Made by a program: the position numbers and the translations under genes. Positions 1 to 64,000 of a stretch of DNA of 64,000 bases are shown piece by piece (the stretch's first letter is position 1; every line of letters starts with the position of its first letter). The DNA lies in assembly GCA_958296405.1 (NCBI GenBank), contig OY282519.1, positions 3,332,132-3,396,131 of the forward strand, written 5' to 3'. Under the pieces are notes generated by a model, which saw nothing but the letters and a program-made list of their open reading frames with translations, made no database searches and was not told the DNA's origin. This DNA is from an uncultured Pseudomonadales bacterium (GTDB taxonomy: Bacteria; Pseudomonadota; Gammaproteobacteria; Pseudomonadales; Azotimanducaceae).

Positions 1-1335
1 CCTGATGTTCTGTTAGTCACCGGCATGCGCGGTGCGGGCAAGACGTTCTGGTGGAGTGCGCTGCAAGAAGGCATGGTGCGCCAGTTGATGGCACAATCCG
101 GTGAACGCACGACATTGAGCGAGAACACCGACGTGCGAGTTGGTTTCGGCGTCAAGCCAGCGCCGGACAACTACCCGGGCGTTGATTCGATGAGGTCGCT
201 GCGCATTAGCCGAGAACCGCGAGACATCTGGCGTACCGTGTTGGCCTGGCAACTGGCAAGGGGTACGGAACACCCGTTGGCCGATCTTGCGTCGTGGGAG
301 TCCCGCACGCACTTCGTGGCTTCCAATGCAGAAGCCGTGGACGTGCTCCTACAAGAGCGCGATGCCGAGTACGGCTGGAACGGCGTGGATTTCCTGCTCC
401 TGTTCGATGGTCTGGACCGGTGCGCCGAAGACTGGGCCGAGACGAACAAGATGGTGCGCGGGCTGCTGCAAGTGGCGCTGGAAGCACGTTCCTACCGGCG
501 GCTTCGCGTCAAGGTGTTCCTGCGTTCTGATCAGGCCGGCGACCAAGCCGTAGCCGCCTTTCCCGATGCTTCCAAGGTGCTGGCCACCAAGGTGGAACTC
601 ACTTGGCCAACTCGCGAGCTCTACGGCCTGCTGTGGCACCACTTGGCCAACGGCCACTACGGCGACATCTTCCGCCCGTACCTGTGGGAGAACTGGCCGC
701 GCGCCGCAACCAAAGAGCACATTGTGTACCCCGTGCCCCGCCGCTTGGTGATGGACGAAGATGCTCAGCGTGAGAAGTTCCACGGCCTTGCCGGTGAGCG
801 CATGGGCGGCAGCTTCTGGCGTGCACAGCCGTACTCGTGGATCGCAGACCATCTCGCCGATGCCCAACGGCGCGTCAGCGCCCGCTCCTTCCTCGCCGCC
901 TTGCGCGCCGCGGCGCACCACACCGAGGACGAGCATCCCGATCACGACCAAGGCCTGCACCCAAAGAGCATCATCCACGGCGTGCAGGAGGCCTCGGCCA
1001 TCCGCGTACGGGAGATGCAAGAGGACCACCCGTGGATCGACCGCGCCATGTCCGCCTTGCGCGGCATGAGCGTTCCGCTGCAGTTCGAGGAGTTCGCCGA
1101 ACGCTGGCGCGAAGAACGGATTGTGGAGAGCTTGTCCGCGGACGCCGAACTGGCCCCACGCCACCTCGCAGACGGCGAGGAAGGTGTTCGGCGCGATCTG
1201 GAAGCCCAAGGCGTGTTCCAGCGCCTGCTCGACGGGCGCGTGAACATCCCGGATGTGTACCGCGTCGGCTATGGGCTGGGAAGGCGGGGCGGTGTGCGGC
1301 CCGTTCAACAACGGGGCTCGTCAAGCCATTTGTGA
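1..1335 (+). CDS. P-loop ATPase of a DISARM-like defence cluster (5' end cut off)
   Basis: The reading frame is open to base 1, so the N-terminus lies outside the window; the ATG at 25 sits inside the Walker A loop (GMRGAGKT, codons from about base 22) and cannot be the true start. A Walker B-like strand ending LLLFDGLDR lies near base 400 and a sensor-like strand (KVFLRSDQ) near base 515, so this is a STAND/AAA-type NTPase. The C-terminal third is helical and ends in a basic tail rich in Gly and Arg. It precedes a DrmA-like helicase and a DrmB-like protein on the same strand, which suggests the ATPase component of a phage-defence operon. The specific family is not recognised. ATPase-helicase clusters such as Hma and DISARM variants are the nearest known comparison. 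Confidence 0.8.
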   Translation, partial: PDVLLVTGMRGAGKTFWWSALQEGMVRQLMAQSGERTTLSENTDVRVGFGVKPAPDNYPGVDSMRSLRISREPRDIWRTVLAWQLARGTEHPLADLASWESRTHFVASNAEAVDVLLQERDAEYGWNGVDFLLLFDGLDRCAEDWAETNKMVRGLLQVALEARSYRRLRVKVFLRSDQAGDQAVAAFPDASKVLATKVELTWPTRELYGLLWHHLANGHYGDIFRPYLWENWPRAATKEHIVYPVPRRLVMDEDAQREKFHGLAGERMGGSFWRAQPYSWIADHLADAQRRVSARSFLAALRAAAHHTEDEHPDHDQGLHPKSIIHGVQEASAIRVREMQEDHPWIDRAMSALRGMSVPLQFEEFAERWREERIVESLSADAELAPRHLADGEEGVRRDLEAQGVFQRLLDGRVNIPDVYRVGYGLGRRGGVRPVQQRGSSSHL

Positions 1336-1471
1336 CTCGACGGCGAATGGGGTGTATGGCGACGCGGGCTGCGACAAGAACGTAGACACGATTTCCTGTC
1401 CCCACCGTTCGAGGGCCGCTGTCGCTGCTGGCACCAACTCTTCCACCGCGCGTTGCCAATCATCGAGCGCG

Positions 1472-1711
1472 ATGGCCTCCGTCGGAACCGGCGGCGCCAC
1501 CCGTGTCACATGGGAGGCACTGCGCGTGGATTGCCACGGCCTCCTCTGGCTATTGGATGAGATGCTCTCGTCTCACGCGGCCAAACCGCAGGCGCTTCAT
1601 CGCGGCCTGTCGGCCATCAGCGAACATCCGCGGTGCCGGCTGCCCAAGGCCGAAGTCCGCCAGCGGTTGGCCTCGTTCGGGACCAAACTGAACAACGGGG
1701 CGGGACGCTGA
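1472..1711 (+). CDS. possible small protein between ATPase and helicase (doubtful)
   Basis: The 430-base gap between the ATPase stop and the helicase start holds an open frame whose last 79 codons (ATG at 1472) read like a small helical protein, with an amphipathic stretch around LLWLLDEML and a basic C-terminus. There is no clear ribosome binding site, and the same frame extends upstream to 1253 inside the ATPase gene. An antisense frame covering 1321-1509 also looks protein-like. I recognise neither. This may be a small accessory component of the defence operon or simply noncoding sequence. Confidence 0.3.
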   Translation: MASVGTGGATRVTWEALRVDCHGLLWLLDEMLSSHAAKPQALHRGLSAISEHPRCRLPKAEVRQRLASFGTKLNNGAGR

Positions 1712-1766
1712 TGCCCCCATCCGTCCGCTAAACTGCCTGAAAGACATCGACCGTCGCAGCGACGCC

Positions 1767-4700
1767 ATGACAGATACCGTCGGCAACTCCATTCCCGCTC
1801 CAACCACCTCTGCGGAAGTCCGCGCCTACCTTGCTCACGCCCTCAACCTAGACCTCATTGGCCCACCCGCCGGCAACGAACTTGCCGATGAGCGCATTCC
1901 CGGCTGGGTGCGGCCTTCCAACTGGTATCTCACCGGATTTCTTGTGCCTTCCGATGCGCCGTCGGAACAGAACGCCGATGCGGACGAAGAAGAAGAGCTA
2001 GACGAAACACCCGCCGTCGCAGGGCTGGCGGAAGAGTCCACGGCGGATCGCAGGCCGGCGCGGCGCGGCTTCTTCCCTTCCTCCATCGGCATCAGCTTTC
2101 TGGTTGCCGAGAACGTCGATGTGCTTGAGGTCACCGCACGCTGGGGCGATTACGCGGTCGCGGATGCCGAAGACGAGAGCGGCAAGCCGATTTCGTTGTG
2201 GCAGCGCAAACCCAACGAAGCCAAGCTGCGGCTCCAACTCGGCACCGAGGGCGCCCACCCGGTGCCGAACTCCAACGGCCTTCTCGTCCATGTCCGGGAA
2301 CGCCCGATAGACGCGAGCAAGCTGCGAGACATGCCAAGCGGTACCCGCGCCGTCTCCATCTTCCTAGTGAACCAACGGGAGCCGGCATCGGAGGACCGCC
2401 TAGCGGACACTGCCTACGCCTTCCAAGCGGAACTCGAAGTGCGCAGCGATCAGCCTTTCGTGCCGAGGCCGAATCCGCGCCATCCGCAGGCAAACGATTG
2501 GGACGATAACGTGGCGGACCTGCACTACGCCGATACGCCCGAATACGCCACCGGGCACGGCATTTCGGCGGATTGGGAACTGCTGAACGGCGCGTGCCGC
2601 AGCGTGCGCACCGCATGGATTGCCCGCGCCCACGTCCAGCGCACGGCAACCGCACAGGTACGGGGCGCGGAACTGTCGATGGAAGCACTTGGCGAACTGG
2701 CTGACGGCCAAGCCGCCGCGGCGGCGTTGATGCCGCTCGTGCAGCAATACCGCACTTGGATCGAATCGCAGCGCGAGGGCTTGTCTGCACTCGCCGGCAC
2801 CCGCCACGAGACCGCTGAGCAACTGTTGCGGCGGGCAGGCTCGGCCGCCGAACGAATGGCCGCCGGCATCAACGCCTTGGTGAAGGACGAAGACGTGCTG
2901 GACGCCTTTCGCATCGCCAACCGCGCGGTAGCCCGCGCCTTGCGGCAGCGTCTGCCAGAGAGTTTCGAGGACGAGCCAACCTGTTGGCGCGCCTTCCAAC
3001 TCGCCTTCATTCTGCTGAACTTGGCAGGCATCGCCGATCCCAACGATCCACACCGGGACACAGTGGACTTGCTGTTCTTTCCCACCGGCGGCGGCAAGAC
3101 CGAGGCGTACCTTGGCCTCGCCGCGTTGGCGATGGTGCTGCGGCGGCTGCGCCATCCGCAGGCCAATGGCAAAGCCGGCGCTGGCGTCAGCGTCGTGATG
3201 CGCTACACATTGCGCCTGCTCACGCTCGATCAGCTAGGCCGCGCTGCCGGCTTGGTCTGCGCCTTGGAGCTCGAGCGCGAGGAAAACGTGAGGCGCTACG
3301 GCGATTGGCCATTCGAGATCGGCCTGTGGGTGGGCAAGGCTGCCACGCCCAACGTGATGGGCAAGAAGGGCGAGAACCGATCCGATACCGCTCGCGCCAA
3401 GACCCGCCAGTTCAAGGCCAACCCAAGAGCTAGGCCGGCACCGATTCCGCTGGAGAATTGTCCGTGGTGTGGGGAACCCTTCGAGCCAGAGTCCTTCACG
3501 CTGCTGCCCAACGACGACAAGCCAACCGAATTGCGGGTGGTGTGCGCCAACTTCGAGTGCGAGTTCAGCGGCGATCGGGCGCTCCCCGTTCTGGGGGTGG
3601 ACGAGCCCATTTACCAGCGTTTGCCAGCGTTTCTGATCGCCACCGTGGACAAGTTCGCTGCCCTGCCGTGGGAGGCGAAATCCGGCAAGCTGCTCGGTAG
3701 CGCCAAACGGCACGACAAACACGGGTTTTATGGCGCTGCAGAATCCGCCGGCCTTGGGGAGAAGCTGCCCCAGCCATTGCCACCGCCCGATCTGGTAATC
3801 CAAGACGAACTGCACTTGATCTCCGGGCCGCTCGGCACGATGGTCGGGCTGTACGAGACAATCATTGATGCCCTGTGTACACGCGAGCTCAGCGAGGGCG
3901 TGCGTGTGCGCCCGAAAATCGTCGCTTCAACGGCCACGGTGCGCCACGCCCAAGAACAGATCCAAGCGCTGTTCGCACGAGGCAACACGCAGATATTCCC
4001 ACCCTCAGGCGTTAGCCGGCAGGATTCATTCTTCGCGCAAACCATTCCGGCGGATGATGAAGCACGGCTCTATCTCGGCATCACGGCGACCGGGCGCAGC
4101 CCCAAGGTGCTGATGCGCCGTGTTTGGCTGGCGCTGATGGCGGCCGCGCAGAAGGCACATCAAGACGCCGGCGGAGCCAAGAACGAAAGCAATCCCGCAG
4201 ACCCGTACATGACCGTGCTTGGGTACTTCAACAGCCTGCGCGAGCTCGGCGGCGCCAGACGCATTCTGGAAGAGGAAGTGAGCAACACCGTGCAACACTA
4301 CGGCGCGCGCAAGCGTGTCGGCGAACAGCGCGGCTTGTTCAGGGACCGGCTGCAGCTATCAGAGGTTCTGGAGCTCACCTCCCGTGTTTCCACAGACAAA
4401 GTCGCAGACGCGCGGCGCCGCTTGGAAGCCATGTTCCACGAAAGGCGCCGCGTGGATTGGGCCATCGCCACCAACATGATCTCGGTGGGCTTGGACATTC
4501 AGCGGCTCGGCCTGATGCTAGTGCTGGGGCAGCCGAAGTCTCACGCCGAGTACATTCAAGCCACCAGCCGAGTGGGGCGGGACCATCATCGCCCCGGCTT
4601 GGTGGCGACGCTGTTGAACACGCACAAACCGAGAGACCGCTCCCATTACGAGCGCTTTCGCCACTTCCACGAGACGTTCTATCGTTCCGTGGAAGCCTCC

Positions 4701-5174
4701 AGCGTTACGCCGTTCTCGGCACGGGCGCTGGACCGGGGTTTCGCCGGCGCAATGGTCGGTCTGTCGCGCCACCTCGTGGGTCGGCTAACACCAGCCGAAG
4801 GAGCCGATCGCATCGCGGAAGCAGGCGCCGAGCTGCAGCGCCGCCTAGCTGCCGCCTTTGCCGAACGCGTCGCCAAGCAGCCGTTCGAGGAAGAGCGCGA
4901 GCGCACTGAACGCCAACGCAACGTGGAACTTCGCGTGCAGGAACTGCTTGCGGCTTGGGGATCCATCGTGGAGGACTACCACCAAGCCAACGTGCTTGTG
5001 AAGTATCAGCAATACGAGATGAAGGGGCGCCGGCCACTGCTGCGCGAAATGCTGGACACGCAGTTCGAATCCGACCTGCACCGTCTGTTTCGCGCCAACC
5101 GCTCCCTGCGGGACGTGGAACCCGAGGTCAACCTGTACCTGCGCGAGCTAAGCGGACGGGACATTCAGCCATGA
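1767..5174 (+). CDS. DrmA-like superfamily 2 helicase (DISARM-type)
   Basis: This is an 1,135-residue SF2 helicase/translocase. Walker A (FPTGGGKTEAY) is near residue 440 and a DExH-like box (QDELHLISGP) near 680. The C-terminal helicase motifs follow: TNMISVGLDIQ near 902 and QATSRVGR near 932. A CxxC...C-x4-C cluster between about 566 and 600 looks like a zinc ribbon inserted between the Walker A and DExH motifs. The N-terminal ~430 residues are a long accessory region. The motif set and length match DrmA, the helicase of DISARM anti-phage systems. The next gene overlaps its stop by ATGA and is a DrmB-like DUF1998 protein, the usual DISARM core pair. No phospholipase-D DrmC or DNA methylase lies downstream. 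The likely role is recognition or translocation on invading DNA. Confidence 0.85.
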   Translation: MTDTVGNSIPAPTTSAEVRAYLAHALNLDLIGPPAGNELADERIPGWVRPSNWYLTGFLVPSDAPSEQNADADEEEELDETPAVAGLAEESTADRRPARRGFFPSSIGISFLVAENVDVLEVTARWGDYAVADAEDESGKPISLWQRKPNEAKLRLQLGTEGAHPVPNSNGLLVHVRERPIDASKLRDMPSGTRAVSIFLVNQREPASEDRLADTAYAFQAELEVRSDQPFVPRPNPRHPQANDWDDNVADLHYADTPEYATGHGISADWELLNGACRSVRTAWIARAHVQRTATAQVRGAELSMEALGELADGQAAAAALMPLVQQYRTWIESQREGLSALAGTRHETAEQLLRRAGSAAERMAAGINALVKDEDVLDAFRIANRAVARALRQRLPESFEDEPTCWRAFQLAFILLNLAGIADPNDPHRDTVDLLFFPTGGGKTEAYLGLAALAMVLRRLRHPQANGKAGAGVSVVMRYTLRLLTLDQLGRAAGLVCALELEREENVRRYGDWPFEIGLWVGKAATPNVMGKKGENRSDTARAKTRQFKANPRARPAPIPLENCPWCGEPFEPESFTLLPNDDKPTELRVVCANFECEFSGDRALPVLGVDEPIYQRLPAFLIATVDKFAALPWEAKSGKLLGSAKRHDKHGFYGAAESAGLGEKLPQPLPPPDLVIQDELHLISGPLGTMVGLYETIIDALCTRELSEGVRVRPKIVASTATVRHAQEQIQALFARGNTQIFPPSGVSRQDSFFAQTIPADDEARLYLGITATGRSPKVLMRRVWLALMAAAQKAHQDAGGAKNESNPADPYMTVLGYFNSLRELGGARRILEEEVSNTVQHYGARKRVGEQRGLFRDRLQLSEVLELTSRVSTDKVADARRRLEAMFHERRRVDWAIATNMISVGLDIQRLGLMLVLGQPKSHAEYIQATSRVGRDHHRPGLVATLLNTHKPRDRSHYERFRHFHETFYRSVEASSVTPFSARALDRGFAGAMVGLSRHLVGRLTPAEGADRIAEAGAELQRRLAAAFAERVAKQPFEEERERTERQRNVELRVQELLAAWGSIVEDYHQANVLVKYQQYEMKGRRPLLREMLDTQFESDLHRLFRANRSLRDVEPEVNLYLRELSGRDIQP

Positions 5175-6988
5175 GCCGCGCTTTCGGCAGCATCCGCCAA
5201 AGCCAAGTGATCACCACCTACGGGCCAGGTGCGCTCATCGACTTGCCGACACATTCCGCCATCGTCGGCGGACTGGACACATGGCCCAAGGACTTGCAGG
5301 AGATCGTAGAGCCGCGGCTCTCGCAGGCCCTGCAGCGCGTCACCGCGGTGCCGGCACCGCGGCTCTACGCGCCACCACCCGCGCCTTCGGAACCGTGGGC
5401 ACCAGCCAAGGGCATCGGCGCGTGGCGGTTCCCCGAGTGGTTCGTGGTACAGGAGGGTGGTTTCTCGGCCAGCAGCGAAAGCGCGGGCCGGCCACAGTCG
5501 CGCCGCTTGGTGCAGCGCAAGGCGCTGGATGAGCGCGGCAGGTTCGAGGGCGTGGACGTGGTACCCACACGCTTCGTGCGCGCCTGCCCGCGTGGACATG
5601 TCGACGACGTGGATTGGCCGGCGTTCGTACATGGGCCGGAGGTGCGTTGCCGCCGGCAACTGTGGCTGGATGAGCGTGGCACCACAGGCGGCCTTGGCGA
5701 ACTTACCGTGCGTTGCGAATGCGGCAAGTCGCGGAACCTCTCGGAAGCATCTGATATTGGCGCGAATCCCTTGGGCCAATGCCGTGGCAGCCGGCCTTGG
5801 CTGGGACGCAACACGAACGAGGAGTGCGATCAGATCAGCCGCCTGCTAATCCGCACAGCCACCAACGCGTACTTTCCACAAGTCGCTAGCGTACTCTCGC
5901 TACCAGACACTGGCTCGGCCGTGCAGGAAGCCGTTGTTGCCGTTTGGGATGTGCTGCAAGCGGTTCAGGACGCCAGTCTGCTCGCCCCATTCAAGTCCGT
6001 GCCGAAAGTTGCCGAAGCGCTCGCTCCCTTTGAGGACGACCAAGTGCTGCGCGCCATCGAGGAGGTGAGAAGCGGCACCGGCCAACTGCGGCCGCTGAAA
6101 GAAGCGGAACTCGAAGCGCTGCTGGGTGCGGACGAGGGCTATGGCGATGAACCGGCAACGGACGCCAACTTCCACGCCCGTCGACTGCCGGAGTCCGCTT
6201 GGCGAAGCGGCACCGACAACGGCGAACGCATCGCTGCGGTCGTCCAACTGCATCGCCTGCGCGAGGTGCTGGCGCTCATCGGCTTCACGCGCTTGGACGC
6301 GGTGACGCCAGACATCCACGGCGATTTCGAGAGCGACGTCATGCGCGCCGAGATCGCCTTGGCCCCGCGCTGGTTTCCGGCTGTCGAGAACCGTGGAGAG
6401 GGCGTGTTCGTGGAACTGCAGGCCGATGCCTTGGCGGCGTGGCTGGAACGTCCCGCTGTGGCAGACCGCGTGGCCAAACTGGCCAAGGGCTACGAAACGT
6501 GGCGGCAAACGCGCACCACGCAGCGTCCCTTTCCGGGCGGCGCGTATGTGCTGCTGCACACGCTCGCCCATCTACTGGTGCAGGCCTTGGCCATGCGCTG
6601 CGGTTATCCGGTCAGCTCCATCCGCGAACGAATCTACGCCGAAGATTTGCCGAGCGGGCGGCGCTACGGCGTCCTGCTGTATACCGGCACGCCAGACGCC
6701 GAGGGCACTTTGGGCGGCTTGGTGCAGCAGGGCCGCCACATCGAAAACCACTTGGCAGATGCGTTGCGTGGCGCGGCGCTGTGCTCCAACGACCCCATCT
6801 GCGCTCAGCACGCGCCCGATGAGAGTGCGGCAACGCTGGAGAGCCGCCCACTGCACGGCGCAGCTTGCCACGGCTGCTCGCTGATCGCCGAGACGTCGTG
6901 TGAAATGCGCAACGACTTTCTAGACCGCGCATTGGTCGTGCCTGTGCTCGGCGTTGAGGACGCCGCGTTCTTCACTCTGCCCGAGTGA
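5171..6988 (+). CDS. DrmB-like DUF1998-domain protein
   Basis: The start at 5171 is chosen because its ATG overlaps the helicase stop (ATGA) and gives the N-terminus MSRAFGSIRQSQ, typical of DrmB-like proteins that begin with a Gly/Ser/Arg-rich segment and a TYGPGALIDLP motif. The protein has 605 residues. A Cys-rich segment near residues 138-190 (CPRGH, then RC and CECG) looks metal-binding. The C-terminal ~130 residues are the DUF1998 module, with a Cys cluster (CSNDPIC near 538, then CHGC and a further Cys near 566-577). In DISARM, DrmB partners DrmA. The same arrangement here implies a helicase-accessory complex. Translational coupling indicates 1:1 co-expression. Confidence 0.85.
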   Translation: MSRAFGSIRQSQVITTYGPGALIDLPTHSAIVGGLDTWPKDLQEIVEPRLSQALQRVTAVPAPRLYAPPPAPSEPWAPAKGIGAWRFPEWFVVQEGGFSASSESAGRPQSRRLVQRKALDERGRFEGVDVVPTRFVRACPRGHVDDVDWPAFVHGPEVRCRRQLWLDERGTTGGLGELTVRCECGKSRNLSEASDIGANPLGQCRGSRPWLGRNTNEECDQISRLLIRTATNAYFPQVASVLSLPDTGSAVQEAVVAVWDVLQAVQDASLLAPFKSVPKVAEALAPFEDDQVLRAIEEVRSGTGQLRPLKEAELEALLGADEGYGDEPATDANFHARRLPESAWRSGTDNGERIAAVVQLHRLREVLALIGFTRLDAVTPDIHGDFESDVMRAEIALAPRWFPAVENRGEGVFVELQADALAAWLERPAVADRVAKLAKGYETWRQTRTTQRPFPGGAYVLLHTLAHLLVQALAMRCGYPVSSIRERIYAEDLPSGRRYGVLLYTGTPDAEGTLGGLVQQGRHIENHLADALRGAALCSNDPICAQHAPDESAATLESRPLHGAACHGCSLIAETSCEMRNDFLDRALVVPVLGVEDAAFFTLPE

Positions 6989-7106
6989 GGCGTGCGGCAA
7001 CGGTGCGCGCGGCCACCATGGCCACGCCAACAGAACCCCGTGCGAGCGCACGCGACGATGAACGTCAACACGGCCTAGCTGTCAGGGAGGCTGGCTCGGC
7101 AATCCG

Positions 7107-8813
7107 ATGGCATCGATATTCTCCAAAGAGCGGACTGTCGCTCCCCACCACTTCAATCGGTGGCTGGCGCCGCTGGCGTCGGTTGCCATCCACCTTTGCA
7201 TCGGCGCCGTCTATGCGTGGAGCCTGTTCAACGCCCCGCTAACGCGGGTCCAAGGTGTTGTTGCCAGCGCCAGCGGAGACTGGAACCTCTCGCAAGTCGT
7301 CTGGATTTTCACAGTCGCAATCGTCTGCCTAGGGCTGGCTGCGGCTTTTGGCGGGCGCTGGTTGGAACAGGTGGGGCCGCGTCTGGTTGGAATGGTGTCC
7401 GCAGCGTGTTGGGGCGGCGGCTTTCTGGTGGCAGCGGCCGGCATCCATGCCCAGCAATTGTGGCTGCTCTATCTGGGGTATGGCGTGCTGGGTGGTTGCG
7501 GTTTGGGCCTAGGCTATGTGTCGCCGGTGAGCATGCTGCTGCGCTGGTTCCCGGACCGGCGCGGGATGGCCACGGGGCTGGCGATCATGGGTTTTGGTGG
7601 CGGCGCCATCATCGCGGCGCCGCTCAAAGAGTTTCTGATCCGCACGTTCTACCGGGCGCCGGAGTATCTGGGCGATGTTGCCAACGTGGAACTGGTGACG
7701 ATAGCGGGGCGGCGTTTTGCGGAAACGGCCGGCGGCCTGCGGGAAGTCGTCATCGTGGCCGCGCACGACGTGCCGCAGATGATCGTTCCCGGCTCGGAAG
7801 GGGTCTATCTGGTCGGGACGGGCAGCGTCGGCATATTAGGGACGTTCATCGTCCTGGGCGTGGTGTATTTCGCGGTGATGGCCGCGGCGGCCTTCGCCTT
7901 CCGCATCCCGCCACCTAGCTGGCACCCGCCCGGCTGGACGCCACCGGATGAGAACAAAGCAATGGCACGCATGATGACGCAGCGCAACGTGGACATTGAC
8001 CAAGCGTTGAAGACACCGCAGTTCTATTTGCTGTGGCTGGTGCTGTGCCTGAACGTGACCGCCGGCATCGGCGTATTGGGCGTGGCCAGCACGATGATGA
8101 CCGAAATTTTCGGTTCCACACTGCCTCATATAGTAGATGGCGCCTTCGTTGCCACTTATGTCGTGATGATTAGCGTGTTCAACATGGGTGGACGGCTTTG
8201 CTGGGCCAGCGCATCGGACTATCTGGGGCGCAAACAGACCTACTGGGTATTCTTTGCTCTGGGAAGCGCGCTGTATCTATCCATTCCGCTCGCCGCCCAC
8301 CAAGTGAGCATCAGCCCGTCGGTCATTTGGCTGGTCTACTTCTATGCGGCAACGATGCTGATTTTCACAATGTACGGCGGCGGCTTTGCCACCATCCCAG
8401 CCTACTTGGCGGACGTGTTCGGCACACGTTTCGTGGGAGGCATTCACGGCCGGCTGCTGACAGCTTGGAGCGCGGCGGGGCTGCTTGGGCCGTTGGCGAT
8501 TACCACACTGCGGCAGCGCGCCGAGGTGCGCGCGATCCGAGACCTAGCCAGCCAAGCCGACCCAGAGACATTCCGCGAACGATTCGGCGCCGGCATCGAC
8601 CAGCTAGAGCTGCTGATACGAGAGAAGACCGTGACGGTGGCCAAGCTGATGGACATCGCGCCCGCCGGCGTGCCGCATCCCGGCGCCTCGCTCTACGACT
8701 CGACGATGTTTCTAATGGTCGGGCTGTTGCTGCTGGCGCTGGTCGCCAACGCGCTGATGCGGCCCGTGACCGAGCGTCACCATATGCCAGTGGAAGGCGG
8801 TCCGCCTGCCTAA
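7107..8813 (+). CDS. MFS transporter, oxalate/formate antiporter (OFA) family-like
   Basis: The product is a 568-residue inner-membrane protein with about 12 transmembrane segments. The N-terminal stretch (IHLCIGAVYAWSLFNAPL) is a hallmark of OFA-type major facilitator carriers, and the second half opens with LKTPQFYLLWLVL, also typical. It is longer than the usual ~430 residues because of extra hydrophilic loops, one at about 190-235 and one near the C-terminus (about 475-530). The substrate cannot be read from sequence; family members move small carboxylates. A GGGAGG lies 16 bases before the ATG, which is long for a ribosome site, so the start is not certain. It is separated from the defence genes by 118 bases and is probably unrelated to them. 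Confidence 0.85.
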   Translation: MASIFSKERTVAPHHFNRWLAPLASVAIHLCIGAVYAWSLFNAPLTRVQGVVASASGDWNLSQVVWIFTVAIVCLGLAAAFGGRWLEQVGPRLVGMVSAACWGGGFLVAAAGIHAQQLWLLYLGYGVLGGCGLGLGYVSPVSMLLRWFPDRRGMATGLAIMGFGGGAIIAAPLKEFLIRTFYRAPEYLGDVANVELVTIAGRRFAETAGGLREVVIVAAHDVPQMIVPGSEGVYLVGTGSVGILGTFIVLGVVYFAVMAAAAFAFRIPPPSWHPPGWTPPDENKAMARMMTQRNVDIDQALKTPQFYLLWLVLCLNVTAGIGVLGVASTMMTEIFGSTLPHIVDGAFVATYVVMISVFNMGGRLCWASASDYLGRKQTYWVFFALGSALYLSIPLAAHQVSISPSVIWLVYFYAATMLIFTMYGGGFATIPAYLADVFGTRFVGGIHGRLLTAWSAAGLLGPLAITTLRQRAEVRAIRDLASQADPETFRERFGAGIDQLELLIREKTVTVAKLMDIAPAGVPHPGASLYDSTMFLMVGLLLLALVANALMRPVTERHHMPVEGGPPA

Positions 8814-9045
8814 GGGTTTCAATAGCGGCGAGCGGCTCGGCACGACGGCGGGAAAGCTGACACGCCGCAGCCGCGGAGAGGTCATTCCGCGCCGCCTCGA
8901 TCCCTTCCAAGATCCGCAGTCGGCGCAGCGCCTCCGGATCGTCCGTCCCGTCCACACGCAGATTCAGGTGGAACGCCCTGTCTCGTGCCAACATCCGCAT
9001 CGTTCGGTCTCCCATGTTGCTTCTCATCTCATAGGCTGCCGAACC

Positions 9046-9075
9046 GCCGCGCCCAAGGGCTTCCTTGGGCGCGGC
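9046..9075. terminator. perfect 13-bp inverted repeat, terminator-like hairpin
   Basis: Bases 9046-9058 and 9063-9075 are perfectly complementary, with a four-base GCTT loop. The stem is very GC-rich. It lies 230 bases after the MFS stop and just before the promoter-like sequence of the giant ligase gene, so it could end MFS transcription. There is no T-run on either side, so factor-independent termination is uncertain. Confidence 0.45.
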
Positions 9076-9108
9076 ACTGTCCAGAAGGTGATGAGCCCGT
9101 TGAAATGC

Positions 9109-9137
9109 TTGACTGCAACGGCGGTCAGACGGAGAAT
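9109..9137 (+). promoter_or_regulatory. sigma70-like promoter for the giant ligase-LRR gene
   Basis: TTGACT (9109-9114) and GAGAAT (9132-9137) are separated by exactly 17 bases. A start near 9144 would leave a leader of about 190 bases before the TTG start codon at 9337. Match to consensus is 5/6 and 4/6. No experimental support. Confidence 0.4.
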
Positions 9138-9240
9138 CTTGCTACTGGAACAGTCGCCTAGGTTGCCCGCGCGCGACATCGCGTTCCGTCTAGGTTTGCG
9201 GCGTTTGATAAATCTTCCTGCTTCCCACATTGCCCGCCGC

Positions 9241-9329
9241 CCCCCAGCGATGGGGGTGTGGTGGGCGAAGGCGAGCTGCGCCAACGCTGTGGCGCACCGC
9301 AAGGGCTGAACAGCCCCGCCAACGGGAGG
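9241..9329 (+). promoter_or_regulatory. structured leader with three hairpins and ribosome binding site
   Basis: Three successive short hairpins precede the giant gene: CCCCCA-GCGA-TGGGGG (9241-9256, a GNRA-type loop), GCGCCA-loop-TGGCGC (9278-9295) and GGGCT-GAAC-AGCCC (9303-9316). They are followed by a strong Shine-Dalgarno sequence GGGAGG (9324-9329), seven bases before the TTG start. Apart from these, the promoter and the upstream terminator-like hairpin, the 8814-9336 interval holds no convincing gene. Confidence 0.4.
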
Positions 9330-9336
9330 CCCAACC

Positions 9337-12300
9337 TTGAGCTCCGCCAACCCAGCGCGCCCGCTGGCACTCCGGCGGCTCTCGCCCGCTCGCGTGATGC
9401 CGATGTGGGCGCGGCGCCTCGTGACGCGAGACAACAGCGTGGCCTTGCTCGCCGCCTTGCTCGTCGCCAACTGCTTGCGCGTGTATTACAGCGGCTGGGC
9501 GACAGATGCACTGCTTGGCGGTGTGCTCGCGCTGTTGGGATGGGCGCTGCTGCACGACAGGAGGCTGGCAGCAAGCCACCAACCTTTGCCGGCGCCGAGG
9601 GCCCCAAGCCCACCCGCCACGCCCCCGAGCAAGCCCTCGCCGCCACCTCAGGGCGTCAAGCCGACGCCGCGCAGCGTCGGAGCAACGCATCGCCTCTGGG
9701 CATGGCTCTTGGGGGGCTTCGGGCGCACCCAACGCATGGCCGGCGCAGCCGCCCGCCGTTCCCCGCAAGCGACCCGCGGCGCGTGGCGCGTCCGCCTGCC
9801 GGGTCGGCGGCTTCGGCACCGCCGGAAGCCGCGGCCCGACAGCGGGATGCGGCGTCTATGGCTCACGCCGTTCGCCTTCCTTGCGCTCATCGCGGCCTAT
9901 GCGGTGGGCTTGGCGCATGAGTTCACCAAGCAGGGCTTCCGCAATCTAGCCGCCATCGTCGCGGCAGCCGCCGTCTTCCTCTTTTGCTACGCGCGGGGGC
10001 CGCAACTGGCTCGCTCCAAGGCCACCATCCCCGTGGTCATCGCCGCCCTGCTAGCCCTCTTTCCCTCTTATTTGACTGACACGGTCATTCACTCGCACAT
10101 GTTCGCCGCGATGCTCGGCTACTCCCTGTTAACCGTCGGCATCGTGCTGGCGGCGCGAGCGAAAAGCACCCGGGCGCAGCGCGTGTGGGGTCATGCGGCA
10201 CTGCTCTTGGCGCTGCTTTGCGGGTTGATCTATGGCAGCCGCGCCCAAGTGCTCGTCACGATGCTGGGCTACGGCTTCTACTGGGCAAGCCATGTGCTCC
10301 TCAATCGCCGCCTCGGCACCCTCGCCATCGCTGGTGTTGCCGGCGTTGTGGCGGGCGTCGCAGTCTTCTGGTACGCCTCGCCCCGCTTCGACGAATCCCT
10401 GCGTCGCCTAGATCCTTGGAGTTGGGGCTACACCGGCAGCCCCATGCGCTCTGGGCGCGAGACCTTATTTCGCGCCACGTTGGCCGGCATCGCTGAGGCG
10501 CCTTGGTGGGGCCACGGCCCCGGCGTGGACATCACCACCTTGACGGACACTGGCGATGGCATTGACGCCGGCGAAGAAACGGACGCCGGCGATGGCCGGT
10601 CCTCCTCCGCCGGCGCACCTGAAGACGCAGTTTGCATGACCCCCACCCCCTCCAGCTTACTGCGCGATTGCCGCTTGCTGCTCACGGTCCGCAACACCTT
10701 GGCAGGTACCCGCCCCGAGTCGCTTTGGTCTTGGAACTTCAACCTGCCGCTCAGCCGTTGGCAGGGCGTGTCGATCGACGGCCAACCACCGCGCATCGTC
10801 AGCATCATACTGGGCGGCGTCAGACTGACCGGCCAGATTCCGCCAGAACTCGGGGCTTTGGATCAACTCACCGTACTGAGTCTAGACACGAACCGTCTCC
10901 GCGGCCCCATCCCCCCGGAGCTAGGAAACTTGCAGCAATTGAAGAGGTTGCGGCTCGATAGCAATGCGCTCAGTGGCACGGTGCCCGCGACGTTGGGCAA
11001 ATTGTCGCAGCTTGAGGTGCTGAGCTTGGCGGACAATCAGCTGCACGGGCCTGTGCCGGCCGCACTGGCAGGGCTGAGCAAACTCAGACGGCTAAGGCTC
11101 GCCGGCAACGAGTTCTCCGGGCCCGTGCCGGCAGCGCTCCACCGCACCGCCGAACACGACCTCTACAAGGAACTGCTTTGCCAGAACGCCTTGCGCGACT
11201 CGTATCCCGAGCTCTTCGAGGATTGCTCCGCGCTGCTCGCGGGACGCGACGAGCTCGCTGGCACCGGCAGTTTGAACTGGAGTCGAGCGACGCCCATCTA
11301 CGATTGGCAGGGCGTCAAAACACACGGCCCGCCGCCTCGCATCAAAGGTCTGCGCCTAAAGAATGCGAAGCTCAACGGCCGCATTCCGGAAGAGCTCAGC
11401 GCTCTGGATGCGCTGGAAGAGATCCGCTTGGACGGCAACATGCTGGTCGGACAAATTCCTCCAGACATGGGACGCCTCTTGAACCTCGACGAGGTGCAAC
11501 TAGCCGGCAACGACTTCAGCGGAATGCCGCCAAGTCAATTGTTCCAAGTTGAGACCAACGATCTGCGCGGCATGTTGTTTTGCGCCCGCACCGACACGCT
11601 CAACCAAGGTTTGCTGGCCGATTGCGAGACATTGCTTGGCCTGCGCGACACGTTGGCCGGCCAGGCACAGCTCAACTGGCGTCGCGGCGAACCGATCGGC
11701 TGGTGGCAAGGTGTGCGACTCGGCGGCCAGCCCCTGCGCATCATCGGGCTGCATCTGCAAGACAGCGGCCTGAGCGGACAGTTGCCAGCGGCGCTCGGCA
11801 ACCTCGACCGGCTAATCACGCTCTGGCTGGATGGCAATCGGCTGCGGGGTGCGTTGCCTGCCGAACTCGGGCAATTGCAGCGCTTGCGCCAACTGCGGCT
11901 CGACGCAGCGCTTTTGGACCAAGGCGCACCCGCCGCCATGTGTCGGCTAGATGCGCTGACAGCGACGCTCGCCGACGCTTGCGCGCGACCAGCCGAGCCG
12001 AGTCCGGGCCTGCGCACAGACATCGACGCGCTGCTGGCAGCGCAACGGCAACTCGACGCCGGCGACGTTCTCAACTGGCAACCTACGCTATCCATCGAGT
12101 CATGGGATGGCGTGATCTTGGCCGGCGAGCCGCGGCGCGTCGCCGCCCTGCTGCTTGGCCGCCGCGGGCTGGCAGGACAGTTGCCACCCGAACTCGGGCG
12201 GCTCACACAACTCGTTGAACTGCGCCTCGAACGGAACCGATTGCAGGGGGGCATACCAGCCGAACTGGGCCAGCTGGCCACGCTCGAGTCGTTGGATCTC

Positions 12301-15300
12301 AGCAACAACGCGCTGCGTGGCGCTATCCCGCCCGAGTTGGGAAACCTCAAGCAACTCTTGGCCCTGAACTTGGCGGAGAACCGCTTCACAGGCACCGTTC
12401 CCAGCGAACTGGGCGCGCTCGGGCGCCTAGTCTGGCTACGCCTCGCCGGCAACGATTTCGCCGGCGACATGCCGGCGGCGTTGCGCAACGTCGCCGACCA
12501 TGACATCGACGACGACGTTTTCTGCCTGCCGTCGAAGCGGATCAATCCCGCGCAACTGGAAGACTGCAAAGCGCTCTTGGCTGCGCGCGACGAGCTGGCC
12601 GGAAACGGCGATCTGAACTGGCGCGCCACGACGCCGCTTGGCGCGTGGCAGGGCGTCTCCCTTGACGGTGCCCCGACGCGGGTGGTGGCGTTGAACCTTG
12701 CGGGCATGAGGCTCACCGGCCGCATCCCAGCGGCCCTCGGCCGGCTGACCGCGCTGCAATCCCTCGTCCTCGATGGCAATGCCCTCAGCGGCTCCATTCC
12801 CGCGAACTTGAGACGGCTGCCAAGCCGCCAAACATCTGGCGGTCAAGGCAGTTCGGCAACCGGAGGCCTGCCGTCAGCCCGGGTGGCACAATCCCCTCCC
12901 GGCTTTGGCTTGGCGGTGCCCCCGGCCATGCATGGCACGGCTTGGGGCACAACCCCATGCGGCTTCCCAGCAGCGAACCGCGGCCTCATAGGCGATTGCC
13001 GCACACTGCTCGAGGCGCGGGACACTCTGGCTGGGGCCGGACGCCTGAACTGGAGCGCTGCGCTGCCGGCGCAGGCTTGGCAAGGCGTGGAACTCGGCGG
13101 TGTGCCGGAACGGGTGGTGAGCTTGAATCTAGCGGAGGCTGGCCTGCAGGGCCGCATCCCAGCTGCGCTCAGCCGGCTGTCGCAGTTAGCGGCGTTGCGC
13201 CTGAACGACAATGGCTTGCGCGGCGGCATTCCCGCGGAGTTGGGTCAGCTCGCCAATCTGCAGGTGCTCTGGCTCCAGAACAACTCACTTGACGGCCCAT
13301 TGCCGCAGCAGTTGATCGAGTTGCCAACGCTCCGCGTCGCGCGACTCGCCGGCAACGAGTTGAGCGGCCCGCTGCCGCGCACACATCCCGCGCTCGACCA
13401 CGACTTGGACGATTACCTGTTCTGCCTGCCCTTGGCGACGGCCAACGCCGGTTTGCTTGAAGACTGCAATGTGCTTTTGGCCAGCCGCGACGCGCTGTCC
13501 GGCGCTGCGGAGTTGAACTGGCGGCGGGATCTGGCCCTCGGTCGTTGGCAGGGCGTCGAGCTGGGCGGCGACCCTCCCCGCATCATTGGCCTTGACGTGT
13601 CCGCCCTTGGGCTGACCGGGCAGATTCCGCCGGAGTTCGGCCGGCTCGTCGAGTTGCGACGGTTGGCGGTTGGCGGCAATGCACTCACAGGGCCCGTGCC
13701 TAGGGCGCTTGCTCGGTTGCCGAATCTGGAGAAGCTCCACCTGTTCCGCCCGCAGAACACGGCGAGGACTGTCACGATCAGTGTCGAGGCACGAAACACT
13801 GATCCCTCTGCACTTGCCAGCGCACCAAGCGCGACAACCAGCGCTAACCCTCACCTAAGCTGCACATCCTACCAATCAGGCCTCATGGCGGACTGTGAGG
13901 CGTTGTTGGACATGCGCGACACGCTGGCAGGGTCCGCCACATTGAACTGGCACGCAACCGTGCCCATCGAGAAGTGGCCGTGCATTCAGGTGAGCGGCTC
14001 CCCGCCGCGGGTCACTCGGTTAGCTTGCATCAAAGAAGGCCTCAATGGACGCCTGCCATTCGCATTGGGCGACCTTGACGCACTCGAGATTCTCAATCTA
14101 TCGAGCAATGCGCTCAGCGGCACCATCCCACCGTCTCTCGGGCGCCTCAGCAAGCTCAAGCACTTGAATCTGACAGCCAACCAATTGACGGGCGCCATTC
14201 CCACGGAGCTATCGAAGCTCGCGGCGCTCGAGAGCCTCTTGCTGCGCGCAAACCGCCTGACCGGGCACATTCCCCCAACGCTGGCCGACTTGCCAAAGCT
14301 CACGACGCTCAGGCTGAGACACAACGCGCTCAGCGGATGTTCGCCGCCACCGCGTCTGCTCGGTGTGCAGACGCATGATTTGGGTCGCGACGCATTCCAC
14401 TGCTTGCCGCTGGCCGATGGGAAGGCAGGGTTGAAGCGCGACGCCGCGATCTTGCTCGCAGCCCGGGACGAGCTTGCCGGCCAAGGCGAATTGAACTGGA
14501 GTGCTCAGACGTCGGTCGCCGATTGGCAGGGCGTGACACTGGCGGACGTCGAATCCCAAGGCATCATCGGCGTGGACTTGACCGGCGCCGGCCTCACCGG
14601 CCGGATTCCCAGGCAATTGAGCGGCCTTGCCGTCCTGCAGACGTTAAGCTTCGGCGGCAACCAGCTCACTGGGCTCGTCCCCTACGAGCTCGCGCAGCTA
14701 CCCGACCTCCAAGAACTCAACCTGGCAGGCAACTCCTTGACCGGCATCTTGCCCCCCGCGTTGTTGATCGGGCGGCCGGGGCTCGTTGTAACCGGCTTAG
14801 CCTCTAACTCGTTCGCGGGCCCCGCACAACTGGAGCGTCGAGCCTCCACCCAGCTCACGCCTTCGTTGGTGGGCGCGCGGTGTCAGCCTGTGGCGAACAT
14901 CGACATGGAATTGCTTGCGGATTGCGGAACATTGCTTGCACTGCGCGACGCTCTCGCCGGCGCGGGGACGCTGAACTGGAGCGCCGCACTGCCCATCGCC
15001 GCTTGGCAGGGCGTGACCATCGGCGGCGAGCCCGAGCGAGTGCTCGCACTCGACTTGCCAGCCGCCGGGTTGGCCGGCCGGATTCCAGCGGAACTGGGCA
15101 AGTTGACAGGCCTGCGCCGTCTAGTGCTCTCGGAGAACGCACTGACTGGCACCATTCCGCGTGAATTGGGCGAACTTGAGCGTCTGGTCGAACTGCGTTT
15201 GGAAGGCAATGCGCTGACTGGCGCGGTGCCCCCCACGGTCGCCATCGCCGCGGATCCGGACCGGCGCGGCGATTGGTCTGCGACAGCTTCTGCGACACCC

Positions 15301-18300
15301 AGGGTGGCCAACATCGCTAGGGGTCTGGGTGCTGGCGAGCTCACCGATGGCGACCAAGAGAACGCCTTTGCCACACCCCTTCCGGCAGCTTTGCGCCAAA
15401 TCGCCGACCATGACCTGCCGCCGGCGTGCCCCAACGTCCCCCGTACGAACACGGGGTTGTTGCGGGATTGCGAGAGCCTCCTCGCGAGCCGTGACGCGCT
15501 GGCGGGAACAGCCAAGCTGAATTGGGGCGAAGGGCTCCCCATGGCCACTTGGCACGGCGTGACGCTGGGAGGAAGTCCGCTGCGGGTCACGGCCTTAGAG
15601 CTTCCCGACGCCGGATTGGACGGCCGGCTTCCCCCCACGCTCGGCAGCCTTGAAATGCTGGTGACGCTCCGGTTGGACGGGAATCGGTTGGTTGGCCCGA
15701 TCCCGCCGCAACTCGGAGAGCTGCAGCGACTCGAGAACTTGGCGCTGGCGCGGAACCAGCTTACTGGCCACATTCCTGCAGCACTGGGCGCGCTGCCCAG
15801 CTTGGCATCCTTGGCGTTGGGCCAAAACAACTTCCACGCACCAGCGCCGCCGGCGCTGCGGGCGGTGGAATGGCACGACCTGGATGTCGAGGTGTTTTGC
15901 CCGGCATCTGGGGGCGACGCGCCAAGCCTCTTGAGCGACTGCCAGACGTTGCTTTCTGTGCGCGATGAACTGGCGGGGCGGGAAAGCTTGAACTGGCGGC
16001 GCTCCGTGCCGCTGGGCGTTTGGGCTGGCGTGCGTCTCGGCGGCGACCCGTTGAGAGTCGAGGCATTGGAACTCGCCGGCAAAGGGCTCGACGGACGCTT
16101 GCCGGCAGCATTGGGCAACCTCGACGCTTTGCTCAAACTCGATCTCAGCGGCAATGCGCTGCGCGGGGGTTTGCCCGCCGAGCTCGCGAAGCTAGCGCGG
16201 CTCGATGAACTGCGCCTCTCGGACAACCGTTTGAGCGGTGACATTCCCGTCGCGCTGGAGGCGCTTGATTTGCGTGTGCTGCGGATTGCCGGCAACTTGC
16301 TGGCGGCGCCGCCGGATGGCTTGCGCCAGTTGCCAGATACCGACTTCGGGCGCCGCGAGCGCTGCATCGGCGTGCCGCCCGACAATCCCAAACTTGTGGA
16401 AGACTGCTGGCAGCTCTTGTCCCTGCGCGACGAATTGGCACCCGGCGGCGATTTGAGCTGGAGCTCGGAGCAACCCATCGAGCAGTGGCACGGCGTGCGG
16501 CTTGGCGGCACACCGCCGCGGGTCACTGCGCTCCGTTTGGCTAACCTCGGCCTCGGCGGTCGGCTCCCCGCAGGGCTTGGCCATCTCTCCCGCCTAGCGG
16601 CCATCAATCTTTCCAACAATGGGTTGACGGGCCCCATCCCGGCTGAGCTCGGCAAGCTGCGGTGGTTGGAGTTACTGCGCTTGGGAAGGAATCGCCTCGT
16701 TGGCCCCATACCCATCGAACTGGGGCAGCTTCCTAGGCTCAAAGTGATGAACCTCGCCTACAATCGGCTGACCGGGCACGTTCCAGCCGCGCTGGCACAG
16801 CTGCCGGCGCTGGCCGTACTGCGGTTGCAAGGAAACCTCTTCCTCGATTGCTCCGCCCCCGCGGCATTGGCCGCTTCCTTGCCCAACACGGACTTCGCCG
16901 CCACCTTCCTGTGCCATCCGCTTGATTGGTCGCGCAGCTTGGCGCCGGACGCCGCAGCCTTGCTAGCCATGCGCGTCGTCTTGGCGGGCGCCGGCGCCCT
17001 GAACTGGCATGAACGCACGCCCGTGCCGGCCTGGGAGGGCGTGACGCTGTCGTACGGCCAGTCTCCCCGCGTAGAGCGCTTGGAGTTGTCCGGCAAGGCG
17101 TTGACTGGGCGCATCCCAAGAGAAATCGGCAACTTGGACGCTCTGAAGACCTTGCACCTAGACGGCAATGCGTTGACCGGCACCGTGCCACCAGAGCTTG
17201 GCAAGCTCACGCGCCTCCGATCGCTGCGGCTGGACGGCAACCGGTTGCATGGCCCCTTGCCGCAAGCATTGGGGGCGCTCAACGCGCTCACGCTGTTGCG
17301 GCTGGCCGGCAACAGCTTCGAAGGCCTTGCGCCAACCGCGTTGCGCCAAGTACAGGATCATGATTTGGGCTTCGGTCCGCGCTGCCGGCCCGGCATTGCC
17401 GGCACCACAGGGCTGCAACGCGACTGCGGCGTCCTGTTGGCCGTTCGCGACGAGTTGGCGGGCGACGTGAAGTTGAATTGGGGCGCGGCGGCGCCTATCG
17501 ACTTCTGGCGCGGCGTGACGTTGGGCGGCGCGCCGCCGCGCGTGATCGCGCTGGACCTGACCAATCTGGGCCTCACCGGTTCCATTCCACCTCGGCTCGG
17601 AAACCTCGACGCGCTCGTCTCGCTGCGCCTTGGCCGCAATGCGCTCCTCGGGACGATCCCTGACACGCTCGGCAAGCTGGCCAATCTCTCTGAGCTGGTG
17701 CTCGACGGCAACGCCCTCACCGGGCGCATTCCCGGGGAACTGGGCCGCTTGGCAAACCTCGCCACGCTGCGCTTGCGCAACAATCGCCTGCACGGCGCCA
17801 TTCCAGCCGAGTTGGGGCGTTTGGGCAACTTGCGCCAGCTCGCGCTCGACAACAACGCCTTGAGCGGGCACATTCCGCGCAGTCTGGGCGAGTTGAGCGC
17901 CCTGCAGGAACTCTGGCTGGCCGGCAATGAGCTGGCCGACGCCACCTCACACATCCAAGTGACGCCGACGCTGTCTCGGGCATGGCGGGATGCTTCGCCA
18001 GCGCCGCAGGCCGAGGCACTCGCGCCCGCCGCCGGCGCGGGATTGCCGCCTTCGCCCACTCGCCGCATTGCGGCGCCAAGCCAGCCGCCGGCAACGGGAA
18101 CGGAGCTGTTCTGCACCTCAAACGGAGCTGGCAACGCGGAACTCTTCGGCGACTGCACACAGCTACTGGGGATAGGGAGTGACTGGGGCGGTGCCTCCCT
18201 GCTCAACTGGCGTGTCGATGTGCCAATCGGACGCTGGAAAGGCATCGAAGTGAGCGGACACCCAGCAAGGGTCACCGGCATCGATGTGTCGGGGTTGGGG

Positions 18301-19557
18301 CTTCGCGGCCCCCTGTCGCGGCGCCTCACCCGTTTGTCCGCCCTTGAGACGCTGCGGCTGGCCGACAACCAATTTTCTGGCCACATCCCCCCACGGCTCG
18401 GTCGGTTGCGCGCTTTGCGCACAATGGCGCTGGAGCGCAACAACCTGACCGGCCCCGTGCCGACTTCCATTCAGAACTTACTCGCGTTGTCGGAGTTGCG
18501 CTTGAACGACAACGCCATGACCGGCCACTTGGTGGACCGGCTCGAGCGGCTGCCCAGCCTCTCGACAATGCGTCTGGGCGGCAACAACTTCCTCGGCTGC
18601 GTACCAGAACTGGTGCGCGGCCTTGGCGACCGTCGCCTCGAGTTGGACCTTGATTGCGGCCCAACGCCTTGGAGCAAACCGCCGCTGTTTGAAGACGCGG
18701 CAGCGCTCATGGCCAGCCGCGCCGCCCTCGAGGCAGCCGCGCGGCTGAACTGGAACTATGACTTGCCCATCAACGCGTGGCAAGGCGTGATGGTGGATGG
18801 TTCGCCACCCCGGGTGGTCTCCCTCGACCTCGCCAACATGGGCCTGGCCGGCCAGATTCCAAGCGAGCTGCACGCGCTGTCCGCCCTCGTGCGCCTCGAC
18901 TTGAGCGGCAATGCGCTGACTGGCGGCGTCCCTCCCCAACTTGGCCAGCTAAGCAACCTGCGCACACTGTCGCTCAGCGCCAACAGACTCACGGGGGAGT
19001 TGCCCAAGGCGCTCGACCATCTCGACAGGCTGGCCAAGATCGAGTTCGAGGGCAACGACTTCGTTGGCTGCCCGCCCACAACCTTGCGATCGCGCCTGCA
19101 CTCGGCGTTCTTGCCCTTGAGCTTGGCGCATTGCCCAGAGACTTGGCAGTACGACACTGCTGGACAAGTGGGCGGCACGTTGCTTTCCATCAACAATGTG
19201 GTCGATCAAGGCCGTGAGACGCATCTCGCTCAGGGCGCCCACAATCTGTTCCTGCAGATGGGTCTGCAAACCGGGTTGGTGGGCGTTGGCGCACTCGGGC
19301 TCTTGTGCATGTCGTTAGTGTTCAATCTGCGTGGCCGCCTTGGCCGCAAAGTGACGCCCGTGCAGTGCTTGGCCGCCGCCGGCACCGCCATGGCCATCAC
19401 GCACAGCGCCTTCGACGTTTTCCTTCTTCAATACGTGATGACGGTCGCCGTGTTCGTGTGGATGTTCCTAGGCATCGGCACGGGCCTCGCGCGCAGCACC
19501 CAAACGGAGGGCGAGGCGCAGCCGGTGGGCGACGGTCGGCGCATTGCAGGCGACTGA
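9337..19557 (+). CDS. O-antigen ligase/polymerase-type membrane protein with a ~2,830-residue LRR insert
   Basis: This single uninterrupted frame encodes 3,406 residues. The TTG start is supported by GGGAGG seven bases upstream. Residues 35-346 contain about eight or nine membrane segments, with a Pro-rich basic linker at about 82-170. Then comes SGRETLFRATLAGIAEAPW (372-390) and GHGPG (392-396), the signature entering the large periplasmic loop of O-antigen ligases/polymerases (WaaL/Wzy_C). Residues about 433-3265 are 17 plant-type LRR modules. Immediately after them comes AHNLFLQMGLQTGLVG (His 3302), the conserved HN-x-FLQ motif that normally follows that loop, and the last membrane segments. 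The LRR array thus sits inside the loop of an otherwise recognisable ligase. Predicted location is the inner membrane with the array in the periplasm. Expected chemistry is transfer or polymerisation of lipid-linked glycan; the LRR role is unknown. Confidence 0.85.
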   Translation: MSSANPARPLALRRLSPARVMPMWARRLVTRDNSVALLAALLVANCLRVYYSGWATDALLGGVLALLGWALLHDRRLAASHQPLPAPRAPSPPATPPSKPSPPPQGVKPTPRSVGATHRLWAWLLGGFGRTQRMAGAAARRSPQATRGAWRVRLPGRRLRHRRKPRPDSGMRRLWLTPFAFLALIAAYAVGLAHEFTKQGFRNLAAIVAAAAVFLFCYARGPQLARSKATIPVVIAALLALFPSYLTDTVIHSHMFAAMLGYSLLTVGIVLAARAKSTRAQRVWGHAALLLALLCGLIYGSRAQVLVTMLGYGFYWASHVLLNRRLGTLAIAGVAGVVAGVAVFWYASPRFDESLRRLDPWSWGYTGSPMRSGRETLFRATLAGIAEAPWWGHGPGVDITTLTDTGDGIDAGEETDAGDGRSSSAGAPEDAVCMTPTPSSLLRDCRLLLTVRNTLAGTRPESLWSWNFNLPLSRWQGVSIDGQPPRIVSIILGGVRLTGQIPPELGALDQLTVLSLDTNRLRGPIPPELGNLQQLKRLRLDSNALSGTVPATLGKLSQLEVLSLADNQLHGPVPAALAGLSKLRRLRLAGNEFSGPVPAALHRTAEHDLYKELLCQNALRDSYPELFEDCSALLAGRDELAGTGSLNWSRATPIYDWQGVKTHGPPPRIKGLRLKNAKLNGRIPEELSALDALEEIRLDGNMLVGQIPPDMGRLLNLDEVQLAGNDFSGMPPSQLFQVETNDLRGMLFCARTDTLNQGLLADCETLLGLRDTLAGQAQLNWRRGEPIGWWQGVRLGGQPLRIIGLHLQDSGLSGQLPAALGNLDRLITLWLDGNRLRGALPAELGQLQRLRQLRLDAALLDQGAPAAMCRLDALTATLADACARPAEPSPGLRTDIDALLAAQRQLDAGDVLNWQPTLSIESWDGVILAGEPRRVAALLLGRRGLAGQLPPELGRLTQLVELRLERNRLQGGIPAELGQLATLESLDLSNNALRGAIPPELGNLKQLLALNLAENRFTGTVPSELGALGRLVWLRLAGNDFAGDMPAALRNVADHDIDDDVFCLPSKRINPAQLEDCKALLAARDELAGNGDLNWRATTPLGAWQGVSLDGAPTRVVALNLAGMRLTGRIPAALGRLTALQSLVLDGNALSGSIPANLRRLPSRQTSGGQGSSATGGLPSARVAQSPPGFGLAVPPAMHGTAWGTTPCGFPAANRGLIGDCRTLLEARDTLAGAGRLNWSAALPAQAWQGVELGGVPERVVSLNLAEAGLQGRIPAALSRLSQLAALRLNDNGLRGGIPAELGQLANLQVLWLQNNSLDGPLPQQLIELPTLRVARLAGNELSGPLPRTHPALDHDLDDYLFCLPLATANAGLLEDCNVLLASRDALSGAAELNWRRDLALGRWQGVELGGDPPRIIGLDVSALGLTGQIPPEFGRLVELRRLAVGGNALTGPVPRALARLPNLEKLHLFRPQNTARTVTISVEARNTDPSALASAPSATTSANPHLSCTSYQSGLMADCEALLDMRDTLAGSATLNWHATVPIEKWPCIQVSGSPPRVTRLACIKEGLNGRLPFALGDLDALEILNLSSNALSGTIPPSLGRLSKLKHLNLTANQLTGAIPTELSKLAALESLLLRANRLTGHIPPTLADLPKLTTLRLRHNALSGCSPPPRLLGVQTHDLGRDAFHCLPLADGKAGLKRDAAILLAARDELAGQGELNWSAQTSVADWQGVTLADVESQGIIGVDLTGAGLTGRIPRQLSGLAVLQTLSFGGNQLTGLVPYELAQLPDLQELNLAGNSLTGILPPALLIGRPGLVVTGLASNSFAGPAQLERRASTQLTPSLVGARCQPVANIDMELLADCGTLLALRDALAGAGTLNWSAALPIAAWQGVTIGGEPERVLALDLPAAGLAGRIPAELGKLTGLRRLVLSENALTGTIPRELGELERLVELRLEGNALTGAVPPTVAIAADPDRRGDWSATASATPRVANIARGLGAGELTDGDQENAFATPLPAALRQIADHDLPPACPNVPRTNTGLLRDCESLLASRDALAGTAKLNWGEGLPMATWHGVTLGGSPLRVTALELPDAGLDGRLPPTLGSLEMLVTLRLDGNRLVGPIPPQLGELQRLENLALARNQLTGHIPAALGALPSLASLALGQNNFHAPAPPALRAVEWHDLDVEVFCPASGGDAPSLLSDCQTLLSVRDELAGRESLNWRRSVPLGVWAGVRLGGDPLRVEALELAGKGLDGRLPAALGNLDALLKLDLSGNALRGGLPAELAKLARLDELRLSDNRLSGDIPVALEALDLRVLRIAGNLLAAPPDGLRQLPDTDFGRRERCIGVPPDNPKLVEDCWQLLSLRDELAPGGDLSWSSEQPIEQWHGVRLGGTPPRVTALRLANLGLGGRLPAGLGHLSRLAAINLSNNGLTGPIPAELGKLRWLELLRLGRNRLVGPIPIELGQLPRLKVMNLAYNRLTGHVPAALAQLPALAVLRLQGNLFLDCSAPAALAASLPNTDFAATFLCHPLDWSRSLAPDAAALLAMRVVLAGAGALNWHERTPVPAWEGVTLSYGQSPRVERLELSGKALTGRIPREIGNLDALKTLHLDGNALTGTVPPELGKLTRLRSLRLDGNRLHGPLPQALGALNALTLLRLAGNSFEGLAPTALRQVQDHDLGFGPRCRPGIAGTTGLQRDCGVLLAVRDELAGDVKLNWGAAAPIDFWRGVTLGGAPPRVIALDLTNLGLTGSIPPRLGNLDALVSLRLGRNALLGTIPDTLGKLANLSELVLDGNALTGRIPGELGRLANLATLRLRNNRLHGAIPAELGRLGNLRQLALDNNALSGHIPRSLGELSALQELWLAGNELADATSHIQVTPTLSRAWRDASPAPQAEALAPAAGAGLPPSPTRRIAAPSQPPATGTELFCTSNGAGNAELFGDCTQLLGIGSDWGGASLLNWRVDVPIGRWKGIEVSGHPARVTGIDVSGLGLRGPLSRRLTRLSALETLRLADNQFSGHIPPRLGRLRALRTMALERNNLTGPVPTSIQNLLALSELRLNDNAMTGHLVDRLERLPSLSTMRLGGNNFLGCVPELVRGLGDRRLELDLDCGPTPWSKPPLFEDAAALMASRAALEAAARLNWNYDLPINAWQGVMVDGSPPRVVSLDLANMGLAGQIPSELHALSALVRLDLSGNALTGGVPPQLGQLSNLRTLSLSANRLTGELPKALDHLDRLAKIEFEGNDFVGCPPTTLRSRLHSAFLPLSLAHCPETWQYDTAGQVGGTLLSINNVVDQGRETHLAQGAHNLFLQMGLQTGLVGVGALGLLCMSLVFNLRGRLGRKVTPVQCLAAAGTAMAITHSAFDVFLLQYVMTVAVFVWMFLGIGTGLARSTQTEGEAQPVGDGRRIAGD
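10633..19136 (+). repeat. 17-module array of capped plant-type leucine-rich repeats
   Basis: Each module starts with an N-cap of the form C-x(10-16)-DC-x-x-LL-x-x-RD-x-LAG...LNW...W-QGV, like the LRRNT_2 cap of plant receptor kinases. Two to seven repeats of the LxLxxNxLxGxIPxxLGxL type follow, and the module ends in an (E/D)HDL segment leading to the next Cys. The LNW-type cap motif occurs 17 times, near bases 10726, 11268, 11668, 12068, 12610, 13042, 13510, 13940, 14489, 14968, 15514, 15986, 16450, 16999, 17470, 18200 and 18741. Modules run about 400-730 bases. Several carry Ala/Ser/Pro-rich irregular linkers (near 12820-12950, 13745-13860, 15240-15400 and 17940-18110). The second cap Cys is replaced by Ala in modules 9, 14 and 17. 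Confidence 0.9.
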
Positions 19558-19564
19558 CGCCAGA

Positions 19565-21622
19565 TCAATCCGAGCTGGTTGCGAGGGCCGCGTTGCGGTG
19601 GGCAACGTAGGCAACGATGGCATCCGCTTCGGCGGCGGTGACGTCGCTTGCCGGCATGGGCGTGCCGGGCGCGAAGCCGGCCGGGTCGAGAATGAAGCGC
19701 CGCAAGCTGCCCTCATCCCACACAGCGTTACGGCCGGCCAGCGCCGGCGAAGCCATCGGGTCAGCGCCAGCGCGCCGCCCGACGATCCCCACCAAATGCG
19801 GACCTAGGCTGTACCGCTCTTCCTCCAACTGGTGACAACCGCCACAGTGTCGGCCAAACAAGCGACTGCCCTCGCGGGCCTCGGCATCCAACGGCAGCGC
19901 TGTCGTCGCCATCGGCGCGCGGCGCGGCGGCGAGTCTGGTTCGCTAGCTAGGTTGGGCGCGCAGTGAACCGCATGAACATAGTTCGGCGGCTCCACGCCG
20001 CACCACTGGTCCGAGCGACGCACCAGCAGCACTCGCGCAATGTCGAGCAACAAGGCGAGGTGGCCGTCGGGGCCATGGGCCAAGTCCCGTATTTGGTGGC
20101 CGATTTCAATCCGTTCCACATACTTCACTTGTTGTTTCCGGTGCCGCACGCGAAACAGTGAAAAGCCATGGGAACGCCCCCACAGGGACGCGATCAACAG
20201 GTCGTCCCGCCACAACGGAAACGCCGCGGCGTCGTTGGCGACGATGGCCGAGATGCCAACGGAAGGCACCCAAGCAAAGGTTGGTTTGACGAAGCCCTCG
20301 TGCTGCCCCGGGCGGCGCTCTTCCGGCTTCAGCGTCAAGCGAGGATATTGATAGCCGTAGCTCACTTCCGGCCAGCCATAGTTGGCCCCGGGTTCGATCA
20401 AGTTGAGCTCGTCACCGCCTTGGGCGCCATGCTCCGTCAGCCAAACGTCGCCGTGCCCATCCCGGGTGAGCCCCTGCGGATTGCGATGGCCCAGCGTGTG
20501 AATCGCTGCCACGCCGGTCGCGAGGTCCACGCGCAGCACCTTGCCGAGGTGCAGCGCCGAATCCTGCGACGGCGCCGGCGAGCCGGGTTGGCCTGTGTCT
20601 TGGCCGAAATGGCCGACCGTGACGAGCAGGTGACCAGAGCCATCGGCCAGCATGCGGCCACCCGCTTCGTTGCCGGAGAACGGCGGCGCGAGGCAGGGTT
20701 TGGCGTCAAAGATGGTGCGCCATGCCGGCAGGACTTCAATGCCGTCGTCGGAGACGCGCAGGGTCGTGGCGGAGAGCCTGAAGAGCACACAATCACCGTT
20801 GAAGAAGTGATGCGTCACAAATAGATCGTGGTCGCGATTCCCCGTCTCGCCCACGCGCCCCTCCCCCACGAGGATGTCCATCACGCGAAAAGTGACCGCC
20901 CCGATGGCCGGATGACTGCTCATGGGCACGCCTGCTGCGAGATAGCTCAACTGCCCGTCGGTACCGACCGTGGCAAACCGGCCGCGTGGCGTCGCCACCA
21001 GCAACTGCTCACCAACCCGTTCAATGGCACCGCCAGTGTCGGCAAACGGCTCCAAGGCGACGGTCTTCACGTCCAACGCATAGAGATGGGTGCCTAGACC
21101 GACGGTCTCTCCGGGCCGAAATACAATGTTGTCACTGCGGATGGGGTTGCCCGTCTTCTCCAGTGCGATGTCCCCGCCCCACAGCTTGCCATCGGCACCA
21201 TATTGGCCGGTTGAGATGCGATCGATCGGATAGTCGGGCAGCTGCTTCTTCGCCCGGCACACCCCAGCCGAGATGCCGCCAACATCGTCAAAGTGAAAGT
21301 CGAGGTTGGCGAAGCCAAACGTCTTCCTCGTGACGGGGAGATCGCCCACGTCCAACGGGATGATGTGCAGAAAGAAAGGGGCCACCGTATCCGACGGGTT
21401 GCACTGTTCCCGCACATAGGTGAGCTCGCCATCGTCCAAGAACACATTGAAGTGCGCTTCGATGTCTGCGCGCCGCAAGCCCGCAAGCTCGCCCGCCCTT
21501 TGCATGGCGGCGCGGGGCGACTCCAAGCCCATGCTCCAGATCGCCGCGGCCGCGGCGGCCGCGCCGAGGGCGAAGAGGCCGAGCACCCAGAGCGCCCGCA
21601 ACGCGGGCAACATCGCCTTCAT
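19565..21622 (-). CDS. membrane-anchored PQQ-type sugar dehydrogenase fused to cytochrome c
   Basis: The product has 685 residues, starting at the ATG at 21622 just before a signal-anchor (LRALWVLGLFALGAAAAAAA). An earlier in-frame ATG at 21793 would add 57 unlikely residues. Order: membrane anchor; a ~95-residue domain (about 55-150, LTYVREQC...FFLHIIP...FGFANLDF); a beta-propeller of the glucose/sorbosone dehydrogenase type (GHRNPQGLTRDGHGDVWLTEHG near 390-420); then a class I cytochrome c (CGGCH near residue 592, with a distal Met in GTPMPA). It would oxidise a sugar or alcohol in the periplasm and pass electrons to its own heme. It converges on the giant ligase gene with a gap of seven bases. 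The small N-terminal domain recurs as a gene remnant at 26769-27077. Confidence 0.8.
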   Translation of the reverse strand: MKAMLPALRALWVLGLFALGAAAAAAAIWSMGLESPRAAMQRAGELAGLRRADIEAHFNVFLDDGELTYVREQCNPSDTVAPFFLHIIPLDVGDLPVTRKTFGFANLDFHFDDVGGISAGVCRAKKQLPDYPIDRISTGQYGADGKLWGGDIALEKTGNPIRSDNIVFRPGETVGLGTHLYALDVKTVALEPFADTGGAIERVGEQLLVATPRGRFATVGTDGQLSYLAAGVPMSSHPAIGAVTFRVMDILVGEGRVGETGNRDHDLFVTHHFFNGDCVLFRLSATTLRVSDDGIEVLPAWRTIFDAKPCLAPPFSGNEAGGRMLADGSGHLLVTVGHFGQDTGQPGSPAPSQDSALHLGKVLRVDLATGVAAIHTLGHRNPQGLTRDGHGDVWLTEHGAQGGDELNLIEPGANYGWPEVSYGYQYPRLTLKPEERRPGQHEGFVKPTFAWVPSVGISAIVANDAAAFPLWRDDLLIASLWGRSHGFSLFRVRHRKQQVKYVERIEIGHQIRDLAHGPDGHLALLLDIARVLLVRRSDQWCGVEPPNYVHAVHCAPNLASEPDSPPRRAPMATTALPLDAEAREGSRLFGRHCGGCHQLEEERYSLGPHLVGIVGRRAGADPMASPALAGRNAVWDEGSLRRFILDPAGFAPGTPMPASDVTAAEADAIVAYVAHRNAALATSSD

Positions 21623-22045
21623 CGTTTCTCGCTTCCTCCGCCGTGCAAGGGCACAGTCCTCCAAGCCCCGCGAACCCATCGCTCGTGCTTGGTTCGTCCC
21701 GGAGGACCCGGCCTCAAGGCCCCCTTGCAGAATCACCCCTAGGCCGTCGCGAGATGTGATGGAAAGTCGGTTGACGATGTTCGCCGCCATCACCTAGTGG
21801 AGGCAAACTGCCACGCGCTCATCGAACGTTGCAGGGTAACATGCGCACCGACCGGCCTGACGCCCCGGTCGCGGATGAATCTGGCCCTCGCAAACCGGCG
21901 GCGCCGGGAAGACGCTGTCCGGCTGGCTAGACTCGCCACGGGCGCTGCCGGTTCAGGCTTAAGGCGCTGCTCTGTTAAACTGGCGTTCGAGCTTCATCCA
22001 GTGCAACGGTGCGCCCTTGCCCACATGGTTTCTCAGCGTGCCGGC
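21623..22045. other. divergent intergenic region
   Basis: These 423 bases separate the dehydrogenase (minus strand) from the GT-C protein (plus strand). An open frame runs through it from 21797 into the GT-C gene, but its translation lacks protein-like character before about 22025. Promoters for both genes are expected here; I could not pick out convincing elements. Confidence 0.4.
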
Positions 22046-23689
22046 ATGAGTCCACTCGCGGTTGCGCCGGCGCCGGCCATGCGCTTTGCTTCAAGCCACT
22101 ATCGCTTGGCCTGCGTTGGCCTGCTGATACTCGCAGCGGCGCTGCGCTTCTACGATCTCCCAGCACAGATCCTCTCGCACGACGAAGCGGTCACCGCAGA
22201 GATCTCCAAAGGTACAGTGCTGGAGGTCATCCGCGACACGCGGCGCAAGAGCTCATCACCCATCCTGCATCCGCTGCTGCTGTACATCGTGCAAACAGTG
22301 GACAGCTCACCACTCGCGCTGCGCCTGCCGCCCGCCATCGCCAGCGTGCTCACCATCGCCGCTCTGCTGTTCTGGCTGCCACGCGTCGGCATTGCGCCAG
22401 CGGTGGCCTTGCTGGCGGGACTCATGGCGACGCTCTGCGAGCCGTTCATCCGACACGCGCAAAACGCACGGGAGTATTCCCTCGACACGCTGGTTGCGAC
22501 GCTGTTGCTGATCGGCTTGCTGAGATGCTTGCGTGATGGCCGGCAGGCGCTGCTCTGCGTCGCACTGGCCGTTGCCCCATTGGTGCAGTATGGCCTAGCC
22601 CTGTTTGGCGTCGCGGTGCTCGCCACGCTGGCGTTGAGTTCCCACGCCGGCGGCGATGTCGGCCATGCACCGATGCGCGAACGTCTTGGCCGCGCTGCCA
22701 CCCCAGCGGGTTGGTTCGCGCTGGGTGCGGCCGTGAGCTACGCCGTCACGCTGAGCGGTCAGGGCTTGATGGCCGCAGCCCAAGGCGCTTTCGGCCCGAT
22801 TCCGCAACGCCACCTCTATGGCGGCGGCACCGAGTTCCCGGCCATGATCGGCTTTGCCGTGGAACACAGCGCTCACTTCGTTGGGCATTACGCACCGCCG
22901 GTGGTGGCAGGAGTTGGCTTTGTCTCGCTCGCCGGGCTGTTGGTGCGCCGCATCGCCCAGCGACGCCCCCTTGCGCCCGTGCCCATGCTTTGCCTGTTCG
23001 CCGGCGCCGTGGCCGTGGCGGCCGCGCTGCTGCGGCTCTACCCGCTAGGGGGCCTGCGTCAGTGCATGTACCTCGCACCAGCGTTGTTCGTCGGGATTGC
23101 CTACGCCATTCATGCGGTGATGAGCCGCCTGCCCACGCGGCCACGCCATGCCCTGACGGCGATGGTCGTGACGGTTGCCGCCATTGAGGGAGCGAGTGCG
23201 GTGGGGCAAAGCTTCCCAAGTCAGTTCCGCGGCAAATCGGAGACCATCATGGCCGCGCTCGATGAGCATCTTGGGGACGATCCCGTGTATCTGCCCAGCA
23301 TTTCGGTTCCCATCATGGACTACTACTATCCCGGGCAAGCGGAGCGGTTCTATCAAGGCAGTAGTTGCAGCTGGCGCGAAGACCAGCAATGCGAACAGGA
23401 CTTCATCACGGAGTTGCGCAACATGCATTTGGACGGCGCGCGGCGCGTTTGGGTGGTCTTCTTCAACTATCGCACTTGGAATGTGGTGGAGAGGTGGCGG
23501 GATGCGGGGCTCGCTCAGCACACGGTGAAGAGCACGTTCTTCAATCTCTTCCTCATCCCAAACATCCATCCCATTGTGGCTCACCACCACACCGAGCCAA
23601 CTCATTCTCCCGCAGAGCCGATGCCACCGAGCCGCCAAGCAACGCGATGCTCGCCCGCAGGGCCGCCGCGGAGCGATCGCGGCGGCTGA
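22046..23689 (+). CDS. GT-C fold glycosyltransferase, PMT/GT39-like membrane protein
   Basis: The protein has about 547 residues and 10-12 predicted membrane segments. After the first segment (CVGLLILAAALRFYDLP) comes LSHDEAVTAEIS. The Asp-Glu pair in the first periplasmic loop is the catalytic signature of lipid-phosphosugar-dependent GT-C enzymes such as ArnT and GT39 mannosyltransferases. NAREYSLDTLVATLLLIGL resembles the loop after TM4 in this group. The C-terminal periplasmic portion (about 400-530) contains Tyr-rich and Trp-rich segments. The start is uncertain (ATGs at 22025, 22046 and 22079); 22046 is chosen as the nearest sensible start before the first membrane segment. It probably adds a sugar to a lipid-linked glycan or exported acceptor, using undecaprenyl-phosphate-sugar made by the GT2 at 28.5-29.6 kb. 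Confidence 0.75.
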   Translation: MSPLAVAPAPAMRFASSHYRLACVGLLILAAALRFYDLPAQILSHDEAVTAEISKGTVLEVIRDTRRKSSSPILHPLLLYIVQTVDSSPLALRLPPAIASVLTIAALLFWLPRVGIAPAVALLAGLMATLCEPFIRHAQNAREYSLDTLVATLLLIGLLRCLRDGRQALLCVALAVAPLVQYGLALFGVAVLATLALSSHAGGDVGHAPMRERLGRAATPAGWFALGAAVSYAVTLSGQGLMAAAQGAFGPIPQRHLYGGGTEFPAMIGFAVEHSAHFVGHYAPPVVAGVGFVSLAGLLVRRIAQRRPLAPVPMLCLFAGAVAVAAALLRLYPLGGLRQCMYLAPALFVGIAYAIHAVMSRLPTRPRHALTAMVVTVAAIEGASAVGQSFPSQFRGKSETIMAALDEHLGDDPVYLPSISVPIMDYYYPGQAERFYQGSSCSWREDQQCEQDFITELRNMHLDGARRVWVVFFNYRTWNVVERWRDAGLAQHTVKSTFFNLFLIPNIHPIVAHHHTEPTHSPAEPMPPSRQATRCSPAGPPRSDRGG

Positions 23690-23708
23690 CAGCCCAAGTG
23701 CGCCAACG

Positions 23709-24785
23709 TCAACGCCGCCGCGGCGCGCCAGTGCCCGGCACCCACCAATACAAGAGCAGCCCGGCCACCGTGTAGGGCACCCAGAGCGCGTGGACGGCGA
23801 AGGCAAAGGCGGTCGCCGTCGCCAAGGAAGCCCCATACGCGACGAGGCCTTGCGCGACGAGGTAATCGAACGTGCCGATGTGGCCAGGCGCCAACGGGAG
23901 CGTCGTCGAGAGCGTGCCGACACCCAGCGCGAGCCAAGGCCCCAACAGCGGTTCGGCAACGCCAAGCGCCACAGCCACCGTCACGAACGCCGCGCCCTCG
24001 CAGGCCCATATCACGACGGAGAGACCGGCAAAAGCCAACATGCCACGGTCCGACCTCACGAGCCGCAACGCGGCGGCCAAGTGCAAGCCTTGGCGCGCTG
24101 CCCACTGCGCCGAGCGGGCGCCGCTCAAGCCCTCGGCCAAGCGCCGCAGGACGGACTCGACCCACGGCAGCCCCACCACTGCGGCCAGCAACGCGATTAG
24201 GCCGATCGCGGCGAGCGTTCCGACGGCGATGACGATGCTGCGCGGCAACGCCCCGGCCGGCAGGGCGAGCACACCAACGAAGAAGATGCCGGACACCACA
24301 ATGACATCGACAACGCGCTCGATGACGAGGGTGCCGACCACCCGCATCGCCGGGGAACGCAGCTCCTCTTGGAACGCCAATGCGCGGAATGCGTCGCCGG
24401 CGCGGAACGGCAGCACATTGTTGATCGCAAAGCCACAGAGAAACGGCCGCACGCATGCGGCAAGCGGCAGGCGCGGCTCAAGGACGCGCAACAAGCGCCA
24501 CCAGCGCACGATGCGCACGCCGTGGCCGGCGCCGGCGAAACCAAGCGCCAGCAGCATCGTAAGCACTGAGAGCTGCGCGAACGCCGCGCGCAGGGCGGCC
24601 AATTCGCTGCCCTGCGCCAAGAGCCACAGGAAGACCGCGGCCACGATCACGCCGACAACGAACTTGAGCCAGCGACGGACCGTTTGGCTCAGCGGTCTGT
24701 CCCGTTCACTCGATGCGGTCTCAGTTGGAGGTTGCGTCAAGGGTTCGCCACGCTCACCCGCGCTGACGCTCGCCGTCTGCGGCAA
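23709..24785 (-). CDS. lysylphosphatidylglycerol synthase TM-region family (UPF0104) membrane protein, flippase-like
   Basis: This 358-residue integral membrane protein has seven or eight membrane segments and the family motif pattern RIVRWWRLLR...FLCGFAINNVLPFRAGDAFRA...ERVVDV. It lacks the lysyl-transferase domain of MprF, so it belongs to the stand-alone members often encoded beside glycosyltransferases and proposed to act as lipid flippases or regulators. The start (TTG at 24785) overlaps the 3' end of the histidine-kinase gene by 32 bases, indicating co-transcription. The C-terminus runs into a short basic tail. The family assignment is firm; transport function is inferred from context. 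Confidence 0.8.
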   Translation of the reverse strand: MPQTASVSAGERGEPLTQPPTETASSERDRPLSQTVRRWLKFVVGVIVAAVFLWLLAQGSELAALRAAFAQLSVLTMLLALGFAGAGHGVRIVRWWRLLRVLEPRLPLAACVRPFLCGFAINNVLPFRAGDAFRALAFQEELRSPAMRVVGTLVIERVVDVIVVSGIFFVGVLALPAGALPRSIVIAVGTLAAIGLIALLAAVVGLPWVESVLRRLAEGLSGARSAQWAARQGLHLAAALRLVRSDRGMLAFAGLSVVIWACEGAAFVTVAVALGVAEPLLGPWLALGVGTLSTTLPLAPGHIGTFDYLVAQGLVAYGASLATATAFAFAVHALWVPYTVAGLLLYWWVPGTGAPRRR

Positions 24786-26424
24786 CGAGCGTCACCTTGA
24801 ATGTCGCGCCGCGCTCAGACCGCGCCAGTTCAATGCCGCCGCCGACGCTCTGCGCAAGGCTGCGGCAGATGGCGAGGCCGATACCCGTGCCACCGTCCTC
24901 ATGGCGAGTGGTGAAGAACGGATCGAACACACGTCCGCGGTTGGCCGCGGAGATGCCCGAGCCGTTATCCGCCACGATAAGTTCAATGGCTGCGCCGAGG
25001 CGACGGGCGCTCACATCCACGCGGGTAGCGCCATGTCGCGCCGCGTTGTCCAACAAGTTCTCCAACACCGCCACAAGGGATGCGCGAGCCATGCGGGCAA
25101 TCACTGGCGGCGTGCCGGCGACATGCACGGCCGGGTGGCCAAGCGCCGCGGCGACGGCAAGCACATCCGTGCTCTCATCGCTCGACGTCGTCATGTCCGC
25201 TTGGGCAAGCTCGACCAAACGCGAGGTGAGCCGGTCCAGCCGCTCCACATCCGCGGCAATGTTGTCCACGAAGTGCTCGACTTCGGCCGGCGTCATGTCC
25301 TGCAAGTGATCGCGCAGGAGTTCCACGGCGCCGCGCGCCGCCGCGATGGGCGTTTTGAACTCATGGCTCACGTGATGGGCAAAATCACGCACATAGCCGG
25401 CGCGCCGCTGCAGGCTCACCACCATTGTCTCGATGCTGTCGGCCAAATCTGCCAATTCGTGAACGCGATAGTGCCGACCACGCTCGAAGCGGTTGGTCTC
25501 GCCCCGCGAGACGCGCCCCGCTCCTTTAGCGAGGCGTTTGATGGGCAGCACCAAGGTGCGCGCAGTGACCAGTGCGATGCCGACCGCCATGATGAGGAAC
25601 ACGGCGCCGCCCTGCATGAGGAGGAAGCGCTGATTGTGGAGCGTGTCCAAGATGTTCCACGGCGCCCGCGAAACCAGCGCCGCGCCGATGATCCGATCGC
25701 CGGAGAGAATGGGCAGCGCGAGGAACACCTCCACCGCGGCGCCGCGCACGATCGGGGCCACGCCGGCCGCCGCGCCGGGGTTGGCCACGTTGCGCAATGT
25801 GCCGGCGGGTGCGCCGCCAAGCGCGCGGCGCACTTCGCGGGCATGGGCGAGCGAGCGCCCCAAATCCGCTTCGGTTGTCGCCACCACCACGCCGCGCGCA
25901 TCCAATAGGCGCACGCTTGCATGGGTGACAGTGCGAGCGTCCGCGAGCAGCGGCGCCACCTCTGCCCCAATGCGCTGCGCCAGCCCTGCCGCGGCGCCCG
26001 CTGGATGCGCGTCGGGAAACGGCGGCAACACCGACACGGCGCCGAAATCCAGTTCCGGCAATTGCGGCAGCGGGCTTGCCGGTGCTTGGCGCCGTGGCTC
26101 GCCGCCCCCGCCGGCGTTGTGGAACGCGGCGCGATAGGCCGTGGCGACGAACGTGGCGACCATCGCCAGTTCCGCCTGCGTCTGTCGCAACAGTGTGCTC
26201 TCGTGCAGTCGCAACGCGTAAAGGCCCACCAACGGCATGGCGAGTATCGACAGGCTGACGACGATGAGCAGCGTCCGCAACCTGAGGCGCAACCGCGGAC
26301 GGGCGGATGCGCCGCGAGGCGTTCCGCGCGGTTGGTCGGCCGCCGGCGCTTCGCTCCACGGCGCCTCGGCGGCACCGACAGCAACAGGCGGCAGGCTCGC
26401 TGCGCCCTCGACAACGCGGCCCAT
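24754..26424 (-). CDS. sensor histidine kinase with HAMP domain
   Basis: This is a 556-residue membrane sensor. A first membrane segment follows the basic stretch at about 45-55 (LIVVSLSILAMPLVGLYAL). A periplasmic sensing region of about 200 residues comes next, then a second membrane segment (FLLMQGGAVFLIMAVGIAL) and a HAMP linker. The phosphoacceptor box VSHEFKTP is near residue 353, with the N box ENLLDNAARHG and G boxes DNGSGI and GTGIGLAI further on. All kinase motifs are intact. No response regulator is encoded beside it, so its partner lies elsewhere or upstream genes were lost. It overlaps the downstream flippase-like gene by 32 bases, so it may control envelope-glycan functions. Confidence 0.85.
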   Translation of the reverse strand: MGRVVEGAASLPPVAVGAAEAPWSEAPAADQPRGTPRGASARPRLRLRLRTLLIVVSLSILAMPLVGLYALRLHESTLLRQTQAELAMVATFVATAYRAAFHNAGGGGEPRRQAPASPLPQLPELDFGAVSVLPPFPDAHPAGAAAGLAQRIGAEVAPLLADARTVTHASVRLLDARGVVVATTEADLGRSLAHAREVRRALGGAPAGTLRNVANPGAAAGVAPIVRGAAVEVFLALPILSGDRIIGAALVSRAPWNILDTLHNQRFLLMQGGAVFLIMAVGIALVTARTLVLPIKRLAKGAGRVSRGETNRFERGRHYRVHELADLADSIETMVVSLQRRAGYVRDFAHHVSHEFKTPIAAARGAVELLRDHLQDMTPAEVEHFVDNIAADVERLDRLTSRLVELAQADMTTSSDESTDVLAVAAALGHPAVHVAGTPPVIARMARASLVAVLENLLDNAARHGATRVDVSARRLGAAIELIVADNGSGISAANRGRVFDPFFTTRHEDGGTGIGLAICRSLAQSVGGGIELARSERGATFKVTLVAADGERQRG

Positions 26425-26519
26425 CGCCGCATCTTAACACCGCGCTCTTGGCGGCCACGCGAACGGCAACGCCGCTAGCCCCCGAACGCAAACGATCTCG
26501 CGCATGATCAACAAGCGAA

Positions 26520-26573
26520 CTTGGACGCCGCGGCGCACCCCTGCTCCACCGCATAGTTGGTCCCGCCCTGCGC
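26520..26573 (-). pseudogene. fragment of an FAD-oxidoreductase paralog C-terminus
   Basis: On the minus strand this stretch reads AQGGTNYAVEQGCAAASK, matching the GTNYAVEQG-x-DAA ending of the intact FAD oxidoreductase at 27139-28563. A stop codon lies just upstream in frame, so only a short relic remains. Twenty bases are shared with the equivalent site near 27237-27256. It shows that a second copy of this part of the locus once existed. Confidence 0.5.
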
Positions 26574-26768
26574 CTATCCTTGTGCCCTTGCGTCGCATGC
26601 GACGACTTGGACGCTTGCCTGATGTTTCGGGCGAGAAGGTCGTCTCCGGTGGAATATCCAGCCTCCATCTGATTGAAGGCGCCGAAGCCTTGATGAACCT
26701 TCACGCCACCGCTGCGGTGAAGGACGTCGAGGCGATCTTGACCCGCCAGCCGTCAATCCGCTCCACCT

Positions 26769-27077
26769 TCAGACGTCCATCTCAGCGAGGACGCGTTGAT
26801 CTACTCCAAGGCGCCGTGCGGCGCCGGGGACGTGCGGGACACGTTCTTCCTGCACGTCGACCCGGCTGACGCGAGCGACCTGCCCGAACATCGCAGGCGG
26901 CACGGCTTTGACAACCTCGACTTCCGCTTCAACGGCCGCGGCGGCCGTTGGCTTCGGTCCGCCGAGCGGTGCGCCGCCCTGCGGGAGCTTCCCGACTACG
27001 ACTTCGTTCACATTCGCACCGACCAGCACGACGACGCAGCCCCCCTCTGGGTCGGCGAGTTCCGCTTAGATGGGTAG
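26769..27077 (+). pseudogene. C-terminal remnant of a glycan-locus protein (domain shared with the PQQ dehydrogenase)
   Basis: The frame reads SDVHLSEDALIYSKAPC, then FFLHVDPADASDLP and HGFDNLDFRFN, with stops just upstream. It aligns along about 95 residues with the N-terminal domain of the dehydrogenase at 19565-21622 (LTYVREQC, FFLHIIPLDVGDLP, FGFANLDFHFD). From general knowledge, this domain also caps some GT-C glycosyltransferases, so the relic is probably the tail of a deleted glycosyltransferase. The rest of 26425-27138 holds only this and the small FAD-oxidoreductase relic; no intact gene is visible there. Confidence 0.6.
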
Positions 27078-27138
27078 CCGGGGCAGCGCCTCCCGGCCCG
27101 CATCGCAGCTTCACCAAGCCAACCGGGCGCAACAGCCT

Positions 27139-28563
27139 TTAGCCGGCACTGTCCGGCCAGCCGCGCCAAGCGTCCATTCGTGCCGCGTCTGGACAAGTGA
27201 GTTGCTTGGCCAACCGGCGCGCCGCGTCCCGCCCCTGCTCCACCGCATAGTTGGTGCCGCGGTCTCCCGGGTGGATTTGCGCCATGCTGGCGAGCAGCAG
27301 GTTGGAGAGCGGCGTGGCCGTGGGCGGCACCAGCCGACGATAGCCTTTGACGGCCACCGGCTGAGCGTAGCGGGCGCGCCAAATGTGCGCCGCAAGGACA
27401 TTGTCGTCGGTCAACGTGGGGAACATCCTGCGCAGGTGCGAGAGCGCGTAGGCGACCGCGGCGCCATCTTCCATCGCGTAGAAGGCATCCGATTCGGGCA
27501 TGTAGCGGGAGAGGTAGACGATGTGGCGCCCGGCATAGCCAGAGGCTGGCTCCAAGTTGGTGTGTTCCACCACCCCGACGAACGGAAAGGCTGGATCGTT
27601 GACGTTGAGCCAGTAGATTTCGGAGAGGCTGCGGTCCAGCTCCAGCACGACGCAGGCGTTGGCGAGATAGCGGACGCGACGCAGCGCCCGAACGTAGCCG
27701 GCCGGCGCCACAGCCGCCAACAGATCGGCGACGATCGGCAGCGCCGGCGTCGCGATGACGCCATCCACAGGCAGCGTCGCGTCGTCCATCAGCACTTCCG
27801 TGACCCGACCCTCTCCCACGCGGAGCCCCGTGACCTCGGCGTTCAACCGCACATGGCCTCCCTGCGCCCGAACGGCCGCCGCCACGGCGTCCGTCAACTC
27901 GGCGAAGCCGCCGCGGTAGTAGGCGAGTTGCTCCGCGCCGCTCCGCTGGCGGCTGCCGCCGCGCAGTTTGATCTTGTTCCAAAACCAAGCGGCGCTCACG
28001 GCCTCCGCCAAGTCGCCAAACTTGCCCTGCAGCAAGGGCGCCCACATCACCTCGTAGGCGCGATGGCCGACCATCTGCCGCAGCCAGTCCGCCGCGGCGC
28101 GGTCATCGAGGCGCTGCCAATTCCGCACCCGCCGCGCCCAGAGGGCAAACATGCCCAAGCGCAACCGGCTCCAGATTGGCAGCGGAGCGAAGCGCAGCAG
28201 GTCGACCGGGGTGGAGAGGTTGAAGAAATTGCCGGCGTAATACATCCCGGTGCGCGAGGGCCGCAACGCCACCCGGCCGGCGTGCCCCAACTCGTCCACC
28301 AGCGCCATGACGTGGACGTCGCTCACGAACCAGTGATGGTAGAACTTCTCAAGCCGCCCGGCTTCGGTGTCAAAGCTGCCGGCGAGGCCGCCCAAGCTCC
28401 CGTCCGCTTCCAGCACCGTGGCGCGGATGCCGCGGCGGCCGAGCTCATACGCCGCCGCCAAGCCGCAGAACCCGCCGCCAATGACGGCGACATGGGGCGC
28501 CGCCGCCAAAGAGTTCGATGCAGCGGGGGGCACTAGCGGGGCTGGCCGCCGGCGGCGCCCCAC
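27139..28563 (-). CDS. FAD-dependent amine-oxidase/protoporphyrinogen-oxidase-like protein
   Basis: This 474-residue flavoprotein begins, after about 25 residues, with a canonical dinucleotide-binding motif (VAVIGGGFCGLAAAYELGR) followed by an acidic FAD-contacting residue (VLEADGSLGG). The C-terminal second FAD segment reads GDRGTNYAVEQGRDAARRL. The middle has family features of COG1232 proteins (FYHHWFVSD, LQGKFGDLAEAVSAAWFW). Such proteins in polysaccharide loci act on nucleotide- or lipid-linked sugars, as UDP-galactopyranose mutase does; true heme synthesis is less likely here. Its 5' end overlaps the 3' end of the GT2 gene by 31 bases, so the two are co-transcribed. The precise substrate is unknown. 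Confidence 0.75.
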   Translation of the reverse strand: MGRRRRPAPLVPPAASNSLAAAPHVAVIGGGFCGLAAAYELGRRGIRATVLEADGSLGGLAGSFDTEAGRLEKFYHHWFVSDVHVMALVDELGHAGRVALRPSRTGMYYAGNFFNLSTPVDLLRFAPLPIWSRLRLGMFALWARRVRNWQRLDDRAAADWLRQMVGHRAYEVMWAPLLQGKFGDLAEAVSAAWFWNKIKLRGGSRQRSGAEQLAYYRGGFAELTDAVAAAVRAQGGHVRLNAEVTGLRVGEGRVTEVLMDDATLPVDGVIATPALPIVADLLAAVAPAGYVRALRRVRYLANACVVLELDRSLSEIYWLNVNDPAFPFVGVVEHTNLEPASGYAGRHIVYLSRYMPESDAFYAMEDGAAVAYALSHLRRMFPTLTDDNVLAAHIWRARYAQPVAVKGYRRLVPPTATPLSNLLLASMAQIHPGDRGTNYAVEQGRDAARRLAKQLTCPDAARMDAWRGWPDSAG

Positions 28564-29600
28564 TCGGTTGGCGCATGATGACCCGGTGCGGCATCGACCG
28601 CTTCAGCAGACGCCGGCGGGAAACCGACTCGCTCCTGCACGACATAGAGGGGGCGACGCTTCACCTCCGCGTAGATGCGGCCCAAGTACTCGGCCAACAT
28701 CCCGATGAGCACCAGCTGGGCGCCGCCCATGAACAGGATGGCGATCAACAGCGTCGCCCAGCCCGGCACCCAAACATCCGTCAGCAGGCGCTGCGCCAAG
28801 GCAAAGAGCGTGCCGACCACCGCAGCCGCCGTGACCAGGAAGCCGAGCCAGACTGCCAAGCGCAAAGGCGCGGTGGTGAACGACAAGAGGCCATCCACCG
28901 CCATCCGCACCGAGCGGCGAAACGGCCACTTGGATTCGCCGGACGCGCGCCGATGGCGACGGAAAGGAACGGCTTCTTGCCGGAAACCGACCCACGGCAC
29001 CATGCCGCGAAAAAAGGGATCGCGTTCCGGCATCGCCAGCAGCACATCCACCACCCTGCGGTCCATCAAGCGAAACTCTCCCACATTCAACGGGATGGGA
29101 ACGTCTGAGAGCCAATTGACGAGGCGCAGCAGCGCATTGGACCGCCATTGCTTGAGTCGGCTCTCCCCCTCGCGCGCCGTGCGCTGGCCAAACGCCACGT
29201 CCGCGCCGTCGCGCCAGCGCGCCAGCATGTCGGCGATGACCTCGGGCGGGTCTTGCAAGTCGCAGTCCAGCACGGCCACCGCATCGCCCTTGGCGGCGGC
29301 GAGGCCGGCGATGATGGCGATATGTTGGCCGAAGTTGCGCGACAGCACGACGACGCGCACGGTCGAATCCGCCTCGGAAAGCGCCCGCAGGATGGCTCGG
29401 GTGCCGTCGCGGCTGCCATCGTCGACGAACACGATTTCCACCTCGACGCCTTCCAAGCCCGCGCCGAGGGCCTGCAGCCGCCGGTGCGTGTCCCGCACGA
29501 CGGACTCTTCGTTGAAGCAGGGAACGACTAAGGACAGCAGCGGCACGGGTTCGGCCACCGAAGGGTTTGAAAAACGAGCCAAGCTATCACGCCGGCGCAC
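28533..29600 (-). CDS. GT2 polyisoprenyl-phosphate glycosyltransferase, DPM1/ArnC-like
   Basis: The protein has 355 residues. A GT-A catalytic domain (LSLVVPCFNEE near 25-35, FVDDGSRDGT near 58-67, LDCDLQDPPE near 112-121) is followed by two membrane segments (about 240-305) and a cytoplasmic tail. This is the architecture of enzymes that transfer a sugar from a nucleotide donor to undecaprenyl phosphate (DPM1, ArnC, GtrB). Its product would feed the GT-C enzyme at 22-23.7 kb. The GTG start at 29600 gives 14 extra residues compared with a GTG at 29558; neither has a good ribosome site. It is translated in tandem with the FAD oxidoreductase. Confidence 0.85.
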   Translation of the reverse strand: MRRRDSLARFSNPSVAEPVPLLSLVVPCFNEESVVRDTHRRLQALGAGLEGVEVEIVFVDDGSRDGTRAILRALSEADSTVRVVVLSRNFGQHIAIIAGLAAAKGDAVAVLDCDLQDPPEVIADMLARWRDGADVAFGQRTAREGESRLKQWRSNALLRLVNWLSDVPIPLNVGEFRLMDRRVVDVLLAMPERDPFFRGMVPWVGFRQEAVPFRRHRRASGESKWPFRRSVRMAVDGLLSFTTAPLRLAVWLGFLVTAAAVVGTLFALAQRLLTDVWVPGWATLLIAILFMGGAQLVLIGMLAEYLGRIYAEVKRRPLYVVQERVGFPPASAEAVDAAPGHHAPTEWGAAGGQPR

Positions 29601-29637
29601 AACCCATCAACGCAAGCGCGGCTCAAGGGCGGATGCC

Positions 29638-31335
29638 TCATACCCCCTTCGCGGCGCCGGCGCCGCGTGGGTCTGCCATGCCAACGAAGCCGCCATCCAC
29701 GCGCATCACGGAGTTGGCGTCGCCGATGCCGCGGCCCCAAGAGACCGTCACGATGTTCCGATGGCCCATCGCTTCGAGGCGGGCGCGGGTGTCCGGCGAC
29801 AGCCCAAACCGCTCCACGACGATGCGGTCCGGTTGCCATTGGTGGTGAAAGCGCGGCGCGCTCACGGCTTCGGAGAGATCCATGCCGTGGTCGATGACGT
29901 TGACGATCACTTGCAGCACCGTGGTGATGATGGTGCTGCCACCGGGCGAGCCGGTGACCAACAGGGGTTCGCCGTCGCGCAAAACGATGGTGGGCGACAT
30001 CGAGCTCAGCATGCGCTTGCCGGGCGCGATGGCATTCACGGCGCCGCCGATCAGGCCGTAGGCGTTGGGGGCATCCGGCATGGCGGAGAAATCGTCCATT
30101 TCGTTGTTCAGCAAGAAACCGGCGCCGGCCGCGACGATCTTGGCGCCGTGGCTAAAGTTCAACGTGGTGGTGTAGGAAACGGCATTGCCGGCCGCGTCCA
30201 TGACGGAGACATGGGTCGTGTCTGGGGATTCTTGCGGAACACTGCCGGCGAAGATCTCTTGGGAACGCGAAGCCTGTTCGGGGCTGAAGTCCGCGAAGCG
30301 GCGCACCGCGTACGCCTTGTCCATCAACGCCGCCACCGGCAGCGCGTGGAAATCCGGATCGCCCAAGTGCTGGGCGCGGTCTGCATAGGCGCGGCGCTCC
30401 GCCTCCACCATGCGATGGGCAAGCGCCCCGCTGCCGAAGCCGAGTTCGCCGACGTCGATGGGTTCCAGCATGTTGAGCATCTGCACCAGCAGCACCCCGC
30501 CGGAAGACGGCGGCGGCATGGAGATGATCTCGTGGCCGCGATAAGTGCCCCGCGTGGGTTCGCGCCAAACCGAGCGATACGCCGCCAAGTCTTCATGGGT
30601 GATGAGACCACCGCCGCGCTCCATCTCGGCCACCAGCAAGTCCGCCGTTTCGCCGTTGTAGAAGCCAGGCTTGCCGTGGTCGCGGATGCGCTCCAAGGTG
30701 GCGGCCAAGTCCGGCTGGGTGAAGTGCTCGCCGGCGGCCAGCGGCGCCCCGTCGGCGCCAGCGAACTTAGCCGCCGTGCCCGCGTGGCGGGACAAGCGCT
30801 CCCACTGCGCCGCCAACTGCGCCGCCACATCCGCAGGCATGGCAAAGCCTTCCCGCGCCAACCGGATGGCCGGCTCGATGACCGCCGGCAAATCCAGTTC
30901 GCCAAGGCGTTCCTGCACATCGATCAAGCCCGCCACCGTGCCGGGCACGCCAACCGCCAAGTGCGAATCGGTGGACAGCCCTGCAACGAGTTCGCCGGCA
31001 TCGTCCAGATACATGTCGCGGTGCGCAGCAGCAGGGGCGCGCTCCCGATGGTCATTGGCCAAAACCTCGCCGTTGGCCAGCCGGATAACCATGAAGCCGC
31101 CGCCGCCAACATTGCCGGCACCCGGATAAGTCACCGCCAGCGCGAAGCCCGTGGCCACCGCGGCGTCGATGGCGTTGCCGCCCTGCGCCAGAATGTCCGC
31201 CCCCACTTCCGAGGCAAGTGGCGCACGGGACGCCACCATGCCGCCCTTGGCGCGCACCGGTTCCGGGCTGGCCGACCATGCCAGCGGCGCACCGACCGCG
31301 GCGACGAACACGACGAGGCAAGCGAGGCTGCGCAT
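29638..31335 (-). CDS. ggt: gamma-glutamyltransferase (exported)
   Basis: The ATG at 31335 is chosen because AAGGAG lies five bases upstream and it opens a signal peptide (MRSLACLVVFVAAVGAPLAWSA). The frame itself is open further upstream. The 565-residue proenzyme has the family landmarks GNAIDAAVATGFALAVTYPGAGNVGGGGFM, the nucleophile Thr in DTTHVSV (about residue 373), where autocleavage gives large and small subunits, and SSMSPTIV...GSPGGSTI near the glutamate pocket. It hydrolyses or transfers gamma-glutamyl groups, for example from glutathione, in the periplasm. It stands alone after the GT2 gene, with a 37-base gap. Confidence 0.92.
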   Translation of the reverse strand: MRSLACLVVFVAAVGAPLAWSASPEPVRAKGGMVASRAPLASEVGADILAQGGNAIDAAVATGFALAVTYPGAGNVGGGGFMVIRLANGEVLANDHRERAPAAAHRDMYLDDAGELVAGLSTDSHLAVGVPGTVAGLIDVQERLGELDLPAVIEPAIRLAREGFAMPADVAAQLAAQWERLSRHAGTAAKFAGADGAPLAAGEHFTQPDLAATLERIRDHGKPGFYNGETADLLVAEMERGGGLITHEDLAAYRSVWREPTRGTYRGHEIISMPPPSSGGVLLVQMLNMLEPIDVGELGFGSGALAHRMVEAERRAYADRAQHLGDPDFHALPVAALMDKAYAVRRFADFSPEQASRSQEIFAGSVPQESPDTTHVSVMDAAGNAVSYTTTLNFSHGAKIVAAGAGFLLNNEMDDFSAMPDAPNAYGLIGGAVNAIAPGKRMLSSMSPTIVLRDGEPLLVTGSPGGSTIITTVLQVIVNVIDHGMDLSEAVSAPRFHHQWQPDRIVVERFGLSPDTRARLEAMGHRNIVTVSWGRGIGDANSVMRVDGGFVGMADPRGAGAAKGV

Positions 31336-31605
31336 GAGCACTCCTTCGGCAGACAATCCTGAGTTGCAGCAAGCGCCGTTGCTTTCCGATGGCGACCCCG
31401 GAGCACCGCACTGCGGGTGGCGAGTATGGCCCGCGCTATGCGTGGATGGAAGCGGAATCGGAGACGTCGCGCAGCCGGCTCCACGGCGGCTGGCCCGCTT
31501 TGCTCTGGTTAGTCGGACAGCGGGAGCGTCATGGCCAACCGCGCGGCCGCGTCCCCGAGTTCGCCTGTCGATCATCCGTGAGGGCGTTCGCGTCCGGCGG
31601 GCCAT

Positions 31606-32355
31606 TCATCGCGGTCGCTCCGCCGTTGGCGACATGATGATGTCGTAGAGCCTACTCCAGTTGATCAAACCGGACGGCGTCGCCGCACCCGACCGCTGCA
31701 GGTACTCCACCAGTCCGGCGCGGGCGGACTCGAGAACGTCGGTCAGGCCGTTTCCCGCATGGTGCTCGATCAGCGCGAACACGGCGCGGCCAGTGTTGTC
31801 CCAACCGGAGATGTCATGCCAAAAGGCGTCGCCGGTAAGGCGGATGTGCGTGCCGCGATCGGTCGAACCGCTAGGGCCGTAACAGACGCCTTCAACGCAA
31901 CGAATGTGAATGGGTCCGCCTTGGCGCAGCACTCGGGTCGCCGTTTGGAAATCCGCGGCCAGTTTCTTGCGTTGGCTCGCATTTCCCCAATTCTGGCCGG
32001 ATTTGATTTGCATGATCGTCCGCTTGCCCCGTTCATCGTACTCGACGTCAATGCCGGCAGTGCTGGACTTCCAGCCGCCCTTGGCCTCGCGGCATATCGC
32101 TACCGCAATCCGTTCGAGGATGTTTCCGAAACGCGTTTCCTCGCTGGACGAAAGGAATGCATCGATGAGCCGGTCTGCAAACTGGCTTGCGCCAACCGGC
32201 GCCCGGGCACGGAATAGAAACGGGTTCTTCTCGATCAACTGATGCGGTTGGATGTTGGACACCTTCTCGCGCATCCACTCCGCGAAGCCGCTTACTTCAG
32301 CATGTATGTCGGGTTCGGGCTGCGCCCACCAACTAGGCGCAGGCATGGAGCCCAA
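31606..32355 (-). CDS. type II restriction endonuclease, PD-(D/E)xK-like
   Basis: The product has 249 residues (or 246 from a second ATG at 32346). Central residues show a nuclease-like core: FGNILERIAVAI helix, then GIDVEY followed by a strand RTIMQIKSGQNWGN, fitting D...(E/Q)xK. Resemblance to PmeII-type restriction enzymes is from memory and unverified. The gene overlaps the end of the upstream DNA methyltransferase by about 20 bases and shares its strand, as expected of a restriction-modification operon. The C-terminus is unremarkable. The recognition site cannot be deduced. Confidence 0.7.
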   Translation of the reverse strand: MGSMPAPSWWAQPEPDIHAEVSGFAEWMREKVSNIQPHQLIEKNPFLFRARAPVGASQFADRLIDAFLSSSEETRFGNILERIAVAICREAKGGWKSSTAGIDVEYDERGKRTIMQIKSGQNWGNASQRKKLAADFQTATRVLRQGGPIHIRCVEGVCYGPSGSTDRGTHIRLTGDAFWHDISGWDNTGRAVFALIEHHAGNGLTDVLESARAGLVEYLQRSGAATPSGLINWSRLYDIIMSPTAERPR

Positions 32356-33151
32356 CGGCGTCTCTCATCACATCGCAATAGTGGGGGTCGGTGTCGATTC
32401 CGATTGCGTCGCGGCCCAATTCGAGTGCGGCCACGAGCGATGTGCCGCTGCCGCCGAACGGGTCCAGAACCGTGTCGCCCGTATCTGTGAACAGGTTGAT
32501 GAACCACGCCGGCAGAGCCTTCGGGAACGCGGCAGGATGTCCCTTGTACCCGCACTCGGTCGCCATGTGCAGGACATTCGACGGGTACGCCATGTCGCGC
32601 CCCACCCAGTTCTCGACGCGCTTACCAAAGCCGTTTCCGTGCTTCGAAAGATCGCGGATGCGGTCGGTGTCCGACAGATTCGAAAGCCGCGCCTTATGCC
32701 AATCTCCTGTAGGCACCATGACCGCTTCTTGCCGCATCTTGAAGTTGGCGGCCAGAGTGAAGTGGTATAGCCGTTCCCACGCATCGCGGAAGCGGTTTGG
32801 CCACTTGCCCGGATAGCAGTTCTTTTTATGCCAGCAATACTCATCAACGAGCCGCCAGCCCTGTTGCCGCATCGCGAGAACAAGTTCGTAGACGTAGGGA
32901 TGTCTCTCGCCGCGGACCGCCTTTTCCTTAATGTTCAGGACGAACGAGCCGTCCTTCGCCAAGCACTGCTTGAACGCCGCAGTCTTCGGCAGAAACCAAT
33001 CGACATACTTGTTAGGATGGATGCCGCCGTAGTTCCCGGCCCTCTGATCTGCGTAAGGCGGCGACGTGACAATCAGGTTGACGGAACGCGAAGCAATTTT
33101 CTCAGCAATGACTTCGGCGCAGTCGCCTTGGCAGACCATCGCCTTCCTCAT
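32333..33151 (-). CDS. DNA methyltransferase, beta-class (TSPPY), of a type II R-M system
   Basis: The protein has 272 residues from the ATG at 33151, chosen because it overlaps the preceding gene's stop by ATGA. The catalytic motif TSPPYAD (near residue 33) precedes the cofactor-binding motif DPFGGSGTSLVAA (near 233-245), the order of beta-class amino-methyltransferases. TSPPY is typical of N4-cytosine and some N6-adenine enzymes. Between them lies a variable target-recognition region with Trp/His-rich segments. It should protect the host site cut by the downstream nuclease. Confidence 0.88.
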   Translation of the reverse strand: MRKAMVCQGDCAEVIAEKIASRSVNLIVTSPPYADQRAGNYGGIHPNKYVDWFLPKTAAFKQCLAKDGSFVLNIKEKAVRGERHPYVYELVLAMRQQGWRLVDEYCWHKKNCYPGKWPNRFRDAWERLYHFTLAANFKMRQEAVMVPTGDWHKARLSNLSDTDRIRDLSKHGNGFGKRVENWVGRDMAYPSNVLHMATECGYKGHPAAFPKALPAWFINLFTDTGDTVLDPFGGSGTSLVAALELGRDAIGIDTDPHYCDVMRDAVGLHACA

Positions 33152-33417
33152 GTCGTGAGCTTCGCGCAAGCGACAGCCTTGCCGACCAAGCCACAGCACA
33201 GCAATTCGAGCCAATCCTTCGTGTCGATTTGGCAGTTGGCGTCTAGCGCCTCCGCCGGGCCGATGCAACCGCGGCGCAACCAGTGTGGCATGTACCAAGC
33301 GGGTGGGTAGGCCGCCGACCGTTCGTTCCTCAACTGCACGACGCTGATGCTTCGCGGACGGTCATGAGCAGGTAGGCTGTAATGGGCTTGGCCGCCCCTA
33401 GTTCGTTCAATTGACAC
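33148..33417 (-). CDS. small protein coupled to the R-M methyltransferase
   Basis: This 89-residue frame (GTG start) ends in an ATGA overlap with the methyltransferase start, strong evidence that it is a real co-translated gene. It is rich in Cys, Trp and Arg, with a segment AWYMPHWLRRGCIGPAEAL and an ending LLCCGLVGKAVACAKL. There is no helix-turn-helix that I recognise, so it is not an obvious controller (C) protein. It might be an accessory specificity or regulatory subunit. Function unknown. Confidence 0.55.
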   Translation of the reverse strand: MSIERTRGGQAHYSLPAHDRPRSISVVQLRNERSAAYPPAWYMPHWLRRGCIGPAEALDANCQIDTKDWLELLCCGLVGKAVACAKLTT

Positions 33418-33537
33418 AGTTCAATTTGCTCACTGGTGGACCGTTTGTCAACTTCCCTTTGCATTTCCGAGTGCTGAGCCAACGCGAGACCACGCATCGA
33501 ACGCACCCGGCATCAAGAGACCCCTCCTCAGGAACGC

Positions 33538-34119
33538 CTAACGCCCGTCGGTCGGGTACTGGACGGCCCGCAGTGGCGAGCCGGTTTCGACGTAGCGGCG
33601 CAGGCGCTCCATTTGTTCGCGCATCACCCGGTCCACAGGATCGGCCCACGCGGTGAGTTTGCGGCCGGTGACAGTGTAGCGATAGGTCAACTTCGTGCCG
33701 ACGAGGGAACCCTCTAGATCGAAGGCCATGCTGCCGGCGACGGCCAGCGTTTGCAGCGGCCCCAAGCCACCGCGCAACCGGAGGCGAACGCCGCGCTGGG
33801 CGAAATCGACGTTGAGATGGCGCGCGAAGTTGCCCTCCCCCGGCAGCCGCTCCCAGAGGGCGAAGCCAAGCCCGACCTCGCCATCGGGGCGCGGGCTGTT
33901 GGGCGCGCCGGCAAACGCCAGATTCAAGGCATTGCCGGAAAAAGTGTGGACAGGATCCCACCAAGTGCCCGTCTCGCCGACCAACGCATCATAGACGCGC
34001 TCGGGCGTCGCGCCGAATTGCAGTTCGAAGGCCGAGACGAAGCCGTCCTCGTCCACCTCCGCGACCTCTGCCGCCACGGGCCAAGCAAGGCCGGCGACAA
34101 GCAGCAGCGCCAATACCAT
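33538..34119 (-). CDS. exported SRPBCC-family protein
   Basis: The product has 193 residues with a signal peptide (MVLALLLVAGLAWPVAA) and a well-placed GGGGA seven bases before the ATG. The mature part resembles the START/SRPBCC fold (ELQFGATPERVYDALVGETGTWWDPVHTFSG near 32-62, then repeated beta-strands and a C-terminal helix VDRVMREQMERLRRYVE). Members bind hydrophobic ligands in a deep pocket. No neighbour suggests a ligand. It is monocistronic as far as can be seen. Confidence 0.7.
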   Translation of the reverse strand: MVLALLLVAGLAWPVAAEVAEVDEDGFVSAFELQFGATPERVYDALVGETGTWWDPVHTFSGNALNLAFAGAPNSPRPDGEVGLGFALWERLPGEGNFARHLNVDFAQRGVRLRLRGGLGPLQTLAVAGSMAFDLEGSLVGTKLTYRYTVTGRKLTAWADPVDRVMREQMERLRRYVETGSPLRAVQYPTDGR

Positions 34120-34513
34120 TTTCAGTTCCCCAATGTTCTCTGCTGGGCCAGTGTGAGTGTCGCACAGGGACGCAGGGACTCAAGGCCCAATCGCATCGGG
34201 CATGCAGCTTGGAAACGCATCCGCGCGACACCGGCGGCCACTCGCGCCGTGCCCACGCCAAAGCATCAGCCTTCCGCAGCAGCGTCGCCGGCGCTGCCCG
34301 GTGAACACCCCTGCGCCTTGCGCCGGCGCGAACGGCGCCGCCATGCCCAGCGACGCAGTGCGCGGCGCCATGCCCGGCAGGGGCCAGCCCAGTCGCGGCG
34401 CTTTCCCAAACCGGGGGCGCCAAGTTGCCCGTTGGCGGTGGCCGCCGCGCGCGCCAAACCGTGCTGGCCACTCGACGCGGCGGACGACCGCGGCCGGCGT
34501 TTCGAGCGTCGCA
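34120..34513. other. intergenic stretch without convincing gene
   Basis: These 394 bases lie between two minus-strand genes. Open frames on both strands are Arg/Ala-rich, as expected by chance at this GC content, and I see no ribosome site, repeat or hairpin of note. Confidence 0.5.
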
Positions 34514-35386
34514 TCAGGCTTGGGTTTTCTCGGCCGGCGCTGCCGCAAACCCCAAGCGTGTCAGCGCGATCAGCGCATAGGCGCGTTCCCCTGCACGGCC
34601 GCCGCGCACCCCGACCGGCTGATCCTTGCGCAAGCCCTCCGCATAGGGGCGCAAGGCCGCCAAGGGCATCTGGTCCAGATCCACCAGTTGGGCGTTTGGC
34701 GGCGCGGTGAGTGGATAGCCGACCAACAATTCCCGCACCACTTCGCCGGGCAACACCAACAGCCGCGTCGCCCGCACCGCCAAGTAAGCCGAAGCGCCGG
34801 GCACCACGCCATCGCCGGCGAAGGCGATGTCTTCGCCAAAGAACTCCCCCGTCTGGTACATGCTGCCGTCCCGCTCGACGGCGCCGGACTGCACGATGTA
34901 CACCGCGTCCTCCGGCCGCAGCCGTTCGCCGGCAGCGAGGCGGCGCTCCCCGGCACCGCGCAGCAGGCGTTGCCATGTGACCGCGGGCATGGCTTGCACC
35001 AAGGGGGACGCCAACAGGCGCTCAAGCCAATTCGCCACGTCTGCCACTTCCGGCTCCGGCAACGTGGCGGGGCTCCACAAGAACTGCAGCGGCGCAAGGT
35101 CCACGGATAGCACTGTGGTCGCGGCGCGGGTCTCGATGGCCAGCGAATCGCCCGCGCGATAGATCCCGCCCTTGACATTGCGGGTGCGCCCCGTCTCATC
35201 CACGGCGCGAACTTCGCCGGAGACCAGATACAGGTGGCGGTTGAGCGGGCGGCCCAAGCGCACCAGCCAACGGCGCGCCGGCAGTTCGATGAGGCGGGCG
35301 TGAGCGGCTGCCGCGGCCAGCCCGGCCGCATCCAACTCCGAGAATGGCGAAAAGCGCTTCAGCGCGTCGGCGAGCATGGCGACCAT
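34514..35386 (-). CDS. cyclic-nucleotide-binding-fold protein with two cNMP-like domains
   Basis: The 290-residue protein has two tandem jelly-roll domains. The first (about 10-110) includes FSPFSELDAAGLAAAAAHARLIELP and LYLVSGEVRAVDE. The second (about 125-220) includes AAGERLRPEDAVYIVQSGAVE and TGEFFGEDIAFAGDG, typical of cNMP-binding folds. The phosphate-binding cassette Arg is not obvious in either, so ligand binding may be lost. No DNA-binding helix-turn-helix follows, so it is not a CRP-type regulator. The C-terminal ~60 residues are of unknown fold. It lies 142 bases downstream of purH on the same strand. Confidence 0.7.
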   Translation of the reverse strand: MVAMLADALKRFSPFSELDAAGLAAAAAHARLIELPARRWLVRLGRPLNRHLYLVSGEVRAVDETGRTRNVKGGIYRAGDSLAIETRAATTVLSVDLAPLQFLWSPATLPEPEVADVANWLERLLASPLVQAMPAVTWQRLLRGAGERRLAAGERLRPEDAVYIVQSGAVERDGSMYQTGEFFGEDIAFAGDGVVPGASAYLAVRATRLLVLPGEVVRELLVGYPLTAPPNAQLVDLDQMPLAALRPYAEGLRKDQPVGVRGGRAGERAYALIALTRLGFAAAPAEKTQA

Positions 35387-35528
35387 GCTTGCAAACCGCG
35401 CGCCGCACCGCTGTCAGCCGATCGCCATGAAGACTGTCAGCCTCGGCAGCTGCGTTCTGTGCGAGTTTGCCCGTGCATGGGCTGGCCGGTGGCGCTGCGC
35501 CGGCGGCGCCATGCAGCGGCGACCGCCA

Positions 35529-37097
35529 TCAATGCCGGAAATGCCGCACACCGGTGAAGACCATGGCCAAGCCGCGTTCATTCGCCGCGGCGATGCACTC
35601 TGCGTCGCGCTTCGAACCGCCAGGCTGGATGATCGCGGCGACCCCGGCTTGCGCTGCCACATCCACGCCATCCCGAAACGGGAAAAAGGCATCGGAGGCT
35701 AATGCCGCGCCGGCGATGGCGTGACCCTCTTCCCGGGCCCGCCCGACGGCGGCGCGAACGCTCCCCACCCGGCTGGTTTGGCCGCCGCCCATGCCGAGCG
35801 TCGCGCCAGCGCGGGCGATGACGATGGCGTTGGACTTCACGAATGTCGCCACCCGCCACGCAAACAAGAGGTCTTCGAGCTCCGTGGGGGACGGCCGCCG
35901 CTCGGTCACGGTGCGCGGCGTCCGTTCATCCGCAGGCAGCCCATCGGGCTCTTGCACCAACAAGCCGCCGCTCACTTGCCGATACCCCAACGATGGGTGC
36001 CGATCATCCAGTGCTCCCACCTGCAACAGACGGACAGACTTCTTGGCGCCGGCAATGGCCTCCGAGCACACCTCCGGCGCCACCACGGCTTCGACGAACT
36101 GGGCGCTGAGCACCGCTTGCAGCGTGTCGCCGTCCAGCGCCCGATTGAACGCGATGACGCCGCCGAAGGCTGAGGTGCGATCCGCGGCGAACGCTTTGTC
36201 GTACGCATCGCGGGGGGTGTCGCCGACCGCGACGCCGCACGGCCCGGCGTGCTTGACGATGGCGCACGCCGGCGCGTCGAACACGGCGACGCATTGCAGC
36301 GCCGCATCAACGTCCACCACGTTGTTGTAGGAGAGCGCCGCCCCGTGCAACTGCTTGAGCCCGCCCACCGTGCCGGAACGCGGCTCGTCCTCCACATAGA
36401 ACGCCGCGCGTTGGTGAGGATTCTCCCCATAGCGCATGACGCCGCGCTTGGCGAAGGACAGGCTCAGGGTTTGCGGGAACGGCGACGCATCCGCCGCGCC
36501 AGCGTTCTGGGCACCCGCGAACCAAGCAGCGATGGCAGCATCGTAACGGGCGGTATGGGCGAACGCCTTCGCGGCGAGTTCGAAGCGCTGGGCGGCAGTG
36601 AATCCTCCCGCTCGCAAAGCATCGATCACGTCGCCGTAGTCCGCAGGATGCGTCACCGCCGCCACGCGGGCATGGTTCTTCGCGGCGCCGCGGAGCAGCG
36701 TCGGGCCGCCGATGTCGATGTGCGCGAGGGCTTCCTGCGCGGTGACGCCGGCGGCCGCCGCCCGTGCGAAGGGGTACAGGTTCACCGCTACCAAATCGAT
36801 CGGCGCAATGCCGTGTTCGCGCAGTGCGCCGGCATCCACTTCGCCGCGCGCCAAGATGCCGCCATGCACCTTGGGGTGCAGCGTTTTAACGCGGCCATCC
36901 ATGATCTCGGGAAAGCCCATGTGGTCCGAAAGCTCTGTCGAATCGATGCCGGCCTCCGCGAGGGTCTGCCGGGTGCCGCCCGTGGAGAGCAGTTCCACGC
37001 CCAAATCCGCCAGTGAGCGAGCGAAAGCCACGATGCCGGTTTTGTCCGAAACGCTTAAGAGCGCCCGGCTGGGCATGCGGCGGGCAGGTTCAGACAT
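35529..37097 (-). CDS. purH: bifunctional purine biosynthesis protein PurH
   Basis: The protein has 522 residues, close to the usual ~525, from the ATG at 37097 (MSEPARRM). In-frame codons reach 37283 but would add 62 atypical residues. The N-terminal IMP cyclohydrolase domain has [11 protein letters not shown]...[11 protein letters not shown] and [15 protein letters not shown]. The C-terminal AICAR transformylase has [12 protein letters not shown], the catalytic KHAGPCGVA segment and [12 protein letters not shown] near the end. It performs the last two steps of IMP synthesis in the cytoplasm. purD is not adjacent, unlike in many gammaproteobacteria. Confidence 0.97.
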
Positions 37098-37481
37098 GCG
37101 AGGTGGCCGCTGGAGCGCCGCCGGCCCTCGCATCCGGGCGGCGCGCGCATGGCACGCCCGCTGCATTTGCGCAGCCACGCAAATGGGGAAGCCAAGGCTC
37201 TTTCGCGCAAGTTTGGCGTGCAGGAAGCATCCGCGGCAGCAATGGCACAAGGGACGGCGCAGGAGACTCGCCCTGGCACCCATCGCCTGAGGTGCGTAGG
37301 CGGGGCAACGCCGGCGACGGGGAAGTTAGCCCTGACGCATCGGCTTTGCAACGCCGAGAACCGACCAATGGCATCTGCGCCGCCTGCACATCTCCATCCG
37401 CTCCGCCGACGATGTAGACCGGTCGCGCGCCGACAGTCTCGCATTTCGTGTTGCCTTGGTTCAACATAACCGACTCATTCG
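37098..37481. other. intergenic region upstream of hipB
   Basis: These 384 bases lie between the divergent purH and hipB genes and should carry both promoters. Apart from the inverted repeat at 37449-37466 I see no convincing feature. Confidence 0.5.
37449..37466 (+). promoter_or_regulatory. putative HipB operator, TGTTG-N8-CAACA
   Basis: Perfect five-base arms are separated by eight bases, ending 18 bases before the hipB ATG at 37485. The spacing copies the TATCC-N8-GGATA layout of the known E. coli HipB operators, with a different arm sequence. Only one copy was found. Confidence 0.45.
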
Positions 37482-37484
37482 TTG

Positions 37485-37838
37485 ATGCAAATGCCCATGC
37501 CTGCGTTGTCCCACATCAGTAAAGCCCCGCCCGCCGCGGTGGTGGCCGCCCTCGAACGGCTCGGCGCCAACCTCCGCATCGCGCGTTTGCGGCGGCGCCT
37601 GACGCAAGCTGAACTGGCCGAGCGCATCGGCGTTTCGCGCTTCGTCGTCGCCGACGCGGAGCGCGGCAAGGCCACCACCGGCGCTGCCGCTTACGTCGGC
37701 GCACTCTGGGCGCTCGGTCTCGCCGACCAGCTGCGCTCGGTGGCCGATCCAGGTTTGGACGCAGAAGGCATGGCGCTGGAGATCGCGCGCGGCGGCAAAC
37801 GCGCCAGACGCCGCCAAGGGCTGGACGATGACTTCTGA
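37485..37838 (+). CDS. hipB: HipB-like XRE-family antitoxin
   Basis: The 117-residue protein has a compact helix-turn-helix: LGANLRIARLRRRLTQAELAERIGVSRFVVADAERGKA (about 25-62), followed by a short C-terminal extension ending in acidic residues (LDDDF). The ATG at 37485 is preferred over the adjacent TTG. The stop overlaps the ATG of a hipA relic. It is probably an autorepressor; without functional HipA it may persist as an orphan regulator. The 5+8+5 inverted repeat just upstream fits autoregulation. Confidence 0.8.
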   Translation: MQMPMPALSHISKAPPAAVVAALERLGANLRIARLRRRLTQAELAERIGVSRFVVADAERGKATTGAAAYVGALWALGLADQLRSVADPGLDAEGMALEIARGGKRARRRQGLDDDF

Positions 37839-38171
37839 CGCATGGGCGCCGCGCGGTGGTGTCCAACCTAGACGACCATCTCCGCAACCACGGCGTCATC
37901 GCTTTGGCAGCGCCAGTCGCGCTGAGCCCGGCCTGTGATTTGGTGCCCTCGCCAGTCGTCGCGACCGCGACAATCTGCTCAGCGGCGTGGGCCGGTTTCT
38001 GCTCTCCCAAAGCGAAGCCGCCGCGATTTTCGACGCTGTGCGCACAACTGTGAACGCGTGGTGGCGAGAGGTGTTGCGGCACGCTGGCGCCAGCAACGCG
38101 GATTGCGACGCCGTCGCCAGCGCCTTCGACTATGTCGGGTTGACGCAGCGCTGCGCTGCGGCACTATGCTA
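37828..38171 (+). pseudogene. hipA: hipA toxin relic with internal deletion and frameshift
   Basis: The start ATG overlaps the hipB stop and reads MTSDAWAP, a HipA-like N-terminus. Within a few codons the sequence jumps to the late HipA motif SNLDDHLRNHG...LSPACDLVPSP in another frame (37862-37953). A further frame change leads to the HipA C-terminal helices (LLSQSEAAAIFDAVRTTVNAWW, ADCDAVASAFDYVGL, 37995-38145). The kinase core is therefore deleted and the toxin must be dead. The IS630 element begins at the very end of this relic, and the final TAG uses its first base. Confidence 0.8.
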
Positions 38172-39371
38172 GTGTAGTGTCGCAAGCAAACCATTGATTA
38201 CGCTCGGGCGGTTGTGTCAGGATGCGGTCGGCAAGGTTTTGGGGAGCGAGGGCATGCGGGCAGCGCCGAGGATAGAGGTGCCGGAAGGGGATCGGGAGAA
38301 GCTTGAGCGGTGGTCGTCGTCGCGCAGCGCATCGGTTCGGCTGCGGGAACGGGCGCTGATCGTGCTGAAGGCGTCGGAGGGGATGACGAACAAGGAGATC
38401 GCGGCGGAGCTGGGAGCGGAAGCGAACAAGGTGGGGCGCTGGCGCCGGCGGTACGCGGAGGAGGGCTTGGCGGGGATCGCGAAGGAACGGGCGCGTGGCG
38501 GCAACCAGGGCGGCCGGAGCGACGCGGAGCGGGCGGCGCTGCGCAGCCGGATCGTGGAGGCGACGACGACGCGGCTGCCGAAGGACGCGACGCAGTGGTC
38601 GTGCCGGTCGATGGCGCGGGAGACGGGGGCGTCGCGGGACTTCGTGAGCCGGACATGGCGGGCGCGCGGCCTGAAGCCGCACCTGTCGCGGACCTTCAAG
38701 CTGAGCAGCGACCCGCGCTTCGAGGAGAAGCTGCGCGACGTGGTGGGCCTGTACTTGGATCCGCCGGAGAACGCGGCGGTGTTCAGCTTCGACGAGAAGA
38801 GCTCGATCCAGGCGCTGGACCGGACGCAGCCGGGGCTGCCGATGAAGAAGGGGCGCTGCGGGACCGCGACGCACGACTACAAGCGGCACGGCACGACGTC
38901 GCTGTTCGCGGCGCTGAACCTGGCGTCGGGCGAGGTGGTCGGCCGGTCCTTCCGCCGCCACCGCCACCAAGAGGTGCTGCGCTTCCTGCGCGAGGTGGAG
39001 AGGGCGGCGCCGCCAGAGCAAGACATCCACATCGTCCTCGACAACTACGCCACCCACAAGCACGAGAAGGTGAGGAAGTGGGTGGAGCGGAAGAAGCGCG
39101 TCCACCTCCACTTCACGCCCACCAGCGCGTCGTGGCTGAACCTCGTGGAGCGCTTCTTCGCGCGGCTGACCGAGCAGCGCCTGCGGCGCGGCGCGTTCAC
39201 CTCGGTGTGCCATCTGGAGAAGAGCCTCCGGCAGTACTTGGACGCCTGCAACGAGAACCCGCGGCCGCTGGTCTGGACGAAGTCGGCCGAAGAGATCCTC
39301 GACAAGGTCGGGCGCGCGCGGGCGAGCTTGGCAGCAGAGACTTAATCAACGCTATGTTGGCGACACTACAC
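38172..39371 (+). mobile_element. IS630-family insertion sequence, 1,200 bp
   Basis: Terminal inverted repeats begin GTGTAGTGTCGC at 38172 and end with its complement at 39371, with weaker similarity continuing inward. A TA dinucleotide flanks both ends (38170-38171 and 39372-39373), the target duplication expected of IS630/Tc1-mariner elements. One intact transposase fills the element, so it may still be active. Confidence 0.9.
38254..39345 (+). CDS. IS630-family transposase
   Basis: The protein has 363 residues from the ATG at 38254, behind a GGGGAG ribosome site. A longer frame from a TTG at 38194 is possible. An N-terminal helix-turn-helix region (LRERALIVLKASEGMTNKEIAAELG) is followed by the DDE catalytic core: D180 (FSFDEKSS), D263 (IVLDNYATH) and E299 (WLNLVERFF). 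The 35 residues between the last two acids are within the range of the family. No frameshift or stop interrupts it. It performs cut-and-paste transposition into TA sites. Confidence 0.93.
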   Translation: MRAAPRIEVPEGDREKLERWSSSRSASVRLRERALIVLKASEGMTNKEIAAELGAEANKVGRWRRRYAEEGLAGIAKERARGGNQGGRSDAERAALRSRIVEATTTRLPKDATQWSCRSMARETGASRDFVSRTWRARGLKPHLSRTFKLSSDPRFEEKLRDVVGLYLDPPENAAVFSFDEKSSIQALDRTQPGLPMKKGRCGTATHDYKRHGTTSLFAALNLASGEVVGRSFRRHRHQEVLRFLREVERAAPPEQDIHIVLDNYATHKHEKVRKWVERKKRVHLHFTPTSASWLNLVERFFARLTEQRLRRGAFTSVCHLEKSLRQYLDACNENPRPLVWTKSAEEILDKVGRARASLAAET

Positions 39372-39800
39372 TAGCTGCGATCTGAAGGTGGTCGGCGTCA
39401 GCACGGGAATGTCGAGAGTCCCGTCAAGCGCCAGCAGGTCGCCATCGCCGGTCACGAGAGCGTCGGCAGCGGCCGAAAGGGCCAACGCCAAGAACATGCG
39501 GTCGCCCGGGTCACGGCAATCTGGCACATCAACCGGCTCGCGAACGATCACGACCTCGCACCAAGGCAGGTACTCTCCGAGCATATCGTCGCGTTCGGCG
39601 GCGCTGAGCCGGAATTTCGGGTAGCCGAGCACTCGAACAAACTCTGTGGCGGTCTGAGCGCTCGCCAGTGGCGTCATGCGCCCAAACTGCCAAGCATCGA
39701 CAAGCCACCCCAGCGAACGATGGCCAAACAGCAGAGCGGAGACAAGGACGTTGGTGTCCAGCACGACCCGCGGTCGGATCAGTCGTGTCGCCTCGCCCAC
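39366..39800 (-). CDS. PIN-domain toxin (VapC-like), C-terminus altered by IS
   Basis: This 144-residue PIN ribonuclease has the acidic cluster of the family: VVLDTNVLVSALL (about residue 15), ATEFVRVL (about 53), DCRDPGDRMFLALAL (about 100) and LVTGDGDLLAL (about 118). The last codons (CTA GTG TAG on the coding strand) come from the TA duplication and the IS630 terminal repeat, so the natural C-terminus has been replaced by about two residues. The catalytic core is intact. Its start overlaps the antitoxin gene by 22 bases, as in toxin-antitoxin operons. Confidence 0.85.
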   Translation of the reverse strand: MGEATRLIRPRVVLDTNVLVSALLFGHRSLGWLVDAWQFGRMTPLASAQTATEFVRVLGYPKFRLSAAERDDMLGEYLPWCEVVIVREPVDVPDCRDPGDRMFLALALSAAADALVTGDGDLLALDGTLDIPVLTPTTFRSQLV

Positions 39801-40003
39801 GCCACGGCGTCCTTCACATCCTCTTCGGTGATGCCGAGTTCCGCCAGTTTCCGGCGCACTGCGTCGGCCCGGCTGAGCCGCAAGGGAACCAATACGATCC
39901 GACCGTTCTCCTCGCTCGCGCTGAAGCAGTCCACACCCGGAAACAACGCCAACAGCTTATCGGGCAGCGTGAGTTGTTTCGTTGCCGTTAGTTTCGCCAA
40001 CAT
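39779..40003 (-). CDS. AbrB/SpoVT-type antitoxin
   Basis: The product has 74 residues starting MLAKLTATKQLTLPDKLL, a swapped-hairpin AbrB DNA-binding fold, followed by a charged helix that would cover the toxin (RADAVRRKLAELGITEEDVKDAVAWAR). The frame is open upstream to 40147, but the family N-terminus begins at 40003. It precedes and overlaps the PIN toxin gene, so the pair is a VapBC-like module. It probably represses its own operon. Confidence 0.8.
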   Translation of the reverse strand: MLAKLTATKQLTLPDKLLALFPGVDCFSASEENGRIVLVPLRLSRADAVRRKLAELGITEEDVKDAVAWARRHD

Positions 40004-40222
40004 CGTGATGGCCCCATCCACATCACAGTCCCCGTAGTGTAACTCCAAGCTCGCGACTTCTAGCTGGCAGCCGGCGCCGGCTTGCCGCGCGATTGGGCTG
40101 CGGCGGAGATGGGGCAGTGGCGGATCGGTGCCTAGCGCGCCAAGCAACCCGTCTTGCTACAGCGCGTTTCAGGCTTCCTATGCTGACGCGCATCGAGCGA
40201 GGGGCGCGACACCACCGGCAAC

Positions 40223-40774
40223 TCACTCGGTGGATGGCGGCTCGAGCGCGGGCCATGCAAAGCCCAGTTCGCAGTTCACGGCGCTGGCGCCCGGGTCATC
40301 CACGATCATTTCGATGGGGAGCGTTGCGCCGGCCGGCAGCGACTCGAGCGCTGCGCCACCGCGCCAGTACGCCGCCGGCGCGCGGGGCTGTTCCGCCACC
40401 AAGCCGCCGTCGATGTCTGTGAAGCGCGCCAAGAGCGTCGGCAGGGGCTGCGGGTACTCGGCGTGGTTGGTGATGGTGGCGCTCACGATGAGGCCGGGGC
40501 CGCGGGGATGCCACCGCGCCTCGACGGCACCGGCCGACCAAGCCGCGAGTGAGCGCAGCGGCGGCAACTCGCAACCGAAGACCGCGCAGCCAACCGCATA
40601 GACCGGGCGCAGCGCCGGCGTTCGGGCACCGTGCTCGAACCACAGCCACAGCGCTTGCGCGGCGAGGGCGACCACGCCGAGGGCCGCAGCAGACGCGAGC
40701 CAAGCCACGCCGACGCGCCGGCTGCCGGCCGAGCCTCGACGCGCCGGCGCCAAGGCATCCCCAGAGGCTGGCAC
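40223..40774 (-). CDS. DUF3426-type membrane-anchored protein lacking the zinc ribbon
   Basis: The product has 183 residues: a short basic N-terminus, one membrane segment (WLASAAALGVVALAAQALWLWFE), a conserved region around AVGCAVFGCELPPLRS, and a beta-rich periplasmic domain (LIVSATITNHAEYPQPLPTLL, GATLPIEMIVDDP). This matches the C-terminal half of gammaproteobacterial DUF3426 proteins, which usually begin with an MJ0042-type zinc ribbon. No ribbon is encoded upstream. It follows prmA, as in Pseudomonas-type genomes. Function unknown. Confidence 0.65.
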   Translation of the reverse strand: MPASGDALAPARRGSAGSRRVGVAWLASAAALGVVALAAQALWLWFEHGARTPALRPVYAVGCAVFGCELPPLRSLAAWSAGAVEARWHPRGPGLIVSATITNHAEYPQPLPTLLARFTDIDGGLVAEQPRAPAAYWRGGAALESLPAGATLPIEMIVDDPGASAVNCELGFAWPALEPPSTE

Positions 40775-40853
40775 CGCTAGCGCTGCCCCGCGGCGTCATC
40801 GCCGCTCCAACAGGCGGCACGGCAGCGGCGCAAGCGGGATGCGCCCAGCGGCG

Positions 40854-41717
40854 TCACGCCAGCCGCCGCGAACCGCTGAGCAAGGCCCAGCCGTCCATGT
40901 TGCCCGAAGCGGAAACGACTAGGCCCTGCGCCGCGTACTCGGCTTCCACCCCCGGCACCTGATGCTCAAGGATTCCGCTCAACGCCAGTTCCCCACCGGC
41001 AGCGACGCTCTCGACAAGACCCTCGACCAGCGCCACCAACGTTGCGGAGAAGATATTGGCGATCACCACATCAAAGGCCGCGGGCCGATAAGCATCGCTG
41101 GCCATCGTTTCCACGGCAACGCCATTGCGGCGAGCGTTGTCGGCCGTCGCCACAAGCGCCTGCGGGTCGGCATCCACGGCGACGACGCGCTCGGCGCCCA
41201 GCAGTTTCGCGGCGATGGCGAGGATGCCGCTGCCACAGCCAAAGTCCAGCACTGCCTTAGCCATCAGCGAGCGCGATGCCAGCCAATCGAGGCAGAGTTG
41301 CGTGGTTGGATGGGCGCCCGTGCCGAACGCCATGCCGGGATCCAGCCGCAACACCACGGGCGCCGCCGGCGCCGGCGCGTCCAGCGGCGCAACGGCCAGC
41401 CGCCCAAACTGGCGCGTCGGCGCGAAACGGCGCCACGTCTCGGACCAATCCCGGTCTGCCACGAACTCGACTTGCACCGCGGCGCCGGCGAACGCTTCCC
41501 GCGCAACCGCGAGCTCCGCATCAAGGGAAAAGAGGGCAGCCACCCGCGCTTGGCGCCATGCAGCCAGGTTCGGGGGCGCATTGGGCGCTGGCTCGATGAT
41601 GGGCGCATCGCCGGCGTCCTGCCAAGTCACGGCCACCGCGCCCCGCGCCGTCAGCGCTTCGCCGAGCGCCGCGGCGGCGCTGCCCGGAACGCTGCCAGAG
41701 AGCCGCAACCAAGGCAC
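40854..41717 (-). CDS. prmA: ribosomal protein L11 methyltransferase
   Basis: The 287-residue protein has a GTG start (VPWLRLSG). The SAM-binding core follows LRLDPGMAFGTGAHPTTQLCL and contains VLDFGCGSGILAIAA, then VVAVDADPQAL. The catalytic-loop segment VIANIFSATLVAL departs slightly from the usual ANIL. It trimethylates ribosomal protein L11. It starts seven bases after accB on the same strand; the usual intervening accC gene is missing. Confidence 0.92.
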   Translation of the reverse strand: MPWLRLSGSVPGSAAAALGEALTARGAVAVTWQDAGDAPIIEPAPNAPPNLAAWRQARVAALFSLDAELAVAREAFAGAAVQVEFVADRDWSETWRRFAPTRQFGRLAVAPLDAPAPAAPVVLRLDPGMAFGTGAHPTTQLCLDWLASRSLMAKAVLDFGCGSGILAIAAKLLGAERVVAVDADPQALVATADNARRNGVAVETMASDAYRPAAFDVVIANIFSATLVALVEGLVESVAAGGELALSGILEHQVPGVEAEYAAQGLVVSASGNMDGWALLSGSRRLA

Positions 41718-41724
41718 CGCCGGC

Positions 41725-42144
41725 TCAGGCGATGCGGAACAACGGTGTGCCAGCCTCGATGGCGCGGCCGTTCTCGAGCAACACCGCCACCACCTTGCCG
41801 GCGGTGTCGGCTTCCACGCGGTTCATCATCTTCATGCTCTCGATGATGCACAGCACGTCCCCGGCCTGCACGTCCTGCCCCTCAACGACGAAGGGTGGCT
41901 CGCCGGGCGCCGGCGAGCGATAGAAGGTGCCGGAGACCGGCGCCGAGACCACTTGGCCACGCGGCGGCGCATCCACCGCCGGGGGTGCCGGCGTCGAGGC
42001 GGACGTCCCGGTCGCCGGCACCAGCGGCGTGGCCGAGGGCGCACTCACAATGCGCACAGATTCGTCGCCGCCACGCACCTCCAGCTCGGCAATGCCGGCT
42101 TCGCGCACCAGCTCGATGAGCTTCTTCACCTTTCGCAAATCCAA
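41725..42144 (-). CDS. accB: biotin carboxyl carrier protein of acetyl-CoA carboxylase
   Basis: The product has 139 residues from a TTG at 42144 that gives the canonical N-terminus (M)DLRKVKKLIELVREAGIAELEV. A longer frame to 42285 translates to unlikely Arg/Trp-rich sequence. An Ala/Pro/Thr-rich hinge (about 45-70) leads to the biotinyl domain, with the modified Lys in IESMKMMNRVEAD. It carries the carboxyl group in the first step of fatty acid synthesis. It sits between aroQ and prmA, without accC. Confidence 0.93.
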   Translation of the reverse strand: MDLRKVKKLIELVREAGIAELEVRGGDESVRIVSAPSATPLVPATGTSASTPAPPAVDAPPRGQVVSAPVSGTFYRSPAPGEPPFVVEGQDVQAGDVLCIIESMKMMNRVEADTAGKVVAVLLENGRAIEAGTPLFRIA

Positions 42145-42190
42145 TCTCGTGGCCCTCGCTGCTTCCTTTGTTCGCCCGTGTCCGTGCGCT

Positions 42191-42667
42191 TTAGGTCTCG
42201 TTCGGCGCCAGCTGCCCGGCATCCACATCCGCCTCCGAGGCCGCCATGGCGGCTGCCAGCGCGTACTCGTAGCCAGCGCTGCCAAAGCCGCAGATCACCC
42301 CACGCGCGATGTCCGACAGGTACGAGTGGCGGCGGAACGCCTCGCGCGCGTGGACGTTGGAGAGATGCACCTCGATGAACGGCAGCGCAACCGCCAGGAA
42401 GGCGTCGCGCAACGCCACGCTTGTGTGCGTGAAGGCACCGGGGTTGATGATGACAAAACTCATGCCACCCGCCGGCGCGCCCTGCACGGCCTCCACCAAT
42501 TCATGTTCGGCGTTGCTCTGCAGCGTCATGACCTCATGGCCGCGCTTGGCCGCCACCTCGCGCAGCCGCGCTTCAATATCTGCCAAGGTGTCCGCGCCGT
42601 AGTGCTCTGGCTCGCGGGCACCGAGCAAGTTCAGGTTCGGGCCGTTCAGCACCAAGATGCGCGCCAT
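42191..42667 (-). CDS. aroQ: 3-dehydroquinate dehydratase, type II
   Basis: The protein has 158 residues from the ATG at 42667 ([20 protein letters not shown]), with AGGGA upstream. Key segments include the Tyr-containing lid (EHYGADTL), [10 protein letters not shown] (catalytic Asn/His region) and [32 protein letters not shown]. It catalyses the third step of the shikimate pathway. The aroQ-accB order is a classic gammaproteobacterial arrangement. Confidence 0.95.
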
Positions 42668-42767
42668 CCCAGTTTCCCTAGCCAGCGGCGCGGGCTGCGT
42701 CAGCGCCCACTCCGTTTCTGATGCAGTTAGCCGCAAGATAACCGCAAGTTAGGAGAAGTTCCAGCCT

Positions 42768-44453
42768 TCATGTGCGAGCATCGGCAGATTCCACCGTGTC
42801 GATGACGATGGCCGGCGTGAGCACCTGCGGCAACAAGACCGGCGCCCCGTCCGGCGGATAGTAGACATACAGCGGCACGCCGTTGCGGCCGAAGCTCTCC
42901 AGCGCTGTGGTGATGGCCGGATCGGCATTCGTCCAGTCTGCCTTCACCTGCTCGATGCTGCGTTCCCCGAAGAAATCTTGGATGCGCTCTGTGCCAAGCG
43001 TGGAGCGTTCGTTGGCGAGGCAGGTGATGCACCACGCCGCCGTGAAGTTCAGGAACACGGGGCGGCCCGCGGCGCGATGCGCGGCCACCTCGTCCATTGC
43101 AAAGCTGTCGCTGGCCGGCGCCGCTTCCGCTTTCATGCCCGGCGCGGCCCAAATGGCGACGGCGGCCACCACCGCCACCCCGGCCCAAGTGGCCGGCAGG
43201 CGGGCGCCCCGCCCCCACGCCAACCACGCGAGAAAACCCGTTGCCACGCAGGCGCTCAGCGTTGCCGCCACGGCCCCGGCGCCAGACTGCCGCGCCGCCA
43301 CCCACAACAGCCAAACCACGGTGAGCAGCATGGGGAACGCCATCGCCTGCTTCAAGGTCACCATCCACGGCCCCGGCCGCGGCAGCCGCCGGGCCACGGG
43401 CGGGAGGGTGGTGACGAGCACATACGGCAACGCCATGCCCACCCCCAAGGCGGCCATTACGCCCAGCAGCGCCCATGTGGATTGGCTCAAGCCGTAGCCC
43501 AGCGCCACGCCCATGAACGGCACGGTGCAGGGCGTGGCCGCCACCACCGCCAGCACGCCGGTGGCGAAGTGGCCGACTTGGCCGCCGGACACGCCGAACG
43601 CCGGCATCTCCAAAAAGCCCAGCAGATTGAGCGCCAGCACGAAGAAGAGGATGGCCATGCCGGCCACGAACCCCGGCGCCTGCAGCTGAAAGCCCCAGCC
43701 CACCGCTTCTCCGCTCGCCTTGAAGATGGCGAGGGCCGCGCCGAGGGCGATGAACGCCGTCAACACGCCGGCCGCGTAGCCCAGCGCATGCCGCCCGCGC
43801 CCGACGCCACCACCCAACAGCGACAGCACTTTGATGGAGAGCACCGGAAAGACGCAAGGCATCAGGTTGAGGATGAGGCCGCCGAGGAACGCGCCGCCGA
43901 GCGCCGCCAGGAGGCCGGCGTTCGCCGTCGCCACCGCGCCAACGGCAGCGCCATCCGCGGCGACAGCCTCGCCACCCTCAGCGCCCGCGCCGCCCAGTGA
44001 TGCGACAGCAAACGTGAACGACCTCTTCTCCGGCGGATAGCACAAGCCATAGTCCGCGCAGCCTTGGTACTCGATGCCAACCTCAACGTGGTCGCCAGCG
44101 GTGGCCAGCACCGGCGCGCTCACGGTCACGCCACCGTAGTACACCTCGACATCGCCGAAGAACTCATCGGTCTTGTCGATGCCGGCTGGGATGACGAGCT
44201 CGCCCAACTCGGCCCCGCCCTGCGCCTCGAACCGGAACCGCTCCCGGTACAGGTAGTAGCCATCTGGCATGCGCCACTGCGCCACCACCTCGCCATCCGG
44301 CGCCAACGCGGCCTCCAAGACGAAGGCTTCATCCACGGGCAGGAAATCCGGCGTCGCCAAGGCATCGCCTTGGCTAGAGAACGGATTTTCGGCGGCGTGC
44401 GCGAACACGGCGACGAAGGCCGCGAGCAGCGGCCAAGCGATGCGTGGCGACAT
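42768..44453 (-). CDS. dsbD: thiol:disulfide interchange protein DsbD
   Basis: The protein has 561 residues from the ATG at 44453, which opens a signal peptide (SPRIAWPLLAAFVAVFAHA). The N-terminal periplasmic domain has the redox Cys pair in GCADYGLCYPPEKR. The central eight-helix domain has LNLMPCVFPVLSIKVLS and ATPCTVPFMG. The C-terminal thioredoxin-like domain has FTAAWCITC. All three Cys pairs are present, so it should carry electrons from cytoplasmic thioredoxin to periplasmic disulfides. The C-terminal CITC differs from the CVAC of E. coli. Longer upstream frames up to 44849 look noncoding. Confidence 0.93.
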   Translation of the reverse strand: MSPRIAWPLLAAFVAVFAHAAENPFSSQGDALATPDFLPVDEAFVLEAALAPDGEVVAQWRMPDGYYLYRERFRFEAQGGAELGELVIPAGIDKTDEFFGDVEVYYGGVTVSAPVLATAGDHVEVGIEYQGCADYGLCYPPEKRSFTFAVASLGGAGAEGGEAVAADGAAVGAVATANAGLLAALGGAFLGGLILNLMPCVFPVLSIKVLSLLGGGVGRGRHALGYAAGVLTAFIALGAALAIFKASGEAVGWGFQLQAPGFVAGMAILFFVLALNLLGFLEMPAFGVSGGQVGHFATGVLAVVAATPCTVPFMGVALGYGLSQSTWALLGVMAALGVGMALPYVLVTTLPPVARRLPRPGPWMVTLKQAMAFPMLLTVVWLLWVAARQSGAGAVAATLSACVATGFLAWLAWGRGARLPATWAGVAVVAAVAIWAAPGMKAEAAPASDSFAMDEVAAHRAAGRPVFLNFTAAWCITCLANERSTLGTERIQDFFGERSIEQVKADWTNADPAITTALESFGRNGVPLYVYYPPDGAPVLLPQVLTPAIVIDTVESADART

Positions 44454-44732
44454 GGCTTGGTGTGGAATGTCGTAGGTGTGCATATCGTGCATCAAAACGC
44501 CGGCGAAGTGGGCGACCCCAGCGGCGGGCACTGCCAAGGGCCACTGGCTTGCGCCATCGGGCCCAAGCGGCAGCGCTTCGGCGCGCCGCAAGCCATCCAC
44601 ACTGTGCCGGTTCAGATGTTCTGGTTCGGATAGATGCGGCACTGCACCGGCGCCATGATGCCGGCGGAAGGCGCATGGTTGTTCGATGCGAGAAGAGGTC
44701 GATGACTTTTTCTGCATGAGCTGTGGTTCTTC

Positions 44733-44861
44733 ATGCGGGCGCGTAAGGCGCGTAAGAAGCACTGGCTGTTTCCGGCCGTGGTGACGATGCTCGCGCTGGG
44801 CGGGCTGATCGTGCTGGGACAGAGCAGCGCGGTCGCGCCGATGGTCCACACCGTCTTCTAG
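44733..44861 (+). CDS. DUF5989-like membrane micro-protein, 5' end apparently frameshifted
   Basis: From the ATG at 44733 the frame gives 42 residues: a basic start (MRARKARKKHWLFP), one membrane helix and the ending APMVHTVF, matching the pattern of the DUF5989 micro-protein family. The frame remains open upstream as FLHELWFF. A good ribosome site (AGAAGAGG, about 44690-44697) precedes an ATG at 44702 that reads MTFSA then stops. Removing one T from the T5 run at 44707-44711 would fuse these into MTFLHELWFFMRARKARKKH, the full-length family form of 49 residues. Either an indel, a sequencing error or slippage is involved. Family members are often found near polysaccharide genes. Confidence 0.6.
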   Translation: MRARKARKKHWLFPAVVTMLALGGLIVLGQSSAVAPMVHTVF

Positions 44862-45148
44862 CCCTCCGAAAGACGTGCATGTCCTCGGCCTCTCGGCCTT
44901 CCTTCGCGACAGCGCCGCGGCCCTAGCGGATGGAGGAATCGTCGCCGCCTAGGATGAGCGCTTCAGGCGCAAGCAGCGCGATTCGGACCATGCCGTCACC
45001 TTCGCGGCCATCAGGAGCGCCGGAGTGCCAATGCCCCCCCCACTCCAACGCGCTGCGGCTGGTCGGCTGCAGCGCGGGCGCGGTGAACCGGCACACACTC
45101 GCGTTAGCCGCGCTACACTTGTCGCTTCGCCAACGGTTCCCGCGAGGA

Positions 45149-45859
45149 GTGCCAGCCCTGCGTTGCGTACGCCCCCAGCCGCTGTGGCTCTGCATCGTCC
45201 TGCCCATCTTGGCCGCTGGATGCCAAGTGCAGTCGTGCCCGGCGCCACCGCCTACGCCAACGGCGCGGACGCCGCAGCCCACCGCCGAGCAGCTGCGCGC
45301 CGCCAGGGTGGAGGGGCTGCTGTTGCGCGCCGAGCGCGCGGTTGACGAGGGACGCCTGACGCAACCACCCGTAGACAACGCGCACGATGCGTATCGTTCG
45401 GTGCTGGCCGTGGCACCAGACAATGCCGACGCACGCAACGGCCTAGAGCGCATCGTCGAGCAATTCATTGAGGCAGCGCGCCACGCCATCGACGAAGAAC
45501 GCTGGAACGCTGCTGAAGTGCTGCTAGGTGAAGCCGCTGCCGTGGATGCGGAGCATCCGGGGCTGGCGTCGGTGCGCAGCCAACTGCACAACATGCGCCG
45601 CGCCGAACGCCGCCACTTGGACTTAGCCGTCGCCGCAGTGCGTGAGCAACGGCCGGCTGCCGCCGCGGAACTGGCCGCATTTGGCGCGTTGGCGCGAAAT
45701 CCGCAAGCCAGGGTGGTGATTCGCGCCGGCAGCGACGCGCAAGGGCGTTGGATGTACGAGCAACTCAATCGCGCTCCAGGGGAGCGACGCATCCGCGGCG
45801 AAATCGAGATCGGCTCACCGCCCCGCGTGACGCTGATGATCCTGCCAGCGGGCGCGTGA
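45149..45859 (+). CDS. lipoprotein with TPR-like helical region
   Basis: A lipoprotein signal (PLWLCIVLPILAAGC) is followed by a Pro/Thr-rich linker and helices resembling tetratricopeptide repeats (YRSVLAVAPDNADARNGLERIVEQF, AEVLLGEAAAVDAEHPGLASVRSQL). The C-terminus is a small strand-rich tail (ARVVIRAGSDAQGRW). The start is uncertain: the frame is open to 44930, and GTG at 45149 is chosen because it places the signal sequence near the N-terminus. It lies 47 bases upstream of the DUF2333 gene and is probably co-transcribed with it. Function unknown. Confidence 0.6.
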   Translation: MPALRCVRPQPLWLCIVLPILAAGCQVQSCPAPPPTPTARTPQPTAEQLRAARVEGLLLRAERAVDEGRLTQPPVDNAHDAYRSVLAVAPDNADARNGLERIVEQFIEAARHAIDEERWNAAEVLLGEAAAVDAEHPGLASVRSQLHNMRRAERRHLDLAVAAVREQRPAAAAELAAFGALARNPQARVVIRAGSDAQGRWMYEQLNRAPGERRIRGEIEIGSPPRVTLMILPAGA

Positions 45860-45906
45860 AGGATGGCCATGCTTAGGCCGGCCGCGCACCGCACTTGGAG
45901 CGCTTC

Positions 45907-46902
45907 ATGAACGGCAATCCCAGCTTGGCGAACGCTCGCTTGGCATGGCGCATCGTCGGTGCTGTGCTGGGAGTGTGGCTCCTTGCCACATCGGCGTTTT
46001 GGTGGTGGTGGGACCATGAGCCGCCGGCCTTCGACGTGGTCGCGCAAGCGGAGGACCGCGCCACTGTGACGGGCGCCGTCACCACCGCGACGATGATTCG
46101 CTTGGGGCAATCGTTGCTGCGCAAGCGCGGCGGCTACCTGTCCAACGACATCTTCCCGCCCGGCGTGTGGATGGACAACGTGCCGGCATGGGAGTTCGGC
46201 GTGCTGGTGCAGATGCGCGACATGAGCCGCGTGCTGCGCGCAGACCTCAGCCGCTCACAGAGCCAATCCGAAGAAGACCCTGCGCTCTCGCAAGCGGAGG
46301 GCAAGTTCTTCTTCGACAACAACAGTTGGATCTTCCCGCGCTCCGAGAGCGAGTACGAAGACGGCATCGCCCTGTTGGAGGACTACCTGGCGCGCCTTGC
46401 AGACCCGCAGGTGCCGACGGCGCAGTTCTACGCCCGCGCCGACAACTTGCGCGCTTGGCTCACCGCCGTGGAAACGCGCTTGGGCAGCCTCTCGCAGCGG
46501 CTTTCGGCGAGCGTCGGCCGGCGTCAACTTGAGCTGGCCCTCGCTGGCGATGCGGCCGCAAGCCAAGCCACGCCGACGCCGGCGGACGCGGAAGTGAAGA
46601 CAAGCTGGTTTCAGATCGACGATGTGTTCTACGAAGCGCGCGGGCAAACTTGGGCGCTGCTGCATTTGCTGCGCGCCGCCGAACAGGATTTCGGCGCCGT
46701 GCTGGACGACAAGAACGCGCGCGTCAGCCTGCGGCAGATCGCCCGCGAGCTGGAGGGCACCCAAGAGAGCATCTGGAGCCCGATGATCCTGAACGGCACG
46801 GATTTCGGCTTCGTCGCCAACCACTCGCTGGTGATGGCCTCCTACATCTCACGCGCCAACGCAGCCATCATCGACTTGCGTTCGCTGTTGGCGCAAGGCT
46901 GA
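45907..46902 (+). CDS. DUF2333 family membrane-anchored protein
   Basis: The product has 331 residues, starting at the ATG at 45907 with GGAG six bases upstream. One membrane segment (IVGAVLGVWLLATSAFWWWW) is followed by the family core: RLGQSLLRKRGGYLSNDIFPPGVWMDN, GVLVQMRDMSRVLR, and the FFDNNSWIFPRSESEY region. DUF2333 proteins are widespread in gammaproteobacteria and uncharacterised. The bulk should be periplasmic. A central Ala/Thr/Pro-rich spacer (about 215-230) is less conserved. Confidence 0.85.
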   Translation: MNGNPSLANARLAWRIVGAVLGVWLLATSAFWWWWDHEPPAFDVVAQAEDRATVTGAVTTATMIRLGQSLLRKRGGYLSNDIFPPGVWMDNVPAWEFGVLVQMRDMSRVLRADLSRSQSQSEEDPALSQAEGKFFFDNNSWIFPRSESEYEDGIALLEDYLARLADPQVPTAQFYARADNLRAWLTAVETRLGSLSQRLSASVGRRQLELALAGDAAASQATPTPADAEVKTSWFQIDDVFYEARGQTWALLHLLRAAEQDFGAVLDDKNARVSLRQIARELEGTQESIWSPMILNGTDFGFVANHSLVMASYISRANAAIIDLRSLLAQG

Positions 46903-46973
46903 AACGACGCCGGCGCGGGCAGAGACGCCGGCGGTGCCTTTGGCTGCCCTGCCCAACCGACCTGCCCGACGCC

Positions 46974-48173
46974 TCAGGATGCCTCAGCGGCAACGCCCAC
47001 CGCGCCCGCGGCGGCAAGCGCCTCCACTTCGCCAGCCGAGTAGCCAAGCTCGTCGAGCAACTCCGCGGTGTGCTCGCCGAGCAAGGGCGCGCCGCGCCGC
47101 ACCTCAAACGGCGCCTCGAAGCGGGCGGCGTTGCGGGCTTGGCGCAGGCGGCCGGCGTGGGGATGCTCCGTCTCCACCATGATGCCGCTGGCGCACAACT
47201 GCGGATGCGCGATGGCTTGGGAACGGGTGAGCACTGGCGCGCACGGCACCCCCTCGGCGTCCAACAGTTCCAGCCACTCCTCGGCCGGCTTGGTGTGCAG
47301 CGTCTCTTGCATGAGCGTCAGGCGTTCGTCGCCGTAGCGGTGGCGCCCGCCCACCGTCTTGAAGCGTTCGTCTGCCAGCAGGTCTGCGCGGCCAGCGGCG
47401 CGGCAGAAGCCCTGCCACTGGTCGTCCGTCATCGTGGAAACGGTGATGTAGCCCGTTGCGGTTTCGTAGATGAGGTCGATGATGGTGGCGGCGCCTTGGG
47501 CGCCCACATCGCGGTCCAGATAGGTTTGGCCGCCCATGTCGGAAGACCACATGAACGCCACCACCGCATCCAGCATGGAGAGCCGCACATGCTGGCCCTC
47601 GCCGGTGCGCTCCCGGGCAAAGAGGGCGCTGGCGATGGCTTGCGCCGCGGTGATGCCGGTGAGCTTGTCCGGCAGGATGGTGCGGATGAGGCGCGGGCGG
47701 TTCTCGTCCGAGCCGCCCTGCACGCTCGCAAGCCCAGACAGCGCCTGAATGAGCGGGTCGTACACGGGCTTGTGCGCGTAGGGGCCCGTTTCCCCAAAGC
47801 CGCTCATGGAGACGTAGATGATGTCTCGGCGCACTTGGCGCAGGTCCGGCTCGTCCAAGCCCAAACGCGCCATCACGCCGGGCCGGAAGTTCTGCACGAA
47901 GACATCCGTGGTGGCGGCGAGCTTGAGCAGCGCCTCGCGGCCGGCCTCGCTCTGCGCATCCACGCAAAAGGAGCGCTTGTTGCGGTTGTTGTTCAGCAAC
48001 ACCGGGTTCAGCTGTTTGGCCCCGGCGCCGCCGCCACGCGCGAAGTCGCGCCGCCGCGGCCCTTCGACCTTGATGACGTCTGCGCCCTGGTCGCCCAAGA
48101 TCATGGCCGCGTAAGGGCCGGCGACCACACTCGTGAAGTCGATGACGCGCACGCCGTCGAGGGGTGCTGCCAT
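46974..48173 (-). CDS. CaiB/BaiF family (class III) CoA-transferase
   Basis: The protein has 399 residues from the ATG at 48173, with AGAGGAG upstream. Signature segments are VRVIDFTSVVAGPYAAMILGDQGADVIKVE, LLNNNRNKRSFCVD, FVQNFRPGVMARLGL (adjacent to the catalytic Asp in the family, here near DEPDLRQV) and YDPLIQALSGLASVQGG. It transfers CoA between carboxylic acids; the substrate is not predictable. It lies upstream of a VOC-family gene and a sodium:solute symporter, which could form a catabolic set for an imported acid. That link is only contextual. Confidence 0.85.
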   Translation of the reverse strand: MAAPLDGVRVIDFTSVVAGPYAAMILGDQGADVIKVEGPRRRDFARGGGAGAKQLNPVLLNNNRNKRSFCVDAQSEAGREALLKLAATTDVFVQNFRPGVMARLGLDEPDLRQVRRDIIYVSMSGFGETGPYAHKPVYDPLIQALSGLASVQGGSDENRPRLIRTILPDKLTGITAAQAIASALFARERTGEGQHVRLSMLDAVVAFMWSSDMGGQTYLDRDVGAQGAATIIDLIYETATGYITVSTMTDDQWQGFCRAAGRADLLADERFKTVGGRHRYGDERLTLMQETLHTKPAEEWLELLDAEGVPCAPVLTRSQAIAHPQLCASGIMVETEHPHAGRLRQARNAARFEAPFEVRRGAPLLGEHTAELLDELGYSAGEVEALAAAGAVGVAAEAS

Positions 48174-48229
48174 GTTGACGCTCCTCTGGTTGCCCAATTG
48201 TGTCCGGCGAGCCGACGCGAGCCGGCGCG

Positions 48230-48607
48230 CTATTCCTCATGCAACGCGATGAAGTTCCCGCAGGTGTCGTCCAGCAGGGCGTCGAAGCCCCACTCGCTGC
48301 GGGTCGGCTCGCGCTCAAAGCGCACGCCCAACGCCGTCAAGCGGCGATGCTCGGCCGCCAAATCTGCAACGAAGAACATCGCTGCCGGAATGCCATCGGC
48401 GCGGAGCGCTGCGCAGTCAGCGCGCGCCGCTGGGTGCCCATCCGGCTCAAGCAGGAGCTCCACGTCGCTGCCCGGCGCCGCCACCGTCAGCAGGTGCGCC
48501 TCGCCAACCGGAATGTCCTGCCGCTTCTCGAAGCCGAGCAGCCGAGTGTAGAACTGCAGCGCGCGCTCTTGATCGTTCACATGCACGCTGGTGAGCTTGA
48601 TCTGCAT
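48230..48607 (-). CDS. VOC (glyoxalase/bleomycin-resistance) fold protein
   Basis: The 125-residue, single-domain protein is preceded by GGAGG six bases before the ATG. Two beta-alpha-beta-beta-beta halves are visible: VHVNDQERALQFYTRLLGFEKRQD and AMFFVADLAAEHRRLTALGVRFE. It ends in TCGNFIALHEE. Metal ligand candidates are His 9 (SVHVND) and the Glu near the end of the half-repeats. Members include isomerases, dioxygenases and small resistance proteins, so the reaction is not predictable. Confidence 0.8.
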   Translation of the reverse strand: MQIKLTSVHVNDQERALQFYTRLLGFEKRQDIPVGEAHLLTVAAPGSDVELLLEPDGHPAARADCAALRADGIPAAMFFVADLAAEHRRLTALGVRFEREPTRSEWGFDALLDDTCGNFIALHEE

Positions 48608-48633
48608 TCCAATCCTCCGGTTGCGCCGCGCCG

Positions 48634-50115
48634 TCAGGGGCGCCCAGCCACCGCGTTGGCCCGCGCCACAGCTGCGAAAAAGCCGCTCACGCGCACATCA
48701 TCCACCGGGCGCGTCCAACAGGCGAGCACCACATACACCAAGGTGGACGCCGCCAACGCCGGGAACACCTCGTGCAGGCGATCTTGCCAACCCAATGCGA
48801 GCCACGCCAGCAGCACAGTGATGCCCACGGCGCCGCCGGCCAGCGCAGCCACCGCGCTGCCGCGTCGCCAGTGCAAGCCAAACAGCACCGCCGGCGCGAA
48901 GCATACGGCATAGAGGCTGCCGGAGAAGATGGTGATCTCCACGATGTCCCCCGGCGGCTTCAGGGCGATGAGCGCGGCGAGGGCCGCAAAGCCGATGATG
49001 CCGCCGCGCGTCCAAGCCACCGCGCCGGCGCCGGAGAGGGGCGCCAACTCCATGCGAATGTCCCGGGTGACCACCGACGCCGCCACCAACAGCACGCTGT
49101 CGAGGGAGGACATGGCGGCGGCGATGATGGCAACCACCAGAAAATCGCCAACGACGCGCGGGAACACCGCCGCGTCCGTGACCAAGAGCGGCACCACCAA
49201 ATCCGTGTCCGTCACGCCCTCCAAGAGGAAGCGGGCGTAGAGGCCCACGGGCAACAGCGCGAACTGCACGACGAGGATGCCAAGCACCGCTACCCAAATG
49301 CCAACGCGCAGGCTGCGCTCGTCCTTCAAGCCATAGAAGCGCGTCATCTGGCGCGGGTCGATGAGGAGCTTCAGGGACCCCGCGAGGACGATGCCGACCA
49401 GCACGATGTACGGAATGCCGGCGTTGAGCTCCAAGAGATGCGCCGTGTCCGGGCGCTCGTCGAGGCGGGCGATGGCGCCCACGCCGCCGGCAGCATGGGC
49501 GACGAAGCCAAACATCAGCAACGCGCCCACCACCATCAAGGTGCCCTGCAGCACATCCGTGCGCACAACGGAGACAAAGCCGCCCACGGAGGTGTAGGCC
49601 ATCACGATGGCAAACGTCACCCCCACCGCAGCCGGATAGGGGATGTCCAAGAACACCTGAAACAGGTTGCCGGCGCCTTTGAAGATGGCGATCAGGTAGA
49701 GCAGGCTGGCAAAGCCGATCACCCCGGCCGCAGCCACCCGCACCGCGCGGCTGGCGAAGCGGACAGCGAGGAAATCCGGCACCGTCACGGATTCCCATTG
49801 CGCGGTGAAACGCCGCAGCCGCGGCGCCACCAAACGCCAAGACAAGTAGGCGAACACCACCAACACCACGGCTTTGGTGAGCCACGGCAAGCCGTACTCG
49901 TAGCCTTTGCCGGCGTGGCCGATGTAGCTGTTGGTGCTGGAGAATGTGGCATAGAAGGACACCCCGATGACGACGCCGCCCATGGAGCGGCCGCCAACGA
50001 AGAACTCGCCCATGCCCTTGCTGCGGCGCAGGCCGGCGCGCGCGTGGGCGACGAGGAACGCCGTGTAGACGGCGAACAGCATGAGCGCCACCCAGTGCTG
50101 CGCAGCCCAGTTCAC
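48634..50115 (-). CDS. sodium:solute symporter (SSS family)
   Basis: The product has 493 residues and about 13 membrane segments. Family markers are FFVGGRSMGGVVIGVSFYATFSSTNSYIG near the N-terminus, DFLAVRF, the GGF(V)SVVRTDVLQG segment, and SSLDSVLLVAASVVTRDI, which contains the sodium-site serines. The substrate is unknown; SSS members move sugars, amino acids, acetate or pantothenate. It follows the VOC and CoA-transferase genes on the same strand with a short gap. Confidence 0.87.
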   Translation of the reverse strand: MNWAAQHWVALMLFAVYTAFLVAHARAGLRRSKGMGEFFVGGRSMGGVVIGVSFYATFSSTNSYIGHAGKGYEYGLPWLTKAVVLVVFAYLSWRLVAPRLRRFTAQWESVTVPDFLAVRFASRAVRVAAAGVIGFASLLYLIAIFKGAGNLFQVFLDIPYPAAVGVTFAIVMAYTSVGGFVSVVRTDVLQGTLMVVGALLMFGFVAHAAGGVGAIARLDERPDTAHLLELNAGIPYIVLVGIVLAGSLKLLIDPRQMTRFYGLKDERSLRVGIWVAVLGILVVQFALLPVGLYARFLLEGVTDTDLVVPLLVTDAAVFPRVVGDFLVVAIIAAAMSSLDSVLLVAASVVTRDIRMELAPLSGAGAVAWTRGGIIGFAALAALIALKPPGDIVEITIFSGSLYAVCFAPAVLFGLHWRRGSAVAALAGGAVGITVLLAWLALGWQDRLHEVFPALAASTLVYVVLACWTRPVDDVRVSGFFAAVARANAVAGRP

Positions 50116-50176
50116 GGTTTGCTCCCCAACGCGGTGGGAGGGTATGCTCGGCCCATGTTCCTCAACCGGTGACGCG

Positions 50177-50398
50177 ATGCGTTATCTGGTGCAACTGCTG
50201 CTCCCCGCGCTCATCCTCATCGGCGTCATCTACGCGGTCTCCAGAAGCCGAAAAAGGCACTCGTCGGACGAGCGTTCGAAACGCGACGAATTGCTTTCCA
50301 CGCCCAGTTTCCTGCTTGTCTTGGTGGTCGGGGCCGCCTTCACGGTGGCGCTCCTGTTCGGCGTCGGGGCGTGGGCGGAACCGCTGCCCGCACCTTAG
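50177..50398 (+). CDS. small two-helix membrane protein
   Basis: The 73-residue product has an N-terminal membrane helix (YLVQLLLPALILIGVIYAV), a highly charged loop (SRSRKRHSSDERSKRDELL) and a second helix (FLLVLVVGAAFTVALLFGV). The frame opens further upstream at 50081, but the sensible start is the ATG at 50177. It is divergent from the symporter and convergent with the fmdB-like gene. No family recognised. Confidence 0.55.
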   Translation: MRYLVQLLLPALILIGVIYAVSRSRKRHSSDERSKRDELLSTPSFLLVLVVGAAFTVALLFGVGAWAEPLPAP

Positions 50399-50419
50399 CC
50401 GAGCCAACGCCGCACCGTG

Positions 50420-50710
50420 TCAGTCCTTGTCTGGCAGCCCCTTCGTGACGTCGCCGCGGCGGTTCATGAGGCGGTCCGGATCCGCGTGTTGGGTGTTGCG
50501 CATCGCTTGATCGACCATCTTGTCGTACCTCGGATCCATGCGTTCCACTTTGGAGAGCTTGGAGAGGTGTACCGAAGGCTTGGAGACGATGCGCCGCGTG
50601 AGGGCGCTGCCGCAATGTTCGCAGGCGCACGGGTCACGCGAGCGCGACACCGGCGCCAGCACCGTCGTCACCGCCCGGCATTCGTCGCATCGATGCTCGT
50701 AGATGGGCAC
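50420..50710 (-). CDS. FmdB-type zinc-ribbon protein
   Basis: The 96-residue protein opens with the FmdB signature MPIYEHRCDECRAVT, giving CxxC, and a second CxxC in CACEHCGSAL. The rest is a charged helical tail (PRYDKMVDQAMRN). FmdB proteins are presumed regulators or metal-binding adaptors. This one is the last gene of the ferritin-like/SCP2 operon, four bases after the preceding gene, so it may serve that system, for instance in metal handling or regulation. Confidence 0.8.
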   Translation of the reverse strand: MPIYEHRCDECRAVTTVLAPVSRSRDPCACEHCGSALTRRIVSKPSVHLSKLSKVERMDPRYDKMVDQAMRNTQHADPDRLMNRRGDVTKGLPDKD

Positions 50711-50714
50711 GCCG

Positions 50715-51101
50715 TCAGGCGGCGAGCTCCGCCCCCTTGTCGATGAGCATCTGAATCGACATGTGGTAGCGCAGGAACTTCAAACGCAACAGCGGGTTGT
50801 GGCCGCGCACGATTTCCTTGTCCAAGTCCAGCGAGAGCAGCGACGGCCCGGCGCCCCGCCCACGCCGCTTGAGGTAGTGCCGCCAATCCGCCGGCGTCAT
50901 CTCGATGACAAGTTCACAATCCCGCAGGTCGTCCGCGCCAATGGGTTCGATGGCGCCAATCTCGAACGCCTCGAACGTCACCTTGCGAATCGTCTTGCCC
51001 CACTTGAACGCCACCACCACATCCGCATTGCCGAGCTTGCGGTAACTCGCGTCTGCATTCACGGCGCCCTTCGCCGGCGCCAGCCAATCCAATTGCGCCA
51101 T
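50715..51101 (-). CDS. SCP2-like small protein 2 of the diiron operon
   Basis: The product has 128 residues from the ATG at 51101, with GGAGGG close upstream. The pattern of a short beta region followed by a DDLRDCELVIEMTPADWRHYL segment and a late LLSLDLDKEIV...LRLKFLRYHMSIQMLIDK helix resembles the sterol-carrier (SCP2) fold that binds hydrophobic ligands. It is paralogous to the next gene (51118-51570): both share MxxADW near the centre, SLDL, and a final helical segment. The assignment is structural guesswork from pattern. Confidence 0.55.
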   Translation of the reverse strand: MAQLDWLAPAKGAVNADASYRKLGNADVVVAFKWGKTIRKVTFEAFEIGAIEPIGADDLRDCELVIEMTPADWRHYLKRRGRGAGPSLLSLDLDKEIVRGHNPLLRLKFLRYHMSIQMLIDKGAELAA

Positions 51102-51117
51102 GTTCCCTCCTACGCGC

Positions 51118-51570
51118 CTACGCACGCGCCGTCTTGACGCGGGCAGAGGCGTCGAAAAAGAACTGCAAGGTCTGGTTGTAGCGAAAGAACAGGTCTTCCC
51201 GGTACTGATCGCCGTGGACGGACGTGGCGAGGCCTTCCTCGCGGTTCAAGTCCAAACTGTTGAGCGTGTGGTCTGCGGTGGCATGACCGTGTGCTTGGAT
51301 GTCGCCAAGCATCTCCTGCCAATCCGCGAGCGGCATCTGCATGTAGAAATCCACATCGGCAAGCGCCGCCGCGTCCGCCGGTTGGCCGCCCAAACACTCC
51401 GCGCCCTCGAACGTGAGCACGAACACATCCGCCGGCGCATCGTTAGGCGCTTCCACGACCACCCCAGCGCGGCAATTGCACTGCCCGCCGCCGGCGCCCT
51501 GGTAGCGCTCGTCGCCGTTGAAGACCGCCGCGACCGCCCCGAACCACTGCTCGGAAGGAAACCTCGGCAT
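51118..51570 (-). CDS. SCP2-like small protein 1 of the diiron operon
   Basis: The product has 150 residues from the ATG at 51570, one base after the stop of the ferritin-like gene 51572-52843, a strong sign of coupled translation. The N-terminal part has Cys-rich CNCRAGVVVEAPND. The central VDFYMQMPLADWQEMLGDI and TLNSLDLNREEG match the sister gene, and the C-terminus ends FRYNQTLQFFFDAS. It probably binds a hydrophobic molecule and may present substrate to the neighbouring diiron protein. No family is certain. Confidence 0.55.
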   Translation of the reverse strand: MPRFPSEQWFGAVAAVFNGDERYQGAGGGQCNCRAGVVVEAPNDAPADVFVLTFEGAECLGGQPADAAALADVDFYMQMPLADWQEMLGDIQAHGHATADHTLNSLDLNREEGLATSVHGDQYREDLFFRYNQTLQFFFDASARVKTARA

Positions 51571-51571
51571 G

Positions 51572-52843
51572 TCAGCGCGCGGCCGCCTGCGCGGCTTCGG
51601 GAATGTCCGCACCCGCCTCATCGGCGGCGTCGGGCGGCAGATAACGGCTCATGGCCTTTGGCATCCCCGCAACGCTGCGGGGAATGTCAAGCCACGCGCA
51701 GGTTTCCTGCAAGCTGGACATGAAGTCGCGCATCATCGCATCCCAAGTGTCGAGGCCGGTGGCGCGGGCGCCTTCAATGCCGTTGCCGAAGATGATGGCC
51801 AACGCCTCGCGCAACACCGGGTCGCGCAAGTCTCGGGCGAAGATGCGGTCGCCCACGAACAGCACCGTCGCCAACACGCCGGCTTGGTGTTGAATGTGAG
51901 CAATGGAGTACTGCAGGTGCTCGACGCCGTAGGCGAGGTGGCGGGCTTTATCCTCGATGACGCGGGCGTAGATGTAGCGTTCGGCGTCGTTGTGGGCGAA
52001 GCGCTCCAGGTAGCGCAGCATCGTCATCGTGAAAGTGCCGCGCAGCAAGAACAGGTAGGCGACGGTTTCCGTCCAGCCACCGTAGCTCTCGATGATCATG
52101 CGGTTCACTTCACCCGGGCCTTCAAGGCCCAGCCCGCCACCGTTGTACAGCGCCCGTTTGCGGAACGCCTCATAGTGTCGGGCGGCGTCAAAGGTGGCCG
52201 TGGCGAGGTACTGCTTCACCTCGTGGTAGCCATACGCCATTTGGTGTTGCCAGCTTGATATCGCCTCGATGTCGACATTCGCGTACTGGCACAGCTCGGT
52301 ACACACTTGGCAGACGGCGTGTTCGACGTCATCCGCCAACGGTTCGATGGAATCCCACGGCACGTCGGTGGCCGGCGCCCAGCGGCGCTGGATGGCCTCT
52401 TCGTAGAGGTCTGCCGCGCCATCCGCCCACATGGCGGCCTTCTCGCGCACCGCATAGCCCACTGGCGGCATGCCGCGGCGCGGAATGGCACCACGTGGGT
52501 TGCGGGATTGATCCGGCCAATCCGTGGGCACTTCGCCATAGATGCCGACGTTCAGGCTGCCCAGCGTCAGCCCCTTCTTGCCCGGCTTGACGCGCACGCC
52601 CCACTGCCGCGACTGATTCATCCAGTCGTACTTCGGCTCTGGCACCGCAGTGAGGATGTTCGTCCCGCCACCGCTGACATCCTCCACCCGTTGGCTGGAG
52701 GACTTCGCCTGGGCGCGTTCTTTTTGCTTGCCTGTGGCCGGTTGCTTGCCTTTGCCCGGTTGTTTGGGCTTCGCGGCCTGTTTGAGTTGGGTTGCCTTCT
52801 TGGCCGGCTTCGCCGCCGCGGCCTTCGCGCCTTGCTTCGCCAT
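51572..52843 (-). CDS. ferritin-like paralog without diiron ligands (pseudoenzyme subunit)
   Basis: The product has 423 residues from the ATG at 52843. The first ~55 residues are a Lys/Ala/Pro/Gln-rich tail. The rest aligns with the upstream ferritin-like protein: GLTLGSLNVGIYGEVP, LYEEAIQRRWAPATDVPW, YEAFRKRAL, AERYIYARVIEDKARHLAYG. The iron-ligand positions differ: the first ExxH is AARH (Ala 220, His 223), the second is KARH (Lys 299, His 302), and the helix-1 and helix-3 carboxylates are Gln/Ala and Gly. A diiron centre is therefore not possible at the usual site. It lies 13 bases after the intact paralog, suggesting an obligate heteromer with a non-catalytic partner. Confidence 0.75.
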   Translation of the reverse strand: MAKQGAKAAAAKPAKKATQLKQAAKPKQPGKGKQPATGKQKERAQAKSSSQRVEDVSGGGTNILTAVPEPKYDWMNQSRQWGVRVKPGKKGLTLGSLNVGIYGEVPTDWPDQSRNPRGAIPRRGMPPVGYAVREKAAMWADGAADLYEEAIQRRWAPATDVPWDSIEPLADDVEHAVCQVCTELCQYANVDIEAISSWQHQMAYGYHEVKQYLATATFDAARHYEAFRKRALYNGGGLGLEGPGEVNRMIIESYGGWTETVAYLFLLRGTFTMTMLRYLERFAHNDAERYIYARVIEDKARHLAYGVEHLQYSIAHIQHQAGVLATVLFVGDRIFARDLRDPVLREALAIIFGNGIEGARATGLDTWDAMMRDFMSSLQETCAWLDIPRSVAGMPKAMSRYLPPDAADEAGADIPEAAQAAAR

Positions 52844-52856
52844 GTGCGCCTCGCGC

Positions 52857-53927
52857 TTAAGCGGCGATTTCCGCCAAGAGTTCAGGCACTTGTGAGCGGC
52901 CGTTCTCGAAACGGTCGCCAAAGCCAGCAGACTTCACGCGCTTGATGTACTCCTGCAGCTGCCGCTTGCGGATGGCGATGAGCCGGTTGCGCCCCTCGTC
53001 GAAGTTGGCCTTGCCGCCGCCGAGCAGGATGGCCATGGATTCGGAGGTTTGCGTGAACTGGCCGGCTGGGTTCTGCGAGCCGGAGAGAATGCCGCGCTCC
53101 GCTTCGTCCAGATAGCAGTGGATCTCCTCATGGCGCTCCGGCGCCGTCTCCGCCATGTAGCGCATGTGCATCACGCCGAAGGCCACATGGCGCGCCTCGT
53201 CTTGGGCGCAGAGGCGATAGATGGCCTTTTCCGCGTCGTTATAGGCCATCAGCTCGCCCAACCGGAAGATGGTGAGCACCGCGCCCTCGCCGGAGATGTG
53301 CAGGCGCGAGGACATTTCGGTGAAGTCCCGCGAGTGGTCGATGCTGCCGACGACGCCGGCGGTGCCGCCCGTCGCCCGCATCAGGCCGCCGCCGTTCGCC
53401 AGCGCCCGCTTGCGGAACACATCCATGTGGCGTGATTCATCCATCACTTGGCAGAGGAGGACGTTGCGCGCCTCGAAGAAATCTGGCGTGGTGCGCGCAA
53501 CCCAGCGCGCCGGCACGTCTCCCGCGACGAACTCGACCTCGGTTAAGAACGTGTCCATCGCGCACTGCGCCTGCTCGATGTCGTCCGGCAGGGGATCAAT
53601 GGTGTGCCAAGGAATGTCAGTGGCCGAGCTCCATTGGCGCTGCAACGCCTCCTCATAGAGGAACGAGGCATTGTCCAGCCAGATTTCACTCTTGGTGCGC
53701 ACGCCATAGGCGCCAATGCGATAGGAGCCATCCCGCTTCGCGGCGCCGCGGGGCACGCCGGTTTGATTTTCACTCACCACCGGCGGATCGCCGTAGTCGC
53801 CGATCTGAATGTCCGCGAGGGTCAGGCCGTTCTTGCTTGGCCGGGCTTGGGTTTCCCACTCGCCCCGACGGCCCATCCAGCCCAAATCCAGATCGCGCTC
53901 GACGTCAAGCTGCGCAGCTTCGCTCAT
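52857..53927 (-). CDS. ferritin-like diiron protein, probable oxygenase catalytic subunit
   Basis: The 356-residue protein has GGAGAG placed six to seven bases before the ATG. Helical core motifs are a Glu on helix 1 (TFLTEVEFV, 130/132), ExxH on helix 2 (DESRH, E164 and H167), a Glu on helix 3 (E214) and a second ExxH on helix 4 (DEARH, E244 and H247). This is the ligand set of R2-like ferritin-superfamily diiron proteins such as multicomponent oxygenases. First gene of a five-gene operon with a pseudo-paralog, two SCP2-like proteins and FmdB, and divergent from rubredoxin. The substrate is unknown. Confidence 0.75.
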   Translation of the reverse strand: MSEAAQLDVERDLDLGWMGRRGEWETQARPSKNGLTLADIQIGDYGDPPVVSENQTGVPRGAAKRDGSYRIGAYGVRTKSEIWLDNASFLYEEALQRQWSSATDIPWHTIDPLPDDIEQAQCAMDTFLTEVEFVAGDVPARWVARTTPDFFEARNVLLCQVMDESRHMDVFRKRALANGGGLMRATGGTAGVVGSIDHSRDFTEMSSRLHISGEGAVLTIFRLGELMAYNDAEKAIYRLCAQDEARHVAFGVMHMRYMAETAPERHEEIHCYLDEAERGILSGSQNPAGQFTQTSESMAILLGGGKANFDEGRNRLIAIRKRQLQEYIKRVKSAGFGDRFENGRSQVPELLAEIAA

Positions 53928-53950
53928 GCTTTTCTCTCCAAGGTCAACCT

Positions 53951-53980
53951 CTTGGGGGGATGCCCTTGGGCCTCCCCAAG
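53951..53980 (-). promoter_or_regulatory. hairpin in the 5' leader of the diiron operon
   Basis: The outer stem is CTTGGGG (53951-53957) paired with CCCCAAG (53974-53980). A small inner hairpin GCCC-TT-GGGC occupies 53962-53971. It lies between the promoter and the ribosome site of the ferritin-like gene and could control translation or attenuation. Confidence 0.4.
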
Positions 53981-53987
53981 TGCGGTT

Positions 53988-54015
53988 ACTATAGCCGCCC
54001 TCACGGGAATCTCAA
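53988..54015 (-). promoter_or_regulatory. sigma70-like promoter of the diiron operon
   Basis: On the minus strand TTGAGA (54010-54015) is followed after 16 bases by TATAGT (53988-53993). A start near 53981 would give a leader of about 55 bases before the ATG at 53927. This is one of the best promoter matches in the window. Confidence 0.55.
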
Positions 54016-54030
54016 ACCATTTTCCTCACA

Positions 54031-54441
54031 ATGGCCTTCGTCCTGCACCCGCGCCTCGAGGCAGACTGCGAACACATCGGCGACCTAGCTGTTTCCACGC
54101 TGTTGCTCGTGCGTGACGAGCGCTTCCATTGGGCGATTCTGGTGCCGCGCATCGCCGCGCTTGCCGACCTGCACGACGTTCCGCCGGCGTCGCGCATGGC
54201 CGTGTTCGAGGAGATCGAGAGGGTGTCCCAAGCGCTGCAACGCATCACCCGCGCCGACAAGTTGAACGTGGCGGCGCTCGGCAATCAGGTGGCGCAGCTG
54301 CACATCCACATCATTGCTCGCCGCCTCGACGACGCCGCGTGGCCGAACCCCGTTTGGAGCGCGCCGCCGCCAGCCACGCCGCTCGCGGGCGCGGCACTCG
54401 CGGCGCGCGCCCAACGCATCAAACAGGAGATGGAACTGTGA
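54031..54441 (+). CDS. HIT-family protein
   Basis: The 136-residue protein has the histidine triad region [13 protein letters not shown] (near 90-102), preceded by [10 protein letters not shown]. It resembles the bacterial HIT subgroup with a diverged triad (HIHII rather than HxHxHxx). Members hydrolyse or transfer nucleotidyl groups. Its stop overlaps the rubredoxin start (GTGA), and it diverges from the ferritin-like operon across a 103-base region. Whether it serves that system is unclear. Confidence 0.8.
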
Positions 54442-54611
54442 ACGCCAGAAAGTGGCAGTGCATGACATGCGGCTTCGTTTACGACGAGGCGTTGGGAGCG
54501 CCGGATGAAGGCATCGACCCCGGCACCGCTTGGGAAGACGTGCCGGAGGGTTGGCTCTGTCCGGAGTGCGGCACACCGAAGAGCGACTTCGAGATGATTG
54601 AGGTGGGCTAG
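54438..54611 (+). CDS. rubredoxin
   Basis: The 57-residue protein has a GTG start overlapping the HIT stop. The two iron-binding knuckles CMTCG and CPECG are at residues 8-12 and 41-45, with the conserved [15 protein letters not shown] and PKSDFEM segments. Rubredoxin is a one-electron carrier, and in aerobes it commonly donates to diiron oxygenases such as AlkB. Its position beside the ferritin-like operon makes it the probable electron donor. Confidence 0.93.
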
Positions 54612-54626
54612 CGCGCCGCGCTGGCA

Positions 54627-55370
54627 TCACGGCAACGCCGGCGTTACCGCCCGCGCCGCGGCGGCGACATTCCAAGGCAGGGTGTCCGCACCGCTGGCGG
54701 ATTCTGCGCCGCTGCCTGAGAGCGCCGCGCTCACCAAGGCCAACCGGCTGGTGACGCCGTCGATGCGGCCGATTTCGAGGGGCACGCGCCAGCCATGGCG
54801 TTCACCCAGCTCAACCCAGCCGCGAAACCGCCCGCCATCGTCATCGACGATGTCGTAGTCGCAGCGCTCCGAACCATCCCCCCGCACTCGATGCCGGCGG
54901 CGCGTCATCGCATACACATGGCGGCCGTTGTTCAGCACTTGCTCCGCTTGGCATTGGCCGCCCGCCCACAAAGCAGACACGATGTCCACGCCTGGCGGCG
55001 CCGGCCGCTGCGGCCGCAAGCGCCCATTACGGAGTTGCCGCAGCGTACCCTTCGCCACATGGATGGTGCGTTCCTTGCGCCGCGCCCATTCCTGCAGGCC
55101 AAGCTGCACGGGCCGCGCAAGCCCTCCTTGCAGCCAACCATCCACGGCGAAGCGGGCGCGCCAAGGCGCTAGGCGGTGCCAGAGGCCTTGCGTCGCGATG
55201 GCGCCATGCACCGCGTAACGGCCGGCATCACGCTCGATGTGGACCTGCGCCGTGCCGGCCCTAGTGCCGGCAATGAACGCTTGATACTCCAAGTAAAGGC
55301 CGTGGCTGTGCCCGGCGCCGAGCATGGCCACCGCGGCCGCGGCGCAGCGCAGGAACCGGCCGAACGCCAC
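54627..55370 (-). CDS. DUF3108 exported protein
   Basis: The protein has about 247 residues if translation starts at the GTG at 55370, just before a signal-like stretch (LRCAAAAVAMLGAGHSHG). The frame is open to 55508. The mature part starts YLEYQAFIAGTRAGTAQVHIERD, typical of DUF3108, and continues with beta-strands including IDGVTSRLALVSA near the end. Members are periplasmic and found beside purN/purM in gammaproteobacteria; those genes are not here. The gene converges with rubredoxin across 15 bases. Function unknown. Confidence 0.7.
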   Translation of the reverse strand: MAFGRFLRCAAAAVAMLGAGHSHGLYLEYQAFIAGTRAGTAQVHIERDAGRYAVHGAIATQGLWHRLAPWRARFAVDGWLQGGLARPVQLGLQEWARRKERTIHVAKGTLRQLRNGRLRPQRPAPPGVDIVSALWAGGQCQAEQVLNNGRHVYAMTRRRHRVRGDGSERCDYDIVDDDGGRFRGWVELGERHGWRVPLEIGRIDGVTSRLALVSAALSGSGAESASGADTLPWNVAAAARAVTPALP

Positions 55371-55517
55371 CGCCGGACGGGGCTGGGCGAGGGGCTGTCC
55401 GGTGCGGCGGCGGCCCACGCAGCCGGCGGGGCGCGCGAGCCGAGAAAGGAGGAAGGTTCGCCCGCGCGCCGCCGGCTGGCTGCGCCGCCGTCGCGCGGGC
55501 GGCATCACGCCGCACTA

Positions 55518-55532
55518 GCCCCCACTAGGGGC
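55518..55532 (-). terminator. weak hairpin after the exported methyltransferase gene
   Basis: GCCCC and GGGGC arms around a five-base loop lie just after the stop of the methyltransferase at 55534 (minus strand). There is no T-run, so termination is a guess. Confidence 0.25.
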
Positions 55533-55533
55533 G

Positions 55534-56265
55534 TTACTCAGCCGGCTTGGTGAGCTTGTACAGCACCCGGTCCGTGTAGCCGCGAATGGCGGGGTCGAAG
55601 ACGCCCATTGTGCGGTCGTCCGCCTCATTGCGCAGCAAGTCTGAAGATTCGATGGCGAAGCCAGACGCTTCAAGGATCGGCATGGCCGCCGCGACATCGA
55701 GGCGATGCAGCTCTGCATTGTCGTTGCCGGGGTCGCCGTAATGGTCCACAACGCCGAGCACACCGCCGGGCTTCAGGAGCTCCATCACTATCGCGAGCAC
55801 CCCCGCCGCGGCTTCCGGGCCACCGTTCTGCAGCACGTCATGGAAATTGAGGGCCGTGAACGCCGCGTCCAACGAGCCTGCGGCCATCGTCGCCACTGGA
55901 AGGTCTTGGTCGACGCGCTCCACGTTGGGCAGCCGTCCGTCCGCCAGCCGCGCCGTCATCGCCTTGTCGTTCGCGCCATCGCGGAACTGCAGCACGAAGG
56001 GAGGGTTCTGCGCATACACCTTGCCTTCCGGCCCCACGGCGCGCGAAAGCACTTCCGTGTAGTAGCCGCCAGCGGCAATCAAGTCCATCACGGTCATGCC
56101 CGGGCCGATGCCGAGAAACGCCAGCACTTCCGCCGGCTTGCGGCCAGCATCCCGGTCACGGTCTTCTTGGGGACGATCCGCCGCCGCCAAATCCGCGGCG
56201 AGATCTGCCTGGGCGCCGAAGCAGAGTGCTGCGATGGCGCCGGCAAGAGCGAGTTTCGTTTTCAC
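55534..56265 (-). CDS. exported class I SAM-dependent methyltransferase-like protein
   Basis: The 243-residue product has a GTG start behind AAAGGAG at ideal spacing. A signal peptide (KLALAGAIAALCFGAQA) precedes RPQEDRDRDAGRKPAEVLAFLGIGPGMTVMDLIAAGGYYTEVLSRAVGPEGKVYAQN, the family core in which the usual glycine-rich SAM loop reads DLIAAGGYY. Such exported methyltransferase-like proteins are common in marine proteobacteria and uncharacterised; SAM availability in the periplasm is doubtful. The late motif ALNFHDVLQNGG is also typical of this group. Neighbours do not suggest a substrate. Confidence 0.75.
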   Translation of the reverse strand: MKTKLALAGAIAALCFGAQADLAADLAAADRPQEDRDRDAGRKPAEVLAFLGIGPGMTVMDLIAAGGYYTEVLSRAVGPEGKVYAQNPPFVLQFRDGANDKAMTARLADGRLPNVERVDQDLPVATMAAGSLDAAFTALNFHDVLQNGGPEAAAGVLAIVMELLKPGGVLGVVDHYGDPGNDNAELHRLDVAAAMPILEASGFAIESSDLLRNEADDRTMGVFDPAIRGYTDRVLYKLTKPAE

Positions 56266-56389
56266 TGTGTCTCCTTTGCGTCAAAAACGACGCGGCAGTT
56301 GGTGACGCGCAGGGCTCGAACGCGACAATCCGGCAACCCGACGGAGTTGTCAAGGCGATTGTGCATTGAGTTCGTTGTGAGGTGGGAGG

Positions 56390-57415
56390 CTATGCCGAGC
56401 CCGCTGACGCATCCCCTTCTACCGGCGCCGCGGGCTCGGCCGCATCCGTGGCCGGCGTTGGCGCGTCGTCAGCGCTCTGCTCGCCGCCCAGAGCGGGTTC
56501 GCCCGCAGCGGTTTCGGCGTCAATGGCGTCGCCCTCGGTGATGTCGCCATCCGCGGCCACCAAGTCGGCCAGCGCTTTGTCCAGCTGCTCCACGACGTAG
56601 GTCGCCACCTCAAAACGCTCCGCAAAGCGGCTCGACACCGCGATGTAGTCCCCCTCTTCCTCCAAGCGATGGAAGGCCAGCTCATGCTCGCCATCGTCAT
56701 CCACCGTCAGGAAGCGCAGCGCTGGCGCCGCCGGCAGTTCGGCTGCCGCGATGTCCAACACCGTCAGCCCCTCGAAGCGCCCGACGAGGGTGGCGACTTG
56801 GCCCTGGTCCAGCAAGGTGTCTGGCGCAACCCAGCCGTCCTCGGTGGCGGTGAGCGTCCACGGTTCATCGCCCTGCCGGGTGACGGATTGCAGTTCGCCA
56901 GCAGGCTGCAGGAGGGATTTCTTCAGCCAATCCGAGGCGTCAAGCCCGGCCTCGTAGTTGGCGAACTCGATGGCATACGCTTCGCCGCCGGAGACGTGAC
57001 GGGCATGGGTCTTCTGATACCCCGGCGAAGTGCCGAGGTAGATGTCCGCCACGATGTCTTCGCCAGCGCCCAGCGTGATGCGGCGCTGGTGGGCGGACTC
57101 CGCCACCTCAAAGCGCGCCATGGCAGACTCCGTGGTCGCCACTGGCCAGCCACCGGCGGCGCCGGCGAGCTTTTCCAGCACACGGTCGATCTTGCCGGCA
57201 TCCGCCGGCAAACCGTTCGCCAATTGCCATGCATCGTCGTTGCGAGCGAGGCTCACAGCACCCTCTTCACCTGCCACGGTGATCGCATCCACCTTCGCCG
57301 CATCGAACTCCAGAAACGCCGCCAGCTCGCCCTCGTCGCCCCACTCCACGCCCCAGACCAAGGCGATGAGCGCGACTTGGACGGCAAGCGCGACGATCAA
57401 CCAAGCCTGTTTCAT
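56390..57415 (-). CDS. DUF4340 protein of the Gld-type ABC operon
   Basis: The product has 341 residues from the ATG at 57415, which overlaps the upstream gene's stop (ATGA). One N-terminal membrane anchor (AWLIVALAVQVALIALVWG) is followed by repeats of a beta-rich DUF4340 unit (AAKVDAITVAGEEGAVSLARNDDAWQLANGLPADAGKIDRVLEKL). The C-terminal ~60 residues are acidic and Ala/Pro-rich. In other bacteria DUF4340 proteins follow gldA-gldF-gldG-type ABC genes, as here. The protein is probably an extracytoplasmic subunit of the complex. Confidence 0.8.
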   Translation of the reverse strand: MKQAWLIVALAVQVALIALVWGVEWGDEGELAAFLEFDAAKVDAITVAGEEGAVSLARNDDAWQLANGLPADAGKIDRVLEKLAGAAGGWPVATTESAMARFEVAESAHQRRITLGAGEDIVADIYLGTSPGYQKTHARHVSGGEAYAIEFANYEAGLDASDWLKKSLLQPAGELQSVTRQGDEPWTLTATEDGWVAPDTLLDQGQVATLVGRFEGLTVLDIAAAELPAAPALRFLTVDDDGEHELAFHRLEEEGDYIAVSSRFAERFEVATYVVEQLDKALADLVAADGDITEGDAIDAETAAGEPALGGEQSADDAPTPATDAAEPAAPVEGDASAGSA

Positions 57416-60354
57416 GACCGCTCCTTCAGCCACTGCGCTTGCGCTTGGCGGCGACGCGAGCGGCGACCCGCGTTGACGCCGAAGGCGCCAAACACGGCGA
57501 GCGCGGCGACGCCGTAGTTGATGTATTCCCACACGCGCTGCTGGTCTTCAGGCATGGACGGCAATGTGCGGTTGAAGTGGCCGCGGCTGCGGATGCTGAG
57601 CAGCGCTTGATCCTCCACCGACAAATCCACGAGGTTGGCGATGAGCTGAATGGAGTTCGTGTACACGGTGCCATCCGCGGAACCCATCATGCGCAGCGTC
57701 TGATCGTCCACGAACGCGGCCGAGCCGGCGACGATGAGCCGCGCAGACTCCGGGGAACGGGCAATGACGCTGCCGATGTCGCCTGTGTCCGCGGCGTCGT
57801 CATCGGATGCCTTCTCGGCGTCTGCGGCGTCTGCGTCGTCTTGCGCGGCCGCATCGTCCAGCGTGTCGCCCTCTGCCTCGGCGGCCGCGGCGAGCAGCGG
57901 CGACTCCTCGAAGAACGAGTCGAAGCGCCCCTCGATCATCACCGCCAGCGGATTAGCGCCCACCGGGCCATCGGGCTGGAACGCCGCGAGGCCCGTCTCG
58001 CTGACGCGCGGCATCACTTCGGTGGAGGTAGAGCGCCACGAATCCGGCGAACTCGTGAGCAAAGCCGTGACCGAGCGCGCGGCATTGACCTCCGCGTCCA
58101 CATCCACCGGCGAACCCCACGGCACCGTCACTTGGGGCAACTCCGCAATCGCCGCGACGTCTGCGTTCAACCCCGCATCACGCACGTCGACGAAGTACGG
58201 GTAGTCCAGCATGACAAGTTCCTGGAACGTGAAGCCGCCCACTTGCCGTTGCACCGGCACCGGGAAGGCCGCGTTGCGGGGGTCCATCACCAAGGCGGCG
58301 TCGATCGTCACGCCGTGGTGCGCGAGCCAAGCGTCCAGCCCGCTGTCGGCTGGCGTCGCATTCAGGAATTGCCCGCTCAGGCTCACATCGTAGGCGCCGC
58401 TCAACACCACCACGGTGCCGCCGCGCATCAGGAACTGATCGATGGCGAACACTTGCTCGTCATCCAACCCTTGCGGCCCAGCCACCAGCAGCACGCCGGC
58501 GTCCGCGGCGATGGCGCCGCCATCTTCAAGCGAAGCGCTGTCGACATCGAAGTCTGCCCGCAAGAACTGCTGCAGCTCGCCAAACTGGTTCCCCGGCGGC
58601 GTCGGCATCTGCTGCTGCATGTAGGGGTTCGGCGGCGTGGGCGCATGGACGGCCACCGTTTGCAGCAAGCCGTCCGCGAAGCGCTTCAAGCCTTCCTCGA
58701 TGCCCCGCTTCAAGCCATCCGCGTCGAAGGCTTCCGGTATCGGCAACGGCAGCACCGTCTCGCCATCCGACAAGGTGAGGTAGAAATAGAACGTGTTGGC
58801 GTCGAAGAGGCTCGCCGCCATCGGCGCAAAGCCGTAGCGCTCTTGGATTTCCACGGCCAAGGCGCCGTCCGCCGCCTCTGGGTCGCGAACATCCGTGCTG
58901 AGCTTGCCGCCGGACTCGGCCTGCAGCGCGTCGAGCACGTCCGCAAGGTCTGCCTTCAACGCTGCCAACGTCGGCGGCAGCCGGTCGTCGGCAGAGATGT
59001 AGCCGGTGAACGTCACCGGGCTGGCCACGCTGTCGAAGATGCTGCCCCCGCCTTGGAAGCCGTACAGCACCTTCTTGATGCTGCGCGTCAAATCGTACTC
59101 TGGGTTGCGCAGGCGCACGTCAAGGTCTGCCTCGCCGCGCACCTTCACCTCGATCAAGTCGCGGAAGCCCAACGTCTCATACTCGTCACCGTATTGGATG
59201 AGCACGTCGAAGTAGGAGTTGACGAGGCTCGCCTGATAGCGATCCGCCACTTGGAACGGCACTGGCCGGATGCCGTACTTGGTGTTGGCCTCGTCTTCGG
59301 CCTCCGGGGCGTCCGCTGGATCCACGAGCTCCAAGCGGAGCTTGCCATCGGCGGCCACTTCGTATTCGCGCAGCAAGTCTTTGAGGCGCGGCGCCAGCGG
59401 GGCTAGCAGCGGGTGGGTTTTGGCGCTGAAGTAGCCACGCACCAAGAGCGGCTCCCGCAGTTGCGCGAGGTAGGAACGGGTGGCGTCCGAGATGGAGTAC
59501 TGATCGCCTTGCGTGGTGTCCCAGCGCAGGAAGCTGACGCCGGCCAGCCACACGTTGGCGGCGACCGCATTGAGCACCACCAAGGCCGTGACGCGCTGCG
59601 CCAGGCGATGCCGCGCTTGATCGCCATCCGCCGCCCAGCCGTGGCGCTCCACCACATAGACGTTGAGCGCCAAGAAGACCGCGGCGAGGGATCCGTAGTA
59701 GTAGAGATCCCGCAGGTCCAACACGCCGCGCGCGATGGACTCGAAGCGCGCGCCGGCGCCGAAGCCGCGCAGCGCCTCGCCGATCTCGTTGTTGAATAGC
59801 TCCACCACGGCCGGGCTGCCAACGAGATAGAAGGCGCCGCAGAGGAACGTGGCCAGAATGAGCGCGACGATCTGATTATCCGTTTGCGCACTGACGGACA
59901 GGCCAATCGCGATGTACGCGGCGCCCAAGAGCGCGGCGGCAAGATAACCGGCGAGCACCGGCCCCCAATCCAGATCTCCAATGGCGCCCACCGTCAGCGC
60001 CAAGGGCAGCGTCATGGCGAGGGCCAACGCGAGCAGCGCCCAGCAGGCGAAGAACTTGCCGATGACGAAACGCCATGCGGAGACCGGCACGGTGACGACG
60101 AACTCCAGCGTGCCGCTGCGCCGCTCGTCGCTCCACATGCGCATGGTGAGCGCGGCGGAGAGGAAGATCAGCAAGATCGGCAGCCACTCGAACATGGGCC
60201 GCACATCGGCGATGTTGCGCGCGAAGAACGCCTCGCCCCAGAAAAAGACGAACAGCGTGACGCCCAAGTAGGCCAACAGGAACAAGTAGCCGATGGGCGA
60301 GCTGAAAAATTGGCCGAGCTCCTTGCGGGCAACGGCGGCGACGCTCTCAAACAT
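57412..60354 (-). CDS. fused ABC-2 permease and GldG-like extracytoplasmic protein
   Basis: The product has 980 residues from the ATG at 60354 (MFESVAAVARKEL), which overlaps the ATPase stop by eight bases. Residues 1-245 are an ABC-2 permease with six membrane segments (KELGQFFSSPIGYLFLLAY, DERRSGTLEFVVTVPVS). The rest is a GldG-like domain (YSISDATRSYLAQLREPLLVRGYFSAK, GGTVVVLSGAYDVSLSG) ending in a final membrane helix and a basic tail. An acidic Asp/Ala spacer lies near 830-865. In Bacteroidetes gliding loci GldF and GldG are separate. Fusion is known in proteobacteria, where the role is unsettled. Confidence 0.85.
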   Translation of the reverse strand: MFESVAAVARKELGQFFSSPIGYLFLLAYLGVTLFVFFWGEAFFARNIADVRPMFEWLPILLIFLSAALTMRMWSDERRSGTLEFVVTVPVSAWRFVIGKFFACWALLALALAMTLPLALTVGAIGDLDWGPVLAGYLAAALLGAAYIAIGLSVSAQTDNQIVALILATFLCGAFYLVGSPAVVELFNNEIGEALRGFGAGARFESIARGVLDLRDLYYYGSLAAVFLALNVYVVERHGWAADGDQARHRLAQRVTALVVLNAVAANVWLAGVSFLRWDTTQGDQYSISDATRSYLAQLREPLLVRGYFSAKTHPLLAPLAPRLKDLLREYEVAADGKLRLELVDPADAPEAEDEANTKYGIRPVPFQVADRYQASLVNSYFDVLIQYGDEYETLGFRDLIEVKVRGEADLDVRLRNPEYDLTRSIKKVLYGFQGGGSIFDSVASPVTFTGYISADDRLPPTLAALKADLADVLDALQAESGGKLSTDVRDPEAADGALAVEIQERYGFAPMAASLFDANTFYFYLTLSDGETVLPLPIPEAFDADGLKRGIEEGLKRFADGLLQTVAVHAPTPPNPYMQQQMPTPPGNQFGELQQFLRADFDVDSASLEDGGAIAADAGVLLVAGPQGLDDEQVFAIDQFLMRGGTVVVLSGAYDVSLSGQFLNATPADSGLDAWLAHHGVTIDAALVMDPRNAAFPVPVQRQVGGFTFQELVMLDYPYFVDVRDAGLNADVAAIAELPQVTVPWGSPVDVDAEVNAARSVTALLTSSPDSWRSTSTEVMPRVSETGLAAFQPDGPVGANPLAVMIEGRFDSFFEESPLLAAAAEAEGDTLDDAAAQDDADAADAEKASDDDAADTGDIGSVIARSPESARLIVAGSAAFVDDQTLRMMGSADGTVYTNSIQLIANLVDLSVEDQALLSIRSRGHFNRTLPSMPEDQQRVWEYINYGVAALAVFGAFGVNAGRRSRRRQAQAQWLKERS

Positions 60355-61267
60355 CGACGCTGCCCCCCGCGCTGACATGCCGAAACACGGATTCAAGATC
60401 CCGCTGCTCCGGCTGCAACGAGTGGAACTCGACGCCCGCGGCAGCCAGCCGCCGCGCCACTTCCGCCGCATGCTCCCGCGTCAGTTCGCCGTTGAAGGAG
60501 AGGAATGCCGCCCGGGCGAAGTCGCTGCTCGCGACGCTGGCGAAATCCCCCACCGCCTGTTGCACTGTGTCCCGCGAAGCCGTCGTGCCGACATGCAGCC
60601 GGTGGCTCGCCTGCAAATCCGCAAGGCGCGCGTCGAGCGCCAGCTTCCCGGCGCGCAAAATCATCACGCGCCCGCACACCGCATCCACCTCTTGCATGAT
60701 GTGCGTGGACAGGATGATGGTGGCTTGGCGCGCCAAGCGGCGGATGAGGTCTCTCATGCCGGCCGTCTGCCCAGGGTCAAGCCCGCTGGTCGGCTCGTCG
60801 AGGATCAGGAAGCGCGGCTCATGCACGATGGCCTGCGCCACGCCCACCCGTTGCCGGTAGCCCCGCGACAACGTGCCGATGACATCCAAGGCGCGGTCTC
60901 CCAAGCCGGTTGCCACCACCGCCTCGCGGATGGCGCCGCGCCGCCGCGCCGCGGGAATGCCGCGCACGGTGGCCGCGAACTCCAAGTAGTCCAGCACCGT
61001 CATGTCGTGGTAGAGGGGGACGTTTTCGGGCAGGTAGCCCAAGTTTGCCTGCACCGCGGCGCGTTCCTCAGTGACATCGCGGCCATCGATCTGCGCTGCG
61101 CCGGCGCTCGGCTCCAGATAGCCGGTGAGGATTTTCATGATCGTGGTTTTGCCGGCGCCGTTGTGCCCCAGCAAGCCGACGATTTCGCCGCTGCCAATCG
61201 AAAAGCTCACCGAGTCGACTGCCACCGTTTCGCCAAAGCGGCGCGTCAGATTGTCGGCTTCGATCAC
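60347..61267 (-). CDS. GldA-like ABC transporter ATPase
   Basis: The 306-residue ATPase has a GTG start. Walker A is GHNGAGKTT (near 34-42). The signature motif reads LSRGYRQRVG (near 131), and Walker B is FLILDEPTSGLDP (near 152-164), followed by the switch His in STHIMQEVD. The C-terminal ~80 residues include LQASHRLHVGTTASRD and form the helical/beta extension typical of GldA/NatA-like exporters. It drives the permease encoded immediately downstream. A promoter-like sequence lies about 57 bases upstream. Confidence 0.9.
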   Translation of the reverse strand: MIEADNLTRRFGETVAVDSVSFSIGSGEIVGLLGHNGAGKTTIMKILTGYLEPSAGAAQIDGRDVTEERAAVQANLGYLPENVPLYHDMTVLDYLEFAATVRGIPAARRRGAIREAVVATGLGDRALDVIGTLSRGYRQRVGVAQAIVHEPRFLILDEPTSGLDPGQTAGMRDLIRRLARQATIILSTHIMQEVDAVCGRVMILRAGKLALDARLADLQASHRLHVGTTASRDTVQQAVGDFASVASSDFARAAFLSFNGELTREHAAEVARRLAAAGVEFHSLQPEQRDLESVFRHVSAGGSVDV

Positions 61268-61323
61268 GTTCGAAGGCTCCTTCGCGATTGTTGTCCGTCG
61301 CCCCGAAACTTGGGGCGGCGCCT

Positions 61324-61351
61324 ATAGTAGGGGCGCAGTGGCGAGTTTCAA
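61324..61351 (-). promoter_or_regulatory. sigma70-like promoter of the Gld-type ABC operon
   Basis: On the minus strand TTGAAA (61346-61351) and TACTAT (61324-61329) are separated by 16 bases, about 57 bases before the GTG at 61267. An alternative -10 (TATAGG) overlaps it. Confidence 0.45.
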
Positions 61352-61450
61352 GTGCCTATCCCGCCCTCCGCCCAACCGGGGCGCTGCGCCAAACGCTCCC
61401 GAGCGCTCGTGTGCCGCGCCCTCAAGCCATATGGCTGGATTGGCGGCAAG

Positions 61451-62713
61451 TCAGCCCGCTGGTTGCTCTTCCGATGCCGCTTCCGCCGCCGCATCCATTT
61501 CCGAAGCCGAGTGCGCCGTGAGCGCGGAGAGCGCGTTCGCCGGCTGTTCCTGCATGGCCGCGGCGGCGCGCTTGTTCTCTTGGATCTTGCTCATGATCGC
61601 CGCGCCGGCGCGATTCCAAGCGTCGCGGTGCTCGATGACGAAGGCGTTGGATTCCTCATAGCCGGCGAGCAGGCCGTTCACCTTCGGCATTACATAGCGG
61701 GCGACCAAATCCCAACTGCGCAGGGTGTCCTCGCGGTTTGCCCAATCGTGCGCGAAACCGATGACGCAGCCGAAACCGCCAGTCAACGCCTGCATTTCCT
61801 GGATGCGCGTCACCAGATCGTCCGGCGTGCCGATGACGTTCACCGCCCCATCGCCGAACGCCGTGGCGTCCACCGCTGCGTCGCCGTTCGCGAATTTGGG
61901 GCCCACGCCAGCGGCCAAGGTGCCCGTCGTGTAGTCGTTGATGTGGTGCATGAGGCCATCGCGGGCTTGGCGGCGCGCCGCGTCGCGGGTCTCGGCGATG
62001 TGCCAGCTCAGGACGATGCGCCAGTTGGCGCGGTCCACCGTCTGCCCGTGCTTGGCGGCCGATTCCTCGGCAAAGCTCCATTGCAGCGGCAGGGCTTGCA
62101 GGCCGGCGGTGGTGGTGGAGCCGATGGACAGCACGCCGGTGCCGTGCTTGCCGGCCAGCGTCATGCCAGACGGGCTGACGAGGGAGGCCACGGCGAACTC
62201 CATGTCGTCCTGCACGGGCAGGAGCTGCAGCTTCGCGTCGCGCAGCGTGAACCACTCGGATTCGTGGCTGAAGCGGTCGCCGCCCTCGAACAAGCGCCGA
62301 ATCACCCCCATCGCCTCATCTTGACGGTCGCGCAGCACCATCGGGTCTACGCCGAGGGTGTGGGCATCCGACGGCAGCGCGCCCGGCCCGGAGCCGAAGA
62401 TGACGCGGCCGCGGCTCTGATGGTCTAACTGCACCAGACGCTGCGCCACCATGAACGGATGGTGGTACGGCAACGAAACGACGCCGGTGCCGAGGCGAAT
62501 GCGCTGCGTGCGCTCCGCGGCGGCAGCAAGGAACAGCTCCGGCGAGGCGATCACTTCCCAGCCGGTGGAATGGTGCTCGCCGCACCAGAACTCGTCGTAA
62601 CCCAGCCGGTCTAAGTGCTGCACGACCTCCAAGTCGCTCTGCAGCTGCAGCGTGGGGTGTTCGCCAATGGGATGGTGGGGCGCGAGAAACGCGCCGAACT
62701 TGAGCTGCGCCAT
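61451..62713 (-). CDS. LLM-class (luciferase-like) flavin-dependent oxidoreductase
   Basis: The product has 420 residues from the ATG at 62713. The TIM-barrel flavoprotein signature is clear: FGAFLAPHHP, DRLGYDEFWCGEHHSTGWEVIASPELFLAAAAERTQRIRLGTGVVSLPYHHPF, VAQRLVQLDHQSRGRVIFGSGPG. It resembles the two-component alkanal-monooxygenase branch that uses reduced flavin supplied by a separate reductase, none of which is adjacent. The C-terminal ~40 residues are Ala/Glu-rich and probably disordered. The substrate is unknown. Confidence 0.88.
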   Translation of the reverse strand: MAQLKFGAFLAPHHPIGEHPTLQLQSDLEVVQHLDRLGYDEFWCGEHHSTGWEVIASPELFLAAAAERTQRIRLGTGVVSLPYHHPFMVAQRLVQLDHQSRGRVIFGSGPGALPSDAHTLGVDPMVLRDRQDEAMGVIRRLFEGGDRFSHESEWFTLRDAKLQLLPVQDDMEFAVASLVSPSGMTLAGKHGTGVLSIGSTTTAGLQALPLQWSFAEESAAKHGQTVDRANWRIVLSWHIAETRDAARRQARDGLMHHINDYTTGTLAAGVGPKFANGDAAVDATAFGDGAVNVIGTPDDLVTRIQEMQALTGGFGCVIGFAHDWANREDTLRSWDLVARYVMPKVNGLLAGYEESNAFVIEHRDAWNRAGAAIMSKIQENKRAAAAMQEQPANALSALTAHSASEMDAAAEAASEEQPAG

Positions 62714-62871
62714 GCCGTTCTCTCGTGAGGATGACTTCGGGCGGCAGATTGCCACACTTTGGCCGACGCCGCCGCTCGGCGGTGGCCGGCGGCGGCTAGC
62801 GCGGTGGGCGCGGGGTCGGCGTGGCGCGCGCCGCCGGCAGGATTAGACCGCGAACGGCCGCGCGGCGCGGA

Positions 62872-63729
62872 TCAAGCGGCTAGCGGCGCCGCAGGGCGGT
62901 AAGCGCCCAAGGCTGGGCCATCCAACGTGACCCGATGCATCCGCCGCCGCTCGCCGGGGTAATCGTTCAGCGCGTAGTGCCAGGTGGCGCGGTTGTCCCA
63001 GAATGCGACGCTGCCGGGTTCCCAGCGGAAGCGGCAGGTGTGCTCCGGGCGCGCCGCGGCGCGATACAGCGCCTCCAGCAACGGGCGCGATTCCAGCTCC
63101 GTCCAGCCATCGAACCGCAGCGTGAAGCCGGGGTTCACATACAACGCTGCGCGGCCCGAACGCGGATGGCGGATGACCACCGGATGCACCGCGTCTTGCG
63201 TGGCCAGCGCCGGGTTGTGATAGCGGTCGTCCCGCCCTCGCTCGTGGTAGGCGCCCTGCGCGCCGAAGACATGCCGGCTCGAATGCACCGCTCGCAGCCC
63301 CAGCAGCGTCTCCTTAAGCCCATCGGAGAGCGATTCGTAGGCCGCGTACATATTGGCGAACAGGGTGTCGCCGCCACGCGACGGCACTTCCACAGCGTAG
63401 AGGATCGAACCCATCGCCGGCGCCTCATCGTACGAGTGGTCCGTGTGCCAGCCGCCGCCAATGTTTGTCTCGTGATGCGGCTCTTTCAGCACCAGCGCCA
63501 CCCGCGGTTCCTCTTCGATGGGCGTGAAGAAGCGGTTGACGTTGACGGCGCCGAACCGCTGCGCGGCGCGCAACTGCGCTGCCGGCGTCAGCCGCTGGTC
63601 GCGCAGGAACACCACGCCGTATTCGGCATGGGCGTCCGCAATGGCTTGCGCTGCGCTGTCTGAAAGGGCATTCAGGTCCACGCCATCGATCTCGGCGCCG
63701 CAACCGGCTTGCAAGGGGATGACTTCCAC
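62872..63729 (-). CDS. TauD/TfdA-family Fe(II)/2-oxoglutarate dioxygenase
   Basis: The 285-residue protein has a GTG start. The iron triad is visible: His and Asp in GGWHTDHSYDE (near 93-100) and the distal His in WDNRATWHYALNDY (near 250), followed by the 2-oxoglutarate Arg in RRRMHRVTLDG. The N-terminus (IPLQAGCGAEIDGVDLNAL) is characteristic of the family. Members hydroxylate taurine, sulfonates, phenoxyacetates or carnitine precursors; the substrate here is not evident. It lies upstream of the LLM oxidoreductase on the same strand with a 158-base gap. Confidence 0.9.
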   Translation of the reverse strand: MEVIPLQAGCGAEIDGVDLNALSDSAAQAIADAHAEYGVVFLRDQRLTPAAQLRAAQRFGAVNVNRFFTPIEEEPRVALVLKEPHHETNIGGGWHTDHSYDEAPAMGSILYAVEVPSRGGDTLFANMYAAYESLSDGLKETLLGLRAVHSSRHVFGAQGAYHERGRDDRYHNPALATQDAVHPVVIRHPRSGRAALYVNPGFTLRFDGWTELESRPLLEALYRAAARPEHTCRFRWEPGSVAFWDNRATWHYALNDYPGERRRMHRVTLDGPALGAYRPAAPLAA

Positions 63730-63810
63730 GCGCCTGCCTCCGCAGAGCTTGCCACAAGTTGCTCTATGATGGGGTGAAGGCTGGCGCGGCGCAACGGGCT
63801 TGGAGCGGTG

Positions 63811-64000
63811 ATGCGGGCAGCGTGGTTGAGCGTGGCGCGCAAGACGACGGGCTATGTCCTGTTCGTGCTCTCCTGCCTCGGCTGGGCGGTGTTGCCCTTC
63901 ATCCCGTTCTTCCCGATCAGCACCGCGGCGAAGGCGGCATGGGTGGCTGGGTCGCTCATCTTCGCCGAGGTGACATGGTGGCTCATGGTGCTGCTGTTGG
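63811..64000 (+). CDS. transporter-suffix-domain-like small membrane protein (3' end cut off)
   Basis: Sixty-three residues are present before the window ends. A short basic start (MRAAWLSVARKTTG) is followed by two membrane helices: YVLFVLSCLGWAVLPFIPFFP and, after STAAKAAWVAG, SLIFAEVTWWLMVLLL. This spacing, with IPFFP and the KAA turn, matches the 'transporter suffix domain' family of about 70-residue proteins. GGAG lies close upstream of the ATG. It diverges from the TauD-family gene across 81 bases. Confidence 0.65.
   Translation, partial: MRAAWLSVARKTTGYVLFVLSCLGWAVLPFIPFFPISTAAKAAWVAGSLIFAEVTWWLMVLLL

Follow-up and report, generated by a model that had tools for sequence, protein, structure and literature searches.

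A Wzy_C-type membrane protein whose ligase loop carries an array of plant-type leucine-rich repeats

Inner-membrane enzymes of the WaaL, Wzy and PglL kinds share the Wzy_C domain, and in the available part of PMC10920833 their superfamily is named O-Lig GT121, within clan GT-C1. Three residues of E. coli WaaL, R215, R288 and H338, are described as important and as shared with PglL in the available part of PMC3643930, and the roles of the Arg and His residues in Wzy_C enzymes are covered in the accessible portions of both papers. PglL enzymes are further characterised, in a source available in part, by specific motifs beside Wzy_C, termed PglL_A and PglL_B, one of which is PF15864.

The gene described here lies in a window of 64,000 nucleotides (the whole stretch of DNA that was analysed). 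Its product resembles WaaL and other Wzy_C proteins in its 12-helix pattern, its long periplasmic loop, two arginines and a histidine in order, an HN motif and a collinear profile (features as given in the available part of PMC10920833). Unlike these proteins, it carries an array of leucine-rich repeats (LRRs) within the loop. The distance from the GxG motif to the HN motif is 2,911 residues in the window protein and 1,328-2,926 residues across the four proteins of this arrangement, here called type A. In the ordinary ligases of the genus, the same distance is 20 residues in 7 of 14 and 30 residues in two of 14 when counted by script; the remaining five give 43-92 by script, which caught an earlier GxG, and 20-28 by eye. 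No description of an LRR-bearing Wzy_C protein, O-antigen ligase or polymerase, or of a giant periplasmic glycosyltransferase of this kind, was found in the open-access papers searched, as judged by titles and the opening lines of abstracts. Related bacteria suggest that LRRs entered a glycan-ligase loop twice, and this points to a way of steering glycan attachment that is real and, it appears, undescribed.

Table 1. Features of the LRR-ligase gene and its downstream neighbours in window coordinates.
Feature	Position	Strand	Basis
Whole gene, type A LRR-inserted Wzy_C protein, 3406 aa	9337..19557	+	Open frame; sister ortholog L070:155-10459
N-terminal ligase half with about nine membrane helices and the opening part of Wzy_C (aa 21-398)	9397..10530	+	PF04932 profile 1-104; hydropathy
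Pro/Arg-rich linker, aa 74-173 (23 K+R, 2 D+E), probably cytoplasmic	9556..9855	+	Window and sister species; absent from L071 and L072
R302, counterpart of E. coli WaaL R215	10240..10242	+	Alignment to ordinary ligases; kept in 4/4 type A; importance per available part of PMC3643930
R374, counterpart of E. coli WaaL R288	10456..10458	+	Alignment; 4/4 type A; available part of PMC3643930
GHG (392-394), the GxG motif; array inserted after it	10510..10518	+	Motif alignment
Array of 17 LRR modules spanning about aa 430-3240; a module comprises an LNW...WQGV-type cap (Cys before most) and several LRRs	10624..19056	+	Cap and LRR patterns; plant LRR receptor kinases best in PDB
Linker rich in Ala, Ser, Pro and Thr, following module 15 (the third-last)	17929..18138	+	Present at the equivalent position of L070 and L071
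C-terminal ligase half, aa 3293-3388, last three membrane helices	19213..19500	+	PF04932 profile 117-146; dN/dS 0.036 against sister species
H3302, counterpart of the WaaL/PglL His (E. coli H338)	19240..19242	+	Alignment; 4/4 type A; available part of PMC3643930
Glucose/sorbosone dehydrogenase-cytochrome c protein, convergent, outside the enzyme	19565..21793	-	Syntenic in sister species
Membrane protein, PMT_2 match 21.5 bits (below cut-off)	21797..23689	+	Similar gene, by eye, in the same place beside L070

The frame runs through 3406 codons without interruption, as the earlier note had claimed in describing one uninterrupted 10.2-kb frame. Its putative start is TTG, and the first ATG is codon 21 (position 9397). 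DNA tandem repeats were sought in the gene and none was found, and the direct repeats of at least 40 nt listed for it are no more than 78% identical to the reference copy; collapse or mis-joining is therefore not suggested. A full-length open counterpart is present in a diverged sister species (G008, dS 0.33), so this is neither a chance frame nor an assembly fusion.

In a Pfam scan of the whole protein, Wzy_C (PF04932) scored 27.0 bits over residues 287-394 (profile positions 1-104 of 149), against a cut-off of 31.7. In a six-frame genome scan the window gene scored 34.2 bits, above this cut-off, and its ortholog L070 scored 37.2 bits. The PF04932 scores of the two relatives from another genus of the family, L071 and L072, are 26.6 and 18.3 bits. 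All of the single-half scores fall below the cut-off. The N half of the window protein aligned to profile 1-104 with 24.5 bits and the C half to 117-146 with 18.8 bits. Among the relatives, the N halves matched 1-104 (L070, 28.0 bits) and 2-106 (L071, 27.5 bits), that of L072 giving no match, and the C halves matched 108-146 (L070, 20.5 bits), 122-147 (L071, 13.5 bits, less than the 20.3 bits that this half scores with the unrelated family TauE) and 102-148 (L072, 24.4 bits). Since the two halves end and resume at profile positions 104 and 117, and this pattern is repeated in the relatives, the insert can be placed at about positions 105-116, between the GxG and HN motifs.

Comparison with ordinary ligases gave the same order. 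When hhalign compared the halves with the 14 ordinary PF04932 proteins of the genus, template columns 374-511 matched the N half (probability 80.5, E 1.3e-5) and columns 539-575 the C half (probability 72.1, E 3.4e-5). A phylum-wide search with the C half (398 genomes) recovered, besides its own, one ordinary ligase of 447 residues (L095 in G675, 35.6 bits). In this protein, here L095ord, the N-half profile lies at residues 74-308, weakly (9.8 bits, bias 18.2), and the C-half profile at 316-406 (32.3 bits). The strongest N-half match among 19 ordinary proteins was L023 (27.2 bits, residues 239-361), in which the C-half match occupies the expected place with a negligible score (386-415, 2.1 bits). 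A PDB sequence search with the ligase halves returned no WaaL at E values up to 10. By sequence, both halves match one ligase in order, whether the comparison is with PF04932, by hhalign or with the ordinary 447-residue protein. The motifs pointed out in the earlier note, SGRETLF (containing R374), GHGPG (392-396) and AHNLFLQMG (containing H3302), stand where it had placed them, and R302, R374 and H3302 align with conserved positions of ordinary ligases. Its further claim, that LRRs had been inserted into the ligase loop with the enzyme frame kept, is borne out by the collinear Wzy_C halves. The window protein is confirmed as a Wzy_C-type membrane protein split by about 2,900 residues; its assignment is made at the level of the Wzy_C superfamily, where ligase, polymerase and protein oligosaccharyltransferase appear indistinguishable in these comparisons.

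Nine hydrophobic segments lie at one end of the protein and three at the other, some of them assigned by hand, and one marginal segment (1.52) falls within the array. The predicted cytoplasmic loops contain more K+R per length than the short outer loops, and this excess places the array in the periplasm. A cytoplasmic location for the LRRs, considered in the earlier note, was rejected on the hydropathy and the positive-inside charge pattern.

Matches to LRR families extend through the middle of the protein, with E values down to 6.5e-108 (PF00560), and the LRRs make up about 2,800 of the 3,406 residues. Strict LRR units number 49 or 53, depending on which of two patterns is used, the spacing between units is 24 residues in 31 of 48 steps, and the array is nearly charge-neutral (net -12). 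The number of caps also depends on the pattern, a stricter one giving 16 in the sister species and a looser one 17. The repeats are of the plant type, with a 24-residue LxxLxLxxNxLxGxIP unit and an N-terminal cap at the start, as in the ectodomains of the plant LRR receptor kinases FLS2, GSO1 and MIK2; these kinases were the top relatives of the module profile in the PDB, among the best 60 of 202 matches. Unlike the plant receptors, in which one solenoid is joined to a single-pass kinase, the window protein has 17 short capped modules placed serially in a multi-pass enzyme. The measure that located the Ala/Ser/Pro/Thr-rich linker in the window protein, L070 and L071 found none inside the array of L072. 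Between the window protein and its sister-species ortholog, LRR scaffold positions differ at 0-10% and other positions at 16-37%. Positive selection on concave LRR sites was considered and rejected, the rates being 0.18-0.35 at unit positions 9, 10, 12, 14 and 15 against 0.16-0.37 at the other non-scaffold positions.

Similar modules occur in congeneric proteins that look secreted. L058 and L059 (in G004) and L025 (in G000, the genome of the window) are frames that combine, by eye, an HExxH protease-like segment with LRRs. L058 and L059 have the same kind of module as the window protein, and L058 also has the same cap (DCRALRAVRDILVGSG..MNW....WTGV); unlike the window protein, they carry protease-like and other domains and no ligase. 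Such proteins are perhaps a source or a partner of the LRR modules. No LRR-ligase was found in G004, a single-contig genome.

An N-half search of 97 genomes, including the window's own, gave a strong match only in the congeneric G008 (80% identity, frame of 3443 aa), with weak matches at about 1e-3 in G073 and G035. The G008 ortholog (OY282379.1) has 3434 residues and 17 caps. It is 80% identical to the window protein overall and 97.8% identical over residues 3300-3388, and the modules of the two proteins pair one to one (17/17). The dN/dS ratio between them is 0.364 for the whole gene, 0.214 for the N-terminal ligase half, 0.363 for the LRRs and 0.036 for the C-terminal half. Residues 3241-3292, just before the His motif, display no constraint (dN/dS 1.18 over 52 codons), and the Pro/Arg-rich linker is loosely constrained (0.68). 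Selection therefore acts on both ligase halves and on the array. Presence throughout the genus was rejected, as two of nine genus genomes carry the gene.

Two further type A proteins were found with the C-half profile in G469 (OY282455.1), which belongs to another genus of the family: L071, with 1749 residues and seven caps, and L072, with 2257 residues and ten caps. Across 206 family genomes this profile gave strong matches only in G000, G008 and G469, together with five weak matches (E 8e-4 to 9e-3) in frames of 417-691 residues. In class-wide searches of 369 genomes at E 1e-5, the N half returned one weak match besides its own and the C half none. A single-sequence scan of genome contigs with the full-length window protein gave no match, and neither did a scan of viral sequences. 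All four type A proteins have the two Arg motifs and then the GxG ahead of the LRRs, with the His after them. Single clades unite the last modules of the four (support 100/98) and their third-last modules (99/95); the second-last modules also form one when L072 is left aside (98/88). Grouping of the first modules is looser (84/87) and is absent from a wider module tree. From the common insertion site and these last modules, the insertion appears to be older than the divergence of the genera, with later gain or loss of inner modules.

A second arrangement emerged from a search with the LRR modules, in which 17 of the 206 family genomes matched at E 1e-22. Frames were read in nine of these (G000, G008, G469, G468, G606, G044, G594, G001 and G004), and six carry LRR-ligases; the other matching genomes are G462, G463, G466, G467, G471, G481, G484 and G485. 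As fragmented genomes may have lost such genes and the frames read come from nine of the 17 matching genomes, the rarity of LRR-ligases should not be over-read. The type A C-half profile did not recover the genomes with the second arrangement, here called type B. Twelve intact type B frames occur in G606, G044 and G468, with 792-2233 residues, 1-10 caps, helices at both ends and a terminal HN motif. The order in all twelve is first Arg, LRRs, second Arg, GxG and His, and the GxG-containing motif is 27-28 residues from the His. In six short type B proteins Wzy_C is unbroken from profile position 81/82 to 148/149 and follows the LRRs, two of the six scoring above the PF04932 cut-off (38.0 and 36.2 bits) and four below it (24.6-30.8 bits). 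Together with type A, there are 16 intact LRR-ligases (window included) in six genomes of three genera, with two insertion points in the same loop, and the catalytic positions (two Arg motifs and the His) are kept in all 16. A plasmid search with a type B protein gave seven records, with no place covering 80% of it and the best places starting inside the LRR part.

Glycan genes surround nine of the 12 type B genes, those at L132, L133 and L135 lying outside sugar gene clusters, and one type A gene, L071, whose start overlaps the last 11 nt of a Polysacc_synt flippase frame that is itself preceded by a GT4 gene. Within the clusters, type B and GT4 genes occur in alternation. In five places (one in L131, two each in L134 and L138) the GT4 start codon comes 3 nt after the LRR-ligase stop, and the stop of a sixth LRR-ligase is followed by the start of what appears by eye to be a truncated GT4. 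Pfam confirmed GT4 for seven neighbouring genes, these five included, and identified GHMP kinases, a SIS isomerase and a GFO/IDH oxidoreductase among the others; a flippase-looking frame (L138:324-1721) had no Pfam match at 0.01. Long and short versions of the LRR-ligase are present in each of the clusters L131, L134 and L138. A short frame within one cluster (L131:10674-11324) resembles, by eye, the type B N terminus only and is probably a remnant. A further type B gene in G044 is in two parts about 26 kb apart (L137:2412-5918 and L136:2384-5389), and a phage-type integrase (PF00589) adjoins its N-terminal part; this is an apparent interruption by a mobile element.

A tree of the ligase cores was built from 31 of 33 cut sequences (L004 and L086 were dropped; L077, which has one internal stop, L090, L091 and the split G044 gene were left out). 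The type A cores fall with those of the ordinary ligases L095ord (98.7/99) and L023ord (94.4/97), and the type B cores make up a separate clade (100/100). The fork joining type B to its neighbours is weak (3.1/25), so any sister group read from it is tentative. Core identity between the types is 14-16% in the two pairs measured; in the core the window protein is 19-21% identical to two ordinary ligases, and one type B protein 13-24% to three. Because the tree puts the two types in different ligase lineages, insertion into this loop probably took place twice, and this is the simplest reading. In the module tree, a short alignment with many weak forks that excludes L070, L132, L135, L136 and L137, several clusters made up only of type B modules lie among type A modules, again with weak forks. 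This interspersion suggests that the two types may share a module pool, or that arrays may have been copied between them.

On balance, the window protein is somewhat more likely than not to be an active periplasmic glycan ligase or polymerase in which the LRR arm captures or positions an acceptor or a partner. It would be an inner-membrane glycan transferase of the WaaL/Wzy/PglL type whose periplasmic loop, the one predicted to hold the acceptor-activating His and the phosphate-binding arginines, has been lengthened by a 17-module array. By analogy with its family, the donor would be a glycan linked to undecaprenyl diphosphate, picked up on the periplasmic side of the inner membrane and transferred with H3302 as the base. 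Judging from the anatomy of the protein, the array would form a closed loop in the periplasm with both ends near the active site. Acceptor capture is what we infer from this position; candidates for the molecule held are a secreted protein, lipid A-core and a growing glycan, or the array could bind a partner such as another LRR protein, and the number of modules (1-17) would set reach or specificity. With both of its ends anchored to the inner membrane through the active-site loop, the array is unlikely to be displayed at the cell surface, and the earlier suggestion that the LRRs bind surfaces of hosts or phages is disfavoured. A bolder version, offered tentatively, is that acceptor recognition by the array decides which glycan goes to which molecule, such arrays having been built twice and multiplied in sugar operons beside dedicated GT4 genes. 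To our knowledge, acceptor choice by WaaL, Wzy and PglL enzymes is poorly understood. If acceptor capture is correct, the acceptor-side loop holds a large, separable, recognition-type domain kept by selection, through which acceptor choice would become directly testable. It would also be a receptor-style use of LRRs in the bacterial periplasm for which no prior description was found, and it suggests that uncultured Pseudomonadales possess elaborate systems of surface glycans.

The protein could instead be a PglL-like protein O-oligosaccharyltransferase, its array recruiting the cell's own secreted LRR proteins, or the enzyme glycosylating its own Ala/Ser/Pro/Thr-rich linkers. Like PglL and TfpM, it has Wzy_C and the three shared residues (available part of PMC3643930). 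Modules of this kind do occur in apparently secreted LRR proteins of genus mates (the G004 frames, with a protease-like HELGH segment), and the array contains low-complexity A/S/P/T linkers, one of them common to the window protein, L070 and L071. The C half also gives a weak match to TfpM, an O-linking oligosaccharyltransferase (12.1 bits, E 0.07). This score, however, is far under the TfpM cut-off of 600, no PglL family is among the 12 Pfam families matched by the whole protein at E up to 10 or appears for the N half at E up to 1, and the array of L072 has no such linker. An enzyme of this kind is considered unlikely.

Variation in module number, from 1 to 17 within one core design and with the long and short versions side by side in L131, L134 and L138, would also be expected if the array were a chain-length ruler or polymerase scaffold that holds the growing glycan, with module number setting its length and either replacing a Wzz-type regulator or working alongside one. 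The ordinary ligase L095ord adjoins a frame that looks Wzz-like by eye. Against this, the window protein and its sister have kept exactly 17 modules one to one, which fits recognition equally well, and a ruler is judged decidedly unlikely. That the LRRs dominate the protein might suggest a periplasmic LRR receptor or adhesin for which the ligase part is a mere membrane anchor, with catalysis lost. The C half containing H3302 is, however, the most constrained part of the protein, the catalytic positions are intact in all 16 LRR-ligases with unbroken frames, and relatives have GT4 and flippase neighbours, so that this explanation is scarcely probable; a pseudogene, like a mere anchor, was rejected on the dN/dS values and the kept catalytic motifs. 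An assembly or frame fusion of separate genes, a concern of the earlier note, is very unlikely to the point of being negligible: the six genomes with LRR-ligases are each recorded as one contig, the type A C half had no strong match in any fragmented genome of the family and the eight fragmented genomes with LRR-module matches lie outside the frames read, but the sister ortholog, the two homologs in a second genus (L071 and L072), the recurrence of intact long frames at two insertion points in six genomes of three genera and a window gene free of tandem repeats all speak against it.

The window gene is flanked by an MFS gene and by the convergent dehydrogenase-cytochrome c gene and does not lie in a glycan operon; no GT4 or flippase gene is adjacent to it. 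Further on are the PMT_2-like gene, a histidine kinase, an FAD oxidoreductase and a GT2 gene. Several other frames of G000 and G008 contain a domain of about 100 residues that lies within residues ~89-214 of the dehydrogenase-cytochrome c protein, and a membrane protein encoded next to L072 carries it at its C terminus (42% identity over 102 residues). Elsewhere in the same genome, L024 (G000:C1:2858000-2877000) contains repeat frames of 1706 and 3499 residues, the larger with LRR-like segments near its C end; we take its long repeats to resemble Calx-beta repeats. Positions 25-6988 (+) of the window contain likely DISARM-type defence genes, with PADLOC matches to PDC-M28C-like (475.5 bits), DrmA (922.6 bits) and DrmB (276 bits). 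At 31606-33298 (-) an EcoO109I-type restriction endonuclease (PF14511) lies beside an N6_N4 DNA methylase, of which PADLOC reported the methylase only.
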